From assembly GCA_002698985.1 (NCBI GenBank), contig PAAY01000057.1:1-55409 (forward strand): DNA of 55,409 nt, in the 5' to 3' direction. Shown in pieces: positions 1 through 55,409 of this stretch. The notes below the pieces were generated by a model. It was not told the origin of the DNA and made no database searches. It saw only the letters and a list, made by a program, of their open reading frames with translations. Source of the DNA: Saprospirales bacterium. Its GTDB lineage: Bacteria; Bacteroidota; Bacteroidia; Chitinophagales; Saprospiraceae. A program made the translations under genes and the position numbers. Every line of letters begins with the position of its first letter. Position 1 is the stretch's first letter.

Positions 1-51
1 CCGCTTGAAGCGCTCTGTGTACATCTTGGAACTTTTTGTTTGTTTTGCCAT
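1..51 (-). CDS. 5' fragment of a probable insertion-sequence transposase
   Basis: Read on the minus strand from the ATG at 51-49, the frame is open to the left edge and gives 17 residues, MAKQTKSSKMYTERFKR. The YTERFKR stretch resembles the N-terminal start of the helix-turn-helix protein (OrfA) of IS3-type elements, where a basic leader is followed by Y-[TS]-x-E-F-K. Only 17 codons are present, so the family call is inference. The hairpin and terminal-repeat-like sequence just upstream (57-89) supports a mobile element. Confidence 0.45.
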   Translation of the reverse strand, partial: MAKQTKSSKMYTERFKR

Positions 52-89
52 TGTTGAATAGGTTTTTGTTGTCAACCTATTTCAGGACA
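1..89 (-). mobile_element. putative IS end (IS3-like), truncated by window edge
   Basis: On the minus strand the sequence from 89 begins TGTCCTGAAATAGGTTGACA, a TG-starting end typical of IS3-family terminal inverted repeats. It is followed within 40 bp by the ATG of the transposase-like frame. Inside it, AATAGGTT at 57-64 and AACCTATT at 74-81 form an 8-bp dyad. The other end is outside the window, so the terminal repeat cannot be confirmed. Confidence 0.4.
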
Positions 90-101
90 AGACATGCAGT
101 A

Positions 102-165
102 GGCTCAGTTCTTCAATTCTTCAATTCCTCACCTCCTCACCTCCTCACCTCTTCACCACTCTCAC
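102..165. repeat. 8-bp tandem repeat, consensus TCYTCAMY
   Basis: Six exact-period units of 8 bp run from 110 to 157 (TCTTCAAT twice, TCCTCACC three times, TCTTCACC once), with weaker units on each side. The stop codon of the S8 protease gene (145-147) lies inside the array, so the last residues of that protein are encoded by repeat units. A second array with the same period and core lies at 31551-31598. Confidence 0.8.
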
Positions 166-3100
166 TCCCATCACACCGGCATTTGCCCGAAGGCGAAGAA
201 CGTAAACGCCAGAAGGCAATTCATCCCAGCCATTCAGTTGCCAAATGGCCGTTCCGGTGCTGAAAGACCGGCTGAATTGGTGAAGAACCTTGCCATCGAG
301 TGTGGTCAGGTTGGCTTCCAAGTCCATGGCTGACTCCAGCGTCAGGTTTACCCGAAGGAAATCATCGAAAGGATTTGGGGACACTGAGACAGCCGTCAAG
401 CCAGGTATTTGTTCCGACGCAGCATTGGCGCACTGGGTCATAAAAGCAAATGGAATCGAGAAAGCACTGCTGCCATCACCGGGGCAAAGGGCCTGAACGG
501 CGAACAGGTAGGTGGTGCAGGAATCCAGGTTGCTGATGATGATCGAGTTGGTAGAAGAATTTAGGTAGGTCACGGCCGAGTCGCCGTCGATTTGGTAGGA
601 CACCACATAATTTTCAGCATCGGCAACGGCATTCCAGCTAAGGGTTGCCCCGTTCATGCTGACACTGCTGGTATCCAGTCCATTGGGAACCACATCGCAT
701 GGCGGGTAGCAGAGGGTTGTAAAAGTGTCGGTTACAGACCAGTCACTTTCCACAAATCCGCAACCGGCTTTCACCCGGAATTCGTAATCCGTGCAGTCTT
801 CCAGATTATTGAGCGCCTGGCTGGTGCCATTCACCTGCAAAGATGTCCAGTTGGCGCTGCCAATCGAGCGGTATTCCAAACTGTAATCGAGGCCATTCGC
901 CGTGCTGCCCCATTGGGGAGTTGCCGAGGTGTAATCGATGGCGGAGGTGGTCAGATCTGTTGGCGGATCACAATCCGGTGGAGTGCCTTCTTCGATCACC
1001 ACACAGTAGTCTTCCACTTCGCCGAAATTGAACGATTCGAGGCAGGCGTCCGGCTCGGCATTCCACCGCATGGACACCCGCATTCGGGTGATGCCCGGCA
1101 GTGCAGTGGGAGGAATGGCGACATTTCCGCTTACCGTTGTAGTGGTCAGGTCTCCGGAGTTCAGTACCACCTCGTCATTGCCGAAGAGGCCATCCTGGTT
1201 GAAATCGATCCATGCCTTGATCCATTCCGGAAAAGTGCCGCCGGCATAGGCAGGTGTCACTTCCATCGGGTAGATCTGGTAAGTACTCAGCGTGGTGCTG
1301 ATGCCTGTAAAGTCACTGTAACCACCGTTGGAAGCACTGCTATTGTCGAGGTCTCCGATGCTCACATTGCTGATCCACTCTTCCGATGCATTGGCGCTAG
1401 CGGAAGGGCAATAATTCAAATCCGTACAAGGCCCACAACCGCTGGTTTTGAACATGATCTCCACCAAATCCACCGTGGTTCCGGTGTCGCAAACGGTCTG
1501 CACCTGCACCAGGTACTCAGTACAGGGTTCCAGTCCGGCAAGGTCGAGGCTGGTTTGCTGGACATCGTCCAAAAGTGATGTGTCGCCATTGGCAATGAGG
1601 GTCACCTGATAGGCTTGCGCAGCGAGCACACTGTTCCAGGAAATGGTCACGGTGCTGTCCGTCAGGTTGTCGTAGGCAAGGCCGGAGGGCGGCACACAGC
1701 AGCCGTCGGTCATGAATGTCAATTGCGCAGCGACACTGGAGGTGTCCGCACAGAAATCAATGAGTTCCGCTTCATAGGCGGCACAGGCTTGCAAATCATC
1801 CAGGAATTGAGGACTGTTGGCGGTGTCAATAACCGTCCACACGGTGTCACCGATCAAGCGGTAGCGCAGCTGGGTGTACAGTGCAGAATCGTAAGAAACC
1901 CAGCTGATGTAGGCGGAAGTATCCACTACTTCGGCAGCCATTGGCCCGAAAGGCGAAGGGCATGGGCCACAGTTTTCGAGTAACAGGTCTATGGCCTTTT
2001 TTACGTTCACCCGGCCGCCGTATTTCACTTCGTCCAACAGGGCCGGTACGGTATCCACCGAATTGAAAATGGCATCTCGGACCAGCTGTGCGGCGGTTGC
2101 CGGCGATGACTTAGCCATCGACCCCAGGTAGGGGCAGGGCGCCGAATACATCAGACCGATCATTCCCGCCACCAGCGGCGAAGCAAAGGAGGTGCCGCTG
2201 GTGGTGGTCGGTCCTCCGTTCAGGTTGATGCTGACAATGGCCTGTCCGGGAGCGCCGACGTCGATGTGCTCCACGCCGTAGCCCGAGAAGGTACGGATGT
2301 CATCGCTGTTGGTAGCCGTAACGGCAATCATGTATTCACTGGGGCAGGCGGTGGGCAGGTCACCCACCTGGTCTATGTTCACGTTGTTGTTGGCCGTCGC
2401 TCCGCAATTGAGGATTCCGACCGTTCCCAGGGAATCGTAAAAAGCACACCAAAGCGGTGCATCGGCAGGTTGCCCATTGTCGAGTCCCCAGGAGGCATTG
2501 GTGGCCACGACAAAAGCACCTCGGGCACCTCCAGTTTCGTTGTACAGCTTTCGCATCACATAGGGGTAGGTGTAAGAGGCCAGCGCATTGGCTTCGGAAA
2601 CCCCGCTGAAATCCACGTTCATGATCTTCACATTCCAGTTGATGCCCGTGGCAAGCAGGTAGTTGTTACCGACGGCTCCGATCATGCCGGCAACGGTGGT
2701 CCCGTGTCCTTCGGCGTTGATGTCGTCGGTATTGGTCTGCACATTCCAGCCTTCGTAGTCATCCACATAGCCGTTGCCATCATCATCGATGCCGTTGTCT
2801 GGAATTTCGGAGTTGTTGAACCAGAGGTTGCCCTGCAGGTCGGGGTGGTTCCGGTTGGTGCCTTCCAACACACAAACGACGATTTCATCGCCAGAGGCTG
2901 TTTGTCCGCCGGTGGTGATGTCCCAGGCTTCGTCGGCATCCACGTCGCTGTCTGGCGTGCCTCCATTTTGGCCGGTGTTGAGCCATTGCCACTGGCTGGG
3001 GAAGATGGGATCATCCGGCAAGGTGTCCCGCCGGCTGATGACGTGGTTGAACTGTGCAATGGCCACATCGTGCTGGCGGCGCAAAAGACCCAGCATATCA

Positions 3101-3345
3101 TCGTCGTCAAAAGCGGATGCATCAAATTCGAGGAGCCAAATTCTGAACGGCGGTGAAACCTCCTTGACGGCTCTCAGCCCGGTGGGCCTGCCGTCGAATT
3201 TGGCCAGGCGCTGAACCAGGCGTTCAACATCCTGTCCTTTTTGCATCTGAACCAGCAGTTCGCCGGGGAAGTGATCGTAGGATTGGGAGAATGAAAGGTT
3301 GGCAATTGCAAGAATTGCGAAGGCAAAAACGATTATTTTTTTCAT
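145..3345 (-). CDS. secreted subtilisin-like (S8) protease with FN3 and GEVED modules, T9SS substrate
   Basis: An exported protein of 1066 residues with a peptidase S8 domain and a T9SS sorting tail. The start is the ATG at 3345, because the signal peptide MKKIIVFAFAILAIANLSFS begins there; the longer frame only adds 17 unlikely residues. Domains in order: S8 catalytic domain about 120-450, two fibronectin III domains about 470-650, a GEVED domain about 660-800, two more FN3 domains to about 980, and a C-terminal domain with the VSPNPF motif. The catalytic His214 (GHGT) and Ser386 (SGTSFASP) are present, but the Asp position reads VCVLEGT, giving Glu161 where Asp is expected. By family knowledge it should reach the cell surface or medium through T9SS. 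A TAnnTTTG element lies 30 bp upstream. Whether it is active with Glu is open. Confidence 0.9.
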   Translation of the reverse strand: MKKIIVFAFAILAIANLSFSQSYDHFPGELLVQMQKGQDVERLVQRLAKFDGRPTGLRAVKEVSPPFRIWLLEFDASAFDDDDMLGLLRRQHDVAIAQFNHVISRRDTLPDDPIFPSQWQWLNTGQNGGTPDSDVDADEAWDITTGGQTASGDEIVVCVLEGTNRNHPDLQGNLWFNNSEIPDNGIDDDGNGYVDDYEGWNVQTNTDDINAEGHGTTVAGMIGAVGNNYLLATGINWNVKIMNVDFSGVSEANALASYTYPYVMRKLYNETGGARGAFVVATNASWGLDNGQPADAPLWCAFYDSLGTVGILNCGATANNNVNIDQVGDLPTACPSEYMIAVTATNSDDIRTFSGYGVEHIDVGAPGQAIVSINLNGGPTTTSGTSFASPLVAGMIGLMYSAPCPYLGSMAKSSPATAAQLVRDAIFNSVDTVPALLDEVKYGGRVNVKKAIDLLLENCGPCPSPFGPMAAEVVDTSAYISWVSYDSALYTQLRYRLIGDTVWTVIDTANSPQFLDDLQACAAYEAELIDFCADTSSVAAQLTFMTDGCCVPPSGLAYDNLTDSTVTISWNSVLAAQAYQVTLIANGDTSLLDDVQQTSLDLAGLEPCTEYLVQVQTVCDTGTTVDLVEIMFKTSGCGPCTDLNYCPSASANASEEWISNVSIGDLDNSSASNGGYSDFTGISTTLSTYQIYPMEVTPAYAGGTFPEWIKAWIDFNQDGLFGNDEVVLNSGDLTTTTVSGNVAIPPTALPGITRMRVSMRWNAEPDACLESFNFGEVEDYCVVIEEGTPPDCDPPTDLTTSAIDYTSATPQWGSTANGLDYSLEYRSIGSANWTSLQVNGTSQALNNLEDCTDYEFRVKAGCGFVESDWSVTDTFTTLCYPPCDVVPNGLDTSSVSMNGATLSWNAVADAENYVVSYQIDGDSAVTYLNSSTNSIIISNLDSCTTYLFAVQALCPGDGSSAFSIPFAFMTQCANAASEQIPGLTAVSVSPNPFDDFLRVNLTLESAMDLEANLTTLDGKVLHQFSRSFSTGTAIWQLNGWDELPSGVYVLRLRANAGVMGVRVVKR

Positions 3346-3374
3346 ACAGGTGGCTGCATTGTGTTTGTGATGCC

Positions 3375-3382
3375 CAAATGTA
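3375..3382 (-). promoter_or_regulatory. -7 element TACATTTG for the S8 protease gene
   Basis: CAAATGTA on the plus strand reads TACATTTG on the minus strand, an exact match to the Bacteroidota -7 consensus TAnnTTTG. It lies about 30 bp upstream of the corrected start. A TTTG in the T-run of the terminator, 15 bp further upstream, could act as the -33 element. Confidence 0.6.
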
Positions 3383-3401
3383 CGCAGCCGGAACAAGCAA
3401 A

Positions 3402-3438
3402 AAAGTGCAAAGCCCGACTAAGCGAAACTTTGCACTTT
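3402..3438 (-). terminator. intrinsic terminator after the M43 protease transcript
   Basis: AAAGTGCAAAG (3402-3412) pairs perfectly with CTTTGCACTTT (3428-3438) around a 15-nt loop. On the minus strand the stem is followed by TTTTTT. It closes transcription from the M43 gene before the S8 promoter. Confidence 0.75.
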
Positions 3439-3467
3439 GGACGACTTGAATTTCTGATTTGAAGGAA

Positions 3468-3580
3468 GCAACCGAAGGTTGCCGGACTGGCACAGCCTGC
3501 CTGTCCGCCAACCGGCGGGAAGGCTGTGCTACTGTAGGGCAGCATTCATGCTGCCACGGTAAAACGACCTTCAGGTCGTT
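3468..3580. repeat. palindrome array, copy A (four short palindromes)
   Basis: Four successive dyads: GCAACC/GGTTGC (3468-3482), GCACAGCCT/AGGCTGTGC (3490-3529, with an internal CCGCC/GGCGG), GGCAGCAT-TC-ATGCTGCC (3538-3555) and AACGACCT-TC-AGGTCGTT (3563-3580). Copy B at 3655-3722 keeps the same order of three of them. The array lies between two minus-strand genes and has no coding potential of its own. Confidence 0.8.
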
Positions 3581-3654
3581 CAGCTCTGAACCAAAACACA
3601 ACGACCTGCATTAGCGCTATAATTAGCACCAACTTTGTTTGGTTGTTTTTGCTT

Positions 3655-3722
3655 CGGCAACCTGAAGGTTGCCGGACTGGCACAGCCTAAAGGCTGTGCT
3701 ACTAGAAAACGACCTTCAGGTC
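3655..3722. repeat. palindrome array, copy B (three short palindromes)
   Basis: CGGCAACCT-GA-AGGTTGCCG (3655-3674), GCACAGCCT-AA-AGGCTGTGC (3680-3699) and GACCT-TC-AGGTC (3711-3722). The linkers GGACTG and CTACT are shared with copy A, so the two are repeats of one unit. The end lies 22 bp after the stop of the M43 protease gene in its direction of transcription. Confidence 0.8.
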
Positions 3723-3743
3723 ATTCAGCAAGGTCCTCAACCC

Positions 3744-6700
3744 TTACATTTTTGCGAAGCGACGCAGCCATAACCGTTGCCCGGAGGCTACCTGGATCTG
3801 GTAAATGCCCGAGGGCAGATTACGCAGCGAAAGCGCATGAGGAGCAGCCACATTGGTCAGTATTTCCCGATGGACGAGCTGTCCGGAATTGTTGTAAATT
3901 CTCACTTCTTTTTCTTCAAAAACCGGCTTCGCAAAATCCAGGTACAAGACTTCACCGGCAGGATTGGGGTACAACAGGAGCTGGTTGTCTTCGGCCACTT
4001 CACCGGCTGCATTCATCAACTTGATTTCGATTTCTTCCGAAACAATGCTGCAACCACTGGCATCCGCTACCTCGGCGGTGTAAACGCCCGGCAGAAGTGC
4101 AGCCGGATCGAGGCCCGGTGCCGGATTACCATTCACATACCAGTTGATGGTATAAGGGGCCTGGCCACCACTGATCGTCAACTCGATGCTGCCATCGGCT
4201 GCACCGGTGCTGTGTTGCACATTGGCCACTTCCAGGCTCAGGTCGCTCACCACCGTAATGGTGAAATGGCAAAATGATTCATTGCCGGAGTCGTCCGTAG
4301 CCCGCCAGACTACATCGTTCACTCCGATGTCGAGGGGCTCGTTGGCAAGTGGTCCTTCAATGATCTCATTGAATACATCACTGCAATTGTCAATGGCTGT
4401 CACTTCGTAAGGCACACCTTCACAGGAGCTAACCACCATGTTGCTTTCGCAGAAATACTCTGGTGGAACGGTATCAAGCACCGTCACCATCACGGAATCA
4501 ATGCTGCTGTTTCCGCTGCTGTCGGTGGCCTTTACTATTACGGGGTAAGTACCACCGGCATCCCCACAGTAAAATTCCCCTGGGGTCAACTCGATGTTCA
4601 CCATGCTGCAATTGTCGAAAGTACCCTCATCTACATCCTCCGGATTCACGGCAATGATGCCCTGGCCGGCGATATAGACAGTAGCATCTTTGAGCACGAG
4701 GGTCGGTGGTGTCTGGTCGGCAGATCCGATTTCAACCGTATCCACAATACTGCATGCCCCGGCATCGCTGATGGTGACGGTATAGCTGCCAGCCGGCACG
4801 TTTGACAGGAAAAACTGGGTGCTGCCATTGCTCCAGAGGTATTGGTAGGGTCCGCTGCCGCCACTCACAGAACTGACTTCTGCATAGCCATCGGCAACAT
4901 CGGGACAGGAGGCCTCCATGGTGAAGAATTCCGCCTGGATGTTGCAACCGACACCTTCCTGCACCACGACCGTTTGCATCGCTTCGCAATTGTTCTGATC
5001 GGAAACGGTGACGGTGTATGTGCCTGGTGAGAGGTTCGTCAGGCTCTGGGCGTTGCTGCCATTGCTCCACTGAAAACTGTAGGGTGCCGTGCCGCCGGTA
5101 GGATTGGCCTGGGCGGTGCCGTCGTTGGCACCGGCGGAGCTTTCATTGGTGGCGGTGGCGTTGGCAATCAGCAGACCGGGTTCAGGAATTTCAATCGTCA
5201 AAATGGTCTGGCACTGGCTGGCATCGGTAACCGTTGCGCTGTAAAAGCCTGCGGGCACATTGTTCAACTGGGCGCCGGTGGCTCCATTACTCCAAAGGTA
5301 AGTAACAGGTTCATTGCCGCCGGTGGCGGTGAGGGTGGCAGCGCCATTGCTGAGGCCAAAACAGGACACAGGCTGCACAGTGGCCGTGACCGCAAAACCT
5401 GCACAACTGAATGGCTGAATGCTGAAATTCTCCGTAACGAGGCAGCCGTTCTGGTCGGACACGGTGACCGAATAATTGCCCGGGGCGAGTCCGGAAACCG
5501 TCTGAGAGGTGGCGCCGGTGCTCCACAGGTAGGAGTAAGGAGGCATACCGCCCGTGGGGTTGGCAGTTGCCGTTCCATCGGAGGCGCCATTCGATGTTTC
5601 ATTGGTCGTTGTCAGATTGGGCACAATGGCTGCCGGCTCCGTCAGGGTGTAACTGGCCACCGCCGGGCAATTGTCAGCAGCGGTTACCGTCACCGAATAG
5701 CTTCCCGGCCCCAGCTGACTGATGCTCTGACCCGTTTGGCCGGTGCTCCACAGGTAGGTATAGGGTGGATTTCCCTGTTGGCCGGAGGCCGAGAGAACGC
5801 CATCATTGGCGCCGTTGCAGGAGATGCCCTGCCCGCTGATGGACGCGCTGAATTGCCCACAGTTGTAGGCCTCGATGGTGAAATTCAGGGTGGTGTCACA
5901 GCCATTTACATCAGTCACTTCCACCCAATAAGCACCGGGTGAAAGGTTGCTAACCTGGTTGCCGCTGGCACCCGTGCTCCACAAGTAGCTGAAAGGAGCT
6001 TGCCCGCTCACATTCTGCACCTGCGCACTTCCGTCGGAAGCCTGGTAGCCGCTCTCGTTTTGAACGGACAGGCTGGCAGAAGGGGCAGCTTCCTGGGGTA
6101 CTGATTCCTCCAGTTGCAGCTCACAACCCAATGCGTCGGTGACAGTGACGGCTACAGCGCCGGGGCAGAGCCCGGTACTCCCATTGCCCGAAGGGCTACC
6201 GGAAGACCAGGTATAAGCAAAGCCCGGATTGCCACCGGCGAGCTGCACCTCGGCCGTGCCGGTACATTGGCCGCAGGCCGAAGCGGTGGTGCTCAGGGAG
6301 CCTGACAAGGTGGAACAACTCTGTCCCAGCCGGATGTTGTCGAGGTAGAGGCGGTTGCCCCAGCCAGAGAGGTTCAGAAATGCAAGTGTCACATCTTCCA
6401 TGCCGTCGAAAAAGGAGAGGTCGACCGTTTCCTCACGCCATTGGTTGGGCGTCGGGATGAAGGGGTTCTCCGTCGGCGGGGCTGTGCTCAGGGATTCACC
6501 CCCCTTCACGAAAACGAGCTGATTGAAAATTTGGGAGCAATCCGTCGCCACCAGGATGACAAGCGTATCGGTCAGTTGCGCGCTAAATGGCGCATAAGCC
6601 ACGTCGAATTTCAGGGTCGTTCCCGTCTGGTTGCGCAGGTCGTAATGCCGGGTGATGAGCGCATCGATGGTGCCGAAGGGGTTGTTGGTCGGGTTGCCGG

Positions 6701-8255
6701 CGAAGTTGTCGAACAAAACAGACTGCTGCCCCTCACCGTAAGCGGAGGCCAGGTTGGTAATCTCCCATTCGAAGTCATCGCCGGTTACGTTGAAAGAAAA
6801 CAGGCCCGTATTGGTGGGCAACTGGGCATCGTCCTCGAAGGTCTCGTTGAGCGGCGGCGGAATGGAAACGAAAGTGATCCGTTGCGCAGCGATGGTATCA
6901 TTTGCTGTGCGTTCATCCGGCTGGCCGCCCGGCAAAGCGGTGTAAATCGTCAGGGTGTAAAGTCCATCCGGCGGAAAGATGCCCGGCAGGATCACGTCCA
7001 CATTTTCGCCGGCGAAGAGGTTGTCAAGGTAAAGGAAGGAGTCAGGGCTGTTGTTGTTGATTTGCGTCACAATGTAAACGGAATCAATGGCTTCCACACC
7101 AAAATTGCGGATGGTGACCACCGGGCTCAGGCTGTCGGTGGTGCAGGTGGTGGCTGCCGGTTCCAGCAAGCGGATCACGCCGGCGTCGTATTGGATGAGA
7201 TTGCACTGATTCGGTGCATTGAGGAGCAGGTTCTCGCGGCTGCCGTAGTTGAAACCCGGCGTTGCATTGCCCTGTAAAACGGCCCGCATCACATTTACCT
7301 GGCCCTGGGTGAAAGAGGTGTAGCAGTTTTCGTTCACATAGTCCATGTAGTTGACGTACATGTGCTCATTGCCGCAGGATACCGGCCCCGCCGGATAGCT
7401 ACTGTCGCAATCGAGGGTGACATATTCCCGCGTGGCCTTGTCGATATTGGGCGTGTCGGAAATGCCGTCGTCGCTGTTGCAACTATTGCCCTGAAAGGGA
7501 TGCGGCACACCAAGGTAATGGCCAACCTCATGCGTCAGGGGCCGGTAACCGGAGGCGGAATAGCCCGGCGCCCCAAACCAGCGGTAGTCTATCACGATGC
7601 CATCGGTTGCAGCACCCACCAGTGAGGGCGTGGGGTAATTTGCAAATCCCACTACCCCACCCGCTGCGGTGGTTCCCGGTATGGGCAACACATAGACGTT
7701 CATGTACCGGGAGGGATCCCAGTTGATGGCGGGTTTTATCTCTGAATTGATGTTGTTGTTGCTCCATGAGCTGCCGGTCACCTGCATGTTTTGCCGGTCG
7801 ATGCCGTTGGTGGGATTTCCGTCGGGGTCCACACTTGCCAGGCAAAACTGGATGTTGGGCACGGCAGCCGCACCGGCCCATTGCGAAGGTGTGTTGTAAA
7901 ACTGCGGATTCAACGCTGCATAGTCTTCGTTGAGGATGGCGATTTGAGCCATGACCTGCTCATCAGAAAGGTTCTGCCCCTGGCCCACCGGCTCGCCGTT
8001 GTGGATGATGTGCACCACCACTGAAATGGTCAGCAGGGGTTCAAGGGTCTTTTCGGCTTGCGCCAATTGGGGCACCGCCTCGGCAAAATACTTTTCCAGT
8101 TCTTTGGCAAAATCCGGATGCTGCGCCGCCATTTGTTGTTGCCATTCGTCGCTGGCGCAATGGGGTTGGTTGGGATTTTGAAAAGGGGATTGGGCATGCA
8201 GTGATGTAATACAGCAGCAGGAAAAGAGCAGAATGAGGGCGGTAAAGCGGTTCAT
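3744..8255 (-). CDS. secreted M43 (pappalysin-type) metalloprotease with SprB repeats, T9SS substrate
   Basis: A 1503-residue exported zinc protease. The signal peptide is about 1-22 and the catalytic domain about 90-340, with the zinc motif HEVGHYLGVPH near residue 243 and the Met-turn NYMDY near 303, matching the metzincin pattern HExxHxxGxxH. After it come a CARDB-like domain (about 360-460), a MAM or choice-of-anchor-J-like domain (about 468-645), seven SprB-type repeats of about 70-75 residues (about 650-1170, each with a GGxxPYxYLWSxG core and a YxVTVxDxxxC end), two HYR-like domains (about 1176-1335), one more SprB-like repeat, and a T9SS C-terminal domain starting at LLYPNPAGEV. SprB repeats are known from the Flavobacterium gliding adhesin. 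Here they probably form a stalk that holds the protease at the surface; that role is inference. Confidence 0.92.
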   Translation of the reverse strand: MNRFTALILLFSCCCITSLHAQSPFQNPNQPHCASDEWQQQMAAQHPDFAKELEKYFAEAVPQLAQAEKTLEPLLTISVVVHIIHNGEPVGQGQNLSDEQVMAQIAILNEDYAALNPQFYNTPSQWAGAAAVPNIQFCLASVDPDGNPTNGIDRQNMQVTGSSWSNNNINSEIKPAINWDPSRYMNVYVLPIPGTTAAGGVVGFANYPTPSLVGAATDGIVIDYRWFGAPGYSASGYRPLTHEVGHYLGVPHPFQGNSCNSDDGISDTPNIDKATREYVTLDCDSSYPAGPVSCGNEHMYVNYMDYVNENCYTSFTQGQVNVMRAVLQGNATPGFNYGSRENLLLNAPNQCNLIQYDAGVIRLLEPAATTCTTDSLSPVVTIRNFGVEAIDSVYIVTQINNNSPDSFLYLDNLFAGENVDVILPGIFPPDGLYTLTIYTALPGGQPDERTANDTIAAQRITFVSIPPPLNETFEDDAQLPTNTGLFSFNVTGDDFEWEITNLASAYGEGQQSVLFDNFAGNPTNNPFGTIDALITRHYDLRNQTGTTLKFDVAYAPFSAQLTDTLVILVATDCSQIFNQLVFVKGGESLSTAPPTENPFIPTPNQWREETVDLSFFDGMEDVTLAFLNLSGWGNRLYLDNIRLGQSCSTLSGSLSTTASACGQCTGTAEVQLAGGNPGFAYTWSSGSPSGNGSTGLCPGAVAVTVTDALGCELQLEESVPQEAAPSASLSVQNESGYQASDGSAQVQNVSGQAPFSYLWSTGASGNQVSNLSPGAYWVEVTDVNGCDTTLNFTIEAYNCGQFSASISGQGISCNGANDGVLSASGQQGNPPYTYLWSTGQTGQSISQLGPGSYSVTVTAADNCPAVASYTLTEPAAIVPNLTTTNETSNGASDGTATANPTGGMPPYSYLWSTGATSQTVSGLAPGNYSVTVSDQNGCLVTENFSIQPFSCAGFAVTATVQPVSCFGLSNGAATLTATGGNEPVTYLWSNGATGAQLNNVPAGFYSATVTDASQCQTILTIEIPEPGLLIANATATNESSAGANDGTAQANPTGGTAPYSFQWSNGSNAQSLTNLSPGTYTVTVSDQNNCEAMQTVVVQEGVGCNIQAEFFTMEASCPDVADGYAEVSSVSGGSGPYQYLWSNGSTQFFLSNVPAGSYTVTISDAGACSIVDTVEIGSADQTPPTLVLKDATVYIAGQGIIAVNPEDVDEGTFDNCSMVNIELTPGEFYCGDAGGTYPVIVKATDSSGNSSIDSVMVTVLDTVPPEYFCESNMVVSSCEGVPYEVTAIDNCSDVFNEIIEGPLANEPLDIGVNDVVWRATDDSGNESFCHFTITVVSDLSLEVANVQHSTGAADGSIELTISGGQAPYTINWYVNGNPAPGLDPAALLPGVYTAEVADASGCSIVSEEIEIKLMNAAGEVAEDNQLLLYPNPAGEVLYLDFAKPVFEEKEVRIYNNSGQLVHREILTNVAAPHALSLRNLPSGIYQIQVASGQRLWLRRFAKM

Positions 8256-8291
8256 GGAACAATAACAATTTGGGGGTCCTTAATGTGGTGC

Positions 8292-8299
8292 CAAAGCTA
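8292..8299 (-). promoter_or_regulatory. -7 element TAGCTTTG for the M43 protease gene
   Basis: CAAAGCTA on the plus strand reads TAGCTTTG on the minus strand, an exact TAnnTTTG match 36 bp upstream of the start codon. A TTG at 8324-8322 lies 22 bp further upstream and could be the -33 element. Confidence 0.55.
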
Positions 8300-8612
8300 T
8301 TAAATACGTTGGACTACGGCACAAGCGCTGCAGCAATCGTTGGAGCAGACCGGTGAGAACAGCAAATGGATAGCTGCTGTGTAACCCTACTCACCTGGAT
8401 TCAGGGTAATGAATGATACGGTTGCACTTGCCAGAAGTTCCAGAAAGTGCCTTGGGTGCAAGGCTGTTGTTTATCGAAGAAAAGCATCATAGGGGTAGCA
8501 ATTTAAGCTTGTTATATTGAAGTTATCACCCAAGTGTATGAGCGACAACGTGTAGCGACGTGCAGTGACTACACAGTTGAGGGCAAAGCGGATTATGGCT
8601 CTTCCGGGAGGA
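8300..8612. other. non-coding gap between the ATPase and M43 protease genes
   Basis: I see no credible gene, tRNA or repeat family here. There is a loose dyad (TTGCAC 8422-8427 with GTGCAA 8456-8461), and CCAGAA occurs twice between its arms. No clear terminator with a T-run follows the ATPase stop. Confidence 0.5.
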
Positions 8613-10517
8613 TTAAAATTTCATCTTTTGGATTCGCATGGCATTGAAAATGGCCAACAGTGCAACTCCCACATCTGCAAACACAGCTTCCCACATAGTG
8701 GCCAGGCCACCAGCGCCCAAAGCCAACACAAGTAGTTTGACGCCTAAGGCCAAACCGATGTTTTGCCAAACGATGCGTTTTGTGGCTTTGCCAATCTTAA
8801 TAGCAATGGCAATTTTGGAGGGGGCATCGGTTTGTATGACCACGTCAGCCGTTTCAATGGCGGCATCGCTACCCAGTCCGCCCATGGCCATTCCCACATC
8901 GGCCACGGTGATAACCGGAGCGTCATTGATACCATCGCCAACGAAAGCCACCACCCGGCCCTCACTTTTCAGTTTTTTTACTTTTTTGACCTTGTCTTCG
9001 GGCAATAATGAACCATAGGCTTTGTCCAGCTTTAATTGCTTCGCAATGTCATCCACCACCGCCTGTTTGTCACCTGAAAGCATGATGACCTCTTTGATAT
9101 TGAGTTTGCGCAGCGACTGAACAGCCTGTTGGGCATCTTCCTTGAGTGTATCAGCAATGACCACATAACCAGCATATTGCCCGTTAATGGCAACCAAAAC
9201 GAGGGTGTTGGCGAGGTCATTGAGGCTTTGGTCGTAAGGGATGCCATACAGATGGAGCAACTTTGCATTGCCGGCCAAAATTTCTGTTTGCCCGATGATG
9301 CCTTTAAGACCATATCCCGGTATTTCTTCGACTTGCTCAATTTTGTATTGCTGAGCGGCCTGACCGGCATAGCGCAGAATGGCCTCGGCAATGGGGTGAG
9401 TAGAGCTGGCTTCAAGAGCTGCCAACAAGCCAACAAATTTTTGTTCATCCAACAATTCCGAAACGACCCGCTGCACCTCAAAGACGCCTTTGGTCAATGT
9501 GCCTGTTTTGTCCATCACGACACTATCAACCATGGTGATACGATCGAGGTAATTGGAACCTTTGAACAAGAGGCCGTTTTTAGAAGCAGCACCGATGCCA
9601 CCGAAATAGCCGAGGGGGATGGAAATGACTAATGCACAGGGGCAGGAAATGACCAAAAATATCAATGCCCTGTAAAGCCAGTCTTGAAAAACATAATTCT
9701 CTACCAGGAAGAAAGGCAGGAACGCCAATGCCACTGCAAGAAAAACGACAATAGGCGTGTAAACTTTTGCAAATCGGGTGATGAAGCGCTGAGTCTTGGC
9801 TTTTCGGGTGGCGGCTTTCTGAACAAGTTTAAGGATTTTAGAAAGCTTGGTGTCTTCGTATTTACGGGTAACTTTTAGTTGAATCGGGGTGTTGAGGTTG
9901 ACCATTCCAGCCAGTACCGTATCGCCTTTTTTCAAGTCTTCAGGTGCCGATTCTCCAGTCAGAGCAGCGGTGTTCAGGCTGGCATGTTCTGTGAGCAATT
10001 CTCCGTCGAGGGCCACTTTTTCACCGGGTTTCACCAGTATAATTTGCCCGGGTTGAACGTCTTTTGGGTGTATGGTTGTGGTTTTTCCTTCGGCAACAAG
10101 GTGAACCGCTTCCACCTGCAGCTTCAGCAAAGATTCAATGGATTTTTTGGCTCTGTTGACAGCCGCATCCTGAAACAGTTCGCCCACGGTATAAAACAAC
10201 ATGACAGCCACGCCTTCGGCATATTCACCAATAAAGAAAGCCCCAATGGTGGCCAGGCTCATGAGGAAGAATTCATTGAAAAGATCGACAGTGAAAAGTT
10301 TTTGAAGTGCTTTCCAGATTACCGGTTTGGCCACAACATAGTAGGCCACTCCGTAAATCAACAGTTTCAATCCAGCATTGAGAACTTCCGGTTTTACCTG
10401 TTCTAAGACCACACCAGTGACCAGCAAAACAAAACTGATGAAGGCCGGCAAATAGGGTTGGTATTTTTCGAAGTTGCCAGTCTTGTCTGGCTCAATTTCA
10501 CAACAAGCCGAACTCAT
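8613..10517 (-). CDS. Zn2+/Cd2+/Pb2+-exporting P1B-2 type ATPase without an HMA domain
   Basis: A 634-residue heavy-metal P-type ATPase that pumps divalent soft metals out of the cytoplasm. It shows the CPC transmembrane motif (SCPCALVIS), the actuator TGES, the phosphorylation site DKTGTLT, the HP motif (THPIAEAI) and GDGINDAPV. The last two helices carry N-x7-K and DxG-x7-N (NIGLALGVK; DVGVALLAIFN), the pattern of the Zn/Cd/Pb subgroup and not of copper pumps. No N-terminal metal-binding ferredoxin-like domain is present; there is only a short leader with a Cys pair (SSACCEIE) that may take its place. It lies downstream of the adaptor gene but behind a terminator-like hairpin block, so it may be expressed at a different level from the RND pump. 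Confidence 0.93.
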   Translation of the reverse strand: MSSACCEIEPDKTGNFEKYQPYLPAFISFVLLVTGVVLEQVKPEVLNAGLKLLIYGVAYYVVAKPVIWKALQKLFTVDLFNEFFLMSLATIGAFFIGEYAEGVAVMLFYTVGELFQDAAVNRAKKSIESLLKLQVEAVHLVAEGKTTTIHPKDVQPGQIILVKPGEKVALDGELLTEHASLNTAALTGESAPEDLKKGDTVLAGMVNLNTPIQLKVTRKYEDTKLSKILKLVQKAATRKAKTQRFITRFAKVYTPIVVFLAVALAFLPFFLVENYVFQDWLYRALIFLVISCPCALVISIPLGYFGGIGAASKNGLLFKGSNYLDRITMVDSVVMDKTGTLTKGVFEVQRVVSELLDEQKFVGLLAALEASSTHPIAEAILRYAGQAAQQYKIEQVEEIPGYGLKGIIGQTEILAGNAKLLHLYGIPYDQSLNDLANTLVLVAINGQYAGYVVIADTLKEDAQQAVQSLRKLNIKEVIMLSGDKQAVVDDIAKQLKLDKAYGSLLPEDKVKKVKKLKSEGRVVAFVGDGINDAPVITVADVGMAMGGLGSDAAIETADVVIQTDAPSKIAIAIKIGKATKRIVWQNIGLALGVKLLVLALGAGGLATMWEAVFADVGVALLAIFNAMRIQKMKF

Positions 10518-10615
10518 ATATTAAATTTACAGTTAATTATTAAGCCGTTACAACATCCTGAATACGAACTGCTTGTTTAGTTAACATTGGCGTTTCGCTA
10601 TTCAGAAAGAGAATT

Positions 10616-10686
10616 GAGGCGAAAGCCTCTAAGAAAGAAAAGGGGGGTATGTTTCCAGGTTTATTGTCAGGAAAGCATGCCCCCCT
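10616..10686 (-). terminator. terminator-like hairpin block between adaptor and ATPase genes
   Basis: AGGGGGGTATG (10641-10651) pairs with CATGCCCCCCT (10676-10686) with one G-U-type mismatch, and the stem continues into TTTCC/GGAAA. On the minus strand it is followed by TTTTCTTTCTT, a U-rich tail. A second small hairpin, GAGGC/GCCTC with a 4-nt loop, follows at 10629-10616. The block should end or attenuate transcripts from the pump genes before the ATPase gene. Confidence 0.7.
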
Positions 10687-10696
10687 GCATTCACTT

Positions 10697-11902
10697 CTAA
10701 TGAGAATGCTCAGTTTCTTCTTTTTTCATCTCAGCCAGCAGGTAATAGGCATTGTTCCAGGCTATGCGGGAGTTGGCAGGCAGTGGTTCCAGTAGTTTGA
10801 TTTCCACCCAACCATCATCATCGTTTCCTGCAACTACTTCCACCGGCTTGAATCTCCAATAATCAGAATCTGCTTTTTCAGCACTGAAGATGAAGAACCT
10901 GTCACCATCGCGCACCAAGGCGCTCTCGGGTATGGCAGTGGCTTTGGTATCATCGGTAAGGATGCGTCCGTGAACATACATGCCAGGGATCAACAGTCCC
11001 TTCTTGTTATCGATTTCTGCATGCAGGTGCAAGGCCTTTGGGTCCTGTTCAAAAGATTTACCGACGGCAAAGATGACCGCTTCGAGTTCTTCGTAAGGCA
11101 ATGACTCAAAAGTGAAGCGAACTTTTTGGCCCTTTTTCACTTTGTGTATGTCTTTTTCAAACACCATGAGGTCGGCGTGTATGTCGTCGATGTTGACGAT
11201 GTCAAACAATTCTGTTTGCGGCTCCACATATTGTCCGGTTTTAACCTTCACCTTCTGTATGTGCCCATTGATAGGGCTAACGACCGGGACTTGCACAGCG
11301 ATCTTGCCATCCAGGATGTCCTGGGTATTCAGGTTGAGTAATTTGAGTTGTGCTGCAAGGCCTTCAACAGTACCTTTCATCACCTGGTACTCAGCCTTTG
11401 CTTTTTGGTACTCTTTACCAGCGCCTATCTCTTTTTCATAGAGTTTCTTTTGGCGCTTGTACTCCTGTTCGAGGTAGTTAAGCTGATTCCAACTGTTGAG
11501 GTAGTCGGTTTGCAGTGTGACGAGGTTGGGGTGTTTCATATAGGCCAATATCTGTCCTTTTCTCACCCGATCACCTTCAATGACTTTGATAAGCGCAATG
11601 TTGGCACCAATGGTAGCAGTTACAGCTGCTTCAGCCTGAGGTGGTACTTTCAACTGCCCATTGGCCAGGACATAGTTGTTTATTTTGCGTGAAGGGAGGG
11701 TGTCCACCCTGATGCCAAGGGCATCAAATTGTTGTTGGGTAAGAGTCACCATTTCTTCCCCAACATTGCCTTCTTCTCCAGCCTCACCATGGGCGTGGTC
11801 GTCGTCACCTTGGGCGTGGTCGTCGGTTGTTGTAAAACCACAAGAAGCCAGGAAGATGCCTGTTGCCAAAAGCAAAAAATATGATTTCAGATTCGTTGTC
11901 AT
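10697..11902 (-). CDS. RND efflux periplasmic adaptor (CusB/CzcB-like), His-rich lipoprotein
   Basis: A 401-residue membrane-fusion protein that links the RND pump to the outer-membrane channel. The N-terminus is a lipoprotein signal with lipobox LASC near residue 21. A metal-binding-looking stretch rich in His, Asp and Glu follows (DDHAQGDDDHAHGEAGEEG, about 27-45), and the C-terminus ends EETEHSH. The middle holds the biotinyl/lipoyl-like halves around an alpha-hairpin (about 90-215; IKVIEGDRVRKGQIL and VVSPINGHIQKV) and a beta-barrel domain. It starts 21 bp after the pump gene and is surely in one operon with it. The acidic-His leader may capture Zn, Co, Cd or Cu; the exact metal cannot be read from the sequence. 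Confidence 0.92.
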   Translation of the reverse strand: MTTNLKSYFLLLATGIFLASCGFTTTDDHAQGDDDHAHGEAGEEGNVGEEMVTLTQQQFDALGIRVDTLPSRKINNYVLANGQLKVPPQAEAAVTATIGANIALIKVIEGDRVRKGQILAYMKHPNLVTLQTDYLNSWNQLNYLEQEYKRQKKLYEKEIGAGKEYQKAKAEYQVMKGTVEGLAAQLKLLNLNTQDILDGKIAVQVPVVSPINGHIQKVKVKTGQYVEPQTELFDIVNIDDIHADLMVFEKDIHKVKKGQKVRFTFESLPYEELEAVIFAVGKSFEQDPKALHLHAEIDNKKGLLIPGMYVHGRILTDDTKATAIPESALVRDGDRFFIFSAEKADSDYWRFKPVEVVAGNDDDGWVEIKLLEPLPANSRIAWNNAYYLLAEMKKEETEHSH

Positions 11903-11923
11903 TTTTCCAGTTTTTTTAATGCG

Positions 11924-14900
11924 TTACTGATTGATGAAATACTCAATTTGGAACCTGCTATTCAGGTATTGCTCAAAAGTCAACCATGCGGAGATTTCAA
12001 TTTGCATGGCATCTTTCACATTTTGCAGGAAGGTCACATAGTCAATGGCGCCTTCGTGGTAGGCAGTTGCCGCGGCGCTACGTTGTTTTCTGGCCAGGTC
12101 AAGGGCTACAGATTCGTAGTAATGCCAGGAGTTCTGCCATTTGTAGTAGGATTCAAGAGCATTCAAATAGCTGTTTTGTAGTTCCAATTGCGTTTGACGA
12201 AGGTTTTGCTGAGCAATCTGTTGTTCGATCCGGGCAGATTGCAGCAAGCCCTTGTTTTTACGCCTAAACAATGGCACGGTAACCCCAGCCTCATACAGGA
12301 ACAGGCCCCCGACCCCATCAATGCGTTGGGTGCCCAATTGCAGGTTGAATTTTGGCAGGAAAGCGGCTTTAGCAGTCTCAATTCTGCGGTCGGCAACGGT
12401 TAACTCTCGCCAGGCCAGGTCAAGCACCGGGTGCCTAAGCAATGAATCTTTAGCAATGTCCAAAGGGCTTGCCCATTGTCGGGTTGCATCATCACTCACG
12501 GTGAAGACTGAATCACTCACCATCCAGAGATTGAACTGCTGAAGCGCAAGCAGATAATCGCGATAAACCTGTTCTTTTTGGATGGACACCTGCCTGGATT
12601 GATTGGCCGCCGCCAGGTACTCCAACCTTGAGGTTGCTTCTGTTTCATATCTGATTCGGGCTGCTTTTTCAAAGGCGCTAAAAACCGAGTCAAGCTCCTG
12701 GTACAACAGGTACTGTTGCCGTGCGGCATAAAGCTTCCCATAGCTGTTTTTGACCTGGAACTCCAGTTCCAACTCAGAGAGGTTCAGAGCTGCTTCAGCC
12801 AAGGCTACACGGGCTTCTTGCAACTGTAATCGGGGCTTGATACCAAACAAATCAACAGATTGCTGGCGGATGCCCAGCAGGGTATAAACCCCCTGGCCAT
12901 TGCCCAACTCCTCGCCCCCTGTGGAGATGATCGTATTGCCAAAATCCCATGCGGTCTTTTTGAGGGCTTCCTGGTTTTGCACTTCCAGGCGTGCCGCCTT
13001 AATTATTGGATAAACCGTTTTGGCTCGCAGAACAGCCTCTTCCAAGGAAACAGGGATCTGCGCATCCAGGGTTTGGGCCTTTAGATTGCCGTAAGGCAAT
13101 AGAAAGAGCCCACCAGCCAAAAGTAACAGAGACAAAGATTTTGGAACCGGTACTTTCATCCCTGTTCTTTCTACCCATTGATACAATACGGGCAAAACAA
13201 AAAGGGTGAGCAGGGTGGCAGTAATCATTCCACCGATGACCACAGTGGCCAATGGCCGCTGTACTTCAGCACCTGCGGAGGTGGATATAGCCATTGGCAA
13301 AAAGCCAAGTACATCGGTCAGGGCTGTGAGCAAAATGGGCCTGATACGACGGCGGGCTCCCTGCCGGATTCGCTGCCCCAAATCGGTGACACCACTGGCC
13401 TTCAGCTCATTCCAACCGCTGATCAGCACCAAGCCATTCAACACGGCAACGCCAAACAGCACGATGAAACCCACTCCGGCAGATATACTAAAAGGCATGC
13501 CTCGCAGCCACAATGAAAACACACCGCCAATGGCTGCTAATGGGATGGCCACATAAATCATGGCGGTTTGTTTGAAGGATTTCAATGCAAGAAAAATGAG
13601 TAGGAAAATCAGCCCCAGGGCGATGGGTACCACCAGCCGCAAACGCTTGCTGGCACGTTCGAGGTTTTTAAAAGCTCCACCATACCTGATGAAATAACCA
13701 GGAGGAAGTTGAAGCTCCGCATCGAGCTTTTGCTGAATCTCATCAACCAATGATTTTATATCGCGCCCCCTGACATTAATCCCCACGTAAATCCGACGGT
13801 TGGTATTGTCACGACTGATTTGCATAGGGCCAGAGCGGAAGCTGATGTCTGCTACTTCCTTAAGTGGCACCTGTGAGCCATTGGCCAGATTGACGTAAAG
13901 GTTCTTCAGGTTATCAATGCTTTGCCGGTGCTTCTCATCCAGGCGTACCACGAGGTCGAAGCGTTTCTCTCCCTCAAAAATGACCCCTGCTATGCCTCCG
14001 GCAAAGGCCGATTGAATCACCTTGTTCAGGGCGCGGATATTGAGGCCGTATTGGGCCAGCTTGTGTCGGTTGTAGATTACCGTCATTTGAGGCAAGCCGG
14101 TGGTAGCTTCCACGCGCATATCTCCAATGCCCTGTGTGCCGGCAATGATCTTCGACACTTCCTGTGCTTTGGCTGCCAATATTTCAATGTCTTCACCGTA
14201 CAGCTTGATGGCGATGTCTTCCCTTACGCCTTCCAACAGCTCGTTAAAACGCATTTCGATAGGTTGAGTAAATTCGTAATTGACCCCTGGAATTTTCTCC
14301 AGTTTGGCTTTCATTTTTTCAACCAGTTCATCTTTTGTTTCGGCTGAAGTCCATTCTTCCCGGGGAGCCAGAATCACGAAGATGTCAGCAAAGTCAAACG
14401 GCATGGGGTCTGTGGGTACTTCAGCAACTCCTATCCTGCTGACAATTTTTTGAACTTCAGGAAAATTATCTTTTACCGTTTTTTCAATTCTGGTGGTGGT
14501 CTTTATGGTTTCACTCAATGAACTACCGGGCTTCAAAATGGCGTGGAAAGCGATGTCGCCTTCATCCAATTGGGGCACGAACTCACCTCCCATTCGAGAA
14601 AAGGTGAACACTGCTATTGACAAAAGCACAACGGCCAGGGTAAGTACCAAACCTGAGCGCTTCAATGCACCCGCCAGTATAGGTTCATAGATTTTTTCCA
14701 GCCAGGCTACAAAACGATCACCCCAGGACGGCTTGTTGTCACTGACCGTACGGATAAACCACGCTGACATCATGGGCACATAGGTGAGGCAAAGAATCAT
14801 CACCCCCATCATGGCAAACATAAAAGTGAGGGCCATGGGCTTAAACATCTTTCCTTCAACACCTTGTAAAGCCAGAATAGGGATGAACACGATGAGAATA

Positions 14901-16264
14901 ATGAGCTGACCAAAAAAGGCAGCGCTCATCATTTGGCTGGAGGCAGTGGCTGCCACTTCGTTTCTTACCTCTGGAGTTATTTTTTGTTTTTTCAACAGTT
15001 TTTGATGCAGCAGGAAGACAGTACTCTCAACAATAATCACCGCACCATCTACAATAATTCCAAAGTCAATGGCCCCCAGGCTCATCAGGTTTGCCCACAC
15101 GTTGAAAACATTCATCATGATGAATGCAAACAGCAAAGCCAGTGGAATGGTAGAGGCTACAACGATGCCTCCACGCCAGTTGCCAAGCAGAAAAACCAAA
15201 ACAAATATGACAATCAAGGCTCCTTCTATGAGGTTCTTGCTGACTGTGTAAGTAGTCCTGCCAATTAGCTTGCTGCGGTCTAAGAAAGGCTCAATGATGA
15301 TCCCTTCGGGCAATGACTTCTGAATTTGAGCCATGCGTTCTTTTACCCTGACAATCACATCGTTGGAGTTAGCCCCTTTGAGCATCATCACCTGTCCGCC
15401 CACTATTTCACCTACTCCATCCTGGGTAAGTGCCCCGTATCGCACCGCTGTGCCGAACTTCACTTTCGCCACGTCTTTGATGGTGATGGGAATCCCATTG
15501 ATGTTTTTCACCACCATGTCTTCGATGTCTTTCAGGTTGCGGGCAAGCCCTTCTCCCCTGATGAAATTGGCCTGGTGGTTTTTTTCAATGTAGGCACCGC
15601 CAACATTCTGGTTATTGGCTGCAAGCGCATTGTAAATGTCCAAAATGGATAACCCAATGGCTTTCAATTCATCGGGGTCAACGGCAACTTCATATTGTTT
15701 AATGTTGCCACCGATGGCATTGATCTCCACCACGCCGGGCACCATGGCCATTTGCCGGGCCACTATCCAGTCCTGAATGGTGCGAAGGTCAGTAGCCGAG
15801 TACTTGTCCCGGTGGGCCGAATCTACTTTGAGGGTGTATTGGTAAATTTCACCCAATCCGGTACTGATGGGACCCATGAAGGGTTCTCCAAAGCCGGCAG
15901 GTATTTCCTCTTTCACCTCTGTAAGTTTTTCGTCCACCAGTTGCCGGGGCAGGTAAGTCCCCATATCGTCTTCAAAGACAACAGTTACCACTGATAACCC
16001 AAAACGGGAAATGGAGCGCAACTCTACGACACCAGGCAAGTTGGCCATGGCCAACTCAACCGGATAGGTAACAAACTGCTCAATATCTTCTGTGCCAAGG
16101 TTGGGTGCCTGCGTAATGACCTGTACCTGGTTGTTGGTAATATCCGGTACGGCATCAATGGGCACCTTGGTCATGCTCCATATCCCTACCACAATCAGGG
16201 CTATGGTTAGCAGACCAATTATCATTTTGTTCTTGATCGAGAACGTTATTATCTGATCAATCAT
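11924..16264 (-). CDS. CusA/CzcA-family heavy-metal RND pump fused to a TolC-like outer membrane factor
   Basis: A single frame of 1446 residues that combines two usual subunits of a tripartite efflux pump. Residues 1 to about 1035 are an HME-type RND permease, with the signature DFGIIVDGAVIIVE in transmembrane helix 4 and the start MIDQIITFSIKNK. Residues about 1060-1446 are an outer-membrane-factor (CzcC/TolC-like) domain with long amphipathic helices. Between them, about 1025-1045, lies a hydrophobic stretch (KSLSLLLLAGGLFLLP, then NLKAQ) that looks just like a cleavable signal peptide. The start is set at the ATG at 16264, where homology to RND pumps begins; the longer frame adds 16 unrelated residues. 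Fused CzcA-OMF proteins of about 1450 residues are known in Bacteroidota. Neighbours (His-rich adaptor, Fur regulator, P1B-2 ATPase) point to Zn, Cd or Co export. Confidence 0.93.
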   Translation of the reverse strand: MIDQIITFSIKNKMIIGLLTIALIVVGIWSMTKVPIDAVPDITNNQVQVITQAPNLGTEDIEQFVTYPVELAMANLPGVVELRSISRFGLSVVTVVFEDDMGTYLPRQLVDEKLTEVKEEIPAGFGEPFMGPISTGLGEIYQYTLKVDSAHRDKYSATDLRTIQDWIVARQMAMVPGVVEINAIGGNIKQYEVAVDPDELKAIGLSILDIYNALAANNQNVGGAYIEKNHQANFIRGEGLARNLKDIEDMVVKNINGIPITIKDVAKVKFGTAVRYGALTQDGVGEIVGGQVMMLKGANSNDVIVRVKERMAQIQKSLPEGIIIEPFLDRSKLIGRTTYTVSKNLIEGALIVIFVLVFLLGNWRGGIVVASTIPLALLFAFIMMNVFNVWANLMSLGAIDFGIIVDGAVIIVESTVFLLHQKLLKKQKITPEVRNEVAATASSQMMSAAFFGQLIILIVFIPILALQGVEGKMFKPMALTFMFAMMGVMILCLTYVPMMSAWFIRTVSDNKPSWGDRFVAWLEKIYEPILAGALKRSGLVLTLAVVLLSIAVFTFSRMGGEFVPQLDEGDIAFHAILKPGSSLSETIKTTTRIEKTVKDNFPEVQKIVSRIGVAEVPTDPMPFDFADIFVILAPREEWTSAETKDELVEKMKAKLEKIPGVNYEFTQPIEMRFNELLEGVREDIAIKLYGEDIEILAAKAQEVSKIIAGTQGIGDMRVEATTGLPQMTVIYNRHKLAQYGLNIRALNKVIQSAFAGGIAGVIFEGEKRFDLVVRLDEKHRQSIDNLKNLYVNLANGSQVPLKEVADISFRSGPMQISRDNTNRRIYVGINVRGRDIKSLVDEIQQKLDAELQLPPGYFIRYGGAFKNLERASKRLRLVVPIALGLIFLLIFLALKSFKQTAMIYVAIPLAAIGGVFSLWLRGMPFSISAGVGFIVLFGVAVLNGLVLISGWNELKASGVTDLGQRIRQGARRRIRPILLTALTDVLGFLPMAISTSAGAEVQRPLATVVIGGMITATLLTLFVLPVLYQWVERTGMKVPVPKSLSLLLLAGGLFLLPYGNLKAQTLDAQIPVSLEEAVLRAKTVYPIIKAARLEVQNQEALKKTAWDFGNTIISTGGEELGNGQGVYTLLGIRQQSVDLFGIKPRLQLQEARVALAEAALNLSELELEFQVKNSYGKLYAARQQYLLYQELDSVFSAFEKAARIRYETEATSRLEYLAAANQSRQVSIQKEQVYRDYLLALQQFNLWMVSDSVFTVSDDATRQWASPLDIAKDSLLRHPVLDLAWRELTVADRRIETAKAAFLPKFNLQLGTQRIDGVGGLFLYEAGVTVPLFRRKNKGLLQSARIEQQIAQQNLRQTQLELQNSYLNALESYYKWQNSWHYYESVALDLARKQRSAAATAYHEGAIDYVTFLQNVKDAMQIEISAWLTFEQYLNSRFQIEYFINQ

Positions 16265-16360
16265 AGATGAAATTCTTTCTTGATAAATGACAGGAATAAC
16301 CCTCCGGAGCATCCGGAAAGCTGTTTACTGATCCCAACTTGAGATGTGGGCTAGATAGAT

Positions 16361-16837
16361 TTAGAAAGAAATGGAAGGAGGCCCCCGGAGCGGGGTATCA
16401 GCATCGTAAAAAGCACGGATCAGCAGAACAATTACATGGGAAGGAACTGCCAGGAATGCTACATGCCCGGCCAACTGAGCAGCGCCATGTCCTGCTGCTA
16501 TTTGGACAACCTTGACCAGGCGTTTGAAGCTGACTTTGGCTTTCAGTGGAATCATACACTGGTCGAGGTCACATCTGAATGATGAAGCTTTGACCTCACT
16601 GATCAAACAAATGATCAGATCCAGAAAGCCATTGTCGCAATGGCCTTCATGCACCAGGTATTGAGGCAATTCATTTGTATGTTCAATCGGTGAGCGCCCG
16701 GAGTGCTCATGGTGATGATGCGAACCCAATGCCCCTGCCACGGTCGGTTCTTTGCAATTGGGTAAAACACCACTTGCAAACCCAACGGAATAGGTTAGCA
16801 ACAAAAAAATCGCTATGATGCCTCTGGAAATTTTCAT
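16361..16837 (-). CDS. small exported His-containing protein of a metal-efflux operon
   Basis: A 158-residue protein with a signal peptide starting MKISRGIIAIFLLLTYSVGF; the ATG at 16837 is chosen because the signal begins there. After the signal there is an SHHHHEHS cluster, then further His and Cys residues (HEGHCDNG, CDLDQC), a hydrophobic stretch about 115-140, and a C-terminal LRGPPS. Small exported proteins of this look, often with a C-terminal RGPP motif, recur directly before CzcA/CusA genes in Bacteroidota. No biochemical role is known to me. A periplasmic metal sensor or buffer is a guess from the His/Cys residues and the operon position. Confidence 0.7.
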   Translation of the reverse strand: MKISRGIIAIFLLLTYSVGFASGVLPNCKEPTVAGALGSHHHHEHSGRSPIEHTNELPQYLVHEGHCDNGFLDLIICLISEVKASSFRCDLDQCMIPLKAKVSFKRLVKVVQIAAGHGAAQLAGHVAFLAVPSHVIVLLIRAFYDADTPLRGPPSISF

Positions 16838-16883
16838 CAGAGCGCAAAAGTAACCGATAAGATGCTGCAACACAATTGCAAAG

Positions 16884-17297
16884 TCACTTCTTGCAATTGG
16901 CACAGATGCCCTTCAGTACCATATTCATTTCAGTAAGTTCAAAACCGGAGGGCAATTCCACTTTGGGCACCTTGGCTTCGGTTACACAAATCGTTTGTTG
17001 GCAGGTAGTACAGTAAAAATGGACGTGCAAGTCATTAAGTTTGCATTCACAACCATCCTCACATAACGCGTACTTTGACATGCCGGTGCCGTCGTCAATT
17101 CGGTGGATGAGCTTGCTTTTTTCAAAGGTCTTGAGCGTTCGATACAACGTACTCCTGTCTGCTCGCTCAAAGTTGTTCTCCAATTCACTGAGGCTGATAG
17201 CACTGGCACGGTCCATAAGCTGTTGCAACACCAGCATACGCACGGCCGTTGGTTTAACCTTTCTGGAAAGAAGTTTTTGTTCTAATAGTTGGCTCAT
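16884..17297 (-). CDS. Fur-family metal-responsive repressor
   Basis: A 137-residue transcription regulator of the Fur/Zur/PerR family. The start is the ATG at 17297 (MSQLLEQKLLSRKVKPTAVR), where the winged-helix domain begins. The helix-turn-helix covers about 15-80 (SLSELENNFERADRSTLYRTL). The dimerisation half carries the metal sites: a Cys/His stretch CECKLNDLHVHFYC, the first structural zinc pair CTTC, and the second pair CANC near the C-terminus. As the first gene of the efflux operon it most likely senses zinc or a similar metal and controls the genes behind it. This layout is more often filled by ArsR or MerR proteins. Which metal it binds is not readable here. Confidence 0.9.
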   Translation of the reverse strand: MSQLLEQKLLSRKVKPTAVRMLVLQQLMDRASAISLSELENNFERADRSTLYRTLKTFEKSKLIHRIDDGTGMSKYALCEDGCECKLNDLHVHFYCTTCQQTICVTEAKVPKVELPSGFELTEMNMVLKGICANCKK

Positions 17298-17368
17298 GAC
17301 AGTAATTGTACATTGAAGATACTCTGCTGTGAATCTTGCAGATAGCACCCCTCATTCCCGAGGGTTTA

Positions 17369-17385
17369 CCCCCCCCAAAAAAAAA
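17369..17385. repeat. homopolymer junction C8A9 upstream of the Fur-family gene
   Basis: Eight C residues (17369-17376) run directly into nine A residues (17377-17385), followed after one C by ATTTTTT. The tract is 72 bp upstream of the regulator's start, where promoter elements would be expected. Such tracts are prone to slippage and may alter promoter spacing. They may also be a sequencing-error hot spot. Confidence 0.7.
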
Positions 17386-17436
17386 CATTTTTTCTTACTA
17401 TCAATCGTGGAGGCCGGAAAATGCCACGAGCGCTTA

Positions 17437-18216
17437 TCAGATGAATATCCATAGCCGCAAGGTCAGGCTTTTCAAAATGATGCGGTCTTCATAGCTGTAG
17501 GTACTCCATTCCCAGCTCCAGGTCCGGAAATAGCGCTGGATGCGGTAGCCAAAATCCAACTCCACAACGGGTCCGCGCCGGGCGGGAAACACCAGCCCCA
17601 CGGAAGGATGTAAAAGCCACGACCCTCGCAACCTTTCGTTCTCATCGCCTCCGGCAACCAGGTTTCTGCCCGGCAGGTTGTAGCCTGCCTGCACCCGCCA
17701 ACTGAGGGGTACGGCGTAGGCACGCCGGGTTGGCTTACCGGACAAGGCCCGGCTGATGAGCCCGCTGAAATCCAACTGCAGGGGAATGAAGCCGTACTCG
17801 TGGGCTTCGTAGCCGATGCCCAACCCGGCCGAGAAAGCCGGTGACCAACGATAACTCCGGGTGGCATACAGGCCAAAGCCCGTCCGGTTGTCTGAATTCC
17901 AGGCACCGCCCCTTTCGGCAATCATGTAGCCAAGCGATAAGCTGGTGTAGAAGCCCCGCTTTTTGATGTTGGTGCCGTCGGCAAAATAATGGCGGTTGCT
18001 GCGCAAGGGTTTTACGAAGTGAACCGCTGTCAAATCCACCAATGCGTGGCTGCCACCGGGCAGGGTCACAGCCAGTTTTTCGGCTGCGGTGGTGTCCAGT
18101 TGGAGGGCACGGAGGTAGCCACCGGCCTTCAGGTAAACACCCATTTCTGTGTTTTGAGATTGCGCAGCGAAGGCAAGAAAAAACAACGGAAGGAACAGGC
18201 ACTGACGAAACTTCAT
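17437..18216 (-). CDS. predicted outer membrane beta-barrel protein
   Basis: A 259-residue exported protein. The start is the ATG at 18216 with signal peptide MKFRQCLFLPLFFLAFAAQS; the frame continues 10 codons upstream without purpose. The rest alternates hydrophobic and polar residues with many aromatic ends (GFYTSLSLGYMIAER, FGLYATRSYRW, AGLGIGYEAHEYGF) and closes with a terminal strand SLTLRLWIFI, all as in an 8- to 12-strand outer-membrane barrel. It is the last gene of the HlyD-VTC-DUF4956-LVIVD unit, 60 bp after the lipoprotein gene. No specific family recognised. Confidence 0.7.
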   Translation of the reverse strand: MKFRQCLFLPLFFLAFAAQSQNTEMGVYLKAGGYLRALQLDTTAAEKLAVTLPGGSHALVDLTAVHFVKPLRSNRHYFADGTNIKKRGFYTSLSLGYMIAERGGAWNSDNRTGFGLYATRSYRWSPAFSAGLGIGYEAHEYGFIPLQLDFSGLISRALSGKPTRRAYAVPLSWRVQAGYNLPGRNLVAGGDENERLRGSWLLHPSVGLVFPARRGPVVELDFGYRIQRYFRTWSWEWSTYSYEDRIILKSLTLRLWIFI

Positions 18217-18276
18217 GACAATGATTTTGAATGCTGCAGCCCGCACAAAACCGGGCTGCAGCGTTTGGGTGCTTGC

Positions 18277-19548
18277 TTATTGGCCTACCGGAATCTTGCT
18301 GATGAGTTCCAGCTTTTGGGGATCGTCGAAGCGGTATTGATAGAAGCCGTCTTCACCGATTACCAGGGCGAGCTTTTCATTTCCCGGAAGGGGAATCACA
18401 TCAAAGGCGTGGAGGCTCTTGTCCTGGTCCAACAGGCGCGGACCAATGAGCATGGGATCTTCGGCATTGAAGCGCTTGAAACCGTAATCGCCCTCGCAGA
18501 GCAGCAGGTCGTTGCCTTTGATGCCGAGGCCGTGGGGGTTCTGCATGGGGTGGGTAATCAGCAATTGAGGTGAAGTGATGTTGGTAATGTCCACCACGTC
18601 CAACTGGTTGTTGAAGCCCTCGCAGGGTGTGCCGCTTCGCAGGGTTACATAAGCCAGGTTCCCCTGAACGTACACAGGATCGCAGGCACGGGCGTGGGCA
18701 AAGGTGGATAACAGTGATGGCTGAGCAGGGTTGCTGTTGTCGAAGATGAACATGCCTGAATTGGAACCGATGAAGAGTTTGTCTTCGTAAGGGATGATGG
18801 TTTCAATGCCCCAGCCGAGCTGCACCTCGTTCACTTGTTCCGGAAGGTAGGGATTGCCCAGGCCAAAAACCTGCAGACGGCTATCGTCAACGATGTACAG
18901 GTACTGGTCAACGATGGTGAAGCGGGCCATGCTGCCGCCAACGCCGGTGCCGCCAGCGCTTCCGGAGGATTCTTCCACCACATCGGCCAGGTCAACAAAC
19001 ACATCCGGGCCGGCACCCCAGAATACACCCCCGCTTTTGTAGAGGGTGCCAAAGGTTTCGCAGTCCATCACCTCTGTCACGGGTGTCTCTTTGTAGTAAA
19101 CTGCCACGCGGTTGTTATCCAGGTCTTCCCACAAGGGCGGAAAAACAGCTTCAGCCCTGCCCATCACCTGGTAGCTGTTCAGGTCGATGGCCAGCAGGTC
19201 GATGTAAGTATTGGCGTACAGGATGCCGTTGCGGATGGCCAGGTCTTCGTTGCCGGGGATGGCGATGAAGGAAACGTTTTGCGGGTTGGCAGGGTCGGAG
19301 TTGTCAACGACGTGGATGCCCTCCCGCCGTTCATTGATAAAAATTTTATCGTCGTAATAGTAGATCTGGCCAGGGTCCTGGAGCGGGCGCGGTGCTTCCA
19401 CCACAGCTGTACCGTTCCGGATTTCGTCGATGGTCTTGTAAACGGGATCCACGCGGATGTAGGAAACCGTTCTCTCGCAGGAATCTTTCAGACAACCGGC
19501 TGTGCCCAAGGCCAGGATAGCCAGGAAAAAGACGGATTGGAGTTTCAT
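18277..19548 (-). CDS. LVIVD-repeat lipoprotein (predicted beta-propeller)
   Basis: A 423-residue predicted lipoprotein. The start is the ATG at 19548 and the signal ends at the lipobox TAGC, giving Cys19 or so. The body has repeated units with the pattern Y-x-Y-V/I-x-D-x-x-x-L-x-V/I-x-D followed by S/N-P-x-x-P (HVVDNSDPANPQNV, MFIFDNSNPAQPSLL, LDVVDITNITSPQL), which is the LVIVD repeat thought to fold as a propeller. It sits on the periplasmic or outer surface of the envelope. It lies 90 bp behind the DUF4956 gene and before the barrel gene, so it is probably co-transcribed. Its function is unknown; binding or scaffolding is likely. Confidence 0.82.
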   Translation of the reverse strand: MKLQSVFFLAILALGTAGCLKDSCERTVSYIRVDPVYKTIDEIRNGTAVVEAPRPLQDPGQIYYYDDKIFINERREGIHVVDNSDPANPQNVSFIAIPGNEDLAIRNGILYANTYIDLLAIDLNSYQVMGRAEAVFPPLWEDLDNNRVAVYYKETPVTEVMDCETFGTLYKSGGVFWGAGPDVFVDLADVVEESSGSAGGTGVGGSMARFTIVDQYLYIVDDSRLQVFGLGNPYLPEQVNEVQLGWGIETIIPYEDKLFIGSNSGMFIFDNSNPAQPSLLSTFAHARACDPVYVQGNLAYVTLRSGTPCEGFNNQLDVVDITNITSPQLLITHPMQNPHGLGIKGNDLLLCEGDYGFKRFNAEDPMLIGPRLLDQDKSLHAFDVIPLPGNEKLALVIGEDGFYQYRFDDPQKLELISKIPVGQ

Positions 19549-19638
19549 AATTGACAATAGTTTTAGGAAAGAAGGTGATTTGAACCTGGTTCACAGGCTC
19601 AGACAGCAGGTGGCCCAAAAGGGTTGGGGAAGGTGGCA

Positions 19639-20328
19639 CTATCCGATGGGAAATCCATTGTCTTCTTCTTCAAAAAAGAGGTTGACCTGGCTCACCTCCG
19701 GCAATTCCCGCAGCGCCCGGATGAATTCGTCCTGTTGGCTTTTGTTCCTCAAACTCAGGTGGTAAAAGGACTCTACCTCGTGGTTGCCGTTGAGTTGCCG
19801 TATGTTGATGAGTTGGATGCGCTTGCAGTAGCTTCGCAAAACTTTCTTAAGGGCCGACTCCGCCTCCGGCGTGCCGGCATGGGTGACCTGCAGCAGGTGC
19901 TTCAGCCGTGCCGGCCGGCCAAAGCCGATGTTGTCAAGTAAAATGATGATCAGGCTGATGAACAGCGTACCGATGAGGGCCACACTGTTCAGCCCCACCC
20001 CCGCCGCCATTCCGATGGTGAGTGCAAAAAAGATAAAAACAATGTCCTGAACATCCCGCACAGCGGTGCGGAACCGGATGATGCTCATGGCGCCAACAAG
20101 ACCAAATGCCCGGGCCAGGTTGTTGCCGATGACGAGAATGACCACCGCCGTGATGAGGCTGAGCAATACCAGTGAACTGACGAACGAAGCAGAATAGCTG
20201 GCTCCCCGGTACGTGAACCGGTACACCAGGGCAATGATGAGCCCGCAGACCAGCGCAACCACCATGTTGGCGGCAAAATCAAAGATGCCGGGGCGGAAGA
20301 TGTCTATTTGTTGCAGTTGTTCGAACAT
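19639..20328 (-). CDS. DUF4956 integral membrane protein
   Basis: A 229-residue inner-membrane protein. About four hydrophobic helices lie at 15-37, 45-68, 92-114 and 116-135, with the family signature around LVGAMSIIRFRTAVRDVQD between helices two and three. A soluble C-terminal part (about 140-229) has an alternating beta/alpha pattern. DUF4956 proteins are commonly encoded beside VTC-domain polyphosphate polymerases, and here the VTC gene ends only 10 bp upstream. A role as membrane partner or channel for the polymer made by the VTC protein is inferred from that pairing. Confidence 0.9.
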   Translation of the reverse strand: MFEQLQQIDIFRPGIFDFAANMVVALVCGLIIALVYRFTYRGASYSASFVSSLVLLSLITAVVILVIGNNLARAFGLVGAMSIIRFRTAVRDVQDIVFIFFALTIGMAAGVGLNSVALIGTLFISLIIILLDNIGFGRPARLKHLLQVTHAGTPEAESALKKVLRSYCKRIQLINIRQLNGNHEVESFYHLSLRNKSQQDEFIRALRELPEVSQVNLFFEEEDNGFPIG

Positions 20329-20338
20329 TGGTCAGTCG

Positions 20339-21112
20339 TCAGCGCATTTTGCCCATTTGCCACCTGCCGGTGGAGAGTTTGTAATCGAGTTCGGAAGCAC
20401 GCCGCAGGGCATCCAGGCACAAGGTGTATTTGGATGCAGGGCCCTTTTTCAAGCCCATTGAAACCACCAGTTGCCGCACCCACCCGGGCAAATAGCGGTT
20501 GAATTTCACCTCCATGATGAAATGCCCACGCATAACCATAACGGGCTGTTTTTCAACAAACAATTCATCGATTCCTGGTGCCCGGACTGCACGCAGGTTT
20601 TTGTCGAAGGTGATCCGCAAGTCGTTCTCAGGGTCAATTTTGAACTGGTAGGGTTCGCGCTCGTAGATCACATTGACCACCGGTTGCAGTTTCCTTGCGA
20701 AGATGTGGTACAGGAATTTCTGCGCATCCTCCAGGTCCGATGCTTTGATGACAGCGCCGTACTGTTCCGGCCGAAAGGGTTGGCCACGCAACAATTGCAA
20801 GGCGAGTTCATAAGGCAGACCCGCTCTGTTTTTGTACAGTGGCTCATCCACTTTCTTCTTGATTTCAAAAAACACCTTGCGCTGGCCCTCACCCTGGTTG
20901 TAGCCGCGAAGCCTGACTTTGTTGCGCCTTTTTACGCCGGCCACCTTCAGTTGGTAGCACTCCAGGTCAGCAGAATCAAAATATATGCTGCGCACCGTGT
21001 ACTCCCCCGTGGAACGCACGTGCGGATCCCTGTGGGCAAATGCCGCAATCCGCACCCGAAGCTCTTCGAGCCTGGCATAAGGAATGATGTACTTGTATTC
21101 GAACCTAAGCAA
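20339..21112 (-). CDS. VTC-domain protein (polyphosphate polymerase family), TTG start
   Basis: A 257-residue soluble protein of the VTC superfamily (CYTH/triphosphate-tunnel fold), whose yeast member Vtc4 makes polyphosphate from ATP. Tunnel residues are visible: FEYKY at the N-terminus, basic KVRLRGY near 87, the acidic-basic strand FFEIKKKV near 105, YEREPY near 151, MEVKFN near 203 and KYTLCLDAL near 230. The length is that of the bare catalytic domain, without an SPX part. No ATG lies between the in-frame upstream stop and FEYKY, so the start must be the TTG at 21112. It is tightly packed between the HlyD-like gene (12 bp) and the DUF4956 gene (10 bp). Whether the product is polyphosphate is not proven by sequence alone. 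Confidence 0.9.
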   Translation of the reverse strand: MLRFEYKYIIPYARLEELRVRIAAFAHRDPHVRSTGEYTVRSIYFDSADLECYQLKVAGVKRRNKVRLRGYNQGEGQRKVFFEIKKKVDEPLYKNRAGLPYELALQLLRGQPFRPEQYGAVIKASDLEDAQKFLYHIFARKLQPVVNVIYEREPYQFKIDPENDLRITFDKNLRAVRAPGIDELFVEKQPVMVMRGHFIMEVKFNRYLPGWVRQLVVSMGLKKGPASKYTLCLDALRRASELDYKLSTGRWQMGKMR

Positions 21113-21124
21113 TGGATGAATGTG

Positions 21125-22174
21125 TTACTGCCACCTGATGGCTCTTCTCAAATATTCGCGTATCGTCACCTTGCCCAACTGTAGTTCGCATCGCATCGGA
21201 ACGCTCCACAACCCTGGTGCACCAGCCTTTTCCGGAACGGCATGCACAATGACACAGGTTTCACCACCCAGAAGCTGTGGCGTCGGATCTATGGACTCCA
21301 GCCGGGCCGGTATCACCAGCCCCGTCTCCCGTATTTTGACCTTGACCTGCTGCCCTGGGGTCAAAAAGTTCTGATCCCTCATTTTGACAGGAATCTGCAG
21401 GGTCATCACCGAAGTATCCCGGATCACAAATGCATCGCCTTCCGGTGTGCTTACAAAAGATGCTTTGCCGGAAATCGGGCTGGCCAGTTCATACCCGGCT
21501 TTTTTCCTTCGGAGAACATCGAGCTCGGCTTTCAATGCACCGATGCGGGCATTGGCCGCAGCGATGGTTTCCGGTTTTTCGCCCGTTCGGGCAACCTGGA
21601 TGGCTTCTTCGGCAATTTTCACATTGGACAAGGCTTCGTTCAGTGCCGTTTCGGCTTGTTCAAATTCCGCCTGCGATACAGCCTCCTTTTCGAACAATCC
21701 TTTTACCCTTCGGAAATTTTTCTGCTGCAGGTCCAAAGTCTGACGGGCCAGCTCCAGTTCCGCTTCGAGTTGGGTAATCAGCTCGGGTTTTTGCCCGGTG
21801 GCCAGGGCCGCTTTGTTGCGTTCTTCCACCAGGAGTTGTGACTCAACCTGAATCAGGCGCTGCTCCAGTTCAATGGATGCCACGGTGATCACTTTTTTCC
21901 CTTCGGCAACGTAAGTCGGATGCTGTTCATCGAGGTGGTAGCGAATGTTCACCTGATCGCCCCGCTCAAAGTTCAACTGGACGGCGTTCAGCAAGAGGCC
22001 GTTTTGCATGTCCAGCAAGTTGGCTGTGATGATGCCGTTGGCATCCTTTGCCACCTTCCACTCCTTGCCGGGCACTGCCACTACCACACTCTCGATGTTG
22101 TAGGGCACGCGCACAGGGGTCATTACAATGACCGCCAATAGCAGCAGCAATATGATTCCGGAGTATTGCTTCAA
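21125..22174 (-). CDS. HlyD-like membrane fusion protein, TTG start
   Basis: A 349-residue periplasmic adaptor. An uncleaved N-terminal anchor (about 5-19, IILLLLLAVIVM) is followed by a first beta/lipoyl-like half, a long coiled coil (about 105-225, rich in E, Q, A and L), the second lipoyl half (YELASPISGKASFV) and a beta-barrel domain. An in-frame TAA three codons upstream and no ATG before the anchor make TTG at 22174 the likely start. HlyD-type adaptors normally serve an ABC or RND pump, but no pump or TolC gene follows. It is the first gene of the VTC/DUF4956 unit, so the membrane partner may be the DUF4956 protein; that is inference. Confidence 0.85.
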   Translation of the reverse strand: MKQYSGIILLLLLAVIVMTPVRVPYNIESVVVAVPGKEWKVAKDANGIITANLLDMQNGLLLNAVQLNFERGDQVNIRYHLDEQHPTYVAEGKKVITVASIELEQRLIQVESQLLVEERNKAALATGQKPELITQLEAELELARQTLDLQQKNFRRVKGLFEKEAVSQAEFEQAETALNEALSNVKIAEEAIQVARTGEKPETIAAANARIGALKAELDVLRRKKAGYELASPISGKASFVSTPEGDAFVIRDTSVMTLQIPVKMRDQNFLTPGQQVKVKIRETGLVIPARLESIDPTPQLLGGETCVIVHAVPEKAGAPGLWSVPMRCELQLGKVTIREYLRRAIRWQ

Positions 22175-22349
22175 GAGGATTTGTTAATGTCGCTTTCGGT
22201 TGCAGCCAGGGCATCCGGTCAGGAAGAGCGCCAAATTAGAAAAATTTTGAACGGCATTTGGGCGGTTACTGGCCAAACCACCAACCCAACAGATTGAAGC
22301 CACGAAAATGCCTTAGCTTAGCCTAACAACCCAATAAAACTTGCCCACC

Positions 22350-23585
22350 ATGAAGATTGTCTGCCTGAACTTGTTGACACTCCTGCTGCTACCAATCGTT
22401 GCCAAAGGCCAGCCGGGCTGCACCGACCCCCAGGCCAGCAACTACAACCCCAACGCCACGCAAAATGATGGTTCTTGCGTGTACGACCCCACTTTTTACA
22501 CACCCACCTTGATTGCACAACTGCCCGCAGCAATTGACGAGGCCTCCGGCCTTGCTTTTTTCGACGGCAGACTGATTACGCATGAGGATGGCGGCAACGA
22601 CGAAAAACTCTACCAACTGGATACTACCACCGGTGCTGTGCTGACCGAACTCACCATCCCGCTGGCCGACAACGTGGACTGGGAGGACCTGGCCGAGAGC
22701 CCTGACTATCTGTTCATCGGTGACTTTGGCAACAACGCAGGCAACCGCACCGACCTGAAAATTTACCGGCTGAACAAGAATGACCTGTTGGCAGGCTCCG
22801 CAGTTCCTGAAGTAATTGAATTCAGTTTCTCTGACCAAACGGATTTCACCCCCGCACAGAACGCCAACAACTACGATTGTGAAGCATTCCTCTGGCTCAA
22901 TGACAGCCTGCACCTGTTCTCCAAAAACTGGCTGGACTTCAAAACCCGGCACTACGTGTTGGCGGCTACCCCCGGCACCCACATTGCGCAGCTAAGAGAC
23001 AGCCTGAACGTGCAGGGGCAAATCACCGCAGCCGATGTTACAGCCGATGGAAGAATAGCTTTGCTCGGATACAATGTCAGCACCTCCGAGGCCTTTCTGT
23101 GGCTGCTTTTCGATTTTGAAGGCAACCAGGTCTTCTCCGGCAACAAACGCAAAATTTCATTGGGGACAGCCCTCACCATGAGCCAACCGGAAGGCCTGGC
23201 TTTTTCCTACTCGGGAACGGCATTTATCGCATCGGAAAAATTTTCCCTGTTACCTCAAAAGTTGTTCAAAATGAACATTGATGAATGGACCTTGCCCGTG
23301 TCTGTTATTGAAGATCCGGGCCCTAAAATGCCTTTCAGCCTTGTTTTTCCCAATCCATTTGCAGGAAGGTGTACCCTCTATTTTGCCGAAGGGTCAAAAG
23401 ATGTCAAAAGAGTTGTTCTGGCTGATGAGTCCGGTAAAGTGATTTACGAAGAAGAGACACCCCATCCTGTTTACTACCACACAATTGATGTAACAAACAA
23501 GCAGCTACCAACTGGCCCTTATTTCCTTTTCCTGTACGATTCCAAAAACTATCAGGTAGGGGCTCACAAGTTAATCTTGCGCTGA
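22350..23585 (+). CDS. secreted beta-propeller-like protein with MopE-type motif, T9SS substrate
   Basis: A 411-residue exported protein. The start is the ATG at 22350 (signal MKIVCLNLLTLLLLPIVAKG); a TTG nine bases upstream is less likely. Directly after the signal comes the short Ca-binding-looking motif GCTDPQASNYNPNA...DGSC (about 19-43), common in Bacteroidota surface proteins. The middle (about 50-325) has propeller-like strands with repeated Asp/Gly turns (EDLAESPDYLFIGDFGNNAG, QPEGLAFSYSGTAFIASEKF), similar to SdiA-regulated or phytase-like propellers. The C-terminus from LVFPNPFAGR is a T9SS sorting domain. It is transcribed alone, divergent from the VTC unit. Function unknown. Confidence 0.85.
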   Translation: MKIVCLNLLTLLLLPIVAKGQPGCTDPQASNYNPNATQNDGSCVYDPTFYTPTLIAQLPAAIDEASGLAFFDGRLITHEDGGNDEKLYQLDTTTGAVLTELTIPLADNVDWEDLAESPDYLFIGDFGNNAGNRTDLKIYRLNKNDLLAGSAVPEVIEFSFSDQTDFTPAQNANNYDCEAFLWLNDSLHLFSKNWLDFKTRHYVLAATPGTHIAQLRDSLNVQGQITAADVTADGRIALLGYNVSTSEAFLWLLFDFEGNQVFSGNKRKISLGTALTMSQPEGLAFSYSGTAFIASEKFSLLPQKLFKMNIDEWTLPVSVIEDPGPKMPFSLVFPNPFAGRCTLYFAEGSKDVKRVVLADESGKVIYEEETPHPVYYHTIDVTNKQLPTGPYFLFLYDSKNYQVGAHKLILR

Positions 23586-23591
23586 AAAACA

Positions 23592-23623
23592 AAGGCCTGA
23601 CTCCGTGAACAGAGCCAGGCCTT
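23592..23623. terminator. hairpin between convergent genes
   Basis: AAGGCCTGACTC (23592-23603) pairs with GAGCCAGGCCTT (23612-23623), a 12-bp stem with one mismatch and an 8-nt loop. It sits between two convergent genes and can serve both. The T-run is weak on either side. Confidence 0.65.
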
Positions 23624-23643
23624 CGGTCATGCAAAGCATTTCA

Positions 23644-25164
23644 TCAATGGAATAAAATCTTTTCAGTCACTATTCCATCTTCAAAAATGACTTTGGCCAC
23701 GTAAGTACCCTTGGCAAGGCTGTGCCTTTGCATGGTAAAATCATTGGCCTTCACATTCGTATGCACTTTCACAAGACGTCCGTTGAGGTCGTACACGTAA
23801 ATGTGCTGAATGGGGTATTCTGCATTTGTTTCAAAGCGGATGTAAGCCGTGGCCGGATTTGGAGAAACCTTCAAACCCACGGTGCCGACATCCAGGATTT
23901 CCTCTGCGGCAGAGTACATTGACAAGTCACAACCCAAGCCGAGAGCGAGGCACGCCCTTGGTGCAAAGTAGTTCATGATGGTATCGATGTACATGCGTGC
24001 CCTGACGGAGTCACAAAGTTCTGTTGCATTCGGGTTGTCCCATGCCCAGATGTCCCAGGGACTGGAATCGTTGGGATCTCCTGTGAGGAATGGGTACAGG
24101 CCCTGCCAGCCATCGTTGTGGGCATTGGCAGCCGCTGTATAAGGATCGGTAAAATCAGCATTGGCAAAGACATCGTTGTTGCCGTACAGATTGGCTAGCC
24201 TCACAGCCAGGTAACTACCCTGAACTTCCACTACCGGGAAGTTTACTACCGGTACCAATACGGTTCCCTCCACATAGGGTGCAAAGGGGTCATCAGGCGT
24301 GTGGAATGAAATGAGTGGTGGCTGCCCCGGATCAATCCAGGAAGTGTCGCCCAATGCACCGCCGAGGTTCACTGAAAGCTGGAAATCAGAATCATAACCG
24401 GGCCAGTTTGGATAGCAAAGGGTATCACCGGGTGTGAAGATCGGATAGCCCGGCGGCACCTGGCCAACTGAAGTACCCCAAACGTTACCGTTCACACCTT
24501 CAATAATCATGGGTACCGGACCAGGCAGTAGGAATTTCGGAATGAGGGTTTTGTTGTAATCGTCGAGCGCTGCAGTATTGAGGCTGATGTAGCCACCCGT
24601 TCCCTGACCAAAGAGCACGATTTTGTTCGGATCAATGCCCCAGGGGTTTCCATCTTCTGCAGCGGTCTTTTTGAAATAGCGGATGCAGGTTCTGGCGTCC
24701 TGCACACCGCGATAAGCTGCGTTGATGAGGAACCAGCGACGAATCAGCTCTTCCGGGTCGAGTGGGTTCCAGCCGAGGCGGTAATCCACTGATGCTGCCA
24801 CATAGCCCATCTTGGCCAGCCGCGTGCAGATTTCCACACACACCGAGTCACCTTTGTGACCCCCGGTAATACCATTTGCCGGGAAAGGAATAAAGCTACC
24901 CGTGTGGAAATACAGCACAACCGGACGATCTGTTTCGGTATCACCTGCCGGCTGATAAACATCCATTAAAAGTGGATGAGCCAGTGGGTGCGCATCGTTG
25001 GTCGTGTCTGTGTCCAAAAGGTTGATGATGGAAGCATTAAAACCGTAAGGCACATTGGTAGTAACCTGTACATCGGTAAATACCTCCGACACATAACGCT
25101 GGCCCATAGCAGTGGTGCAAATAGCCAGGAGCGCAATGAGAATGAGGGTGTTGAGTTTTTTCAT
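23644..25164 (-). CDS. secreted alpha/beta-hydrolase (carboxylesterase-like) lacking the nucleophile serine, T9SS substrate
   Basis: A 506-residue exported protein with signal peptide MKKLNTLILIALLAICTTAMG. Residues about 60-330 resemble the carboxylesterase/BD-FAE branch of alpha/beta-hydrolases: oxyanion strand PVVLYFHTGSFIPF, then VAASVDYRLGW, a charged helix DARTCIRYFKKTA and the nucleophile elbow. That elbow reads FGQGTGGY where the family has FGxSxGG, so Gly188 replaces the catalytic Ser. The C-terminal 80 residues from VSPNPATAY are a T9SS sorting domain. It follows the TonB-dependent receptor gene by 61 bp and is probably co-transcribed, which suggests binding or processing of something the receptor imports. 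It may be a pseudo-enzyme that binds a ligand. Confidence 0.85.
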   Translation of the reverse strand: MKKLNTLILIALLAICTTAMGQRYVSEVFTDVQVTTNVPYGFNASIINLLDTDTTNDAHPLAHPLLMDVYQPAGDTETDRPVVLYFHTGSFIPFPANGITGGHKGDSVCVEICTRLAKMGYVAASVDYRLGWNPLDPEELIRRWFLINAAYRGVQDARTCIRYFKKTAAEDGNPWGIDPNKIVLFGQGTGGYISLNTAALDDYNKTLIPKFLLPGPVPMIIEGVNGNVWGTSVGQVPPGYPIFTPGDTLCYPNWPGYDSDFQLSVNLGGALGDTSWIDPGQPPLISFHTPDDPFAPYVEGTVLVPVVNFPVVEVQGSYLAVRLANLYGNNDVFANADFTDPYTAAANAHNDGWQGLYPFLTGDPNDSSPWDIWAWDNPNATELCDSVRARMYIDTIMNYFAPRACLALGLGCDLSMYSAAEEILDVGTVGLKVSPNPATAYIRFETNAEYPIQHIYVYDLNGRLVKVHTNVKANDFTMQRHSLAKGTYVAKVIFEDGIVTEKILFH

Positions 25165-25225
25165 ACGATCTGAATTTTGTTACGATGATTGTAAGGTCAA
25201 TTATCCTTTCCCAGGCGGAAAGGGT

Positions 25226-28072
25226 TTAGCGTTTGTTCCATTCGTACAACAACTGTACATAAGCCAGGCGACCAACAAGCGGACCGCCGTAAGTTTCATA
25301 ATGCAGATTGTTGAGCACATTGGATGCACCCACTTTGAAAGTTGTATTCCACCTGTCCACCTTGACGTTCACCTGGGCATCCAGCAGGTTGTAATCATCG
25401 ATGTAACCGGTGAACTGGGGTGACCCCTCAAACAGGAACCCCTGCACCCACTTGTAATTCACATTGAAGCCAAATTTCCTGATCCGGAAAGAACCCAGGT
25501 TGATGGGAATGTCCCGTCCTGAAAGCCCGAGATTGTATTTGTGCTTAGGGGTGTTAAATGCGGGCACGATGTCGTCCTGGGCTTCTGTTACCAGCACGTT
25601 GTAGCTGTAGTTGCCTGCCAGTTGGAAGTATTTCCCAAAATAGTAATTAGCACCTATGTTAAAGCCCTGAGACTTGACTGTCTCTTTCGAATTGGCGGCA
25701 TAACGGTAGGCAGTAATGTCTTCGACAAAACTTGTTCCTTCGGAAAATGTAATGTCGAGGCCAATCTGAAATCCGAGAAAATCAGTGTACACATTGTAGT
25801 AGTATCCAGCATCCAGGTACAAACTGTTGAACAGGGTGGTTCTGTAACCGACCTCAAAAGTTTTCACTTTCTCGGGTCGCACCGGATCGATGGAGAAATA
25901 CTCTAAAAGGCTCTTTTTCAAAAAATTGCGACGATAGGCATCAAAAGATTCGAGGGTCACCAAATCTGTGGCGCCATTCAGGTTTCCGGCCAGAATGGCA
26001 CGGCCTACATTCAGGAACAAATACTGGTCGGTGAGCGTGGGGTTTCTGATGGCCGAAGAGAATGAGAACCTGAGAAAGTTGTTGGGCCTGGGTTTGATAA
26101 CGATGGAAGCTGCGGGAGAGCTTATCCAATCAAAGTTTTCGTTTTTGTCCACCCGGAAAGTTCCGCTCAAGCGCAATTTTTCATCGAAGTAACTCTTGTC
26201 GGCCCCTGCGTAGAGACCAAATTCGAAGTTGGTAATTTTTATACCGGCCGTATCATAAAAGATGGTGCCTTTGCTCTTGGGTGTGTACAATCGGGCGCTT
26301 GCCCCAAAGCGCACATTGTCGAGGAAAGAAGGTTTGAACTGGTATTCTGCCTGGCCGTGGTACAATGCCGACTTGTCATAAAACCGGGTACCACCCTCCT
26401 CACTATTGGCAAGGGAACTTGTTATACGATTAAATTCATCCTGAAAACGCTGGGTACCAGGCACATAAAAGTCCTGGGTACCTTCCAGGGTCGGATTCAA
26501 CTGGTTGGCAAAATCGGCCGCCAATTGGTGCCATGCCGCCAGGGTGTCTTTGTGCGTTTCCAGCCATTGCAGTGCCTGATTGATTGTCTCCTGACCACCC
26601 ACTACTGTGAGTTGTCCTGTGTTGGGGTCAAATTCAAACTGGAAATCAGGATAACCCAGAGCCACCAGACGGGCATTGTTGTTTTTGGAGATATTGGACT
26701 TCCAAAAGCGGCGGTAATCATCGCTCCACTGGATATCACTCTTAGAAAGTTGTTGCAATTGCAAGGCAGTAAAGTAGGGATCGTAGGAATCACCTGCGTC
26801 GTCGAATGTGGAATAAAAGCGAATGAAGAACTTGTCTTTCTTGCGCAGTTCAATCCGGTTTTGGAAGAAACGGATGTTTTTCAGACTGAACCGGTTATCC
26901 CCTTGATAGACAGTGGTGCCACTGCCGAAGTTAGAGCTCAAAATCAGTTCAGGTGATTCATGTTGCTTTTCGGGGTTGAGTCTGAAATGGAAGGCCACGC
27001 CGGCTTTGTAGTTGCGGGTGTTATAGTCCACCAGGTCTTCTTCTTTATAGCCGGTGCGGTACCAGGTGCCGAGGCCAGGGGTATTCCAAAGAGAGGTGTC
27101 AGAAGTATTGGCAGGGAAGTACTCATCACCATAGATGTTTACGGCATCGTAGCGGCCGGGGTTGTCTTTGGGCACCAAACTACCGTCAACGGGATCGTAA
27201 TTGTTGGCCACCCAGTCGTCAGCTTCGAAATACTGGAAGTTGATCTTGTAGCCAAAAAATTCGTTGCCATCCTTGTTTTTCAGGGCGTCGGCCCAGCGCA
27301 CAGCGGTCATCAGGAGGTTGCGTTCCCCACCCTTTACCATGGCAGATAAGCCCTTTTGATGAAAAGGTGATTTGGTGGTCATGCTAATCACACCGTTGAA
27401 GGCATTGGGACCGTAATATGCAGAGCTGGCCCCCTGAATCAACTCAACGCCCAACACATCCAGTTCTGAAGCCCCAAGGAAGTTGCCAAGCGAAAAGTTG
27501 AGGCCCGGAGCCTGATTGTCAACCCCATCGATCAGTTGCAAGGAACGAACAGGGCTGGTGCTGTTAAAACCACGGGTGTTGATGATTTTGAAACCCAGGC
27601 TGGCTGCGGTGAGGTCAACCCCTTTCAGGGAACCCAGGCCATCATAGAAATTATCCGAAGGAGTTTCTTTTATCGCAATGAGGTCAAGGCTTTCAACCGT
27701 CAGCGGAGAAGCTTTTTGCTTTTCGGAAATGCGCTGTCCGACGACTTCAACATCGGTCAGCGTCACGGTAGATGATTCCAGCATCACCCGGAGGGGTTCA
27801 TCAACCGAGGTGATCTCGATTTCCTTTTCATCATATCCCGTATAGCTAATAACTACAGTGACGGGGAGGTCTTCTTTTATTCTGAATTCAAAAGAACCGT
27901 CGTAATCCGTAACAGTACCTTCAGAGGTTCCTTTGACGATGATGGTGGCTCCTATGAGAGGCTCCCGGCTGGAAGCATCTAGTATTTCCCCCTTCAGTAA
28001 ATGCTGGGTAAAGGCACTCACCGTACAAAACAGCGTAAAGGCTAGAAGGAGCAGTAAATTTTTGCGATTCAT
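25226..28072 (-). CDS. TonB-dependent receptor with carboxypeptidase-like N-terminal domain
   Basis: A 948-residue outer-membrane receptor. The signal peptide is about 1-22, then a CarboxypepD_reg-like domain (about 25-110, LKGEILDASSREPLIGATI) typical of Bacteroidota receptors, the plug (about 115-235, with GVELIQGASSAYYGPNAFNG) and a 22-strand barrel ending in an aromatic-rich strand (VQLLYEWNKR). It takes up a ligand with energy from TonB-ExbBD. No SusD-type partner is next to it, so it is not a standard glycan (SusCD) system; a siderophore, peptide or other small ligand is possible. An exact TAnnTTTG element lies 52 bp upstream. The T9SS hydrolase gene follows at 61 bp. Confidence 0.93.
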   Translation of the reverse strand: MNRKNLLLLLAFTLFCTVSAFTQHLLKGEILDASSREPLIGATIIVKGTSEGTVTDYDGSFEFRIKEDLPVTVVISYTGYDEKEIEITSVDEPLRVMLESSTVTLTDVEVVGQRISEKQKASPLTVESLDLIAIKETPSDNFYDGLGSLKGVDLTAASLGFKIINTRGFNSTSPVRSLQLIDGVDNQAPGLNFSLGNFLGASELDVLGVELIQGASSAYYGPNAFNGVISMTTKSPFHQKGLSAMVKGGERNLLMTAVRWADALKNKDGNEFFGYKINFQYFEADDWVANNYDPVDGSLVPKDNPGRYDAVNIYGDEYFPANTSDTSLWNTPGLGTWYRTGYKEEDLVDYNTRNYKAGVAFHFRLNPEKQHESPELILSSNFGSGTTVYQGDNRFSLKNIRFFQNRIELRKKDKFFIRFYSTFDDAGDSYDPYFTALQLQQLSKSDIQWSDDYRRFWKSNISKNNNARLVALGYPDFQFEFDPNTGQLTVVGGQETINQALQWLETHKDTLAAWHQLAADFANQLNPTLEGTQDFYVPGTQRFQDEFNRITSSLANSEEGGTRFYDKSALYHGQAEYQFKPSFLDNVRFGASARLYTPKSKGTIFYDTAGIKITNFEFGLYAGADKSYFDEKLRLSGTFRVDKNENFDWISSPAASIVIKPRPNNFLRFSFSSAIRNPTLTDQYLFLNVGRAILAGNLNGATDLVTLESFDAYRRNFLKKSLLEYFSIDPVRPEKVKTFEVGYRTTLFNSLYLDAGYYYNVYTDFLGFQIGLDITFSEGTSFVEDITAYRYAANSKETVKSQGFNIGANYYFGKYFQLAGNYSYNVLVTEAQDDIVPAFNTPKHKYNLGLSGRDIPINLGSFRIRKFGFNVNYKWVQGFLFEGSPQFTGYIDDYNLLDAQVNVKVDRWNTTFKVGASNVLNNLHYETYGGPLVGRLAYVQLLYEWNKR

Positions 28073-28123
28073 AGAGTGAAAATTTGCGAGAGGCTAACTA
28101 CCGTAGAGCAATGCCAATTTAGC

Positions 28124-28131
28124 CAAATTTA
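28124..28131 (-). promoter_or_regulatory. -7 element TAAATTTG for the TonB receptor gene
   Basis: CAAATTTA on the plus strand reads TAAATTTG on the minus strand, matching TAnnTTTG, 51 bp upstream of the receptor's ATG. No good -33 TTTG at the usual distance. Confidence 0.5.
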
Positions 28132-28282
28132 AGTTTCCTGACCGCTTCGCATTCAGCAGCCGTGAGACAGTTCACTCAATTTTATGGGGTTTACTGCTTT
28201 GAAGTGGCAAGTATAGCGAATTATCGCTGAGTTACACCGCATCCAAAGATTTGGAGTGAAAAATTTCCAGTTGGTCACATTT

Positions 28283-29023
28283 TCAAAGCATGGTCAACAG
28301 CGCGGCTCCTATTCCCAGGAGAATGGCTGCCAATCTCTTGACGGACAAGTGCATGTGGCTGGAAGCATCCATCTCAAACAATATCACCGTGGCAATGTGC
28401 AACAATGAGCCCATGGCAAAGGCCAGGATTCCCGTCTGAAATTCCGACGAAATGCTCAGACTGCCTGCAAGCAATGCCCCTAAGGGAGACATCGCTGAAA
28501 ACAGCAACAGGCAGCACCACACCCACTTTTTGGCCATCTTCGAGAGCAACAACAGGTTGGCCAGGGCAAATGCAGCTGGTATGTGGTGCAATATGATACC
28601 AATCAGGTAATGGCTGTGATGGGAATGATGCATATGGGTGTGGGAATCGAGGTAGCTCTGGTAATAACTCAATGGCATGCCTTCAATGAAAGCATGCACG
28701 CTAAGGCCCAGCAAAACCGAAACCACAAAGCCCACAGTGATCTTGTGGGGTGCATGGATATGACCGTGTTCCAGTCCTGCCGACAACTGCTCGAGGATGA
28801 TCTGAGCCAAAAAGCCACCCAACACCCACAGACCGGCTGTCTGCGCCTGGCTGCCACCAAAAACAGATGGCATCAGGTGCAACACGATAATGCCGAGAAT
28901 GTAGGCTCCGCTGAAAGACAACACCAGTTGCAGGGTTTTCCTCGTCTTAATTGGGAAAATCAATGCAAGGCTGCCTCCCAGCGCCACAGAACCAAACAGG
29001 ATGATGTATTCCCAGAGACTCAT
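28283..29023 (-). CDS. ZIP-family divalent metal transporter
   Basis: A 246-residue inner-membrane protein with about eight hydrophobic helices. The paired metal-site helices are clear: VHAFIEGMPL (position of HNxxEG in helix 4) and ILHHIPAAFAL (HxxPE-like in helix 5). A His-rich loop between them (SHTHMHHSHHSHY, about 128-140) and a GLEHGHIHAPHK loop before them are usual for ZIP metal loading. It probably imports Zn, Fe or Mn. Its ATG overlaps the stop of the PAP2 gene by 4 bp (ATGA), so the two are translationally coupled, and it is the last gene of a four-gene operon. Confidence 0.9.
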   Translation of the reverse strand: MSLWEYIILFGSVALGGSLALIFPIKTRKTLQLVLSFSGAYILGIIVLHLMPSVFGGSQAQTAGLWVLGGFLAQIILEQLSAGLEHGHIHAPHKITVGFVVSVLLGLSVHAFIEGMPLSYYQSYLDSHTHMHHSHHSHYLIGIILHHIPAAFALANLLLLSKMAKKWVWCCLLLFSAMSPLGALLAGSLSISSEFQTGILAFAMGSLLHIATVILFEMDASSHMHLSVKRLAAILLGIGAALLTML

Positions 29024-29613
29024 TTGAAGTTTTGTTGGTCAAGGATTCGAGCCAATCCAGTGCGAATATACTTTCGGCCAGGTATCCCAATGCTCAATCC
29101 AATGGCAACACCGACCAGCGCCCCGCATAAAACATCCAGCGGATAGTGAACCCCCACATAAACCTGTGCAAAGGCGACAGCAAAAGCCCATAAGAACAAG
29201 GGCCAGCCGATCCACCGGAAAACCGGACTCAACAGGAGGGTCAGCACCGTTGCCAGCGCAAAGTGGTTGGCGGCATGCGAAGAAGGGAAACTATATCCTC
29301 CGCCGCAAGGCACCAGCAAATTCATCTCCTCAGGGGCCTTGTAGATGTGGCAGGGCCGCACCCGCTTGATACCTTTTTTTAGAAGCTGACTATTGGAAAA
29401 GTCTGAAACACCGACGGTCAAGCCAGCCAGCAAGATGATGAACAAACCCGTTCTGCGAAAATTGATGACAAGGAATGCCCCCAGGAATAAATAGAGCGGG
29501 ACCCAGGTGAGCTTGTTCCGCAACCAGGGCATCATCCAATCGAAAAAAGCATTTTGCAAGCCCTGATTGATAAGGTGGAACAAGTGCTCGTCAAAGTGAA
29601 TCAATTCGGTCAT
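29020..29613 (-). CDS. PAP2-family membrane phosphatase
   Basis: A 197-residue membrane protein with about five helices and the three acid-phosphatase motifs: KKGIKRVRPC (KxxxxxxRP), PSSHAANH (PSGH-like) and QVYVGVHYPLDV (SRxxxxxHxxxD). In the third motif the usual Ser-Arg is Ala-Gln, while the catalytic His and Asp are kept. Likely substrates are lipid phosphates such as undecaprenyl pyrophosphate or phosphatidic acid on the periplasmic side. The start is the ATG at 29613 (MTELIHFDEHLFHLIN), 14 bp after the agmatinase-family gene; the longer frame overlaps that gene and has no domain homology. Confidence 0.88.
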   Translation of the reverse strand: MTELIHFDEHLFHLINQGLQNAFFDWMMPWLRNKLTWVPLYLFLGAFLVINFRRTGLFIILLAGLTVGVSDFSNSQLLKKGIKRVRPCHIYKAPEEMNLLVPCGGGYSFPSSHAANHFALATVLTLLLSPVFRWIGWPLFLWAFAVAFAQVYVGVHYPLDVLCGALVGVAIGLSIGIPGRKYIRTGLARILDQQNFK

Positions 29614-29627
29614 GCTCAACCAATTTA

Positions 29628-30692
29628 TCAGCTCGTTGCCAGATTCCTGGATTTTGCCATGAAATTGCAAAGCTTGTAAAGTATGCGGGCACCGACATTG
29701 CCATCCCACTCATGGCCCAATCCTGCCACTTCACACAAATCAAATCCGATGATTTCCCTGCCGGAATCTACCACGGCACGGATCAGGTGTATTGCTTCGT
29801 CAAACTCAAAGCCTCCTGGCACCGGAGTTCCGGTGTTGGGACACAAGTAAGGCAGCAACCCGTCGATGTCAAAACTTATGTAAACTTTTTTAGGAAGGGC
29901 CTCTACTATTGATTCACAAATGCTATTGAATGACTCACCGCTGAATTTTCGGGAGTTTATTTCCGAATTTGTGAAAACAGCTATTCGATCTGAATGCTTT
30001 TCGGCAAATCTTAGTTCTTCCTCACAAGTATCCCTTATGCCAACCTGCACCAGCTTTTTGAGCTGGCTCAGTTGCATTGCGTTGTAAAAGATAGAAGCGT
30101 GAGAATATTCAAACCCTTCGTAAGCTTTTCGAAGATCCTGATGGGCGTCAATTTGCAGAACACCGTAGCCTTCGGGATAGAATTCCCCAAGCGCTTCGAG
30201 GAATCCGAGGGGTGAACTGTGGTCACCTCCCACCACCCCAACGCATTTGCCTGCCTTTAGCAAACTTTTGGTTTGCTCATAGACCCACACTTTCACAAGC
30301 CGGCATGCATTGTTGATCTCCTCTAGCCGGGCCGCCATTTCCAGGCTGTTTTCCGGTTTTCCACCATCCTCCAGATAGTCAATGTACCGTTCAGCCAGCG
30401 GACGCAACTCCTCATTCCGGTTTGTAATGAACAAATCGTGATGACGCATATAAATGCCCACCTTCCATGCGTCGGGCAGGTCCGGATCGTACAAATCCAG
30501 TTGTGAAGAAGCGTCGAGGATGTTCAGGGGACCTGTGGAGGTGCCGGCCATGTAACTGACTGTCACATCCCAACCCACCGGCAGCAACACGATCTGGGCA
30601 TCCTCCTCACCAAAGGGCAGCCCGATGAAATGACCGTTTTTCAACCCCACACCGGATGGGTCAAATGATGCTATTTTCTGCTGTCTGCTCAT
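29628..30692 (-). CDS. arginase/agmatinase-family ureohydrolase
   Basis: A 354-residue enzyme of the arginase-agmatinase-formimidoylglutamase family, which hydrolyses guanidino or formimino groups with a two-Mn centre. All six metal ligands are visible: His in GGDH, Asp-His-Asp in DAHQD, and the two Asp in SFDID. The loop after the last pair reads DGLLP where most members have DGLDP. The conserved CPNTGTPVPGG follows. The start is the ATG at 30692, 10 bp after the miaE stop; the longer frame overlaps miaE. The substrate cannot be told from sequence; agmatine or another guanidino compound is plausible, and similar proteins are common in Bacteroidota. Confidence 0.88.
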   Translation of the reverse strand: MSRQQKIASFDPSGVGLKNGHFIGLPFGEEDAQIVLLPVGWDVTVSYMAGTSTGPLNILDASSQLDLYDPDLPDAWKVGIYMRHHDLFITNRNEELRPLAERYIDYLEDGGKPENSLEMAARLEEINNACRLVKVWVYEQTKSLLKAGKCVGVVGGDHSSPLGFLEALGEFYPEGYGVLQIDAHQDLRKAYEGFEYSHASIFYNAMQLSQLKKLVQVGIRDTCEEELRFAEKHSDRIAVFTNSEINSRKFSGESFNSICESIVEALPKKVYISFDIDGLLPYLCPNTGTPVPGGFEFDEAIHLIRAVVDSGREIIGFDLCEVAGLGHEWDGNVGARILYKLCNFMAKSRNLATS

Positions 30693-30702
30693 TTCAGGTG
30701 TT

Positions 30703-31287
30703 TTAGTGCAGTGCGGCCCGAATGGGTAGCGCATCAATGACCTCTCCCTCGATGTCTATCCACCATCGGAGTCGGTCATACACTTGGTTCTCGTCAAAAT
30801 AATTCAGCGCCATCTTTACAAACACATGGCCGTGCTTTGCTTCAGAAGCCCACAGCACTTTGTAAAACCGGTGCATCTCGGGGTCTTCCTGCGCTTCACT
30901 TACCAGGCGGAAACGCTCAGCACCCCGGGTTTCAACCACCGAAGCAATCAGCAGTCTGTCGAGGAAGCGTTCTTCCCGGCCGTCATGGCATTTTTTGAGA
31001 AGTGCACTGACGTAGGGATCCTGTGAAATATGGTGGGCCAATTGAATGCCCCTCGATGCCATCAATTCGTAAACCTGTTTGAAATGCTCGAGTTCCTCGA
31101 TTCCAATGTCAATCAGCTCCGGAATGATCTCAACCCTATTGGGGTACTTGGCCACAAAGCTCATGGCCATGGCGCTGGCCTTACGCTCACAATCGGCATG
31201 GTCTTGAAGAAACGAGTCAAAATCGGCCATCACCGCATCTACCCATTCCTTTTTGGAAGGCACCGTCACATCGAGGTTCAGCTTCAT
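30703..31287 (-). CDS. miaE: tRNA-(ms2io6A)-hydroxylase MiaE
   Basis: A 194-residue di-iron monooxygenase that hydroxylates the isopentenyl group of ms2i6A37 in tRNA. The four-helix ferritin-like fold shows its iron ligands in CERKASA, IEELEHFKQV, VETRGAERF and SEAKHGHVF. The start is the ATG at 31287 (MKLNLDVTVPSKKEW), 25 bp downstream of a TAnnTTTG element; the longer frame begins in the promoter. It heads the operon that continues with the agmatinase-family, PAP2 and ZIP genes. Confidence 0.92.
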   Translation of the reverse strand: MKLNLDVTVPSKKEWVDAVMADFDSFLQDHADCERKASAMAMSFVAKYPNRVEIIPELIDIGIEELEHFKQVYELMASRGIQLAHHISQDPYVSALLKKCHDGREERFLDRLLIASVVETRGAERFRLVSEAQEDPEMHRFYKVLWASEAKHGHVFVKMALNYFDENQVYDRLRWWIDIEGEVIDALPIRAALH

Positions 31288-31311
31288 GATCTCATCAATT
31301 TTTAAAGAGGG

Positions 31312-31319
31312 CAAAAGTA
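31312..31319 (-). promoter_or_regulatory. -7 element TACTTTTG for the miaE operon
   Basis: CAAAAGTA on the plus strand reads TACTTTTG on the minus strand, an exact TAnnTTTG match 24 bp upstream of the miaE start. It supports the internal ATG as the true start, because the longer frame would begin upstream of the promoter. Confidence 0.55.
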
Positions 31320-31399
31320 GAAAAAGCAACTTCCAAATTGAAGCAGCCTCAAACAATGACTTTTTCCAGCTTACCCTCAGTTCCTGAGTGCCCTCACTC

Positions 31400-31473
31400 G
31401 TTTAGAGGGGTTGAGAGAGGTTTAGAGAAGTTGAGAGGGGTTGCGCCTGGTCGCACACACGCCTCTCTAAACC
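31400..31473. repeat. 10-bp tandem repeat GTTKAGAGRR with an inverted copy
   Basis: Four units of exactly 10 bp run from 31400 to 31439 (GTTTAGAGGG, GTTGAGAGAG, GTTTAGAGAA, GTTGAGAGGG), alternating T and G at the fourth position. An inverted copy TCTCTAAACC at 31464-31473 can pair with GGTTTAGAGA at 31419-31428. It lies in the gap between miaE and the divergent lipoprotein gene. Confidence 0.75.
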
Positions 31474-31550
31474 AATACTTTAGGGCGAGTCAACTTCTGA
31501 CGGCCAACGGAACTTGCGCCAAATTCAATAGAAAATGACTTTTTGCAGTG

Positions 31551-31598
31551 CACTCAGATCCTCAAATCCTCAGTTCTTCAGTTCCTCAGTCCCTCAGC
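31551..31598. repeat. 8-bp tandem repeat, consensus TCCTCAGT
   Basis: Six units of 8 bp: CACTCAGA, TCCTCAAA, TCCTCAGT, TCTTCAGT, TCCTCAGT, CCCTCAGC. The period and TCYTCA core match the array at 110-157, in the same orientation on the plus strand. It ends 140 bp upstream of the lipoprotein start. Confidence 0.75.
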
Positions 31599-31646
31599 TT
31601 TCTATCCAACATCAATCACCGGAACTATAATAGTTGGGAATTCTGT

Positions 31647-31654
31647 TATTTTTG
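31647..31654 (+). promoter_or_regulatory. -7 element TATTTTTG for the lipocalin-like lipoprotein
   Basis: TATTTTTG matches TAnnTTTG and lies 83 bp upstream of the lipoprotein's ATG. No -33 element at standard spacing, so support is limited. Confidence 0.4.
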
Positions 31655-31737
31655 TTCTTCATTTCATGAGAATCATCCGGACATTTCGATTTTGGAACGT
31701 TTCGAGTCAAATTCACTTACAAAAGCCGGATCACACA

Positions 31738-32172
31738 ATGCATACTTTGAAAAACACTTTGCTCTTTGCTCTCACTTTTCTGGTAATCTCCTGCACCAAC
31801 GACCAACCGCAGGAATCCCCACCTCAGCTGGAAACAGGCAAACTACAAGGTAGATGGGAATTGACCTCCGCAACCAGGAACAACCGCCCGACAGAAACCC
31901 TTACCGGCACTTACTATCTTTTCAACGAGGACCAGGTTACCACCAACCTCACCCCCGATGGCCAGGAAAGTACCTTTCATTTCGAGTCTGAAGGCAAGAC
32001 CATCCACCTGAAAGATGAATCCGAGTTCATGGCTTTCCAGATCGATTCACTGTCCGACTCACTGTTGTGGATGAGAACCGAAATCAGGGGGCACAAATTC
32101 AGCTTGGCGCTAAAAAAGCAGCTTGCCGACAGCACATCCGTTTCTGCTATGGACTCGATCAGCCATCAGTAA
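31738..32172 (+). CDS. lipocalin-like lipoprotein
   Basis: A 144-residue predicted lipoprotein with signal MHTLKNTLLFALTFLVISC and lipobox VISC. The ATG at 31738 is chosen because the signal starts there; the longer frame runs back through the repeat. The rest, beginning LQGRWELTSATRNNRPTE, resembles the small lipocalin-like domains of Bacteroidota (G-x-W near the N-terminus, then antiparallel strands YYLFNEDQVTTNL and FHFESEGKTIHL). Ligand unknown. Its last 14 bp overlap the end of the convergent glycosyltransferase gene. Confidence 0.75.
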   Translation: MHTLKNTLLFALTFLVISCTNDQPQESPPQLETGKLQGRWELTSATRNNRPTETLTGTYYLFNEDQVTTNLTPDGQESTFHFESEGKTIHLKDESEFMAFQIDSLSDSLLWMRTEIRGHKFSLALKKQLADSTSVSAMDSISHQ

Positions 32173-33271
32173 AAACCGCTTGCCAGAAGGTCAGCAACTT
32201 TTTTTCTTCCTTCTCCCAGGTTAAATCTTTGGCTGCCTTGCGGCAATTCATCCGGAGCTTGCCGAGGTATTCCCTGTTTTCTTTTAGTTCCAAAATACTT
32301 GCGGTTAACTGCTCCACGCTGAGTTCCGGCAGCAGGTGAAACACCCCATATTTTTCGTTCAGCTCCCGATATTCCGGAAAATCCATACAAATGGAAGGCA
32401 CCCCAGCCTGTATGTAATCAAAAGCCTTGTTGGCCAGTGAGTAATAGTAATTCAGGCTTTTTGCCTCCAGCAGGTTAAGTCCCACATGAGCTTTTGGTGT
32501 TTCGCTGCGCAATTTTTCCGGCGGCAATTTCCCTTTGAAAACCACCTTGTCTCCAAGCTTCAGCCTGCCGGCCAATTCTCGCAGTTCCTCCGACAGATCA
32601 CCTTCTCCATATATCACCAGCTTCACGCCACTCAATTTAGCCACGGACTCGATGGCTATTTCCAGCCCCCTCCCCTCATTCAGAACACCCTGGTACAGGA
32701 TGGTAAATGGTTCTGACGGCAGGCTTGCCGGTTCCCGAAATTCTGCCACGGCATATGGAACGTTTCGTATTACCTGAAACTCCGTTTTGTACCTTTCGGA
32801 CAAAATTCTGGCGAGCATGGGGCCAACCGTATAGGCAAATCTGACCTTGGGTATCAGCGTCCTGGCCAACAACTCCCAAACCGTTTTTGTCAGTGGCCGA
32901 TCCTGCACTTCGGGCACTTCAGAAAAGTACTCATGTGCATCGTAGACGCATGGCCTTTTCCTGATTTTTGAAGCAAGGAAACAAGGTGCAAGTGTATCGA
33001 GGTCAATGGCGCACACCCCATCCCATTTTATACGAAGTAAATAAAAGAGCAAACGAATGTTGTATTCCAGATAGAACAGTTTTCCTTTCCTGAAGAAGGG
33101 TTGCAACCTTACTTGTTGGTAACTACGGCCTTCCAGTGGGACTGATTCCGGCAACTGCCTCCCAACCAGCAAGACATCGTACCCCTCAGTGGCCAGCGAA
33201 GTGCAGATCCGATGCATTCGTTGATCATAAGTCAGGTCGTTGGTAACGGTAAAGACGATTTTTTTTCTCAT
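32159..33271 (-). CDS. GT4-like glycosyltransferase (group 1)
   Basis: A 370-residue GT-B fold glycosyltransferase. The N-terminal half carries KIVFTVTNDLTYDQRMHRIC and YDAHEYFSEV. The C-terminal half has the nucleotide-sugar site FTILYQGVLNEGRGLEIAIE, a KLVIYGEGDLSEEL strand and the acidic region around YYSLANKAFDYIQAGVPSICMDFPEY, where the family has E-x7-E. The start is the ATG at 33271 (MRKKIVFTVTND); the longer frame overlaps recQ. It follows recQ by 10 bp. It may act in surface polysaccharide or glycoprotein synthesis; donor and acceptor are unknown. Confidence 0.88.
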   Translation of the reverse strand: MRKKIVFTVTNDLTYDQRMHRICTSLATEGYDVLLVGRQLPESVPLEGRSYQQVRLQPFFRKGKLFYLEYNIRLLFYLLRIKWDGVCAIDLDTLAPCFLASKIRKRPCVYDAHEYFSEVPEVQDRPLTKTVWELLARTLIPKVRFAYTVGPMLARILSERYKTEFQVIRNVPYAVAEFREPASLPSEPFTILYQGVLNEGRGLEIAIESVAKLSGVKLVIYGEGDLSEELRELAGRLKLGDKVVFKGKLPPEKLRSETPKAHVGLNLLEAKSLNYYYSLANKAFDYIQAGVPSICMDFPEYRELNEKYGVFHLLPELSVEQLTASILELKENREYLGKLRMNCRKAAKDLTWEKEEKKLLTFWQAVFTDG

Positions 33272-33281
33272 CGGGGACTGT

Positions 33282-35198
33282 TCAAACCTGCTTTTCAGAA
33301 TTGGCAACCACCTTACCATCTTTCTTGAGCACCTTGCCCTCATCCAGCAGGTACTCCAGCGTTTTGATGACTTTGTCTTTTCTGTTGGAAGCAAATGATT
33401 CCAGCAATTCCTTTTCAGTCAATGGTTCTTTTTCCAGAAGAGCAAGAATCTTTCTTGTGTATCGCTGATAATCCTCCGCACTATACCCTGCCTTTGCATT
33501 TTCGAGGCAAACATCACAAACTCCGCAAGGCCCCGACTGCTCACCGAAATAGCCGAGCAATTGGATGCTCCTGCAAACCTTTTCTTCAATGTACTTGATG
33601 GCGGCTTCAATTCTGAACTTGTAGCGCTCTTTTCTGAACGCATACTTTTCGTGATCGATGCGGAGGCTGTCAGCAGAAACCCGGGGTTGCAAGAACGTCA
33701 ACTGGGGCTTTTCTTTCACCGGCCGGTACTCAATCAAACGCAGTTTGTGAAGATGAAAAAGAACCTTCTGAACCTTGTCAACGGTGGTTTTCAGGTAGGT
33801 TGCAATGTGCTTTTCATTCAGCTTTGCAAACTGGCCAAAAGCACCGCTGCTGGTTCTCAAAAGGGTTTTGATGAAAGGATCCAATGCCGGGTTTTTCAAT
33901 TGAAAATCATAAAGTTGCTCCCGGCTGACGGACACCCTGAACGTTGAAGGCATGTAAAATGAATCCGACAGATAAAGCCATCCTTCCTGTTCCAGAACTT
34001 TCAGACAGGCATGGGCCAAAAGCGGGTTGAGTTGGAAATTTTTACAGAATTCACCGATTTCAAAATCAAAGGAAACGCCTTCTCCACTGCCCACAGCCAA
34101 TTGAAAATAGCTTCCAAGTGCGGCATAGACCTTCCGGATTTCCTTAAAGTCCGGAAAATTGAGTTCGAGGTTTTTCCGAAGGGCTACTTTATCCTCGTTG
34201 TTCACCAGCAAAACGGCATAAGCTTTCTTGCCGTCCCTCCCGGCCCTGCCAGCTTCCTGAAAATAGGCTTCCAGACTATCGGGCAGGTGCAGGTGAACCA
34301 CAGAGCGAACATCCGGCTTGTCAATCCCCATCCCGAATGCATTGGTTGCTACGATGACCCTGGAAGCGCCTTTTATCCAGGCATCCTGCTTTTGCGACCT
34401 TACCTCAGCCGAAAGCCCCGCATGGTAGTAATCAGCTGAGATGCCCTTCAACTTCAGGTACCTGGCCACTTCTACCGTCAGCCTTCTCGTGCGGGCATAC
34501 ACCACAGCACTTCCACCAACTTTGCGGAGGATGTTTTCAAGTTTTGCCATTTTATCGTCTTCCTCCAGTACCACATACGCAAGGTTGGGCCTGCTGAAGC
34601 TCTTCTGCAACACATTGGAAGACTTGAAATTCAATCGCTTTTGGATATCCTCCACCACGTCAGGAGTGGCTGTGGCAGTGAGCGCCAGGACGGGGACATC
34701 CGGCAGTATCTCACGCAAGGCAGCAATTTCAAGATAGGCCGGCCGAAAATCGTAACCCCATTGGGAAATGCAATGCGCCTCGTCAACGGCAATCAGATTC
34801 ACTTTCATTTGCGAAATCCTGATCTGCGCCATTTCGGTTTTGAGCCTTTCAGGAGAAACGTAAAGGAGCTTCACATCGCCATGGACACAGTTGTCGAAGG
34901 CAATGTCTATCTCTTTCCGTGTCATTCCAGAAAAGATGGCCACGGCATTGATCCCTCGCTTTCTGAGGTTTTGAACCTGGTCCTTCATCAATGCAATCAA
35001 GGGAGATACAACGATGCATACGCCGGGTTTGCACAAAGCAGGTACCTGAAAACAAATGGACTTACCCCCACCTGTTGGCATCAAGGCAAGTACGTCATGT
35101 CCGGCCAGCACCTCCCGGATAATATCCTCCTGCAGAGGTCTGAATGCGTCAAACCCCCAGACCTGCTTCAAAATCTCTCTGGGATCCTCGATGATCAT
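33282..35198 (-). CDS. recQ: RecQ-family ATP-dependent DNA helicase
   Basis: A 638-residue 3'-5' DNA helicase. It has Walker A (MPTGGGKSICFQ), the Walker B DEAH box (AVDEAHCISQWGYDFRP), motif VI (FQEAGRAGRDGK) and the RecQ-C-terminal zinc site (CRSIQLLGYFGEQ, then CGVCDVC). The winged helix is recognisable, but a C-terminal HRDC domain is not clear. The start is the ATG at 35198 (MIIEDPREIL); a TTG two codons upstream is possible. A terminator hairpin lies just upstream, so it starts its own transcript and shares it with the glycosyltransferase gene 10 bp behind. Confidence 0.93.
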   Translation of the reverse strand: MIIEDPREILKQVWGFDAFRPLQEDIIREVLAGHDVLALMPTGGGKSICFQVPALCKPGVCIVVSPLIALMKDQVQNLRKRGINAVAIFSGMTRKEIDIAFDNCVHGDVKLLYVSPERLKTEMAQIRISQMKVNLIAVDEAHCISQWGYDFRPAYLEIAALREILPDVPVLALTATATPDVVEDIQKRLNFKSSNVLQKSFSRPNLAYVVLEEDDKMAKLENILRKVGGSAVVYARTRRLTVEVARYLKLKGISADYYHAGLSAEVRSQKQDAWIKGASRVIVATNAFGMGIDKPDVRSVVHLHLPDSLEAYFQEAGRAGRDGKKAYAVLLVNNEDKVALRKNLELNFPDFKEIRKVYAALGSYFQLAVGSGEGVSFDFEIGEFCKNFQLNPLLAHACLKVLEQEGWLYLSDSFYMPSTFRVSVSREQLYDFQLKNPALDPFIKTLLRTSSGAFGQFAKLNEKHIATYLKTTVDKVQKVLFHLHKLRLIEYRPVKEKPQLTFLQPRVSADSLRIDHEKYAFRKERYKFRIEAAIKYIEEKVCRSIQLLGYFGEQSGPCGVCDVCLENAKAGYSAEDYQRYTRKILALLEKEPLTEKELLESFASNRKDKVIKTLEYLLDEGKVLKKDGKVVANSEKQV

Positions 35199-35258
35199 AG
35201 GCAATTGCTGGTTCAGGCTCTAAGTTATCAGCCTATTTGGAATTACCCTACAAACAAA

Positions 35259-35281
35259 GGGTTGCCTGAGACAGGCAACCC
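35259..35281 (-). terminator. intrinsic terminator after the beta-helix protein gene
   Basis: GGGTTGCCTG (35259-35268) and CAGGCAACCC (35272-35281) form a perfect 10-bp stem with a 3-nt loop. On the minus strand it is followed by TTTGTTTG, a U-rich tail, 75 bp after the upstream gene's stop. Confidence 0.8.
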
Positions 35282-35355
35282 TCGCAAATTTTGTTTCGTG
35301 GAATTACAGCTTGCTAGTGAGTCGCTAAAAAAAAATTAGTGAGAAAAAACGCTAA

Positions 35356-36330
35356 TTATGGAGTGCTCTTTTCAACTGCATAAGCTTCAGCTCTTGCAGA
35401 TCCAGAGACAAACACCATATTTTGATCATCGGGATAGTTCCCGTTGAAGTTACAATCAGCCAGTTCGAGGTAGCATTTCTCATCGCCGTTCAGGCTGAAA
35501 AGAGCGCCGCCTCTGAGGAAGGCAACATTTTCTACGAAGGTGCATCCTTCCAAGGTCAGGTTGCAAACACCTGTATCGGAAGCATTGCAAATGGCACCGC
35601 CATAAGTACCTACGTTCCTGTAAAATTCACAAGCAACAAAAACCGGGTTGCTCAGTCCATTCTTACGGCCGTCGTTGTAAACAGCGCCTCCATCGAGACC
35701 AGCTTCATTTTCCTTGAAAACACAACTCAGGAATTTCGGGCTGCACTCGCCGGTTCTGCCATTGAGGTAAACGGCTGCGCCATCCCGGGCCTGGTTCTTT
35801 GTGAAAGTGCAATTGACAATCTGTGGTTTTGCACTTCCACCGGCAATGTACATTCCACCGCCGCTTCTGGTTCTTACACCTTCCATGGCTTCTGCATTTG
35901 CATTACCGCCGGTGATTACAAAGCCATCGATGATAGTATTCTCGTCTGAATTCGAAATGAAAACTACATTGTAGGAATTGTCAACCGGGCCGGGTTGGCC
36001 TATCTCTCCGGAAAGAATGGTGGGATTTTGTTCGATGTTGCGCTGATCCAATGAAGTTTCAGTGCCCTGAAAACCGCCATAGATGGCAACACCAGAAGGC
36101 AGCTCGAACGAAACGGTACGATCTGTACCCATTGTCGGCGTGTAAGTGCCGGCAGCTACCCATACCTGGGTGCCTTCAGTGGCACTCTGAAGAGCCTTTT
36201 GCAAATTGCCGGTCGCATTTTCCCATGAGGTTCCGTCTCCCTGAGCGTTCGGCTTGACATAAATTACCTGAGCCTGAACGGTGATCATTGAAACCAGGAA
36301 AGCGACAACTAAAATCAGTGTCGGTTTCAT
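35356..36330 (-). CDS. secreted right-handed beta-helix (pectin-lyase-like) protein
   Basis: A 324-residue exported protein with signal MKPTLILVVAFLVSMITVQA. It opens with the motif VIYVKPNAQGDGTSWENATGN seen at the start of many secreted parallel beta-helix proteins, then has regular coils of about 25-35 residues with GG and N-x-T/F steps (GGGMYIAGG, NCTFTKNQARDGAAVYLNG, GGAVYNDG, GCTFVENVAFLRGGALFS). No T9SS tail is seen, although most such proteins carry one, so it may stop short of an anchoring domain. Catalytic residues of polysaccharide lyases cannot be identified. The promoter-like element lies far upstream (36492). Confidence 0.8.
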   Translation of the reverse strand: MKPTLILVVAFLVSMITVQAQVIYVKPNAQGDGTSWENATGNLQKALQSATEGTQVWVAAGTYTPTMGTDRTVSFELPSGVAIYGGFQGTETSLDQRNIEQNPTILSGEIGQPGPVDNSYNVVFISNSDENTIIDGFVITGGNANAEAMEGVRTRSGGGMYIAGGSAKPQIVNCTFTKNQARDGAAVYLNGRTGECSPKFLSCVFKENEAGLDGGAVYNDGRKNGLSNPVFVACEFYRNVGTYGGAICNASDTGVCNLTLEGCTFVENVAFLRGGALFSLNGDEKCYLELADCNFNGNYPDDQNMVFVSGSARAEAYAVEKSTP

Positions 36331-36354
36331 CTTAATAAACTTTTAGTCGGTTGA

Positions 36355-36381
36355 GTTGAACCAAAAAACGAATGGTTCAAC
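36355..36381 (-). promoter_or_regulatory. hairpin in the predicted 5' leader of the beta-helix gene
   Basis: GTTGAACC (36355-36362) and GGTTCAAC (36374-36381) form an 8-bp stem with an 11-nt loop. It lies between the -7 element at 36492 and the ATG at 36330, so it would be in the 5' UTR. It may stabilise the message or act as a regulatory stem. Confidence 0.4.
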
Positions 36382-36491
36382 CCTGAGGGGGGAGAACTCT
36401 AATGCAGATGGGAAATCCGAGGCCGGGAATGAGGCCTTTCAAACTTGGGAAATGTAGATAGATTAGTTGGAGCTAAAAATCTTTCGCTTGG

Positions 36492-36499
36492 CAAATGTA
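36492..36499 (-). promoter_or_regulatory. -7 element TACATTTG for the beta-helix gene
   Basis: CAAATGTA on the plus strand reads TACATTTG on the minus strand, the same octamer as at the S8 protease and FKBP genes. A TTTTGG at 36520-36515 lies 15 bp upstream. It implies a leader of about 155 nt. Confidence 0.55.
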
Positions 36500-36615
36500 A
36501 TACGCAAAATCATTCCAAAAAAATTAAATGATAATTTTCTATGATTTTTTCACTGAAACGGGATTGACGCCTTCCGAATCTACCCTATTTATGGTATGAA
36601 GCAGAACCTCTTTCT

Positions 36616-37347
36616 TCAAAAAGGCCTGATGGAAACAGCCACTCCGGTGAAAAAGTACAGGTCGTTCTTTTTCAAAAATCCTCCGGGCAAGGGCGCTGAA
36701 TCATGGTCTGCAGTTGAAACTGGGCCCTCATAAGTCACTCCATCGAGCGCATCGCCGCCGCCCAAGCGCAGGCCTGTTCTGAATTCCAGGCAACTTTTTG
36801 CCGAAGGAAAAATCTTGAAGCCAATACCTGCAGGGTATGACACGCTACCGTTGCCGGTTCCGGTTCCGGGATCAACCCGGAGTATATGGTCATTGAACAA
36901 AACCCTGGAGAGTTCCTGGATAGGTATTCCGTCTTTTTGAATTTGAAAACTGTTGCGGTAGGCACTGAAGCCGCCAAACAGGAATGCCGCAGAAAGCGTC
37001 CTTTTGGTACCAAAGCGTAAAAAATTGACTTCCAGAATCGCATTGGCTTCCCAAAGATCATTCTGAAAAGAAAGGCCCCTCTCGAGGTATGGTACCAGCG
37101 ACGAATAATTCAGGTCGTTTCCTGAAAGCCGCATCCGCTGAACACCAGTTCGGATAGAGATCAACTTGCCAAGGTCCAGGCGTAGTTGTAACCCATACGA
37201 TTTATTCAGTTCCAATACATCAATTGATCCCGGAACGAGATCGCCCGAATAACCGCTGACACCATACGATGCCCCAATAAATAATTCCTGGGCTTTCAAT
37301 CCAAGACAACTGATCGTGAAGATCAGGACTATCCATAGTTTTCTCAT
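36616..37347 (-). CDS. outer membrane beta-barrel protein (DUF6089-like)
   Basis: A 243-residue exported protein with signal MRKLWIVLIFTISCLGLKAQ. The pattern ELFIGASYGVSGYSGDLVPG, then LRLDLGKLISIRTGVQRMRLSG, LEVNFLRFG, and a last strand DLYFFTGVAVSIRPF ending in Phe is that of DUF6089-type 8-stranded barrels common in Bacteroidota. It is followed by the beta-helix gene after 285 bp that contains that gene's own promoter, so it is probably a single-gene unit. Function unknown; a structural or assembly role in the outer membrane is likely. Confidence 0.8.
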   Translation of the reverse strand: MRKLWIVLIFTISCLGLKAQELFIGASYGVSGYSGDLVPGSIDVLELNKSYGLQLRLDLGKLISIRTGVQRMRLSGNDLNYSSLVPYLERGLSFQNDLWEANAILEVNFLRFGTKRTLSAAFLFGGFSAYRNSFQIQKDGIPIQELSRVLFNDHILRVDPGTGTGNGSVSYPAGIGFKIFPSAKSCLEFRTGLRLGGGDALDGVTYEGPVSTADHDSAPLPGGFLKKNDLYFFTGVAVSIRPF

Positions 37348-37556
37348 AGCTAGAATTAATCGGTCTTCAATGATGTTAATTTGCCCACATTGGGCTTACC
37401 GTCTTGGATTTACAGTCATGGAAAATTTAATGCGAGATGGGAAGCTCGCTATGTTGGAGGGTGGTATTTGTCCAAGGGGGGAGTTTTGGATATGGACAGG
37501 GATAAGATCAAAGTCATACCGGAAGCAACAAAAATGTAGCCAAAGGTAGATGTGCT

Positions 37557-38651
37557 TTAGCGGGCCGGTGGCGTAGAACCCGTGTATTTATCGGCAAAGC
37601 GGGCGATGTCAACCTCTTTCATCAGCGGGGCATCGTCTAAAAGATGAGCGGTAAAATGCCTCGCAAAAAATGGGGCAAGGGATGCCCCCTTTGTACCTAA
37701 TCCATTGAAAATGTAAAGGCCAGCGTGCTCAGGATGGCGGCCAAGGAAAGGCCGGGTGCCAAACACTGTTGGCCTGATTGCCGCATCGTGTTTGATAACT
37801 TCAAATGGAATGGCCAGGGCTTTTCGCAACTTGCTCAACAGCCACTCCTTCTGTCGGGCGGTGGGCAGGTCATCGTCGTATTCAAACCTGCTGGTTGCAC
37901 CAACCCAATAGCTGCCCTCCCCCATCGGCACGATGGTAACGCCGTTCTTGACCATTTTGGGGAAATTGGACTCCGGAATTTTAACTTCCAGGTATTCGCC
38001 TTTGGTGGGTACGAATGGCAGGTAATTGAAATAGGGGTTGGCGACGGCACGGGCTCCTTCACAAAAAATGACACCTTTCACCTTTCGACCATCGTAAACC
38101 GGAAATTCATCCCGCCATTTCAGCCGGTCGAATCGGAATTCTTCTTCACGAAGCGCATTTTCCTGTCTGAGCTTGTCCCGGAAAGCGGCGATCAGAGCGG
38201 GAAAATTGACCTGGGCGGAGCCAACGGTTTCACCCCAGGCACGCACGGGATTCAGTATCTTCTCAAAACCGCTCAGGTCTGCTTCTTTTGCAAACCAGGG
38301 TGCGAAATCGGGAAATGCGCTTCTGCGGAGCCATTCATTTTCATCCTGAACGGTTGGCAAGGCCCTCAGCAGGTTCCGCTCGTTCCAGATCAAAATCCCC
38401 AGGTCATGCTCGAGCGCTTTGTAAGTTTTCTTAGCAAAGGGAATAAGTGTTTCAATCAGCCAGCTCTTTGCGTAGCGACGGCCGGTTATGGGATTGATGA
38501 TGCCAGCAGCTTTCAGGGAAGAAGCGGCCCGGTGGGGCTTGTCGATCACACAAATCCGAAGTCCCGATTTCAGCATGAAATAGGCCAGCAGGGTGCCTGC
38601 TATTCCCTGACCAACGATCAGGTAGTCCCAATTTTCAGCATGCTTTTCCAT
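37557..38651 (-). CDS. FAD-dependent oxidoreductase (DAO/MnmC-like)
   Basis: A 364-residue flavoprotein. The N-terminal Rossmann motif is DYLIVGQGIAGTLLAYFMLKSG (GxGxxG) with the ribose-binding Asp at the end of VIDK. The C-terminal motif GLYIFNGLGTKGASLAPFFARH closes the FAD site as in DAO and the C-terminal part of MnmC. The start is the ATG at 38651 (MEKHAENWDYLIVG); a TTG six codons upstream is possible. It is the last gene of the FKBP-trmD-MmcQ unit, 18 bp behind. Substrate unknown; an amino-acid or tRNA-nucleoside amine is plausible given MnmC and trmD as neighbours. Confidence 0.88.
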   Translation of the reverse strand: MEKHAENWDYLIVGQGIAGTLLAYFMLKSGLRICVIDKPHRAASSLKAAGIINPITGRRYAKSWLIETLIPFAKKTYKALEHDLGILIWNERNLLRALPTVQDENEWLRRSAFPDFAPWFAKEADLSGFEKILNPVRAWGETVGSAQVNFPALIAAFRDKLRQENALREEEFRFDRLKWRDEFPVYDGRKVKGVIFCEGARAVANPYFNYLPFVPTKGEYLEVKIPESNFPKMVKNGVTIVPMGEGSYWVGATSRFEYDDDLPTARQKEWLLSKLRKALAIPFEVIKHDAAIRPTVFGTRPFLGRHPEHAGLYIFNGLGTKGASLAPFFARHFTAHLLDDAPLMKEVDIARFADKYTGSTPPAR

Positions 38652-38669
38652 GGAAACCTTTCGTTGCAA

Positions 38670-39029
38670 TCACACGAATCCAAATTCGAGTTTCACCTTT
38701 TTAAGCAAGCTGGCCACAACCAGGTCATAGGAATGATCGATCAATTCACAGAGTTGTTTTTCGTCTAAATCACCTTCAAACGAAACCGTGTTCCAATGCT
38801 TTTTTGACATGTGGTAGCCGGGCAGGATGTCTTGGGGGAATTCTTCACGCAGTTGAATAGCCCTTTCCGGATCGCACTTCAGGTTGACTTTGAATTCCTC
38901 GTTATCAAGACCGGTGAGAGCGAACATCTTTCCAGCTACCTTGAAGACCAGCGTCACCTCATCGAATGGGAAACACTCTTCCACAGCTTTTTTTGCCAGG
39001 CAATACTCCCTGAACTCTTCGATATTCAT
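38670..39029 (-). CDS. MmcQ/YjbR-family protein
   Basis: A 119-residue protein of the MmcQ/YjbR family, a small cytoplasmic domain with a CyaY-like fold often said to bind DNA. Visible family features: the start [30 protein letters not shown], and the C-terminal [18 protein letters not shown]. Its ATG overlaps the trmD stop by 4 bp (ATGA), showing translational coupling. The biochemical role is not settled. Confidence 0.9.
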
Positions 39030-39715
39030 GATTGGTCATTTTCGTCCAGTAAATCAGGCCGGCGTTGCCTGGTTCTTTCGATGGCCTGCTGGTGCCTCCA
39101 CTCTTCGATGGCCGGGAAATTTCCGGAACGCAAAATTTCCGGAACGGCCCAACCCCTGAACACTGCCGGTCGGGTGTACACCGGTGGTGCCAGCAGCTGA
39201 TCCTGGAAGGAATCGAAAAGGGCTGAAGTCTCATCACCCAACCCCCCGGGAATCAACCTGCCGATTGCATCGACCAAAACGGCGGCCGGAAGTTCACCAC
39301 CGGAGAGTACGTAATCCCCTATGGAGATTTCGAGGGTGACATAATGCTCCCGAATCCTTTCGTCAATGCCCTTGTAGTGGCCGCAGATCAGTATCAGATT
39401 TTCTTTCAGCGAAAGCTGATTGACCCTTTTTTGCTTCAGCAACTCCCCGTCCGGAGTCAGGTAGATTATTTCGTCGTATTTGCGTTGCGCCTGCAAGTCG
39501 TCGAGGATGTTGGCCAGCGGCTCCGGCATCATGACCATTCCCGCACCACCACCAAACTGGTAATCGTCAACCATCCGGTGTTTGCCGATGCCGTACTCCC
39601 TGAGGTCGTGAACGACGACCTCCAGGAGCCCCTTTTGCTGAGCTCTTTGCATGATGCTGTGCTCAAATGGGCTCCGCAACAATTCCGGTTGTACGGTGAT
39701 GATGTCGATCCTCAT
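39026..39715 (-). CDS. trmD: tRNA (guanine-N1-)-methyltransferase TrmD
   Basis: A 229-residue SPOUT methyltransferase that makes m1G37 in tRNAs and so prevents frameshifting. The length fits the family. Characteristic segments: [41 protein letters not shown] and the knotted SAM-binding region [20 protein letters not shown]. It is 29 bp after the FKBP gene and overlaps the MmcQ gene. Confidence 0.96.
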
Positions 39716-39744
39716 GGATAAGGTCTGGTGTTTACCGAAGGAAA

Positions 39745-40404
39745 TTATTCAATGCCCAGCAGCTCAACTTCGAAAATGAGCACGGCATTGGGGCCGATTG
39801 TTCCTCCAGCTCCTCTTTCGCCGTAGGCAAGGTTGGAGGGGATGTACAATTTCCATTTGGAGCCAACCGGCATCATTTGCAGGGCCTCCACCCAGCCTTT
39901 GATTACGCCAGTAACCGGGAAAACGATGGGCTCACCCCGCTCAACAGAGCTGTCAAATACGGTTCCGTCAATCAGGGTTCCATGGTAGTGAACTTTTACT
40001 TTGTCAGAAGCCGTAGGAATTGGGCCGTCACCTTGTTTCAGCACCTCGTATTGAAGTCCTGACTCGGTAACCTTGACCTCGGGACGCTTGGCATTCTCAG
40101 CGAGAAACTCACGGCCTTCCTCCAGGTTTTTGGTCTTGGCAGCTTCCTTTTTTGCCGTGATATAGTTCTTCACAATGTCGTTGGCAGTCTTGATGTCAAA
40201 GGCAGTTTCTTTCTTTTCCATCAGGGCTTTGATTGCAGCGGCAACCTGATCTACGTTGACATCATTCATTCCCTGCTGTATCATGTTTTGGCCCCAGATC
40301 ACGCCGACAGCATAACTCAAAGAGTCGTTGGCTGTTTTCAGATTCTGGGCATTTACTGACAAAGCAAAGCCTATGCAGGCCGTAATTAACATCAATCTTT
40401 TCAT
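39745..40404 (-). CDS. FKBP-type peptidyl-prolyl isomerase, exported
   Basis: A 219-residue periplasmic foldase of the FkpA/Mip type. The signal peptide begins [16 protein letters not shown]; the ATG at 40404 is preferred over the longer frame that starts in the promoter. An N-terminal helical dimerisation domain (about 25-110, [17 protein letters not shown], then an Ala/Lys/Glu-rich helix) is followed by the catalytic FKBP domain (about 115-219, [41 protein letters not shown]). It heads the operon with trmD and has a strong -7 element 80 bp upstream. Confidence 0.93.
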
Positions 40405-40485
40405 CGGTAGTTGAACTTTTGGATTCTGCTGAATGAGGGAAAATTGCACAGCGAATCAGGTGAAATACAGAAAATTTTTGGACGG

Positions 40486-40493
40486 CAAATGTA
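40486..40493 (-). promoter_or_regulatory. -7 element TACATTTG with -33 TTTG for the FKBP-trmD operon
   Basis: CAAATGTA on the plus strand reads TACATTTG on the minus strand. A TTTG at 40520-40517 lies 23 bp upstream, within the range of Bacteroidota -33/-7 spacing. This is the best complete promoter in the window. Confidence 0.65.
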
Positions 40494-40539
40494 GAAAATA
40501 ACGGAAGGTGAGCTACCAAAGGAATCGTTAACTGCCCAT

Positions 40540-41067
40540 TCAATTTTGCGGAGCCGACAACAAATGGAAGGAATCAAAAAACTGATCTACGGCCCGGTTG
40601 ATGTTCCTGGTGTGCCTGGATGCCACCTGGAGGGAATAGAATCGCCTGCCGGCAATGAAGGCTTTGGTCTTGATGACTGCCGTACCTTTGTTGTAGTCGA
40701 TCCGCCAATAACGCCCCGGGTAGCCTTCGATTCGTTCGTCAGACTGATACATCAGCTCCCCATCGACGTTGAGCACAGCGGTTTCAACAGTTGCATCCAG
40801 AAAGTCCCGAACGAGCTCTATGGAGTCAGAATGCAGGCTGCCTTCGGGATAGTCAACCCATGAAACCATGTACAGGGCATTGTCATCCTCATCCTCCGCA
40901 CCGTAAAACATGGAATGGTAGGTGAGCTCACCCACGGGCGTGTTTTTGCTGATCTGTTTATGGGTCATTTCACCCGGTGCTTTCACCTTGAAATTGCCGT
41001 CGTAACTGACGGTTTCTACCCATCCGTTTAACTGGAACAGGAAAGCGAGAATCAGGAGTAAATTCAT
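40540..41067 (-). CDS. small exported protein of unknown function
   Basis: A 175-residue protein with signal MNLLLILAFLFQLNGW; the ATG at 41067 is chosen for that reason. The rest forms an alpha/beta pattern (YDGNFKVKAPGEMTHKQIS, YMVSWVDYPEG, ERIEGYPGRYWRIDYNKG, FYSLQVASRHTRNINRAVDQFFDSFHLL) like the PsbP/DcrB-type fold seen in small exported proteins. It lies 56 bp behind the giant SprB protein gene and may share its transcript. I do not recognise a named family. Confidence 0.7.
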   Translation of the reverse strand: MNLLLILAFLFQLNGWVETVSYDGNFKVKAPGEMTHKQISKNTPVGELTYHSMFYGAEDEDDNALYMVSWVDYPEGSLHSDSIELVRDFLDATVETAVLNVDGELMYQSDERIEGYPGRYWRIDYNKGTAVIKTKAFIAGRRFYSLQVASRHTRNINRAVDQFFDSFHLLSAPQN

Positions 41068-41123
41068 GGAGTGGAGTTTTGAAATACCCTGAAAGTACAC
41101 CTGCGATGAAAAATGGTTGTACC

Positions 41124-44100
41124 CTACCGGATGATTGACAGTCGGGTGTAAGCCACCCGAAGACCCTCTTTCAGGAAAATCATGATGTAGATGCCAGGTT
41201 CCAAAGTGGATACATCCACCTCGTTCCGGGCATCCATTCTGATGGATCTTTCCGGACCTACCTGACGGCCAGCCATGTCGAAAAGCAAAAGTTCCAGTTC
41301 ACCCTGCCGGTTATTTAAATTCTGAATCCTGACTGTATTTGAAGCCGGGTTAGGATACACCAGCAATTCAATTTGCTCCTCATCCACTTCGCCCGTTGCG
41401 ACGAAAAGCGGCACCTCCACCCATTCCGAAGAAATGCAGAAATTGGCATCGGTCACGATGACCTCGTACCATCCTGGAGGAATGCCGGTGATGGTATCAG
41501 TCGTTGCGCCGTTGTTCCAGCTGTAGAGGTATGGAGGAGTTCCGCCGGCCGGCACCACCCAGGCCTTACCTGTGGGTGTGTCCGAAAGAGATCCTGTTGA
41601 ACCTGTTTCCAGCACAAGCTCAGGAGGTTCATTGACAACAAAGCTGGTGTCAAAGGCACAACCATTGGTGTCCATCATGGTCAGGTGGTACTCGCCTGCC
41701 GGCAATCCAAACAAATCTTCGTTTGCCGAAGGAAGGCTCCAATCGTAGAAATAGGGTTCCGTGCCACCCGTAAAATCTACGTCGATGCTGCCGTCCTTTT
41801 CCCCGTAGCAACTCACGTCCATCACGCTGGAATTGGCGAGGACGACCGGGTCGGGTTCTACAATTTCAATTCCGGAATAAATGTATGAGCAGTTGTGTGA
41901 ATCGGAAATGTCGATCGTATAAAGGCCCGGCCCGAGGTTGCTCAGATCCTCTGTGGAATCCCCATTGCTCCAAACAAAAGTGTATGGGGGCACACCTCCT
42001 ATTGGGATGATGTCAATTGAACCATCATTGGCACCATAGCAGGAAATTTGCTTGACGCTCGGAGGAGTTTCAAGCAAGGATGGATAGTTTTCAGGCTCAA
42101 GAATTTCAATACTGATACTGGACGCACAGCCAATTGAATCCGTGATGTAAACCGTATAAAAGGAAGCCATGACGGAATCGAGATTTGCCGACGTTGAGAC
42201 CGTGTCTCCTTGTGCATCGACCCAGACGAACTCATAAGGTGTGGTTCCGCCAGTGACCACCGCAGTTGCCTGCCCATCGTGTCCGCCATGGCAGGAAACA
42301 TGCTTTACCAGCTCTCCGGGAATGTACGGCACGAGCGGCTGAGCAACATCGACCTGAATGTTGGTAATTGCTTTGGTACAGCCCGTCGCATCTGTAATCG
42401 TCAGCCCGTAGTTGCCTTTTGGCAGGTTGCTGATGGTGAGGGTGTCGTCAACGGTGGTTCCCCAAACGCCGTTGCTCCAGATGTACTGGTATGGTTTGCT
42501 CCCTCCATCAATAGCCGTGGTGATAAAACCATCACTGTCCCCAGCACACAACAGTTGTTTGCTGCCGGCAAGTTCCATCGACAAAGGGAAGTATGGTTCC
42601 CGCACTTTAATTGACATCAGCTCGGCTGTGCAACCCGCCAGATCTGTTACGGTCACGGAATAGTCGCCAGAATTTGGGAACATCAGACAGGCGGCAGTAT
42701 CGCCGGAATTCCATAGGTAGGAATAACCCGGCACCCCACCTGTCACAGTCAGACATAGCGAATCCACCTGAGTGGCAGCGCAAGGTTGCGGAGCCGGCAA
42801 ATCAGCGTGGATATTGATGGGATCAGGAGAGGCGATGACGTATGGTGCGCTCACTCTGACACAGTTGTTAGCGTCTGTCACGGACAACTGGTAAGTGCCC
42901 GCAGGCAGACCGCCTATGTCTTCCGTGGTTTTGCCATTTGACCAATTATACTGATACGGTGGATTCCCTCCGGAAACATTGACATCTATCCGGCCTTCAG
43001 CCTCACCATGGCAACCTACACCCTCTACCGTGACCAGTTCAATGGCAATTTCTTCTGGCTCCTCCAGCGGAATGAGCGGCAGGTTGAGGACACAGCCCTG
43101 TGCATCGGCAACAACTGCGGTATAATTCGCAGCACCGAGGTTTGAAATGCAATCGCCTTGTCCGCCGGTACTCCACAAAATGGAATAAGGCGCCAATCCA
43201 CCCGACAGGTTCAGGCAGATCTGACCGGTTTTGGAACCATGACAGGCAGGTTGTACTACTGTATAGGAGGCCACGATGGGTTGGTTTTCAGGTAGCACGA
43301 AAACTGTGTCCACCTGACAACCCATGGCATCGGTAATGGTAAGCCCGTATTCTCCGGATGGCAGGTTATACAAGGCCTCCACCGATTCATCGGTGCTCCA
43401 GGAATAGGCAAAGGGGGCAGTGCCACCGCTGGCCACCGACACCTCTATCGAACCGTTTTCGATGCCTTCGCAGGGCGGGGCAACGACGTTGGCACTCAGT
43501 TGCATAAGCTCAGGTCCAACGATTTCATACACTGGCGACACCGCAGAACACCCATTGGCATCAGTCACCGTCACCTGGTAAGCACCTTCGGGTATGTTGA
43601 CAAGATCCTGCACCTGGGCGCCGGAGGTCCAATTGTAAGTGTAAGGCGCCGTACCTCCGTTCACTTCAATATCGAGGTAACCATTTGACTGCCCCTTGCA
43701 GATGGGGTTCTGTGAACCCTGGAGGAAAATCTGCACAGGGTCAGGCTCACCAAGAGCTACATTTCCGGTGCCGGTACAGCCCTTGTAATCAGTGATGGTA
43801 AAGGAATAGCTACCGGCAATGAGATTGGTGACCTGGCTGCCAGAGGCTCCGTTCGACCAGGTAACCGAATAAAAACCATTGCCACCCAATGGCTGAATAT
43901 CTATGCTTCCATCGGATAATCCAGTGCAGGAAGGTTCCGCAACAGCCTGCACGGCAAACGCAACGGGGTCGGGCTCCGGAACGAGAATATCCGTCAGAAC
44001 AAACTGGCAGCCACGGGCGTCAGTTACCGTCACATCGTAAAGGCCGGCGGGTAAATTGGAGATGTCCTTCGTGATCTTGCCATTGCTCCAGGCGAACTGG

Positions 44101-47054
44101 TACGGCTGGGTACCACCGAAAACCGTCAGGTCAATGGCGCCGTCGCTTTCGCCATTGCAGCTAACCGCATGTGCGTTCGGTTTGGCAATGAGCGCAGGAG
44201 GCTCAGGCACTTCAATTGACAGGATGTTCTGACAACTTCCTTCGGTAATTGTCACGGTATAGGTGCCGGCAGAAAGGTCACAGTTGGTTTCCGTGGTCAC
44301 CCCATTGCTCCACAGAACAGTCGGGTTGTTTCCCAAAACTTCGAGCTGAATGCAGCCATCGTTGCCGCCTGCACAACTCACCGGATCAATTCCATCGATG
44401 TTGACGACTGCTGCCGGTCCGTTTACGACGATAAAAGGAATGACAAATGGGCATGCTGCCGGAGAAGAATCCGTAATCGTCACGTCGTAAGAACCCTGGG
44501 AAAGCCCCGGGATGGTGAGTCCGGCTGAAGAGATGGCCTGCCCGCCTGGCCAGGAATAGTTGTAAGGAGGGGTTCCATCCAGAGGAGTCAGCATGATGCT
44601 GCCATCGTTACCGCCACAGGTGCTGACCGCTCCCACATTTACCATCACACTGTCAACGCTGGTAATGGTCAGCGCCTCGAGCGTGTCAACTGAGGTGCAT
44701 CCGTTGGCTCCGGTCAGCGTGACCGAATAAATGGCACTTTGTCCGGCATCGCCAAAGCCTTCGATGATGATGGAATCGTTGAAAGAACCGGTGTTCCAGC
44801 TGATCTGAACAGGAGCAAGCCCATTTCCAGTATCTGAAACAACCAGCAGGGCTGAGTCTCCTCTGCAAACCAGGCTCTCGCCAAAGATATTCGCCTCCGG
44901 TGTCGGCAACTCAGCCACGTTCACCAGGGCAGTATCCATACAACCACCCTGCGCTGTTGCAAGGGCGTAATAATCATGTGAACCATTCACCGTCACCAGG
45001 GGAGCGATTTCATTTCCGGATGTGAATGGAGGTCCGTCAAACCACAGCACTTGCGGATTGGTGGCATTGGCATCCACCAGGTCAGCTGCCTCCAGATTGA
45101 CGGTGGCTCCCTTGCAGCCTGCCAGCGGCACCAGGGGCGAAATTGCCGGACTCGGCAAGACCACCACAGTGACAGCCGTCCTGCTCACGGATTGGCAGCC
45201 GGAAAAGGTCTGCTCTTCAGCATAATAGGTGTATTCTGCCGGCGTAGGTGTGTTGTTGGGAGGCAACGTTGCCAGCGACAGCTGGCTACCTTGATGAATG
45301 GCTACCTGAGCCGTATCCGCATCATACCAGTAAATCTGGCCGCCAAAGGCCGGGCTGGCCGTGAGTACTGCGACGGCACCACTGCAAATGGTATCGCCGC
45401 TTGCCGAAGGTGGTGGCAGGTCGTTTTCATCGATGAAGCCGTTGCAGTTGAAGTCTATTCCGTCGCAAGGTGTTTCGGCAACACCCGGATTGAACCAGGG
45501 TGCCTCATCGTCGCAATCTCCACCCTGCGCCACAAAACCCGGAAGGCTGATGGCCTGGCATGACTTGATGAAAATATCGGAATTGCCATATCCGTCGCCA
45601 TCGGCATCGGCGTAAAGTGTGTAAGTGGGCGGCCCATTGTCAATGCTGCCGTAGAAAATAATCTCATCCAGGGCAATGTCCCCTCGGAAGCCATTACCAC
45701 CCCTGCCTACAAAACGGAGCTGTGCAAGTTGCCCATCGTAATCCGACAAGCCGACAAAAGCCCTTTTCCAGCCTTGACCCTGATCGCCCAGGGCCTGCCA
45801 GAGCGTGTGCCAGCTGAGGCCGCCATCCACACTGATTTCCAGACGGAGTTCATTGACGTGAACTCCATACATATTATAGTAGAAGGAAAGATCGCAGGTG
45901 TCGCCGCTGCTTTTTACGGTGAGGCAATTGGATTGCAGCACCGCCTCATTGCCATTGCGGCAGGCGGAACCGGAAGATTCGAGGTAGATGTAATTTCCAC
46001 CACCGGAGACATCGTCGAGTGGGCCTGTGTTCGGTGTCGAAGTAGCGCCGCTGTTCACCAGCCAGTCAAAATCATCGTTGGAGGCGTTGAACCAGAATCC
46101 ATTGATGTCGCACTTCGCTCCGCAAATCGGATCACAGGTTTGGAGGCTGTCGAAATCTGTGACGATGGTAGGTGGTGGCGGTGCACAAAGGGTGCTGAAG
46201 GATGCAACGCAACTGTTGGCTGAAAAACCAGGACCGCAATTTTCCCTAAGGTAAACTTCAAACTGGGTGCCGGGACTCAGGCCGGAAATGGTGTATGGCG
46301 GGCAGTTGACTGCAATGGTGTTCCCCTCACCTGGAGAGACGCCTGTTCCAGGCTCAAAGCCCGGAAAACCGTATTCCAGGATGGTGTTGCCACAATTGGA
46401 GCCAGGTTGCCAGGTAAGGGTCACGGAGTTGGAATCAACATCGAGGACCTGGATCTCCGTTGGACGGATGCAGGTGCCACCTTCGAAAACCAATTCGGCG
46501 TACTCCAGAAAGCCGTAGTGTTCCTGACCGTCGTCACAAATTTCCAGAATCCATTGCCCCTGAGGGTCACTGCCGTCATTGAAAGCACTCAGGTCTCCTT
46601 CGGGCAAAAAACTGCCGATGAAAGGCGCCGTTGCATCCTGAATGTTGAGGGCCGTGCAGGAAAGTTCCGACGATGGTGAAAGAAAAGTGGTGTACTCGTC
46701 GCAAAGGCCATTCAGGGGGTTGCCGTAGTGATCGTTGCCACCGCCATTGTCGGAAGACAAAAGCACCGAAATGCCCGATGGAGAGATCAGCCGCATGTCC
46801 AGGTCTGCATCCCATTCGTGGAAAATGATCAGGCGGACTTCCTTCAGGTAAACATCAGCGCCCATTGTGTGGCCTGGCACCACATCGGCGTTGATCCTGA
46901 ATTGGTGGTTGACGTTGCAGCCGTTGTCGAAGATGGGGAGGTGTACGTTGCAGCCGGAAGGGTTGGTCAAGGTAAACTGGGAATACGCATCGTTCACGAT
47001 CAACCAACATAAACCAAGTACAAAGATTTTGAGTGCTGCGTAGTGTTGTTTCAT
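41124..47054 (-). CDS. giant SprB-repeat surface protein with P-domain, MAM and MopE modules, T9SS substrate
   Basis: A 1976-residue exported protein. The start is the ATG at 47054 (signal MKQHYAALKIFVLGLCWLIV). Order of domains: proprotein-convertase P-like domain (about 30-190; DLDMRLISPSG, QGQWILEICDDG), FN3 (about 195-285), MAM-like domain (about 290-466; CDLSFYYNMYGVHVNELRL), MopE repeat (about 470-548; DADGDGYGN, GGDCDDE, DGIDFNCNGFIDE), Ig-like domains (to about 790), then thirteen SprB repeats plus a divergent fourteenth (about 800-1880), and a T9SS tail from LLVYPNPASNT. SprB repeats build the long flexible adhesin of gliding Flavobacterium. No protease or other catalytic domain is seen, so this one is probably an adhesin or matrix protein. 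Confidence 0.92.
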   Translation of the reverse strand: MKQHYAALKIFVLGLCWLIVNDAYSQFTLTNPSGCNVHLPIFDNGCNVNHQFRINADVVPGHTMGADVYLKEVRLIIFHEWDADLDMRLISPSGISVLLSSDNGGGNDHYGNPLNGLCDEYTTFLSPSSELSCTALNIQDATAPFIGSFLPEGDLSAFNDGSDPQGQWILEICDDGQEHYGFLEYAELVFEGGTCIRPTEIQVLDVDSNSVTLTWQPGSNCGNTILEYGFPGFEPGTGVSPGEGNTIAVNCPPYTISGLSPGTQFEVYLRENCGPGFSANSCVASFSTLCAPPPPTIVTDFDSLQTCDPICGAKCDINGFWFNASNDDFDWLVNSGATSTPNTGPLDDVSGGGNYIYLESSGSACRNGNEAVLQSNCLTVKSSGDTCDLSFYYNMYGVHVNELRLEISVDGGLSWHTLWQALGDQGQGWKRAFVGLSDYDGQLAQLRFVGRGGNGFRGDIALDEIIFYGSIDNGPPTYTLYADADGDGYGNSDIFIKSCQAISLPGFVAQGGDCDDEAPWFNPGVAETPCDGIDFNCNGFIDENDLPPPSASGDTICSGAVAVLTASPAFGGQIYWYDADTAQVAIHQGSQLSLATLPPNNTPTPAEYTYYAEEQTFSGCQSVSRTAVTVVVLPSPAISPLVPLAGCKGATVNLEAADLVDANATNPQVLWFDGPPFTSGNEIAPLVTVNGSHDYYALATAQGGCMDTALVNVAELPTPEANIFGESLVCRGDSALLVVSDTGNGLAPVQISWNTGSFNDSIIIEGFGDAGQSAIYSVTLTGANGCTSVDTLEALTITSVDSVMVNVGAVSTCGGNDGSIMLTPLDGTPPYNYSWPGGQAISSAGLTIPGLSQGSYDVTITDSSPAACPFVIPFIVVNGPAAVVNIDGIDPVSCAGGNDGCIQLEVLGNNPTVLWSNGVTTETNCDLSAGTYTVTITEGSCQNILSIEVPEPPALIAKPNAHAVSCNGESDGAIDLTVFGGTQPYQFAWSNGKITKDISNLPAGLYDVTVTDARGCQFVLTDILVPEPDPVAFAVQAVAEPSCTGLSDGSIDIQPLGGNGFYSVTWSNGASGSQVTNLIAGSYSFTITDYKGCTGTGNVALGEPDPVQIFLQGSQNPICKGQSNGYLDIEVNGGTAPYTYNWTSGAQVQDLVNIPEGAYQVTVTDANGCSAVSPVYEIVGPELMQLSANVVAPPCEGIENGSIEVSVASGGTAPFAYSWSTDESVEALYNLPSGEYGLTITDAMGCQVDTVFVLPENQPIVASYTVVQPACHGSKTGQICLNLSGGLAPYSILWSTGGQGDCISNLGAANYTAVVADAQGCVLNLPLIPLEEPEEIAIELVTVEGVGCHGEAEGRIDVNVSGGNPPYQYNWSNGKTTEDIGGLPAGTYQLSVTDANNCVRVSAPYVIASPDPINIHADLPAPQPCAATQVDSLCLTVTGGVPGYSYLWNSGDTAACLMFPNSGDYSVTVTDLAGCTAELMSIKVREPYFPLSMELAGSKQLLCAGDSDGFITTAIDGGSKPYQYIWSNGVWGTTVDDTLTISNLPKGNYGLTITDATGCTKAITNIQVDVAQPLVPYIPGELVKHVSCHGGHDGQATAVVTGGTTPYEFVWVDAQGDTVSTSANLDSVMASFYTVYITDSIGCASSISIEILEPENYPSLLETPPSVKQISCYGANDGSIDIIPIGGVPPYTFVWSNGDSTEDLSNLGPGLYTIDISDSHNCSYIYSGIEIVEPDPVVLANSSVMDVSCYGEKDGSIDVDFTGGTEPYFYDWSLPSANEDLFGLPAGEYHLTMMDTNGCAFDTSFVVNEPPELVLETGSTGSLSDTPTGKAWVVPAGGTPPYLYSWNNGATTDTITGIPPGWYEVIVTDANFCISSEWVEVPLFVATGEVDEEQIELLVYPNPASNTVRIQNLNNRQGELELLLFDMAGRQVGPERSIRMDARNEVDVSTLEPGIYIMIFLKEGLRVAYTRLSIIR

Positions 47055-47104
47055 ATTAGCCGGAGTAGCTGTTTTTCGGTTGGTGGAGTTAAATGTAGCT
47101 TTTG

Positions 47105-47201
47105 GCCGGATAAGACCATCATCCGGCTTCAAAGAACATGCTGTGCATGTCGTTTGAACAACTAAAGGGTCAGGTACAATTCAACCAAACAAGAACTTGT
47201 T
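47105..47201. repeat. three short palindromes upstream of the giant SprB gene
   Basis: GCCGGAT/ATCCGGC (47105-47127, 9-nt loop), ACATGC-TGT-GCATGT (47136-47150, perfect) and AACAAG-AA-CTTGTT (47188-47201, perfect). They fall in the 51-147 bp before the giant gene's start, so they would be in its 5' leader if the -7 element at 47230 is used, or could be operator sites. Confidence 0.6.
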
Positions 47202-47229
47202 CGGGGTGGGATTATAATTGGAAGCGGGG

Positions 47230-47237
47230 CAAAAATA
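47230..47237 (-). promoter_or_regulatory. candidate -7 element TATTTTTG for the giant SprB gene
   Basis: CAAAAATA on the plus strand reads TATTTTTG on the minus strand, a TAnnTTTG match about 176 bp upstream of the ATG. A weaker near-match (TACATTTA) lies at 47097-47090. No good -33 partner. Confidence 0.4.
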
Positions 47238-47239
47238 AT

Positions 47240-47574
47240 CAAATTTGTGAGGGCGCTTAAAATTTGGGGAACAAGTTGAAATAGGGCAGGCTGAAAACAT
47301 TAAAGCCACTTTTGTTGCCTAATTGCATCAGTTTCAACCTGGAAGAAATGTTTCACCGATTTTCCACGGCAGCGCAGGAATCTGCTACAGAATTCCGCTG
47401 CTGACAAACCTGCCGATTTTAAAGATCCGATTCTGAATTCCTGTCGATTTTCCCTTAATTTGCAGGGCATTTTCTGAGGGCTTAGCCCGGTATTATTTCC
47501 CACATCCCTGAGAACATACCGCTATTCGATAACACCGGAATCTTATCTGGTTAGCTGAGAACAATCCAACCTCC
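47240..47574. other. divergent intergenic region, giant SprB gene and haloperoxidase gene
   Basis: I see no gene here. Reading frames up to 67 codons occur but lack family features. No exact TAnnTTTG for the plus-strand gene was found; TTAATTTG at 47455-47462 is one base short of it. Confidence 0.4.
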
Positions 47575-48945
47575 ATGAAAATAACAATTCGACATTTCAG
47601 TGTATTCGTTGTCTTTGCGGCTGTAATATTTTTGTTCAACGCCTGTAATCCCGACAACAATACCGAGCCATCGCCTTATGACTTGGTAGCCGACCAGGAT
47701 GCTGAAGTCACTCAGGCATGGATAGGGCTTTTCCTCGAAATTGACCGCTATTCCAAAGGCTACCGGCCGGGGCCTTCTGCCCGGGCACTTGCTTACATCA
47801 ACTTTGCAGCCTACGAAGCTTGTATCAAAGGCATGCCCGGTTTCAAATCGCTGAGGGAGCTCTACCCGGATTTGAATTTGCCGGCAGCAGTGCAAAAGGA
47901 TGATTACCATTGGCCATCCGTCCTCAACGCCGTTTACGCCACCCTTTTTCAAAAATTCTTCCCCAGCGATGCATTCCTGGATGGCTACGCCGATGAGTAC
48001 CTGTTCAGAATTGTGGAACTCCAACAAACTTTTTCCGAGACCTACCGTGAAAAGGTTGGCGGAACCATCTACCAACGCTCGGAAGATCTCGGAACTGCCG
48101 TGGCCAATGCGGTTTGGGATTGGTCAGGGGAGGACAGCTTCGGCCACAATGCCTATCTCAACCCCAATCCGTCAAGCTACACTCCTCCCACCGGCCCCGG
48201 GTTGTGGCAGCCTACCCCACCCGATTACACGCCGGCGCTTTTCCCCTCATGGGGCAAGGTGCGCACCTTTACCATCACAGCTGCCGATAAGCTGGCCAAC
48301 CAACCACTGACCTTCAGCCAGTTGCAGACTTCTCCTTTTTATGCGCAGGCACTGGCCGTCAGGAATGCCGTTGACAACCTGAAATTCAACGAAGAGTGGA
48401 TTGCGCAATTCTGGAGCGATGACTATCCGGGGCTGACTTTTGGCCCTGCGACCCGCTGGATTTCTATCACATCGCAGGTTCTGGAAAAAGAAAATGCCAA
48501 CCTCGAAACAGCACTCTATACTTACGCCAAAGTTTCCATTGCCTTGAATGATGCCACCATCGCTGCCTTCCATTCAAAATACACCTACAATGTAGAGCGG
48601 CCAGTTAGCTACATCAACAGGGTAATAGACTCGGACTGGCAACCTGCCACCGCCAGCACACCCGCGTTTCCAGCCTATCCTTCCGGCCATGCCACCATGG
48701 GAGCGGCAGCCGCTGAGGTGCTATCGCACATTTTCGGATACAGCTACGGCATGACTGACGAGAGCCACAAAGGCCGCCAGGAATTCCTCGGAATGCCCAG
48801 GGCTTTTGCCTCTTTTTACGAAATGGCCGAAGAAAATGCCCTTTCAAGAATTTACCTGGGTGTCCACTACCAGATGGACGCCGACGAAGGGCTGAGAATG
48901 GGTTTCGACATTGGCCGAAAGGTGAATGAAATGCCTTTCAAGTGA
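47575..48945 (+). CDS. vanadium-dependent haloperoxidase-type (PAP2 superfamily) lipoprotein
   Basis: A 456-residue predicted lipoprotein with signal MKITIRHFSVFVVFAAVIFL and lipobox FNAC. The C-terminal half carries the vanadate/phosphate site of the PAP2 superfamily: KYTYNVERPVSY (Lys and Arg-Pro), AYPSGHATM (Ser-Gly-His) and ALSRIYLGVHYQMDADEG (Arg and His). This arrangement with a long N-terminal helical part matches vanadium chloro/bromoperoxidase-like proteins; an acid-phosphatase activity is the alternative, because the sites are alike. It would sit in the periplasm. It ends at a two-way terminator facing leuS. Confidence 0.88.
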   Translation: MKITIRHFSVFVVFAAVIFLFNACNPDNNTEPSPYDLVADQDAEVTQAWIGLFLEIDRYSKGYRPGPSARALAYINFAAYEACIKGMPGFKSLRELYPDLNLPAAVQKDDYHWPSVLNAVYATLFQKFFPSDAFLDGYADEYLFRIVELQQTFSETYREKVGGTIYQRSEDLGTAVANAVWDWSGEDSFGHNAYLNPNPSSYTPPTGPGLWQPTPPDYTPALFPSWGKVRTFTITAADKLANQPLTFSQLQTSPFYAQALAVRNAVDNLKFNEEWIAQFWSDDYPGLTFGPATRWISITSQVLEKENANLETALYTYAKVSIALNDATIAAFHSKYTYNVERPVSYINRVIDSDWQPATASTPAFPAYPSGHATMGAAAAEVLSHIFGYSYGMTDESHKGRQEFLGMPRAFASFYEMAEENALSRIYLGVHYQMDADEGLRMGFDIGRKVNEMPFK

Positions 48946-48952
48946 GGCATAA

Positions 48953-48987
48953 AAAAAGGCACACTGGACCGACCAGCGTGCCTTTTT
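48953..48987. terminator. bidirectional intrinsic terminator
   Basis: AAAAAGGCACACTGG (48953-48967) pairs with CCAGCGTGCCTTTTT (48973-48987) around a 5-nt loop, with one A-C mismatch. Seven A precede and five T follow the GC stem, so it works for both the haloperoxidase gene and leuS. Confidence 0.9.
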
Positions 48988-49006
48988 AAATTTTACCGAA
49001 GGAGGC

Positions 49007-51868
49007 CTACCCCACCACCACATTGATGATGCGGCCAGGAATGGCAATGATCTTCCGGATGGTTTTTCCTTCCGACCATTTTTTCACGGCCTCCAGTTCA
49101 GGAACGATCTTTTGGAGTTCTTCCTGGCTGAGACCGGCAGGCAGTTCTACCAGGTCCCGTTTTTTACCGTTGATGCTGACGGGGTATTTAACCGTATCCT
49201 CCACCAGGTTGGCTTCATTGAACTCAGGGAAAGGAGCCTCGCAAACGGTGGATTCATTGCCCAACCTGTGCCAGAGGTCCTCAGCAATGTGCGGTGCAAA
49301 AGGCGCCAGCAGTCTGACCATGGGTTCCAGAATGGCCCGTTTGTTACAGTTTTCAGCTTTCAGGTCATTCACACAGATCATGAATGCACTCACGCAGGTA
49401 TTGAAGGAGAGACGTTCCAGATCCTCGTTGACTTTTTTGATGCAGCTGTGCAAAATGCGCAGCTCCTTCTTGTTCGGTTCCTCATCCGAGACCACAAAAT
49501 TGCCGGCATCGTCAAAGAACATGGTCCAGAAACGACGCAGGAACTTGAACACACCGTCGATGCCGTTGGTGTTCCAGGGTTTGTCCTGATCCAGCGGACC
49601 GAGGAACATCTCGTACATCCGGAAACAGTCTGCACCGTATTGCTCCACCACATCATCGGGGTTGATGACGTTGTACTTGCTCTTTGACATTTTTCCGACT
49701 TCGGAAAAGGTGTAAATGCGATAATCAGCTTCGCTGCCCTTTTCCAGCTTGCCGGCTGACACCACTCCGCTTTCCGATTCAAAAATGGCATCGGCGTATT
49801 CCGGTCTCCAGGCGATGAATTTCTTGACGCCCTCCAGGTTGAGGTAGGAATCGTCGCTGCCGTATTCCGAGACATAATCGATGAGGACGGGAATTTTCAC
49901 CAGTTCGCCTTCGTCAAACCGGGATGCAAGTTTGGCACAAACGAATTTGCTCCGGCCATTCACCTTTTCCTTCAGCATGAACAGGTTTTCGATCACACCC
50001 TGGATCATGCCCTGGTTAACCAGTTTTTTATACGGTTCTTTTGTCGGAACCAGACCGAGGTCATACAGGAATTTGTGCCAGAAACGGCTGTACATCAGGT
50101 GCCCAACAGCGTGTTCCGTGCCTCCGATGTACACATCCACATCGCGCCAGTAATTCAGGGCCTCCTGACTTGCAAATTCTTTATCATTCTTCGGGTCCAT
50201 GTAACGCAGGAAGTACCATGAACTGCCTGCAAAGCCCGGCATGGTGTCCGTTTCCCGCGTCCAGCCATTGGGCAGGTTCACCCACTCTTTGGCCCTGGCA
50301 AGGGGCGACACGGCACCCTTTGAAGGTTTGAAATCGTTGAGTGGTGGCAGCTCCAGCGGCAGTTCCTCCTCAGGCAGTGCGTGCGCCACACCTTCTTCGT
50401 CGTAAACAATGGGGAAAGGCTCCCCCCAATAGCGCTGACGGCTGAAGATGGCATCGCGGAGTTTGTAATTCACCTGGCGCTTTCCAATGCCCATCTCTTC
50501 TATTTTCTTCAGAATGGCCTCTATGGCATCCAACACCTCCATCCCATCGAGGAAGTCGGAATTGATCATCACCCCAACCTTGTCTTCGATGGTGGCACCG
50601 GGGTGCATGCTCTTGTCGATGATCTGAACGATGGGCAGGTTGAACTTCTCGGCAAAACGGTGGTCGCGCTCGTCATCGGCCGGCACCGCCATGATGGCGC
50701 CCGTTCCGTAATCCATCAACACGTATTCCGCAATCCAAACGGGAATTTTGGCACCGTTGAATGGATTGATGGCATAGGCTCCTGTGAAAGCACCCGACAC
50801 CTCTTTTGTCTCTGACATCCGGTCTCTTTCGGAGCGGGTATTGACATAAGCCAGGTATTTCTCGATTTCAGCTTTTTGTTCCTGCGTGGTGATCTTCTCA
50901 ACCAGCGGATGTTCCGGTGCCAGCACCATGAAGGTAGCCCCGAAAATGGTATCAGGTCGGGTGGTAAAAATCTCGATCTTATCCTCATGGCCTTCGAGGT
51001 CAAAGAACAACCGGGCACCCTCAGAGCGGCCAATCCAATTGGCCTGGGTCTTTTTCATGGACTCCGTAAAGTCCAGTTCCTGCAGGTCGTTGAGCAGGCG
51101 TTCGGCATAAGCCGTAATCCTGAGGCTCCACTGCAACATGGGCTTGCGTTCCACCGGAAAGCCGCCGCGTTCACTCACCCCATCTTTCACTTCATCGTTC
51201 GCCAAAACCGTCCCCAGGTCTTCGCACCACCACACATAAGTGGTCTTACGGTAGGCCAACCGGTAGTTCATGAGCACATCATCCTTCTCTTTGTTGCTCA
51301 TGCTCTTCCACGCTTCCGCTGTAAAAGTCCGGTCGATGGAAGTGGCGGCATTGACACCGGCATTGCCCTCTTTTTCGAAGATGCTGACCAACTCGGAAAT
51401 GGGCCGTGCCTTATCGGAATCGTTGCAATACCAGTGTTCAAAGAGTTTGAGGAAAATCCACTGTGTCCATTTGTAATAAGCCGGATCACAGGTTCTCACC
51501 TCCCGGCTCCAGTCGTAGCTAAATCCCAGATTTTCCAGCTGAGCCCGGTAGCGGTTGATGTTCTGCTCGGTTGATACTGCCGGGTGCACCCCGGTCTGAA
51601 TGGCGTACTGTTCGGCCGGCAGGCCAAAGGCATCGTAGCCCATCGGGTGCAGTACATTGAAGCCCTGCATGCGGCGATACCTTGAAAGAATATCCGAGGC
51701 TATGTAGCCGAGCGGGTGACCGACGTGCAATCCTGCTCCCGACGGGTACGGGAACATATCCAGCACGTAATATTTGGGCTTTTCAGAGTTGTTGGAGACT
51801 TTGTAAACTTCATGGTCATCCCACCACTTCTTCCACTGCTTTTCGATGTCTCTGGGATTGTACTTCAT
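49007..51868 (-). CDS. leuS: leucyl-tRNA synthetase
   Basis: A 953-residue class I aminoacyl-tRNA synthetase that charges tRNA-Leu. The HIGH signature is in PSGAGLHVGHPLGY near residue 50, the CP1 editing domain carries TRPDTIFGATF and DYGTGAIMAVPADDERD, and the KMSKS loop is VGKMSKSKYNV near 726. A leucine-specific insertion before KMSKS (about 640-720) is longer than in E. coli, as in other Bacteroidota. The ATG at 51868 is the natural start (MKYNPRDIEKQWKKWW). It is transcribed alone. Confidence 0.97.
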   Translation of the reverse strand: MKYNPRDIEKQWKKWWDDHEVYKVSNNSEKPKYYVLDMFPYPSGAGLHVGHPLGYIASDILSRYRRMQGFNVLHPMGYDAFGLPAEQYAIQTGVHPAVSTEQNINRYRAQLENLGFSYDWSREVRTCDPAYYKWTQWIFLKLFEHWYCNDSDKARPISELVSIFEKEGNAGVNAATSIDRTFTAEAWKSMSNKEKDDVLMNYRLAYRKTTYVWWCEDLGTVLANDEVKDGVSERGGFPVERKPMLQWSLRITAYAERLLNDLQELDFTESMKKTQANWIGRSEGARLFFDLEGHEDKIEIFTTRPDTIFGATFMVLAPEHPLVEKITTQEQKAEIEKYLAYVNTRSERDRMSETKEVSGAFTGAYAINPFNGAKIPVWIAEYVLMDYGTGAIMAVPADDERDHRFAEKFNLPIVQIIDKSMHPGATIEDKVGVMINSDFLDGMEVLDAIEAILKKIEEMGIGKRQVNYKLRDAIFSRQRYWGEPFPIVYDEEGVAHALPEEELPLELPPLNDFKPSKGAVSPLARAKEWVNLPNGWTRETDTMPGFAGSSWYFLRYMDPKNDKEFASQEALNYWRDVDVYIGGTEHAVGHLMYSRFWHKFLYDLGLVPTKEPYKKLVNQGMIQGVIENLFMLKEKVNGRSKFVCAKLASRFDEGELVKIPVLIDYVSEYGSDDSYLNLEGVKKFIAWRPEYADAIFESESGVVSAGKLEKGSEADYRIYTFSEVGKMSKSKYNVINPDDVVEQYGADCFRMYEMFLGPLDQDKPWNTNGIDGVFKFLRRFWTMFFDDAGNFVVSDEEPNKKELRILHSCIKKVNEDLERLSFNTCVSAFMICVNDLKAENCNKRAILEPMVRLLAPFAPHIAEDLWHRLGNESTVCEAPFPEFNEANLVEDTVKYPVSINGKKRDLVELPAGLSQEELQKIVPELEAVKKWSEGKTIRKIIAIPGRIINVVVG

Positions 51869-52247
51869 ATCCGTTGATTTTCCAGTATTCCAGGGCGCTT
51901 ACAGGCACCCCCGGATTCATTCATGATGGTGCTTTTTCGGAGGCGCGAAGAAAGCAGTTTTTGGGCTTTTACGGAAAGGCAATTGTCAACCTGAAGCCAG
52001 TAAATACCCTAATGAGGGCAATTCTTGCCGCAGGCCTACAATATCTCAATGAAAATGGATATTTTCGGGCTTGTGTTTTGACCTGGCAACTGTATTGACC
52101 AAACTGCCCCAAAAACAACCATCCTCTTTGGTGAACGACGACTTTTCCTGCCATCACCAGTACCCGTTAAAGGACAACATAACCTCTTCAGTTGAAGAAC
52201 CCGGCTAACTGACACCATTGAACATTCAATGCTCTCAAACCGATTTT
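51869..52247. other. divergent intergenic region, leuS and dockerin-like protein gene
   Basis: No gene or exact TAnnTTTG element for either side. One small dyad GGCAA-TTC-TTGCC lies at 52017-52029. Reading frames here have no family features. Confidence 0.4.
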
Positions 52248-55200
52248 ATGAAACACTTGTACAAATTAACATCCCGGAACATTCCCCTGCTGTTGGGTCT
52301 TTTTTTCTTCGCCAATTGGCATGAAGCCAAAGCACAGGTTACGCTTTACTGCCCGGAAGAAATCGTTGCCAACGTGCCACCCGGCCTTTGCGGATCCTTT
52401 CTCGATTACAGCACCATTTCATTCAATGCTTCGGCGCCCCTGATTGACACCCAGTACATTCCTGCACCTGGTTTTTTCTTTGAGCTGGGCATCAATCCGG
52501 TCATTATCATGGTGACTGCTGAGAATGGAGACGTCGGCTCTTGCTCCATCAACTTCATGGTGGTGGAGTACCCGGAAATGCACTGCCAGCCCAGCTTCAC
52601 GGTAACCCTCGATGAAAACTGCCAGTATGAACTTGCATGGGAGGAATTGCTCCAGCCGCAGGCTTACGGTTGCCCGGATGATTTCATTGTCGATGTGCTC
52701 GACAACAACGGCGCTCCGCTAGGCAACATCGTCGATGGGAGTTTCCTGGGACAGAACTGGATTTTCAGGGTGCTGAATCCATCCAACTCAACTTCCTGCA
52801 CGGGCACCCTGGTCATCAACACCACCCCACTGCCGCCCGCCATCACCTGCCCGCCGGATACCGTCATCACCTGCAACACGCCTGTCAATCCTTCGGAATT
52901 CGGAGGGCCACTGCTTACGGGTTGTTTTGACGAAACAGCACTCGACCTGACCTACAACGATGTTTTGGTCAGCTCTATCTGCGACGGTGACTCCATTGCC
53001 TTTTTCCTTACCCGCACATGGGAGGCCGTGGATCCTTTTGGCAATGTGACCAATTGCCAGCACGTCATCACCGGAAGACGGATAACACTGAATGAGGTGG
53101 TGTTTCCACCCAATTACGACGGCTTTGATGAGCCGAGAATACAATGCGACCCCAATGCGTCCTACCTCATGCAGACGGATACGAGCATGACAGGAGTTCC
53201 CACCGTTGACGGGCATTTTGCTGCCAGTTCCTCCTGTTCGTTTGCTGTCCAGTTTCAGGATGTCGTGACGCAGATTTGCGGAGCTTATTACAAGATCGAG
53301 CGGAAATGGCAGGTGTTCGACAATTGCGAAAGCGAGGTACTCAACCACACCCAGGTGATCTATGTGGTGGATGAAGACCCGCCTGCATACAACATCCCCG
53401 ACTCCCTGTTTGTGAGTACAGATCCCATCTGCAGCCCGACCTCCATGTTGCCGCCCATTGACCTGGTACATGAGTGCTCTGATTTTGAGGTGCAAATCAC
53501 TACCCCATTCGGAACCTTGACCACCAATGGAGGGCCCTTGAACATTCCGATGATCCCAGGTGCTTATGATGCCGAGTATCAGGTGACGGACGAATGCTTG
53601 AACGACTCGATCCGCAATGCAAAGCTGATCGTTACCGAAGGTGTAGTTGCCTCCTGCCCGGATGATGTGACCATCACCTGTGATTTCTACAACGACAATT
53701 TGTTGCTTCCCCTCGCCTCCGGCAACAATGCAGTTTTGTCGCAATTTGGCGACCCGGTGCTGTTCATCAATTGCGACTTCAATGTGCAGCAAAGCGTGGT
53801 GACCAGCGTGAATGGCTGCGGAGAAGGAACCATCACCCGTTCCTTCGAGATCGAAACTCCGGGGACTCCACTCACTTGCAACCAGATCATCTATGTCAAT
53901 CACATCTCGGATTTTGAAGTGTCCTTCCCGGGTGACACCAGCCTGATTTGCGGAACGGAAGCACTGAACGCCGGTGAGCCGCTCATCCTCAATGAAGATT
54001 GCGAAAACATCGTGGTTTCGATGGCGGACTCCATTGTGGAGAATCCACCGGCCGCCTGCTATGAAATCCTGCGCACCTGGACGGTCAGGAACCTCTGCGT
54101 TGCTGATCCGGATGCCCCTGACAACATTCCCGATCCACTTCTTCCTTCGGGTAATTTCGGAGATGGCGGAGATGGGGTAATCACGTTTACACAGACCATC
54201 AGCGTCATTGACAATACACCGCCTGTTTTCACCAATGCCTGCAACCTGCCCGAAATCTGCATTTACGGAACGGGATGCAGCGGTGAAGTGGAGATTCCAA
54301 TGCCGGAGTTCACCGAATGCAGCCCTTATGAACTCACCATCATGAGCGACCTCGGTGTTGGGCAGGGTCCTTTCCCCGGTGTCATTCCGGGTGATTACAG
54401 CGTGACTTTCAGCATCACCGACCAGTGCGGCAATCAAAGCTCTTGCAACACCACCCTCACGGTAGTAGACTGCCTGCCACCCACTCCGGTCTGTTTCACC
54501 AACGTAACCGCAGTTGTGGAAGATGGCGATCCACCCTCCGGCATTCTCACCGCTGCGGAATTGAATGGCCTCAGCTCTGACAATTGCAGCACCAACCTGG
54601 CTTTCTCGTTCAGCGCCGACATCGAGGACGACACCTTGCAACTGACCTGCGATGATGTGGGAGACCTGACGGTGCAACTTTGGGTGACCGATGAAGCCGG
54701 CAACCAGGCCTTCTGCGAGACCACCGTGCAAGTGCAGGGAGCCAGTGCCTGCATACCCACTGAGATCGGTGGCACCATCAAAACCGAATTGGGCGCAGCC
54801 ATCGCACAGGTGATGGTGTCCAACGACCTGGGACAGACCTTCACTACCGGTCCAGACGGCACTTATTTCTTCACCGATCCCGCACCAGGCATGACCATCA
54901 CACCTGTCAAAAACATCAACATAGCCAATGGGGTCACCACCTTCGATGCCGTGTTGATCACCAAACACATCCTGGGCTCGCAGGAGTTGGGAAGTCCTTA
55001 CAAGATGATCGCCGCCGATGTGAACAACTCAGGATCCATCACTACCTTCGACCTGGTGCTGATGAGAAAGGTGATTCTGAATATCTCTGATGAATTCCCG
55101 AACAACACTTCATGGCGGTTCATTCCCGAGGATTATGTCTTTCCGAACCCTGCCAACCCCTGGCAGCAGACTTTCCCGGAGATCATCATCTTCAACAACG

Positions 55201-55313
55201 ACCCCATGATCACGGAATACAATTTCATAGGACTGAAGGTGGGTGATGTGAACAACAGCGCCAACCCCCTGAATTTCACAGAGGAGGAGCATTTTAGTGA
55301 AGAGCAGAAATAA
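52248..55313 (+). CDS. large secreted Ig/HYR-like protein ending in a dockerin-like module
   Basis: A 1021-residue exported protein. The start is the ATG at 52248 (MKHLYKLTSRNIPLLLG, signal ending near EAKAQ); a TTG ten codons upstream is less likely. The body (about 30-830) is made of HYR/Ig-like domains with the repeated pattern C-P-x-D-V/T-x-I-T-C and V-x-D-N/E-x-P-P (ITCPPDTVITC, VDEDPPAYNI, SVIDNTPPVFTN). Residues about 835-890 look like a CarboxypepD_reg/CNA-type domain (IGGTIKTELGAAIAQVMVSN). About 890-945 is a dockerin-type double motif (NGVTTFDAVLITKHILG and DVNNSGSITTFDLVLMRKVIL). No T9SS tail follows; the frame stops 24 residues after GLKVGDVNNS. In comparable proteins a sorting domain usually comes later, so this gene may be cut short. 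Confidence 0.82.
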   Translation: MKHLYKLTSRNIPLLLGLFFFANWHEAKAQVTLYCPEEIVANVPPGLCGSFLDYSTISFNASAPLIDTQYIPAPGFFFELGINPVIIMVTAENGDVGSCSINFMVVEYPEMHCQPSFTVTLDENCQYELAWEELLQPQAYGCPDDFIVDVLDNNGAPLGNIVDGSFLGQNWIFRVLNPSNSTSCTGTLVINTTPLPPAITCPPDTVITCNTPVNPSEFGGPLLTGCFDETALDLTYNDVLVSSICDGDSIAFFLTRTWEAVDPFGNVTNCQHVITGRRITLNEVVFPPNYDGFDEPRIQCDPNASYLMQTDTSMTGVPTVDGHFAASSSCSFAVQFQDVVTQICGAYYKIERKWQVFDNCESEVLNHTQVIYVVDEDPPAYNIPDSLFVSTDPICSPTSMLPPIDLVHECSDFEVQITTPFGTLTTNGGPLNIPMIPGAYDAEYQVTDECLNDSIRNAKLIVTEGVVASCPDDVTITCDFYNDNLLLPLASGNNAVLSQFGDPVLFINCDFNVQQSVVTSVNGCGEGTITRSFEIETPGTPLTCNQIIYVNHISDFEVSFPGDTSLICGTEALNAGEPLILNEDCENIVVSMADSIVENPPAACYEILRTWTVRNLCVADPDAPDNIPDPLLPSGNFGDGGDGVITFTQTISVIDNTPPVFTNACNLPEICIYGTGCSGEVEIPMPEFTECSPYELTIMSDLGVGQGPFPGVIPGDYSVTFSITDQCGNQSSCNTTLTVVDCLPPTPVCFTNVTAVVEDGDPPSGILTAAELNGLSSDNCSTNLAFSFSADIEDDTLQLTCDDVGDLTVQLWVTDEAGNQAFCETTVQVQGASACIPTEIGGTIKTELGAAIAQVMVSNDLGQTFTTGPDGTYFFTDPAPGMTITPVKNINIANGVTTFDAVLITKHILGSQELGSPYKMIAADVNNSGSITTFDLVLMRKVILNISDEFPNNTSWRFIPEDYVFPNPANPWQQTFPEIIIFNNDPMITEYNFIGLKVGDVNNSANPLNFTEEEHFSEEQK

Positions 55314-55316
55314 CCA

Positions 55317-55409
55317 GTTTTAGAGCCTGTTTAGATTTTCATGCTTGAGCGAAAGTGAGCAAATTTTATTCTGAACGAGGCAAATTTTGCAGGCGGATAC
55401 GGGTAATCC
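55317..55409. repeat. possible mobile or repeat element at the right edge
   Basis: Directly after the stop codon comes AGAGCCTGTTTAGATTTTC, which resembles the GAGxCTGTTTxxA ends seen in several insertion elements. It is followed by GCAAATTTT twice, 21 bp apart (55359 and 55380), the second in a near-palindrome GCAAATTTTGC. The sequence runs off the edge, so the identity is a guess. Confidence 0.3.

Follow-up and report, generated by a model that had tools for sequence, protein, structure and literature searches.

Several described systems share parts with the locus analysed here. Synthase-dependent exopolysaccharide secretion, as in the alginate system Alg8-Alg44-AlgE, is polymerase-driven export with an HlyD-like periplasmic part; the present locus differs in its enzyme and channel families, and its product would be polyphosphate. 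The MacAB-TolC and EmrAB-TolC pumps have the same adaptor fold, and some relatives of our locus also carry a TolC-family outer-membrane channel (OEP), whereas the unit studied here is without an ABC, MFS or RND pump. The yeast VTC complex (Vtc1/Vtc3/Vtc4) has a VTC/TTM polymerase domain whose K200, R264, R266 and K281 have equivalents here, and the idea of coupling synthesis to membrane passage is set out for it in the available part of PMC9911596. Unlike the yeast complex, the present system has no SPX domain, has DUF4956 as its membrane part, and adds an adaptor and, in some loci, an OEP. The Gram-positive Pel accessory genes (CotH/polyP-polymerase/DUF4956) also have VTC and DUF4956 adjacent, and the MgtC-like transmembrane plus ACT layout given for SIR_1592 is likewise shared, according to the available portions of PMC7112168 and PMC12345266; CotH lies near some of our loci, but an HlyD adaptor is added here and CotH is mostly lacking. 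In the accessible text of PMC12345266, the CotH/polyP-polymerase/DUF4956 synteny is described as not found outside Pel loci. In Bacteroides, DUF4956-DUF2490 genes of the BT3498-99 type (PMC10434189, available in part) combine DUF4956 with an outer-envelope partner, but a DUF2490 barrel replaces HlyD, as in an HlyD-less DUF4956 clade of our data. Among open-licence full texts we found none that joins a polyphosphate polymerase or VTC with HlyD or with a periplasmic adaptor and TolC, a search that other gene names would escape; DUF4956 is mentioned by name in three.

The window, a 55,409-nucleotide stretch of DNA from a Saprospirales bacterium, carries five co-directional genes on the minus strand. 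From first to last they encode an HlyD/MacA-like periplasmic adaptor (21125-22174), a single-domain VTC protein (20339-21112; Pfam VTC PF09359, E 8.6e-41), a DUF4956 inner-membrane protein (19639-20328; PF16316, E 1.1e-18), an LVIVD-repeat lipoprotein (18277-19548; PF08309, E 7.3e-7) and an outer-membrane barrel-like protein (17437-18216). The order and the gaps of 12, 10, 90 and 60 bp given in the original prediction are reproduced with ATG starts for the LVIVD and barrel genes, whose mechanical ORFs begin 9 and 30 bp earlier, respectively. The barrel protein has only a sub-threshold match to OMP_b-brl in Pfam (E 0.18), so its identity leans mostly on the look of the protein. ORF and Pfam analysis reveals no ABC, RND or MFS pump gene within 17437-22174, although a pump encoded at another site of the genome may serve as partner, and the unit contains no TolC-family OEP. 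An ORF at 11924-16312, RND pump-like by eye, lies 1.1 kb outside the five genes. On the other side, a divergent gene on the plus strand (22341-23585) encodes a protein that looks propeller-like by eye and matches the T9SS sorting tail Por_Secre_tail below its cut-off (E 5.3e-5). Such a divergent neighbour is near 2/24 HlyD-VTC-DUF4956 loci of the phylum sample and 7/80 of the named loci described below (one locus shared), and also near locus L031; it is probably accessory. Sigma-70-type promoters are not those of Bacteroidota, and matches to that consensus are near chance (6 found, 3.1 expected), as are terminators (9 found, 7.2 expected).

The 80 named loci, chosen solely by DUF4956 similarity, come from Bacteroidota, Ignavibacteria-type, Caldithrix, Neomarinimicrobiota and Latescibacterota records. 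With all ORFs considered, 75 of them have the order HlyD-like, VTC, DUF4956, the genes being separated by about 3 and 9 bp (medians); a stricter greedy ORF caller, which misses the unit of L120, finds the triad in 74/80. HlyD-VTC-DUF4956 is a strongly conserved module, and for this reason the association of an adaptor with a polymer-making unit of the inner membrane, without a classical pump, is a real gene organisation. The earlier claim that an adaptor is joined to the VTC-DUF4956 pair with no classical pump is therefore borne out at that level. An accidental position of the adaptor beside VTC was also considered, and is ruled out by its retention in these 75 loci.

A second, separately drawn sample covers 296 genomes from the phylum and gave 81 DUF4956 loci; L138 equals L202 and L147 equals L032 by DUF4956 identity, and the two samples are thus incompletely independent. 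A same-strand HlyD-like neighbour lies within 3.5 kb in 52/81 of these loci, in five gene orders that fall mostly in separate clades: HlyD-VTC-DUF4956 (24 loci, including L216 with its adaptor in two pieces, L217 with the adaptor inside an overlong VTC frame and L211 with a DUF4956 of 109 aa), DUF4956-HlyD-OEP-like (17), VTC-DUF4956-HlyD (9), DUF4956-HlyD-OEP-VTC (1) and HlyD-DUF4956-OEP (1). In L217, L226 and L228 the HlyD gene is assigned by our own models, Pfam giving no HlyD match. The remaining loci are VTC-DUF4956 (18), DUF4956-(CotH)-VTC (2) and others (9). A plasmid search with the adaptor returned 3 records.

The LVIVD and barrel genes behave differently. Of the loci scanned for them (83 and 36 further), just the window and L071 have them after the core; L071 is a near relative with the same five-gene order and a DUF4956-LVIVD gap of about 350 bp. 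LVIVD relatives occur in 89/149 genomes of the order, our own genome included, and when their places were compared by eye with those of VTC in these genomes, a close relative adjoins VTC in the window only. Of the 21 barrel relatives outside the window, 15 have an LVIVD relative no more than 1.5 kb away. The five window genes are two modules, an HlyD-VTC-DUF4956 core and an LVIVD-barrel pair. The original prediction had named separation from VTC-DUF4956 in most relatives as evidence against itself; this separation is seen for LVIVD and the barrel, which we reject as core parts since they form a module of their own, while HlyD stays with VTC-DUF4956.

Pfam gives no HlyD match for the adaptor at E 1, and NCBIfam PRK03598 (secretion protein HlyD) matches it at E 6e-18, under the curated cut-off; NCBIfam HlyD matches are present in 52/57 aligned adaptors, that of the window included. 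The AlphaFold2 model (pLDDT 88.1) has the N-terminal anchor, hairpin, lipoyl and beta-barrel parts of the adaptor fold, and its best PDB match is MacA in MacAB-TolC (E 7.2e-14), followed by EmrA. An N-terminal hydrophobic stretch is found in 56/57 adaptors. The tip of the helical hairpin in the window adaptor reads RxxxLxxxxxxS; RxxxL is present at this tip in 43/57 adaptors and the full RxxxLxxxxxxS/T, which we take to be the TolC-docking motif, in 31/57.

The VTC protein (257 aa) matches the Vtc4 structure 3g3q with E 1.1e-10 and consists of the VTC domain alone, with no SPX domain in Pfam at E 1. Its K7, R67, R69 and K85 align with Vtc4 K200, R264, R266 and K281 and are invariant in 56 sequences; K200 and K281 are catalytic residues of Vtc4. 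R264 and R266 are catalytic and were mutated in PMC9911596, as its available text reports. The PDB alignment ends before the catalytic E426 of Vtc4, for which the invariant E201 is the likely counterpart by motif. From domain and residues, the gene product is predicted to be of the polyphosphate polymerase type.

The DUF4956 protein has five long N-terminal helices, which we read as transmembrane, and a C-terminal ACT/ferredoxin-like domain, an MgtC-like layout. A Foldseek search gave no match under E 0.001, and the helical half has no structural match among the structures compared. The protein is a candidate membrane channel: arginines are conserved in the modelled helices, and in the accessible part of PMC9911596 the channel of yeast VTC is lined with basic residues. 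A second DUF4956 clade is without HlyD and often has a DUF2490-type barrel, found in 10/18 HlyD-less loci versus 0/51 adaptor-bearing loci. This distribution suggests that the DUF2490-type barrel and the HlyD adaptor may be alternative outer-envelope partners of DUF4956.

L031 and L130 have a TolC-type channel next to the core, and L231 and L228 have one in other gene orders; such a channel is therefore a likelier outer-membrane part than LVIVD or the barrel. In L031 and L231, which have VTC, and in L228, which does not, Pfam OEP (PF02321) is found beside HlyD and DUF4956; for L130 the OEP label comes from our own L031-based profile. Most HlyD-VTC-DUF4956 loci have no OEP. The label of the largest OEP-like group (412 aa) began from a seed picked by eye: Pfam OEP matches 2/10 members (best 5e-5), the hhalign probability is 9.7 and a PDB comparison yields zero OEP matches. 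Of the envelope-spanning exporter originally proposed, the adaptor, polymerase and membrane protein are kept, and LVIVD and the barrel are lost as its outer part.

From the observed genes, gene order, folds and residues we infer, as a somewhat probable reading, that HlyD-VTC-DUF4956 couples polymerisation to export, the product being polyphosphate or a similar polyanion. The cytosolic VTC protein would turn the gamma-phosphate of ATP into polyphosphate or a close polyanion, and the nascent chain would be threaded through a DUF4956 oligomer, giving the membrane channel that in yeast is built into the Vtc subunits. In the periplasm, the HlyD/MacA-like adaptor would form a duct and dock on a channel of the TolC family, whose gene is part of the operon in some lineages and presumably lies at another genomic site in others, so that the product may reach the surface. 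Polymerisation would be the driving force in place of an ABC, RND or MFS pump. Against this reading stand the 18 genomes with DUF4956-HlyD-OEP-like units without VTC, the lack of an OEP in the window operon and most core loci, and the weak OEP label of the largest OEP-like group. In the available text of PMC12345266, deletion of the DUF4956-type gene in Streptococcus intermedius reduces aggregation and alters the Pel level, and deletion of the polyP-polymerase does not; with this contrast, a regulatory role for the DUF4956-type protein fits too.

A less likely reading is that DUF4956-HlyD(-OEP) exports a different cargo, for example a glycopolymer or a small anion, with VTC as an accessory phosphate enzyme that was gained or lost from lineage to lineage. 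VTC is absent genome-wide from all 18 genomes in which a DUF4956-HlyD-OEP-like or HlyD-DUF4956-OEP unit has no adjoining VTC, which implies that DUF4956-HlyD can work without it; PPK1 is present in all 18, a figure with no base rate beside it. DUF4956/VTC/CotH genes adjoin Pel exopolysaccharide genes in Gram-positives (PMC7112168, available portion), and the altered Pel level after deletion of the DUF4956-type gene (PMC12345266, in part) points the same way. In 10 named loci the core is followed by a gene that looks nucleotidyltransferase-like by eye, and in the 2 Kryptonia loci a glycosyltransferase-like gene comes before it. However, VTC adjoins DUF4956 in 77/80 named loci with its polymerase residues kept, and among same-strand neighbour clusters of the named loci, of which cluster 0 is a single-linkage cluster joined partly by T9SS tails, no sugar-polymer gene is shared, lineage-bound cases apart.

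We think it improbable that the unit stores or regulates polyphosphate in the cytosol or periplasm, with the adaptor as scaffold or sensor and nothing passing the outer membrane. The missing OEP in the window operon and most core loci would suit such a role, and the MgtC-like layout with its ACT-type domain suggests regulation, but several lineages have an OEP with the unit, the hairpin tip is conserved as described, and the genome already carries PPK1 for cytosolic polyphosphate. Very unlikely, in our judgement, is a role of exported polyphosphate as phosphate donor for secreted CotH kinases outside the cell, where ATP is absent; we know of no case of CotH using polyphosphate. CotH-domain genes, counted by domain only and separately from T9SS tails (Pfam CotH in 4/10 tail-inclusive labels checked), lie within 6 kb of DUF4956 on either strand in 20/80 named loci and 7/24 HlyD-VTC-DUF4956 loci of the phylum sample, several of their products bear T9SS tails, and 5 CotH genes are present in the 4.83 Mb of our own genome. 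None of these 5 is near the window unit, all being on other contigs, and CotH is missing from the surroundings of most core loci. A five-gene envelope-spanning machine including the LVIVD lipoprotein and barrel, for which the tight co-directional spacing in the window and the order in L071 speak, is contradicted by the separate LVIVD-barrel module and the gap of about 350 bp in L071, and we give it hardly any credence.

To our knowledge, it is an open question how polyphosphate comes to be at the bacterial cell surface or beyond it. We tentatively propose a further kind of HlyD/TolC exporter, whose engine would be a polyphosphate polymerase with an MgtC-like DUF4956 channel, synthesis pushing the cargo through the whole envelope, and whose VTC-less DUF4956-HlyD-OEP chassis would handle other cargo. 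If true, the polymerase-coupled reading adds a polymerisation-driven member to the tripartite envelope exporters, and the conserved polymerase-membrane-adaptor operon suggests a role for DUF4956.

The five genes at 17437..22174 lie on the minus strand in the order, and with the gaps of 12, 10, 90 and 60 bp, given in the original prediction. Pfam recognises the VTC polymerase (20339..21112), the DUF4956 membrane protein (19639..20328) and the LVIVD-repeat lipoprotein; ORFs were called with a simple script. The HlyD-like adaptor (21125..22174) matches the NCBIfam HlyD, CzcB and EmrA models, all under their curated cut-offs, and the HlyD model is matched at E ≤1e-5 by 52 of 57 aligned adaptors. 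Structurally, the AF2 model of the window adaptor (pLDDT 88.1) resembles MacA of MacAB-TolC (E 7.2e-14), and also EmrA.

A DUF4956 alignment of the window protein and two relatives served as query; relatives are encoded on 310 genome_contigs stretches, of which the top 80, selected for likeness to the window type, are the named loci. The predicted joining of the VTC–DUF4956 pair to the adaptor is borne out: HlyD, VTC and DUF4956 follow in that order on one strand in 75 of these best 80 of 310 with all ORFs, and in 74 with a greedy ORF caller, L134 being included despite an adaptor and VTC in short pieces. The other five are truncated by contig ends (L093, L115), hold VTC–DUF4956 only (L122) or DUF4956 only (L123, L125). 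Record titles of the named loci cover Bacteroidota lineages, Chlorobiota, Melioribacteraceae, Ignavibacteriae, Kryptonia, Caldithrix, Neomarinimicrobiota and Latescibacterota.

On gene order, the window run is two modules, not one. Among the core loci scanned, just two have LVIVD and barrel beside the core: the window and the near relative L071, whose DUF4956 is 95% identical; neither gene was found in L201-L236. LVIVD relatives occur in 89 of the 149 genomes of the order, own genome included, and by eye a close relative adjoins VTC places of order genomes in the window only; G042 has a distant one (26% identical), ~12 kb from VTC. Outside the window, 15 of 21 barrel relatives are within 1.5 kb of LVIVD. 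In the order, the LVIVD lipoprotein (window 18277-19548) and small barrel (17437-18216) form a separate pair, often divergent. Membership of both in one five-gene unit thus fails; in most relatives HlyD stays with VTC–DUF4956, and LVIVD and barrel stand apart.

A PF16316 (DUF4956) search of 296 phylum genomes gave 81 places in 74 genomes, all fetched and classed, with two loci in common with the named 80. A same-strand HlyD-like neighbour is present in 52 of the 81 and missing from 29. The orders are HlyD-VTC-DUF4956 (24/81), DUF4956-HlyD-OEP-like (17/81), VTC-DUF4956-HlyD (9/81), DUF4956-HlyD-OEP-VTC (1/81) and HlyD-DUF4956-OEP (1/81), OEP being the TolC-family channel; the 17 are not 17 independent cases, because many are close relatives within one family (f44). 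Several members of other gene orders have HlyD above the curated Pfam cut-off. In the midpoint-rooted DUF4956 tree (91 rows: 80 of the 81 phylum loci and 11 others; long branches flagged), a 100/100 branch separates two groups. The first comprises VTC-DUF4956 without HlyD plus eight loci with DUF4956 only; the second comprises every HlyD-bearing order, the DUF4956-CotH-VTC type and a single locus with DUF4956 only. The HlyD-bearing orders share one side of this branch, and the adaptor link therefore survived changes of gene order.

Pfam supports OEP in L031, L231 and L228; in a 412-aa group the support is weak. A DUF2490-type barrel (both search seeds are DUF2490 by Pfam) directly follows in 10 of 18 HlyD-less phylum-sample loci and in none of 51 adaptor-bearing ones. 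Among 40 order-level loci (L031-L070), VTC-DUF4956-DUF2490-type barrel is a sister arrangement in 21 (e.g. L049, L035), and a small lipoprotein-like gene lies upstream in 19.

CotH-domain genes are found no more than 6 kb from DUF4956 in 20 of the named loci (best 80 of 310), in 7 of 24 phylum-sample core loci and, among HlyD-less loci, in 6 of 18. The available text of PMC12345266 confines DUF4956/CotH/VTC synteny to Pel loci and reports it absent elsewhere, whereas the order DUF4956, CotH-like, VTC, read for these three genes alone, occurs here in six Bacteroidota loci (L037, L040, L050, L066, L259, L260; the L040 CotH is slightly below the Pfam cut-off). A propeller-like protein, by eye, stands divergently beside the window core (22341-23585), near 7 of the best 80 of 310 and 2 of 24 phylum-sample core loci, and also in L031; in ten Bacteroidales-type loci the core is followed by a gene that looks, by eye, nucleotidyltransferase-like. 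Elsewhere in the window, 11924-17348 holds a Fur-family regulator near a 1462-aa ORF, by eye a CzcA-type RND pump whose C-terminal part is TolC-like. The 97-base ARAGORN tRNA-Gly call at 24616-24712, antisense to an esterase-like ORF (23644-25164), may be false.

VTC is absent from 18 of the 19 genomes searched that carry DUF4956-HlyD-OEP units, which is the chief finding to set against a VTC-only view; PPK1 is present in all 18, a count for those genomes alone. Their units are L230, L232, L234, L236, L261-L264, L266, L268-L271, L273-L275, L278 and L228, the last ordered HlyD-DUF4956-OEP. The 19th genome (G206, VTC present) is that of L231, where one run (4417-11308) holds CotH, DUF4956, HlyD, OEP and VTC plus one more secreted-looking protein, the most complete version among the loci seen. 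In Streptococcus intermedius, the available text of PMC12345266 reports an effect of the DUF4956-type gene on aggregation and Pel level, and no such change for the polymerase gene. The VTC-less units are possible pump-less tripartite exporters. For the core, going by gene order and fold, synthesis-driven export would be the simplest account of a polyP-polymerase protein, an arginine-conserving membrane protein and a MacA/EmrA-kind adaptor that stay together in a pump-less unit.
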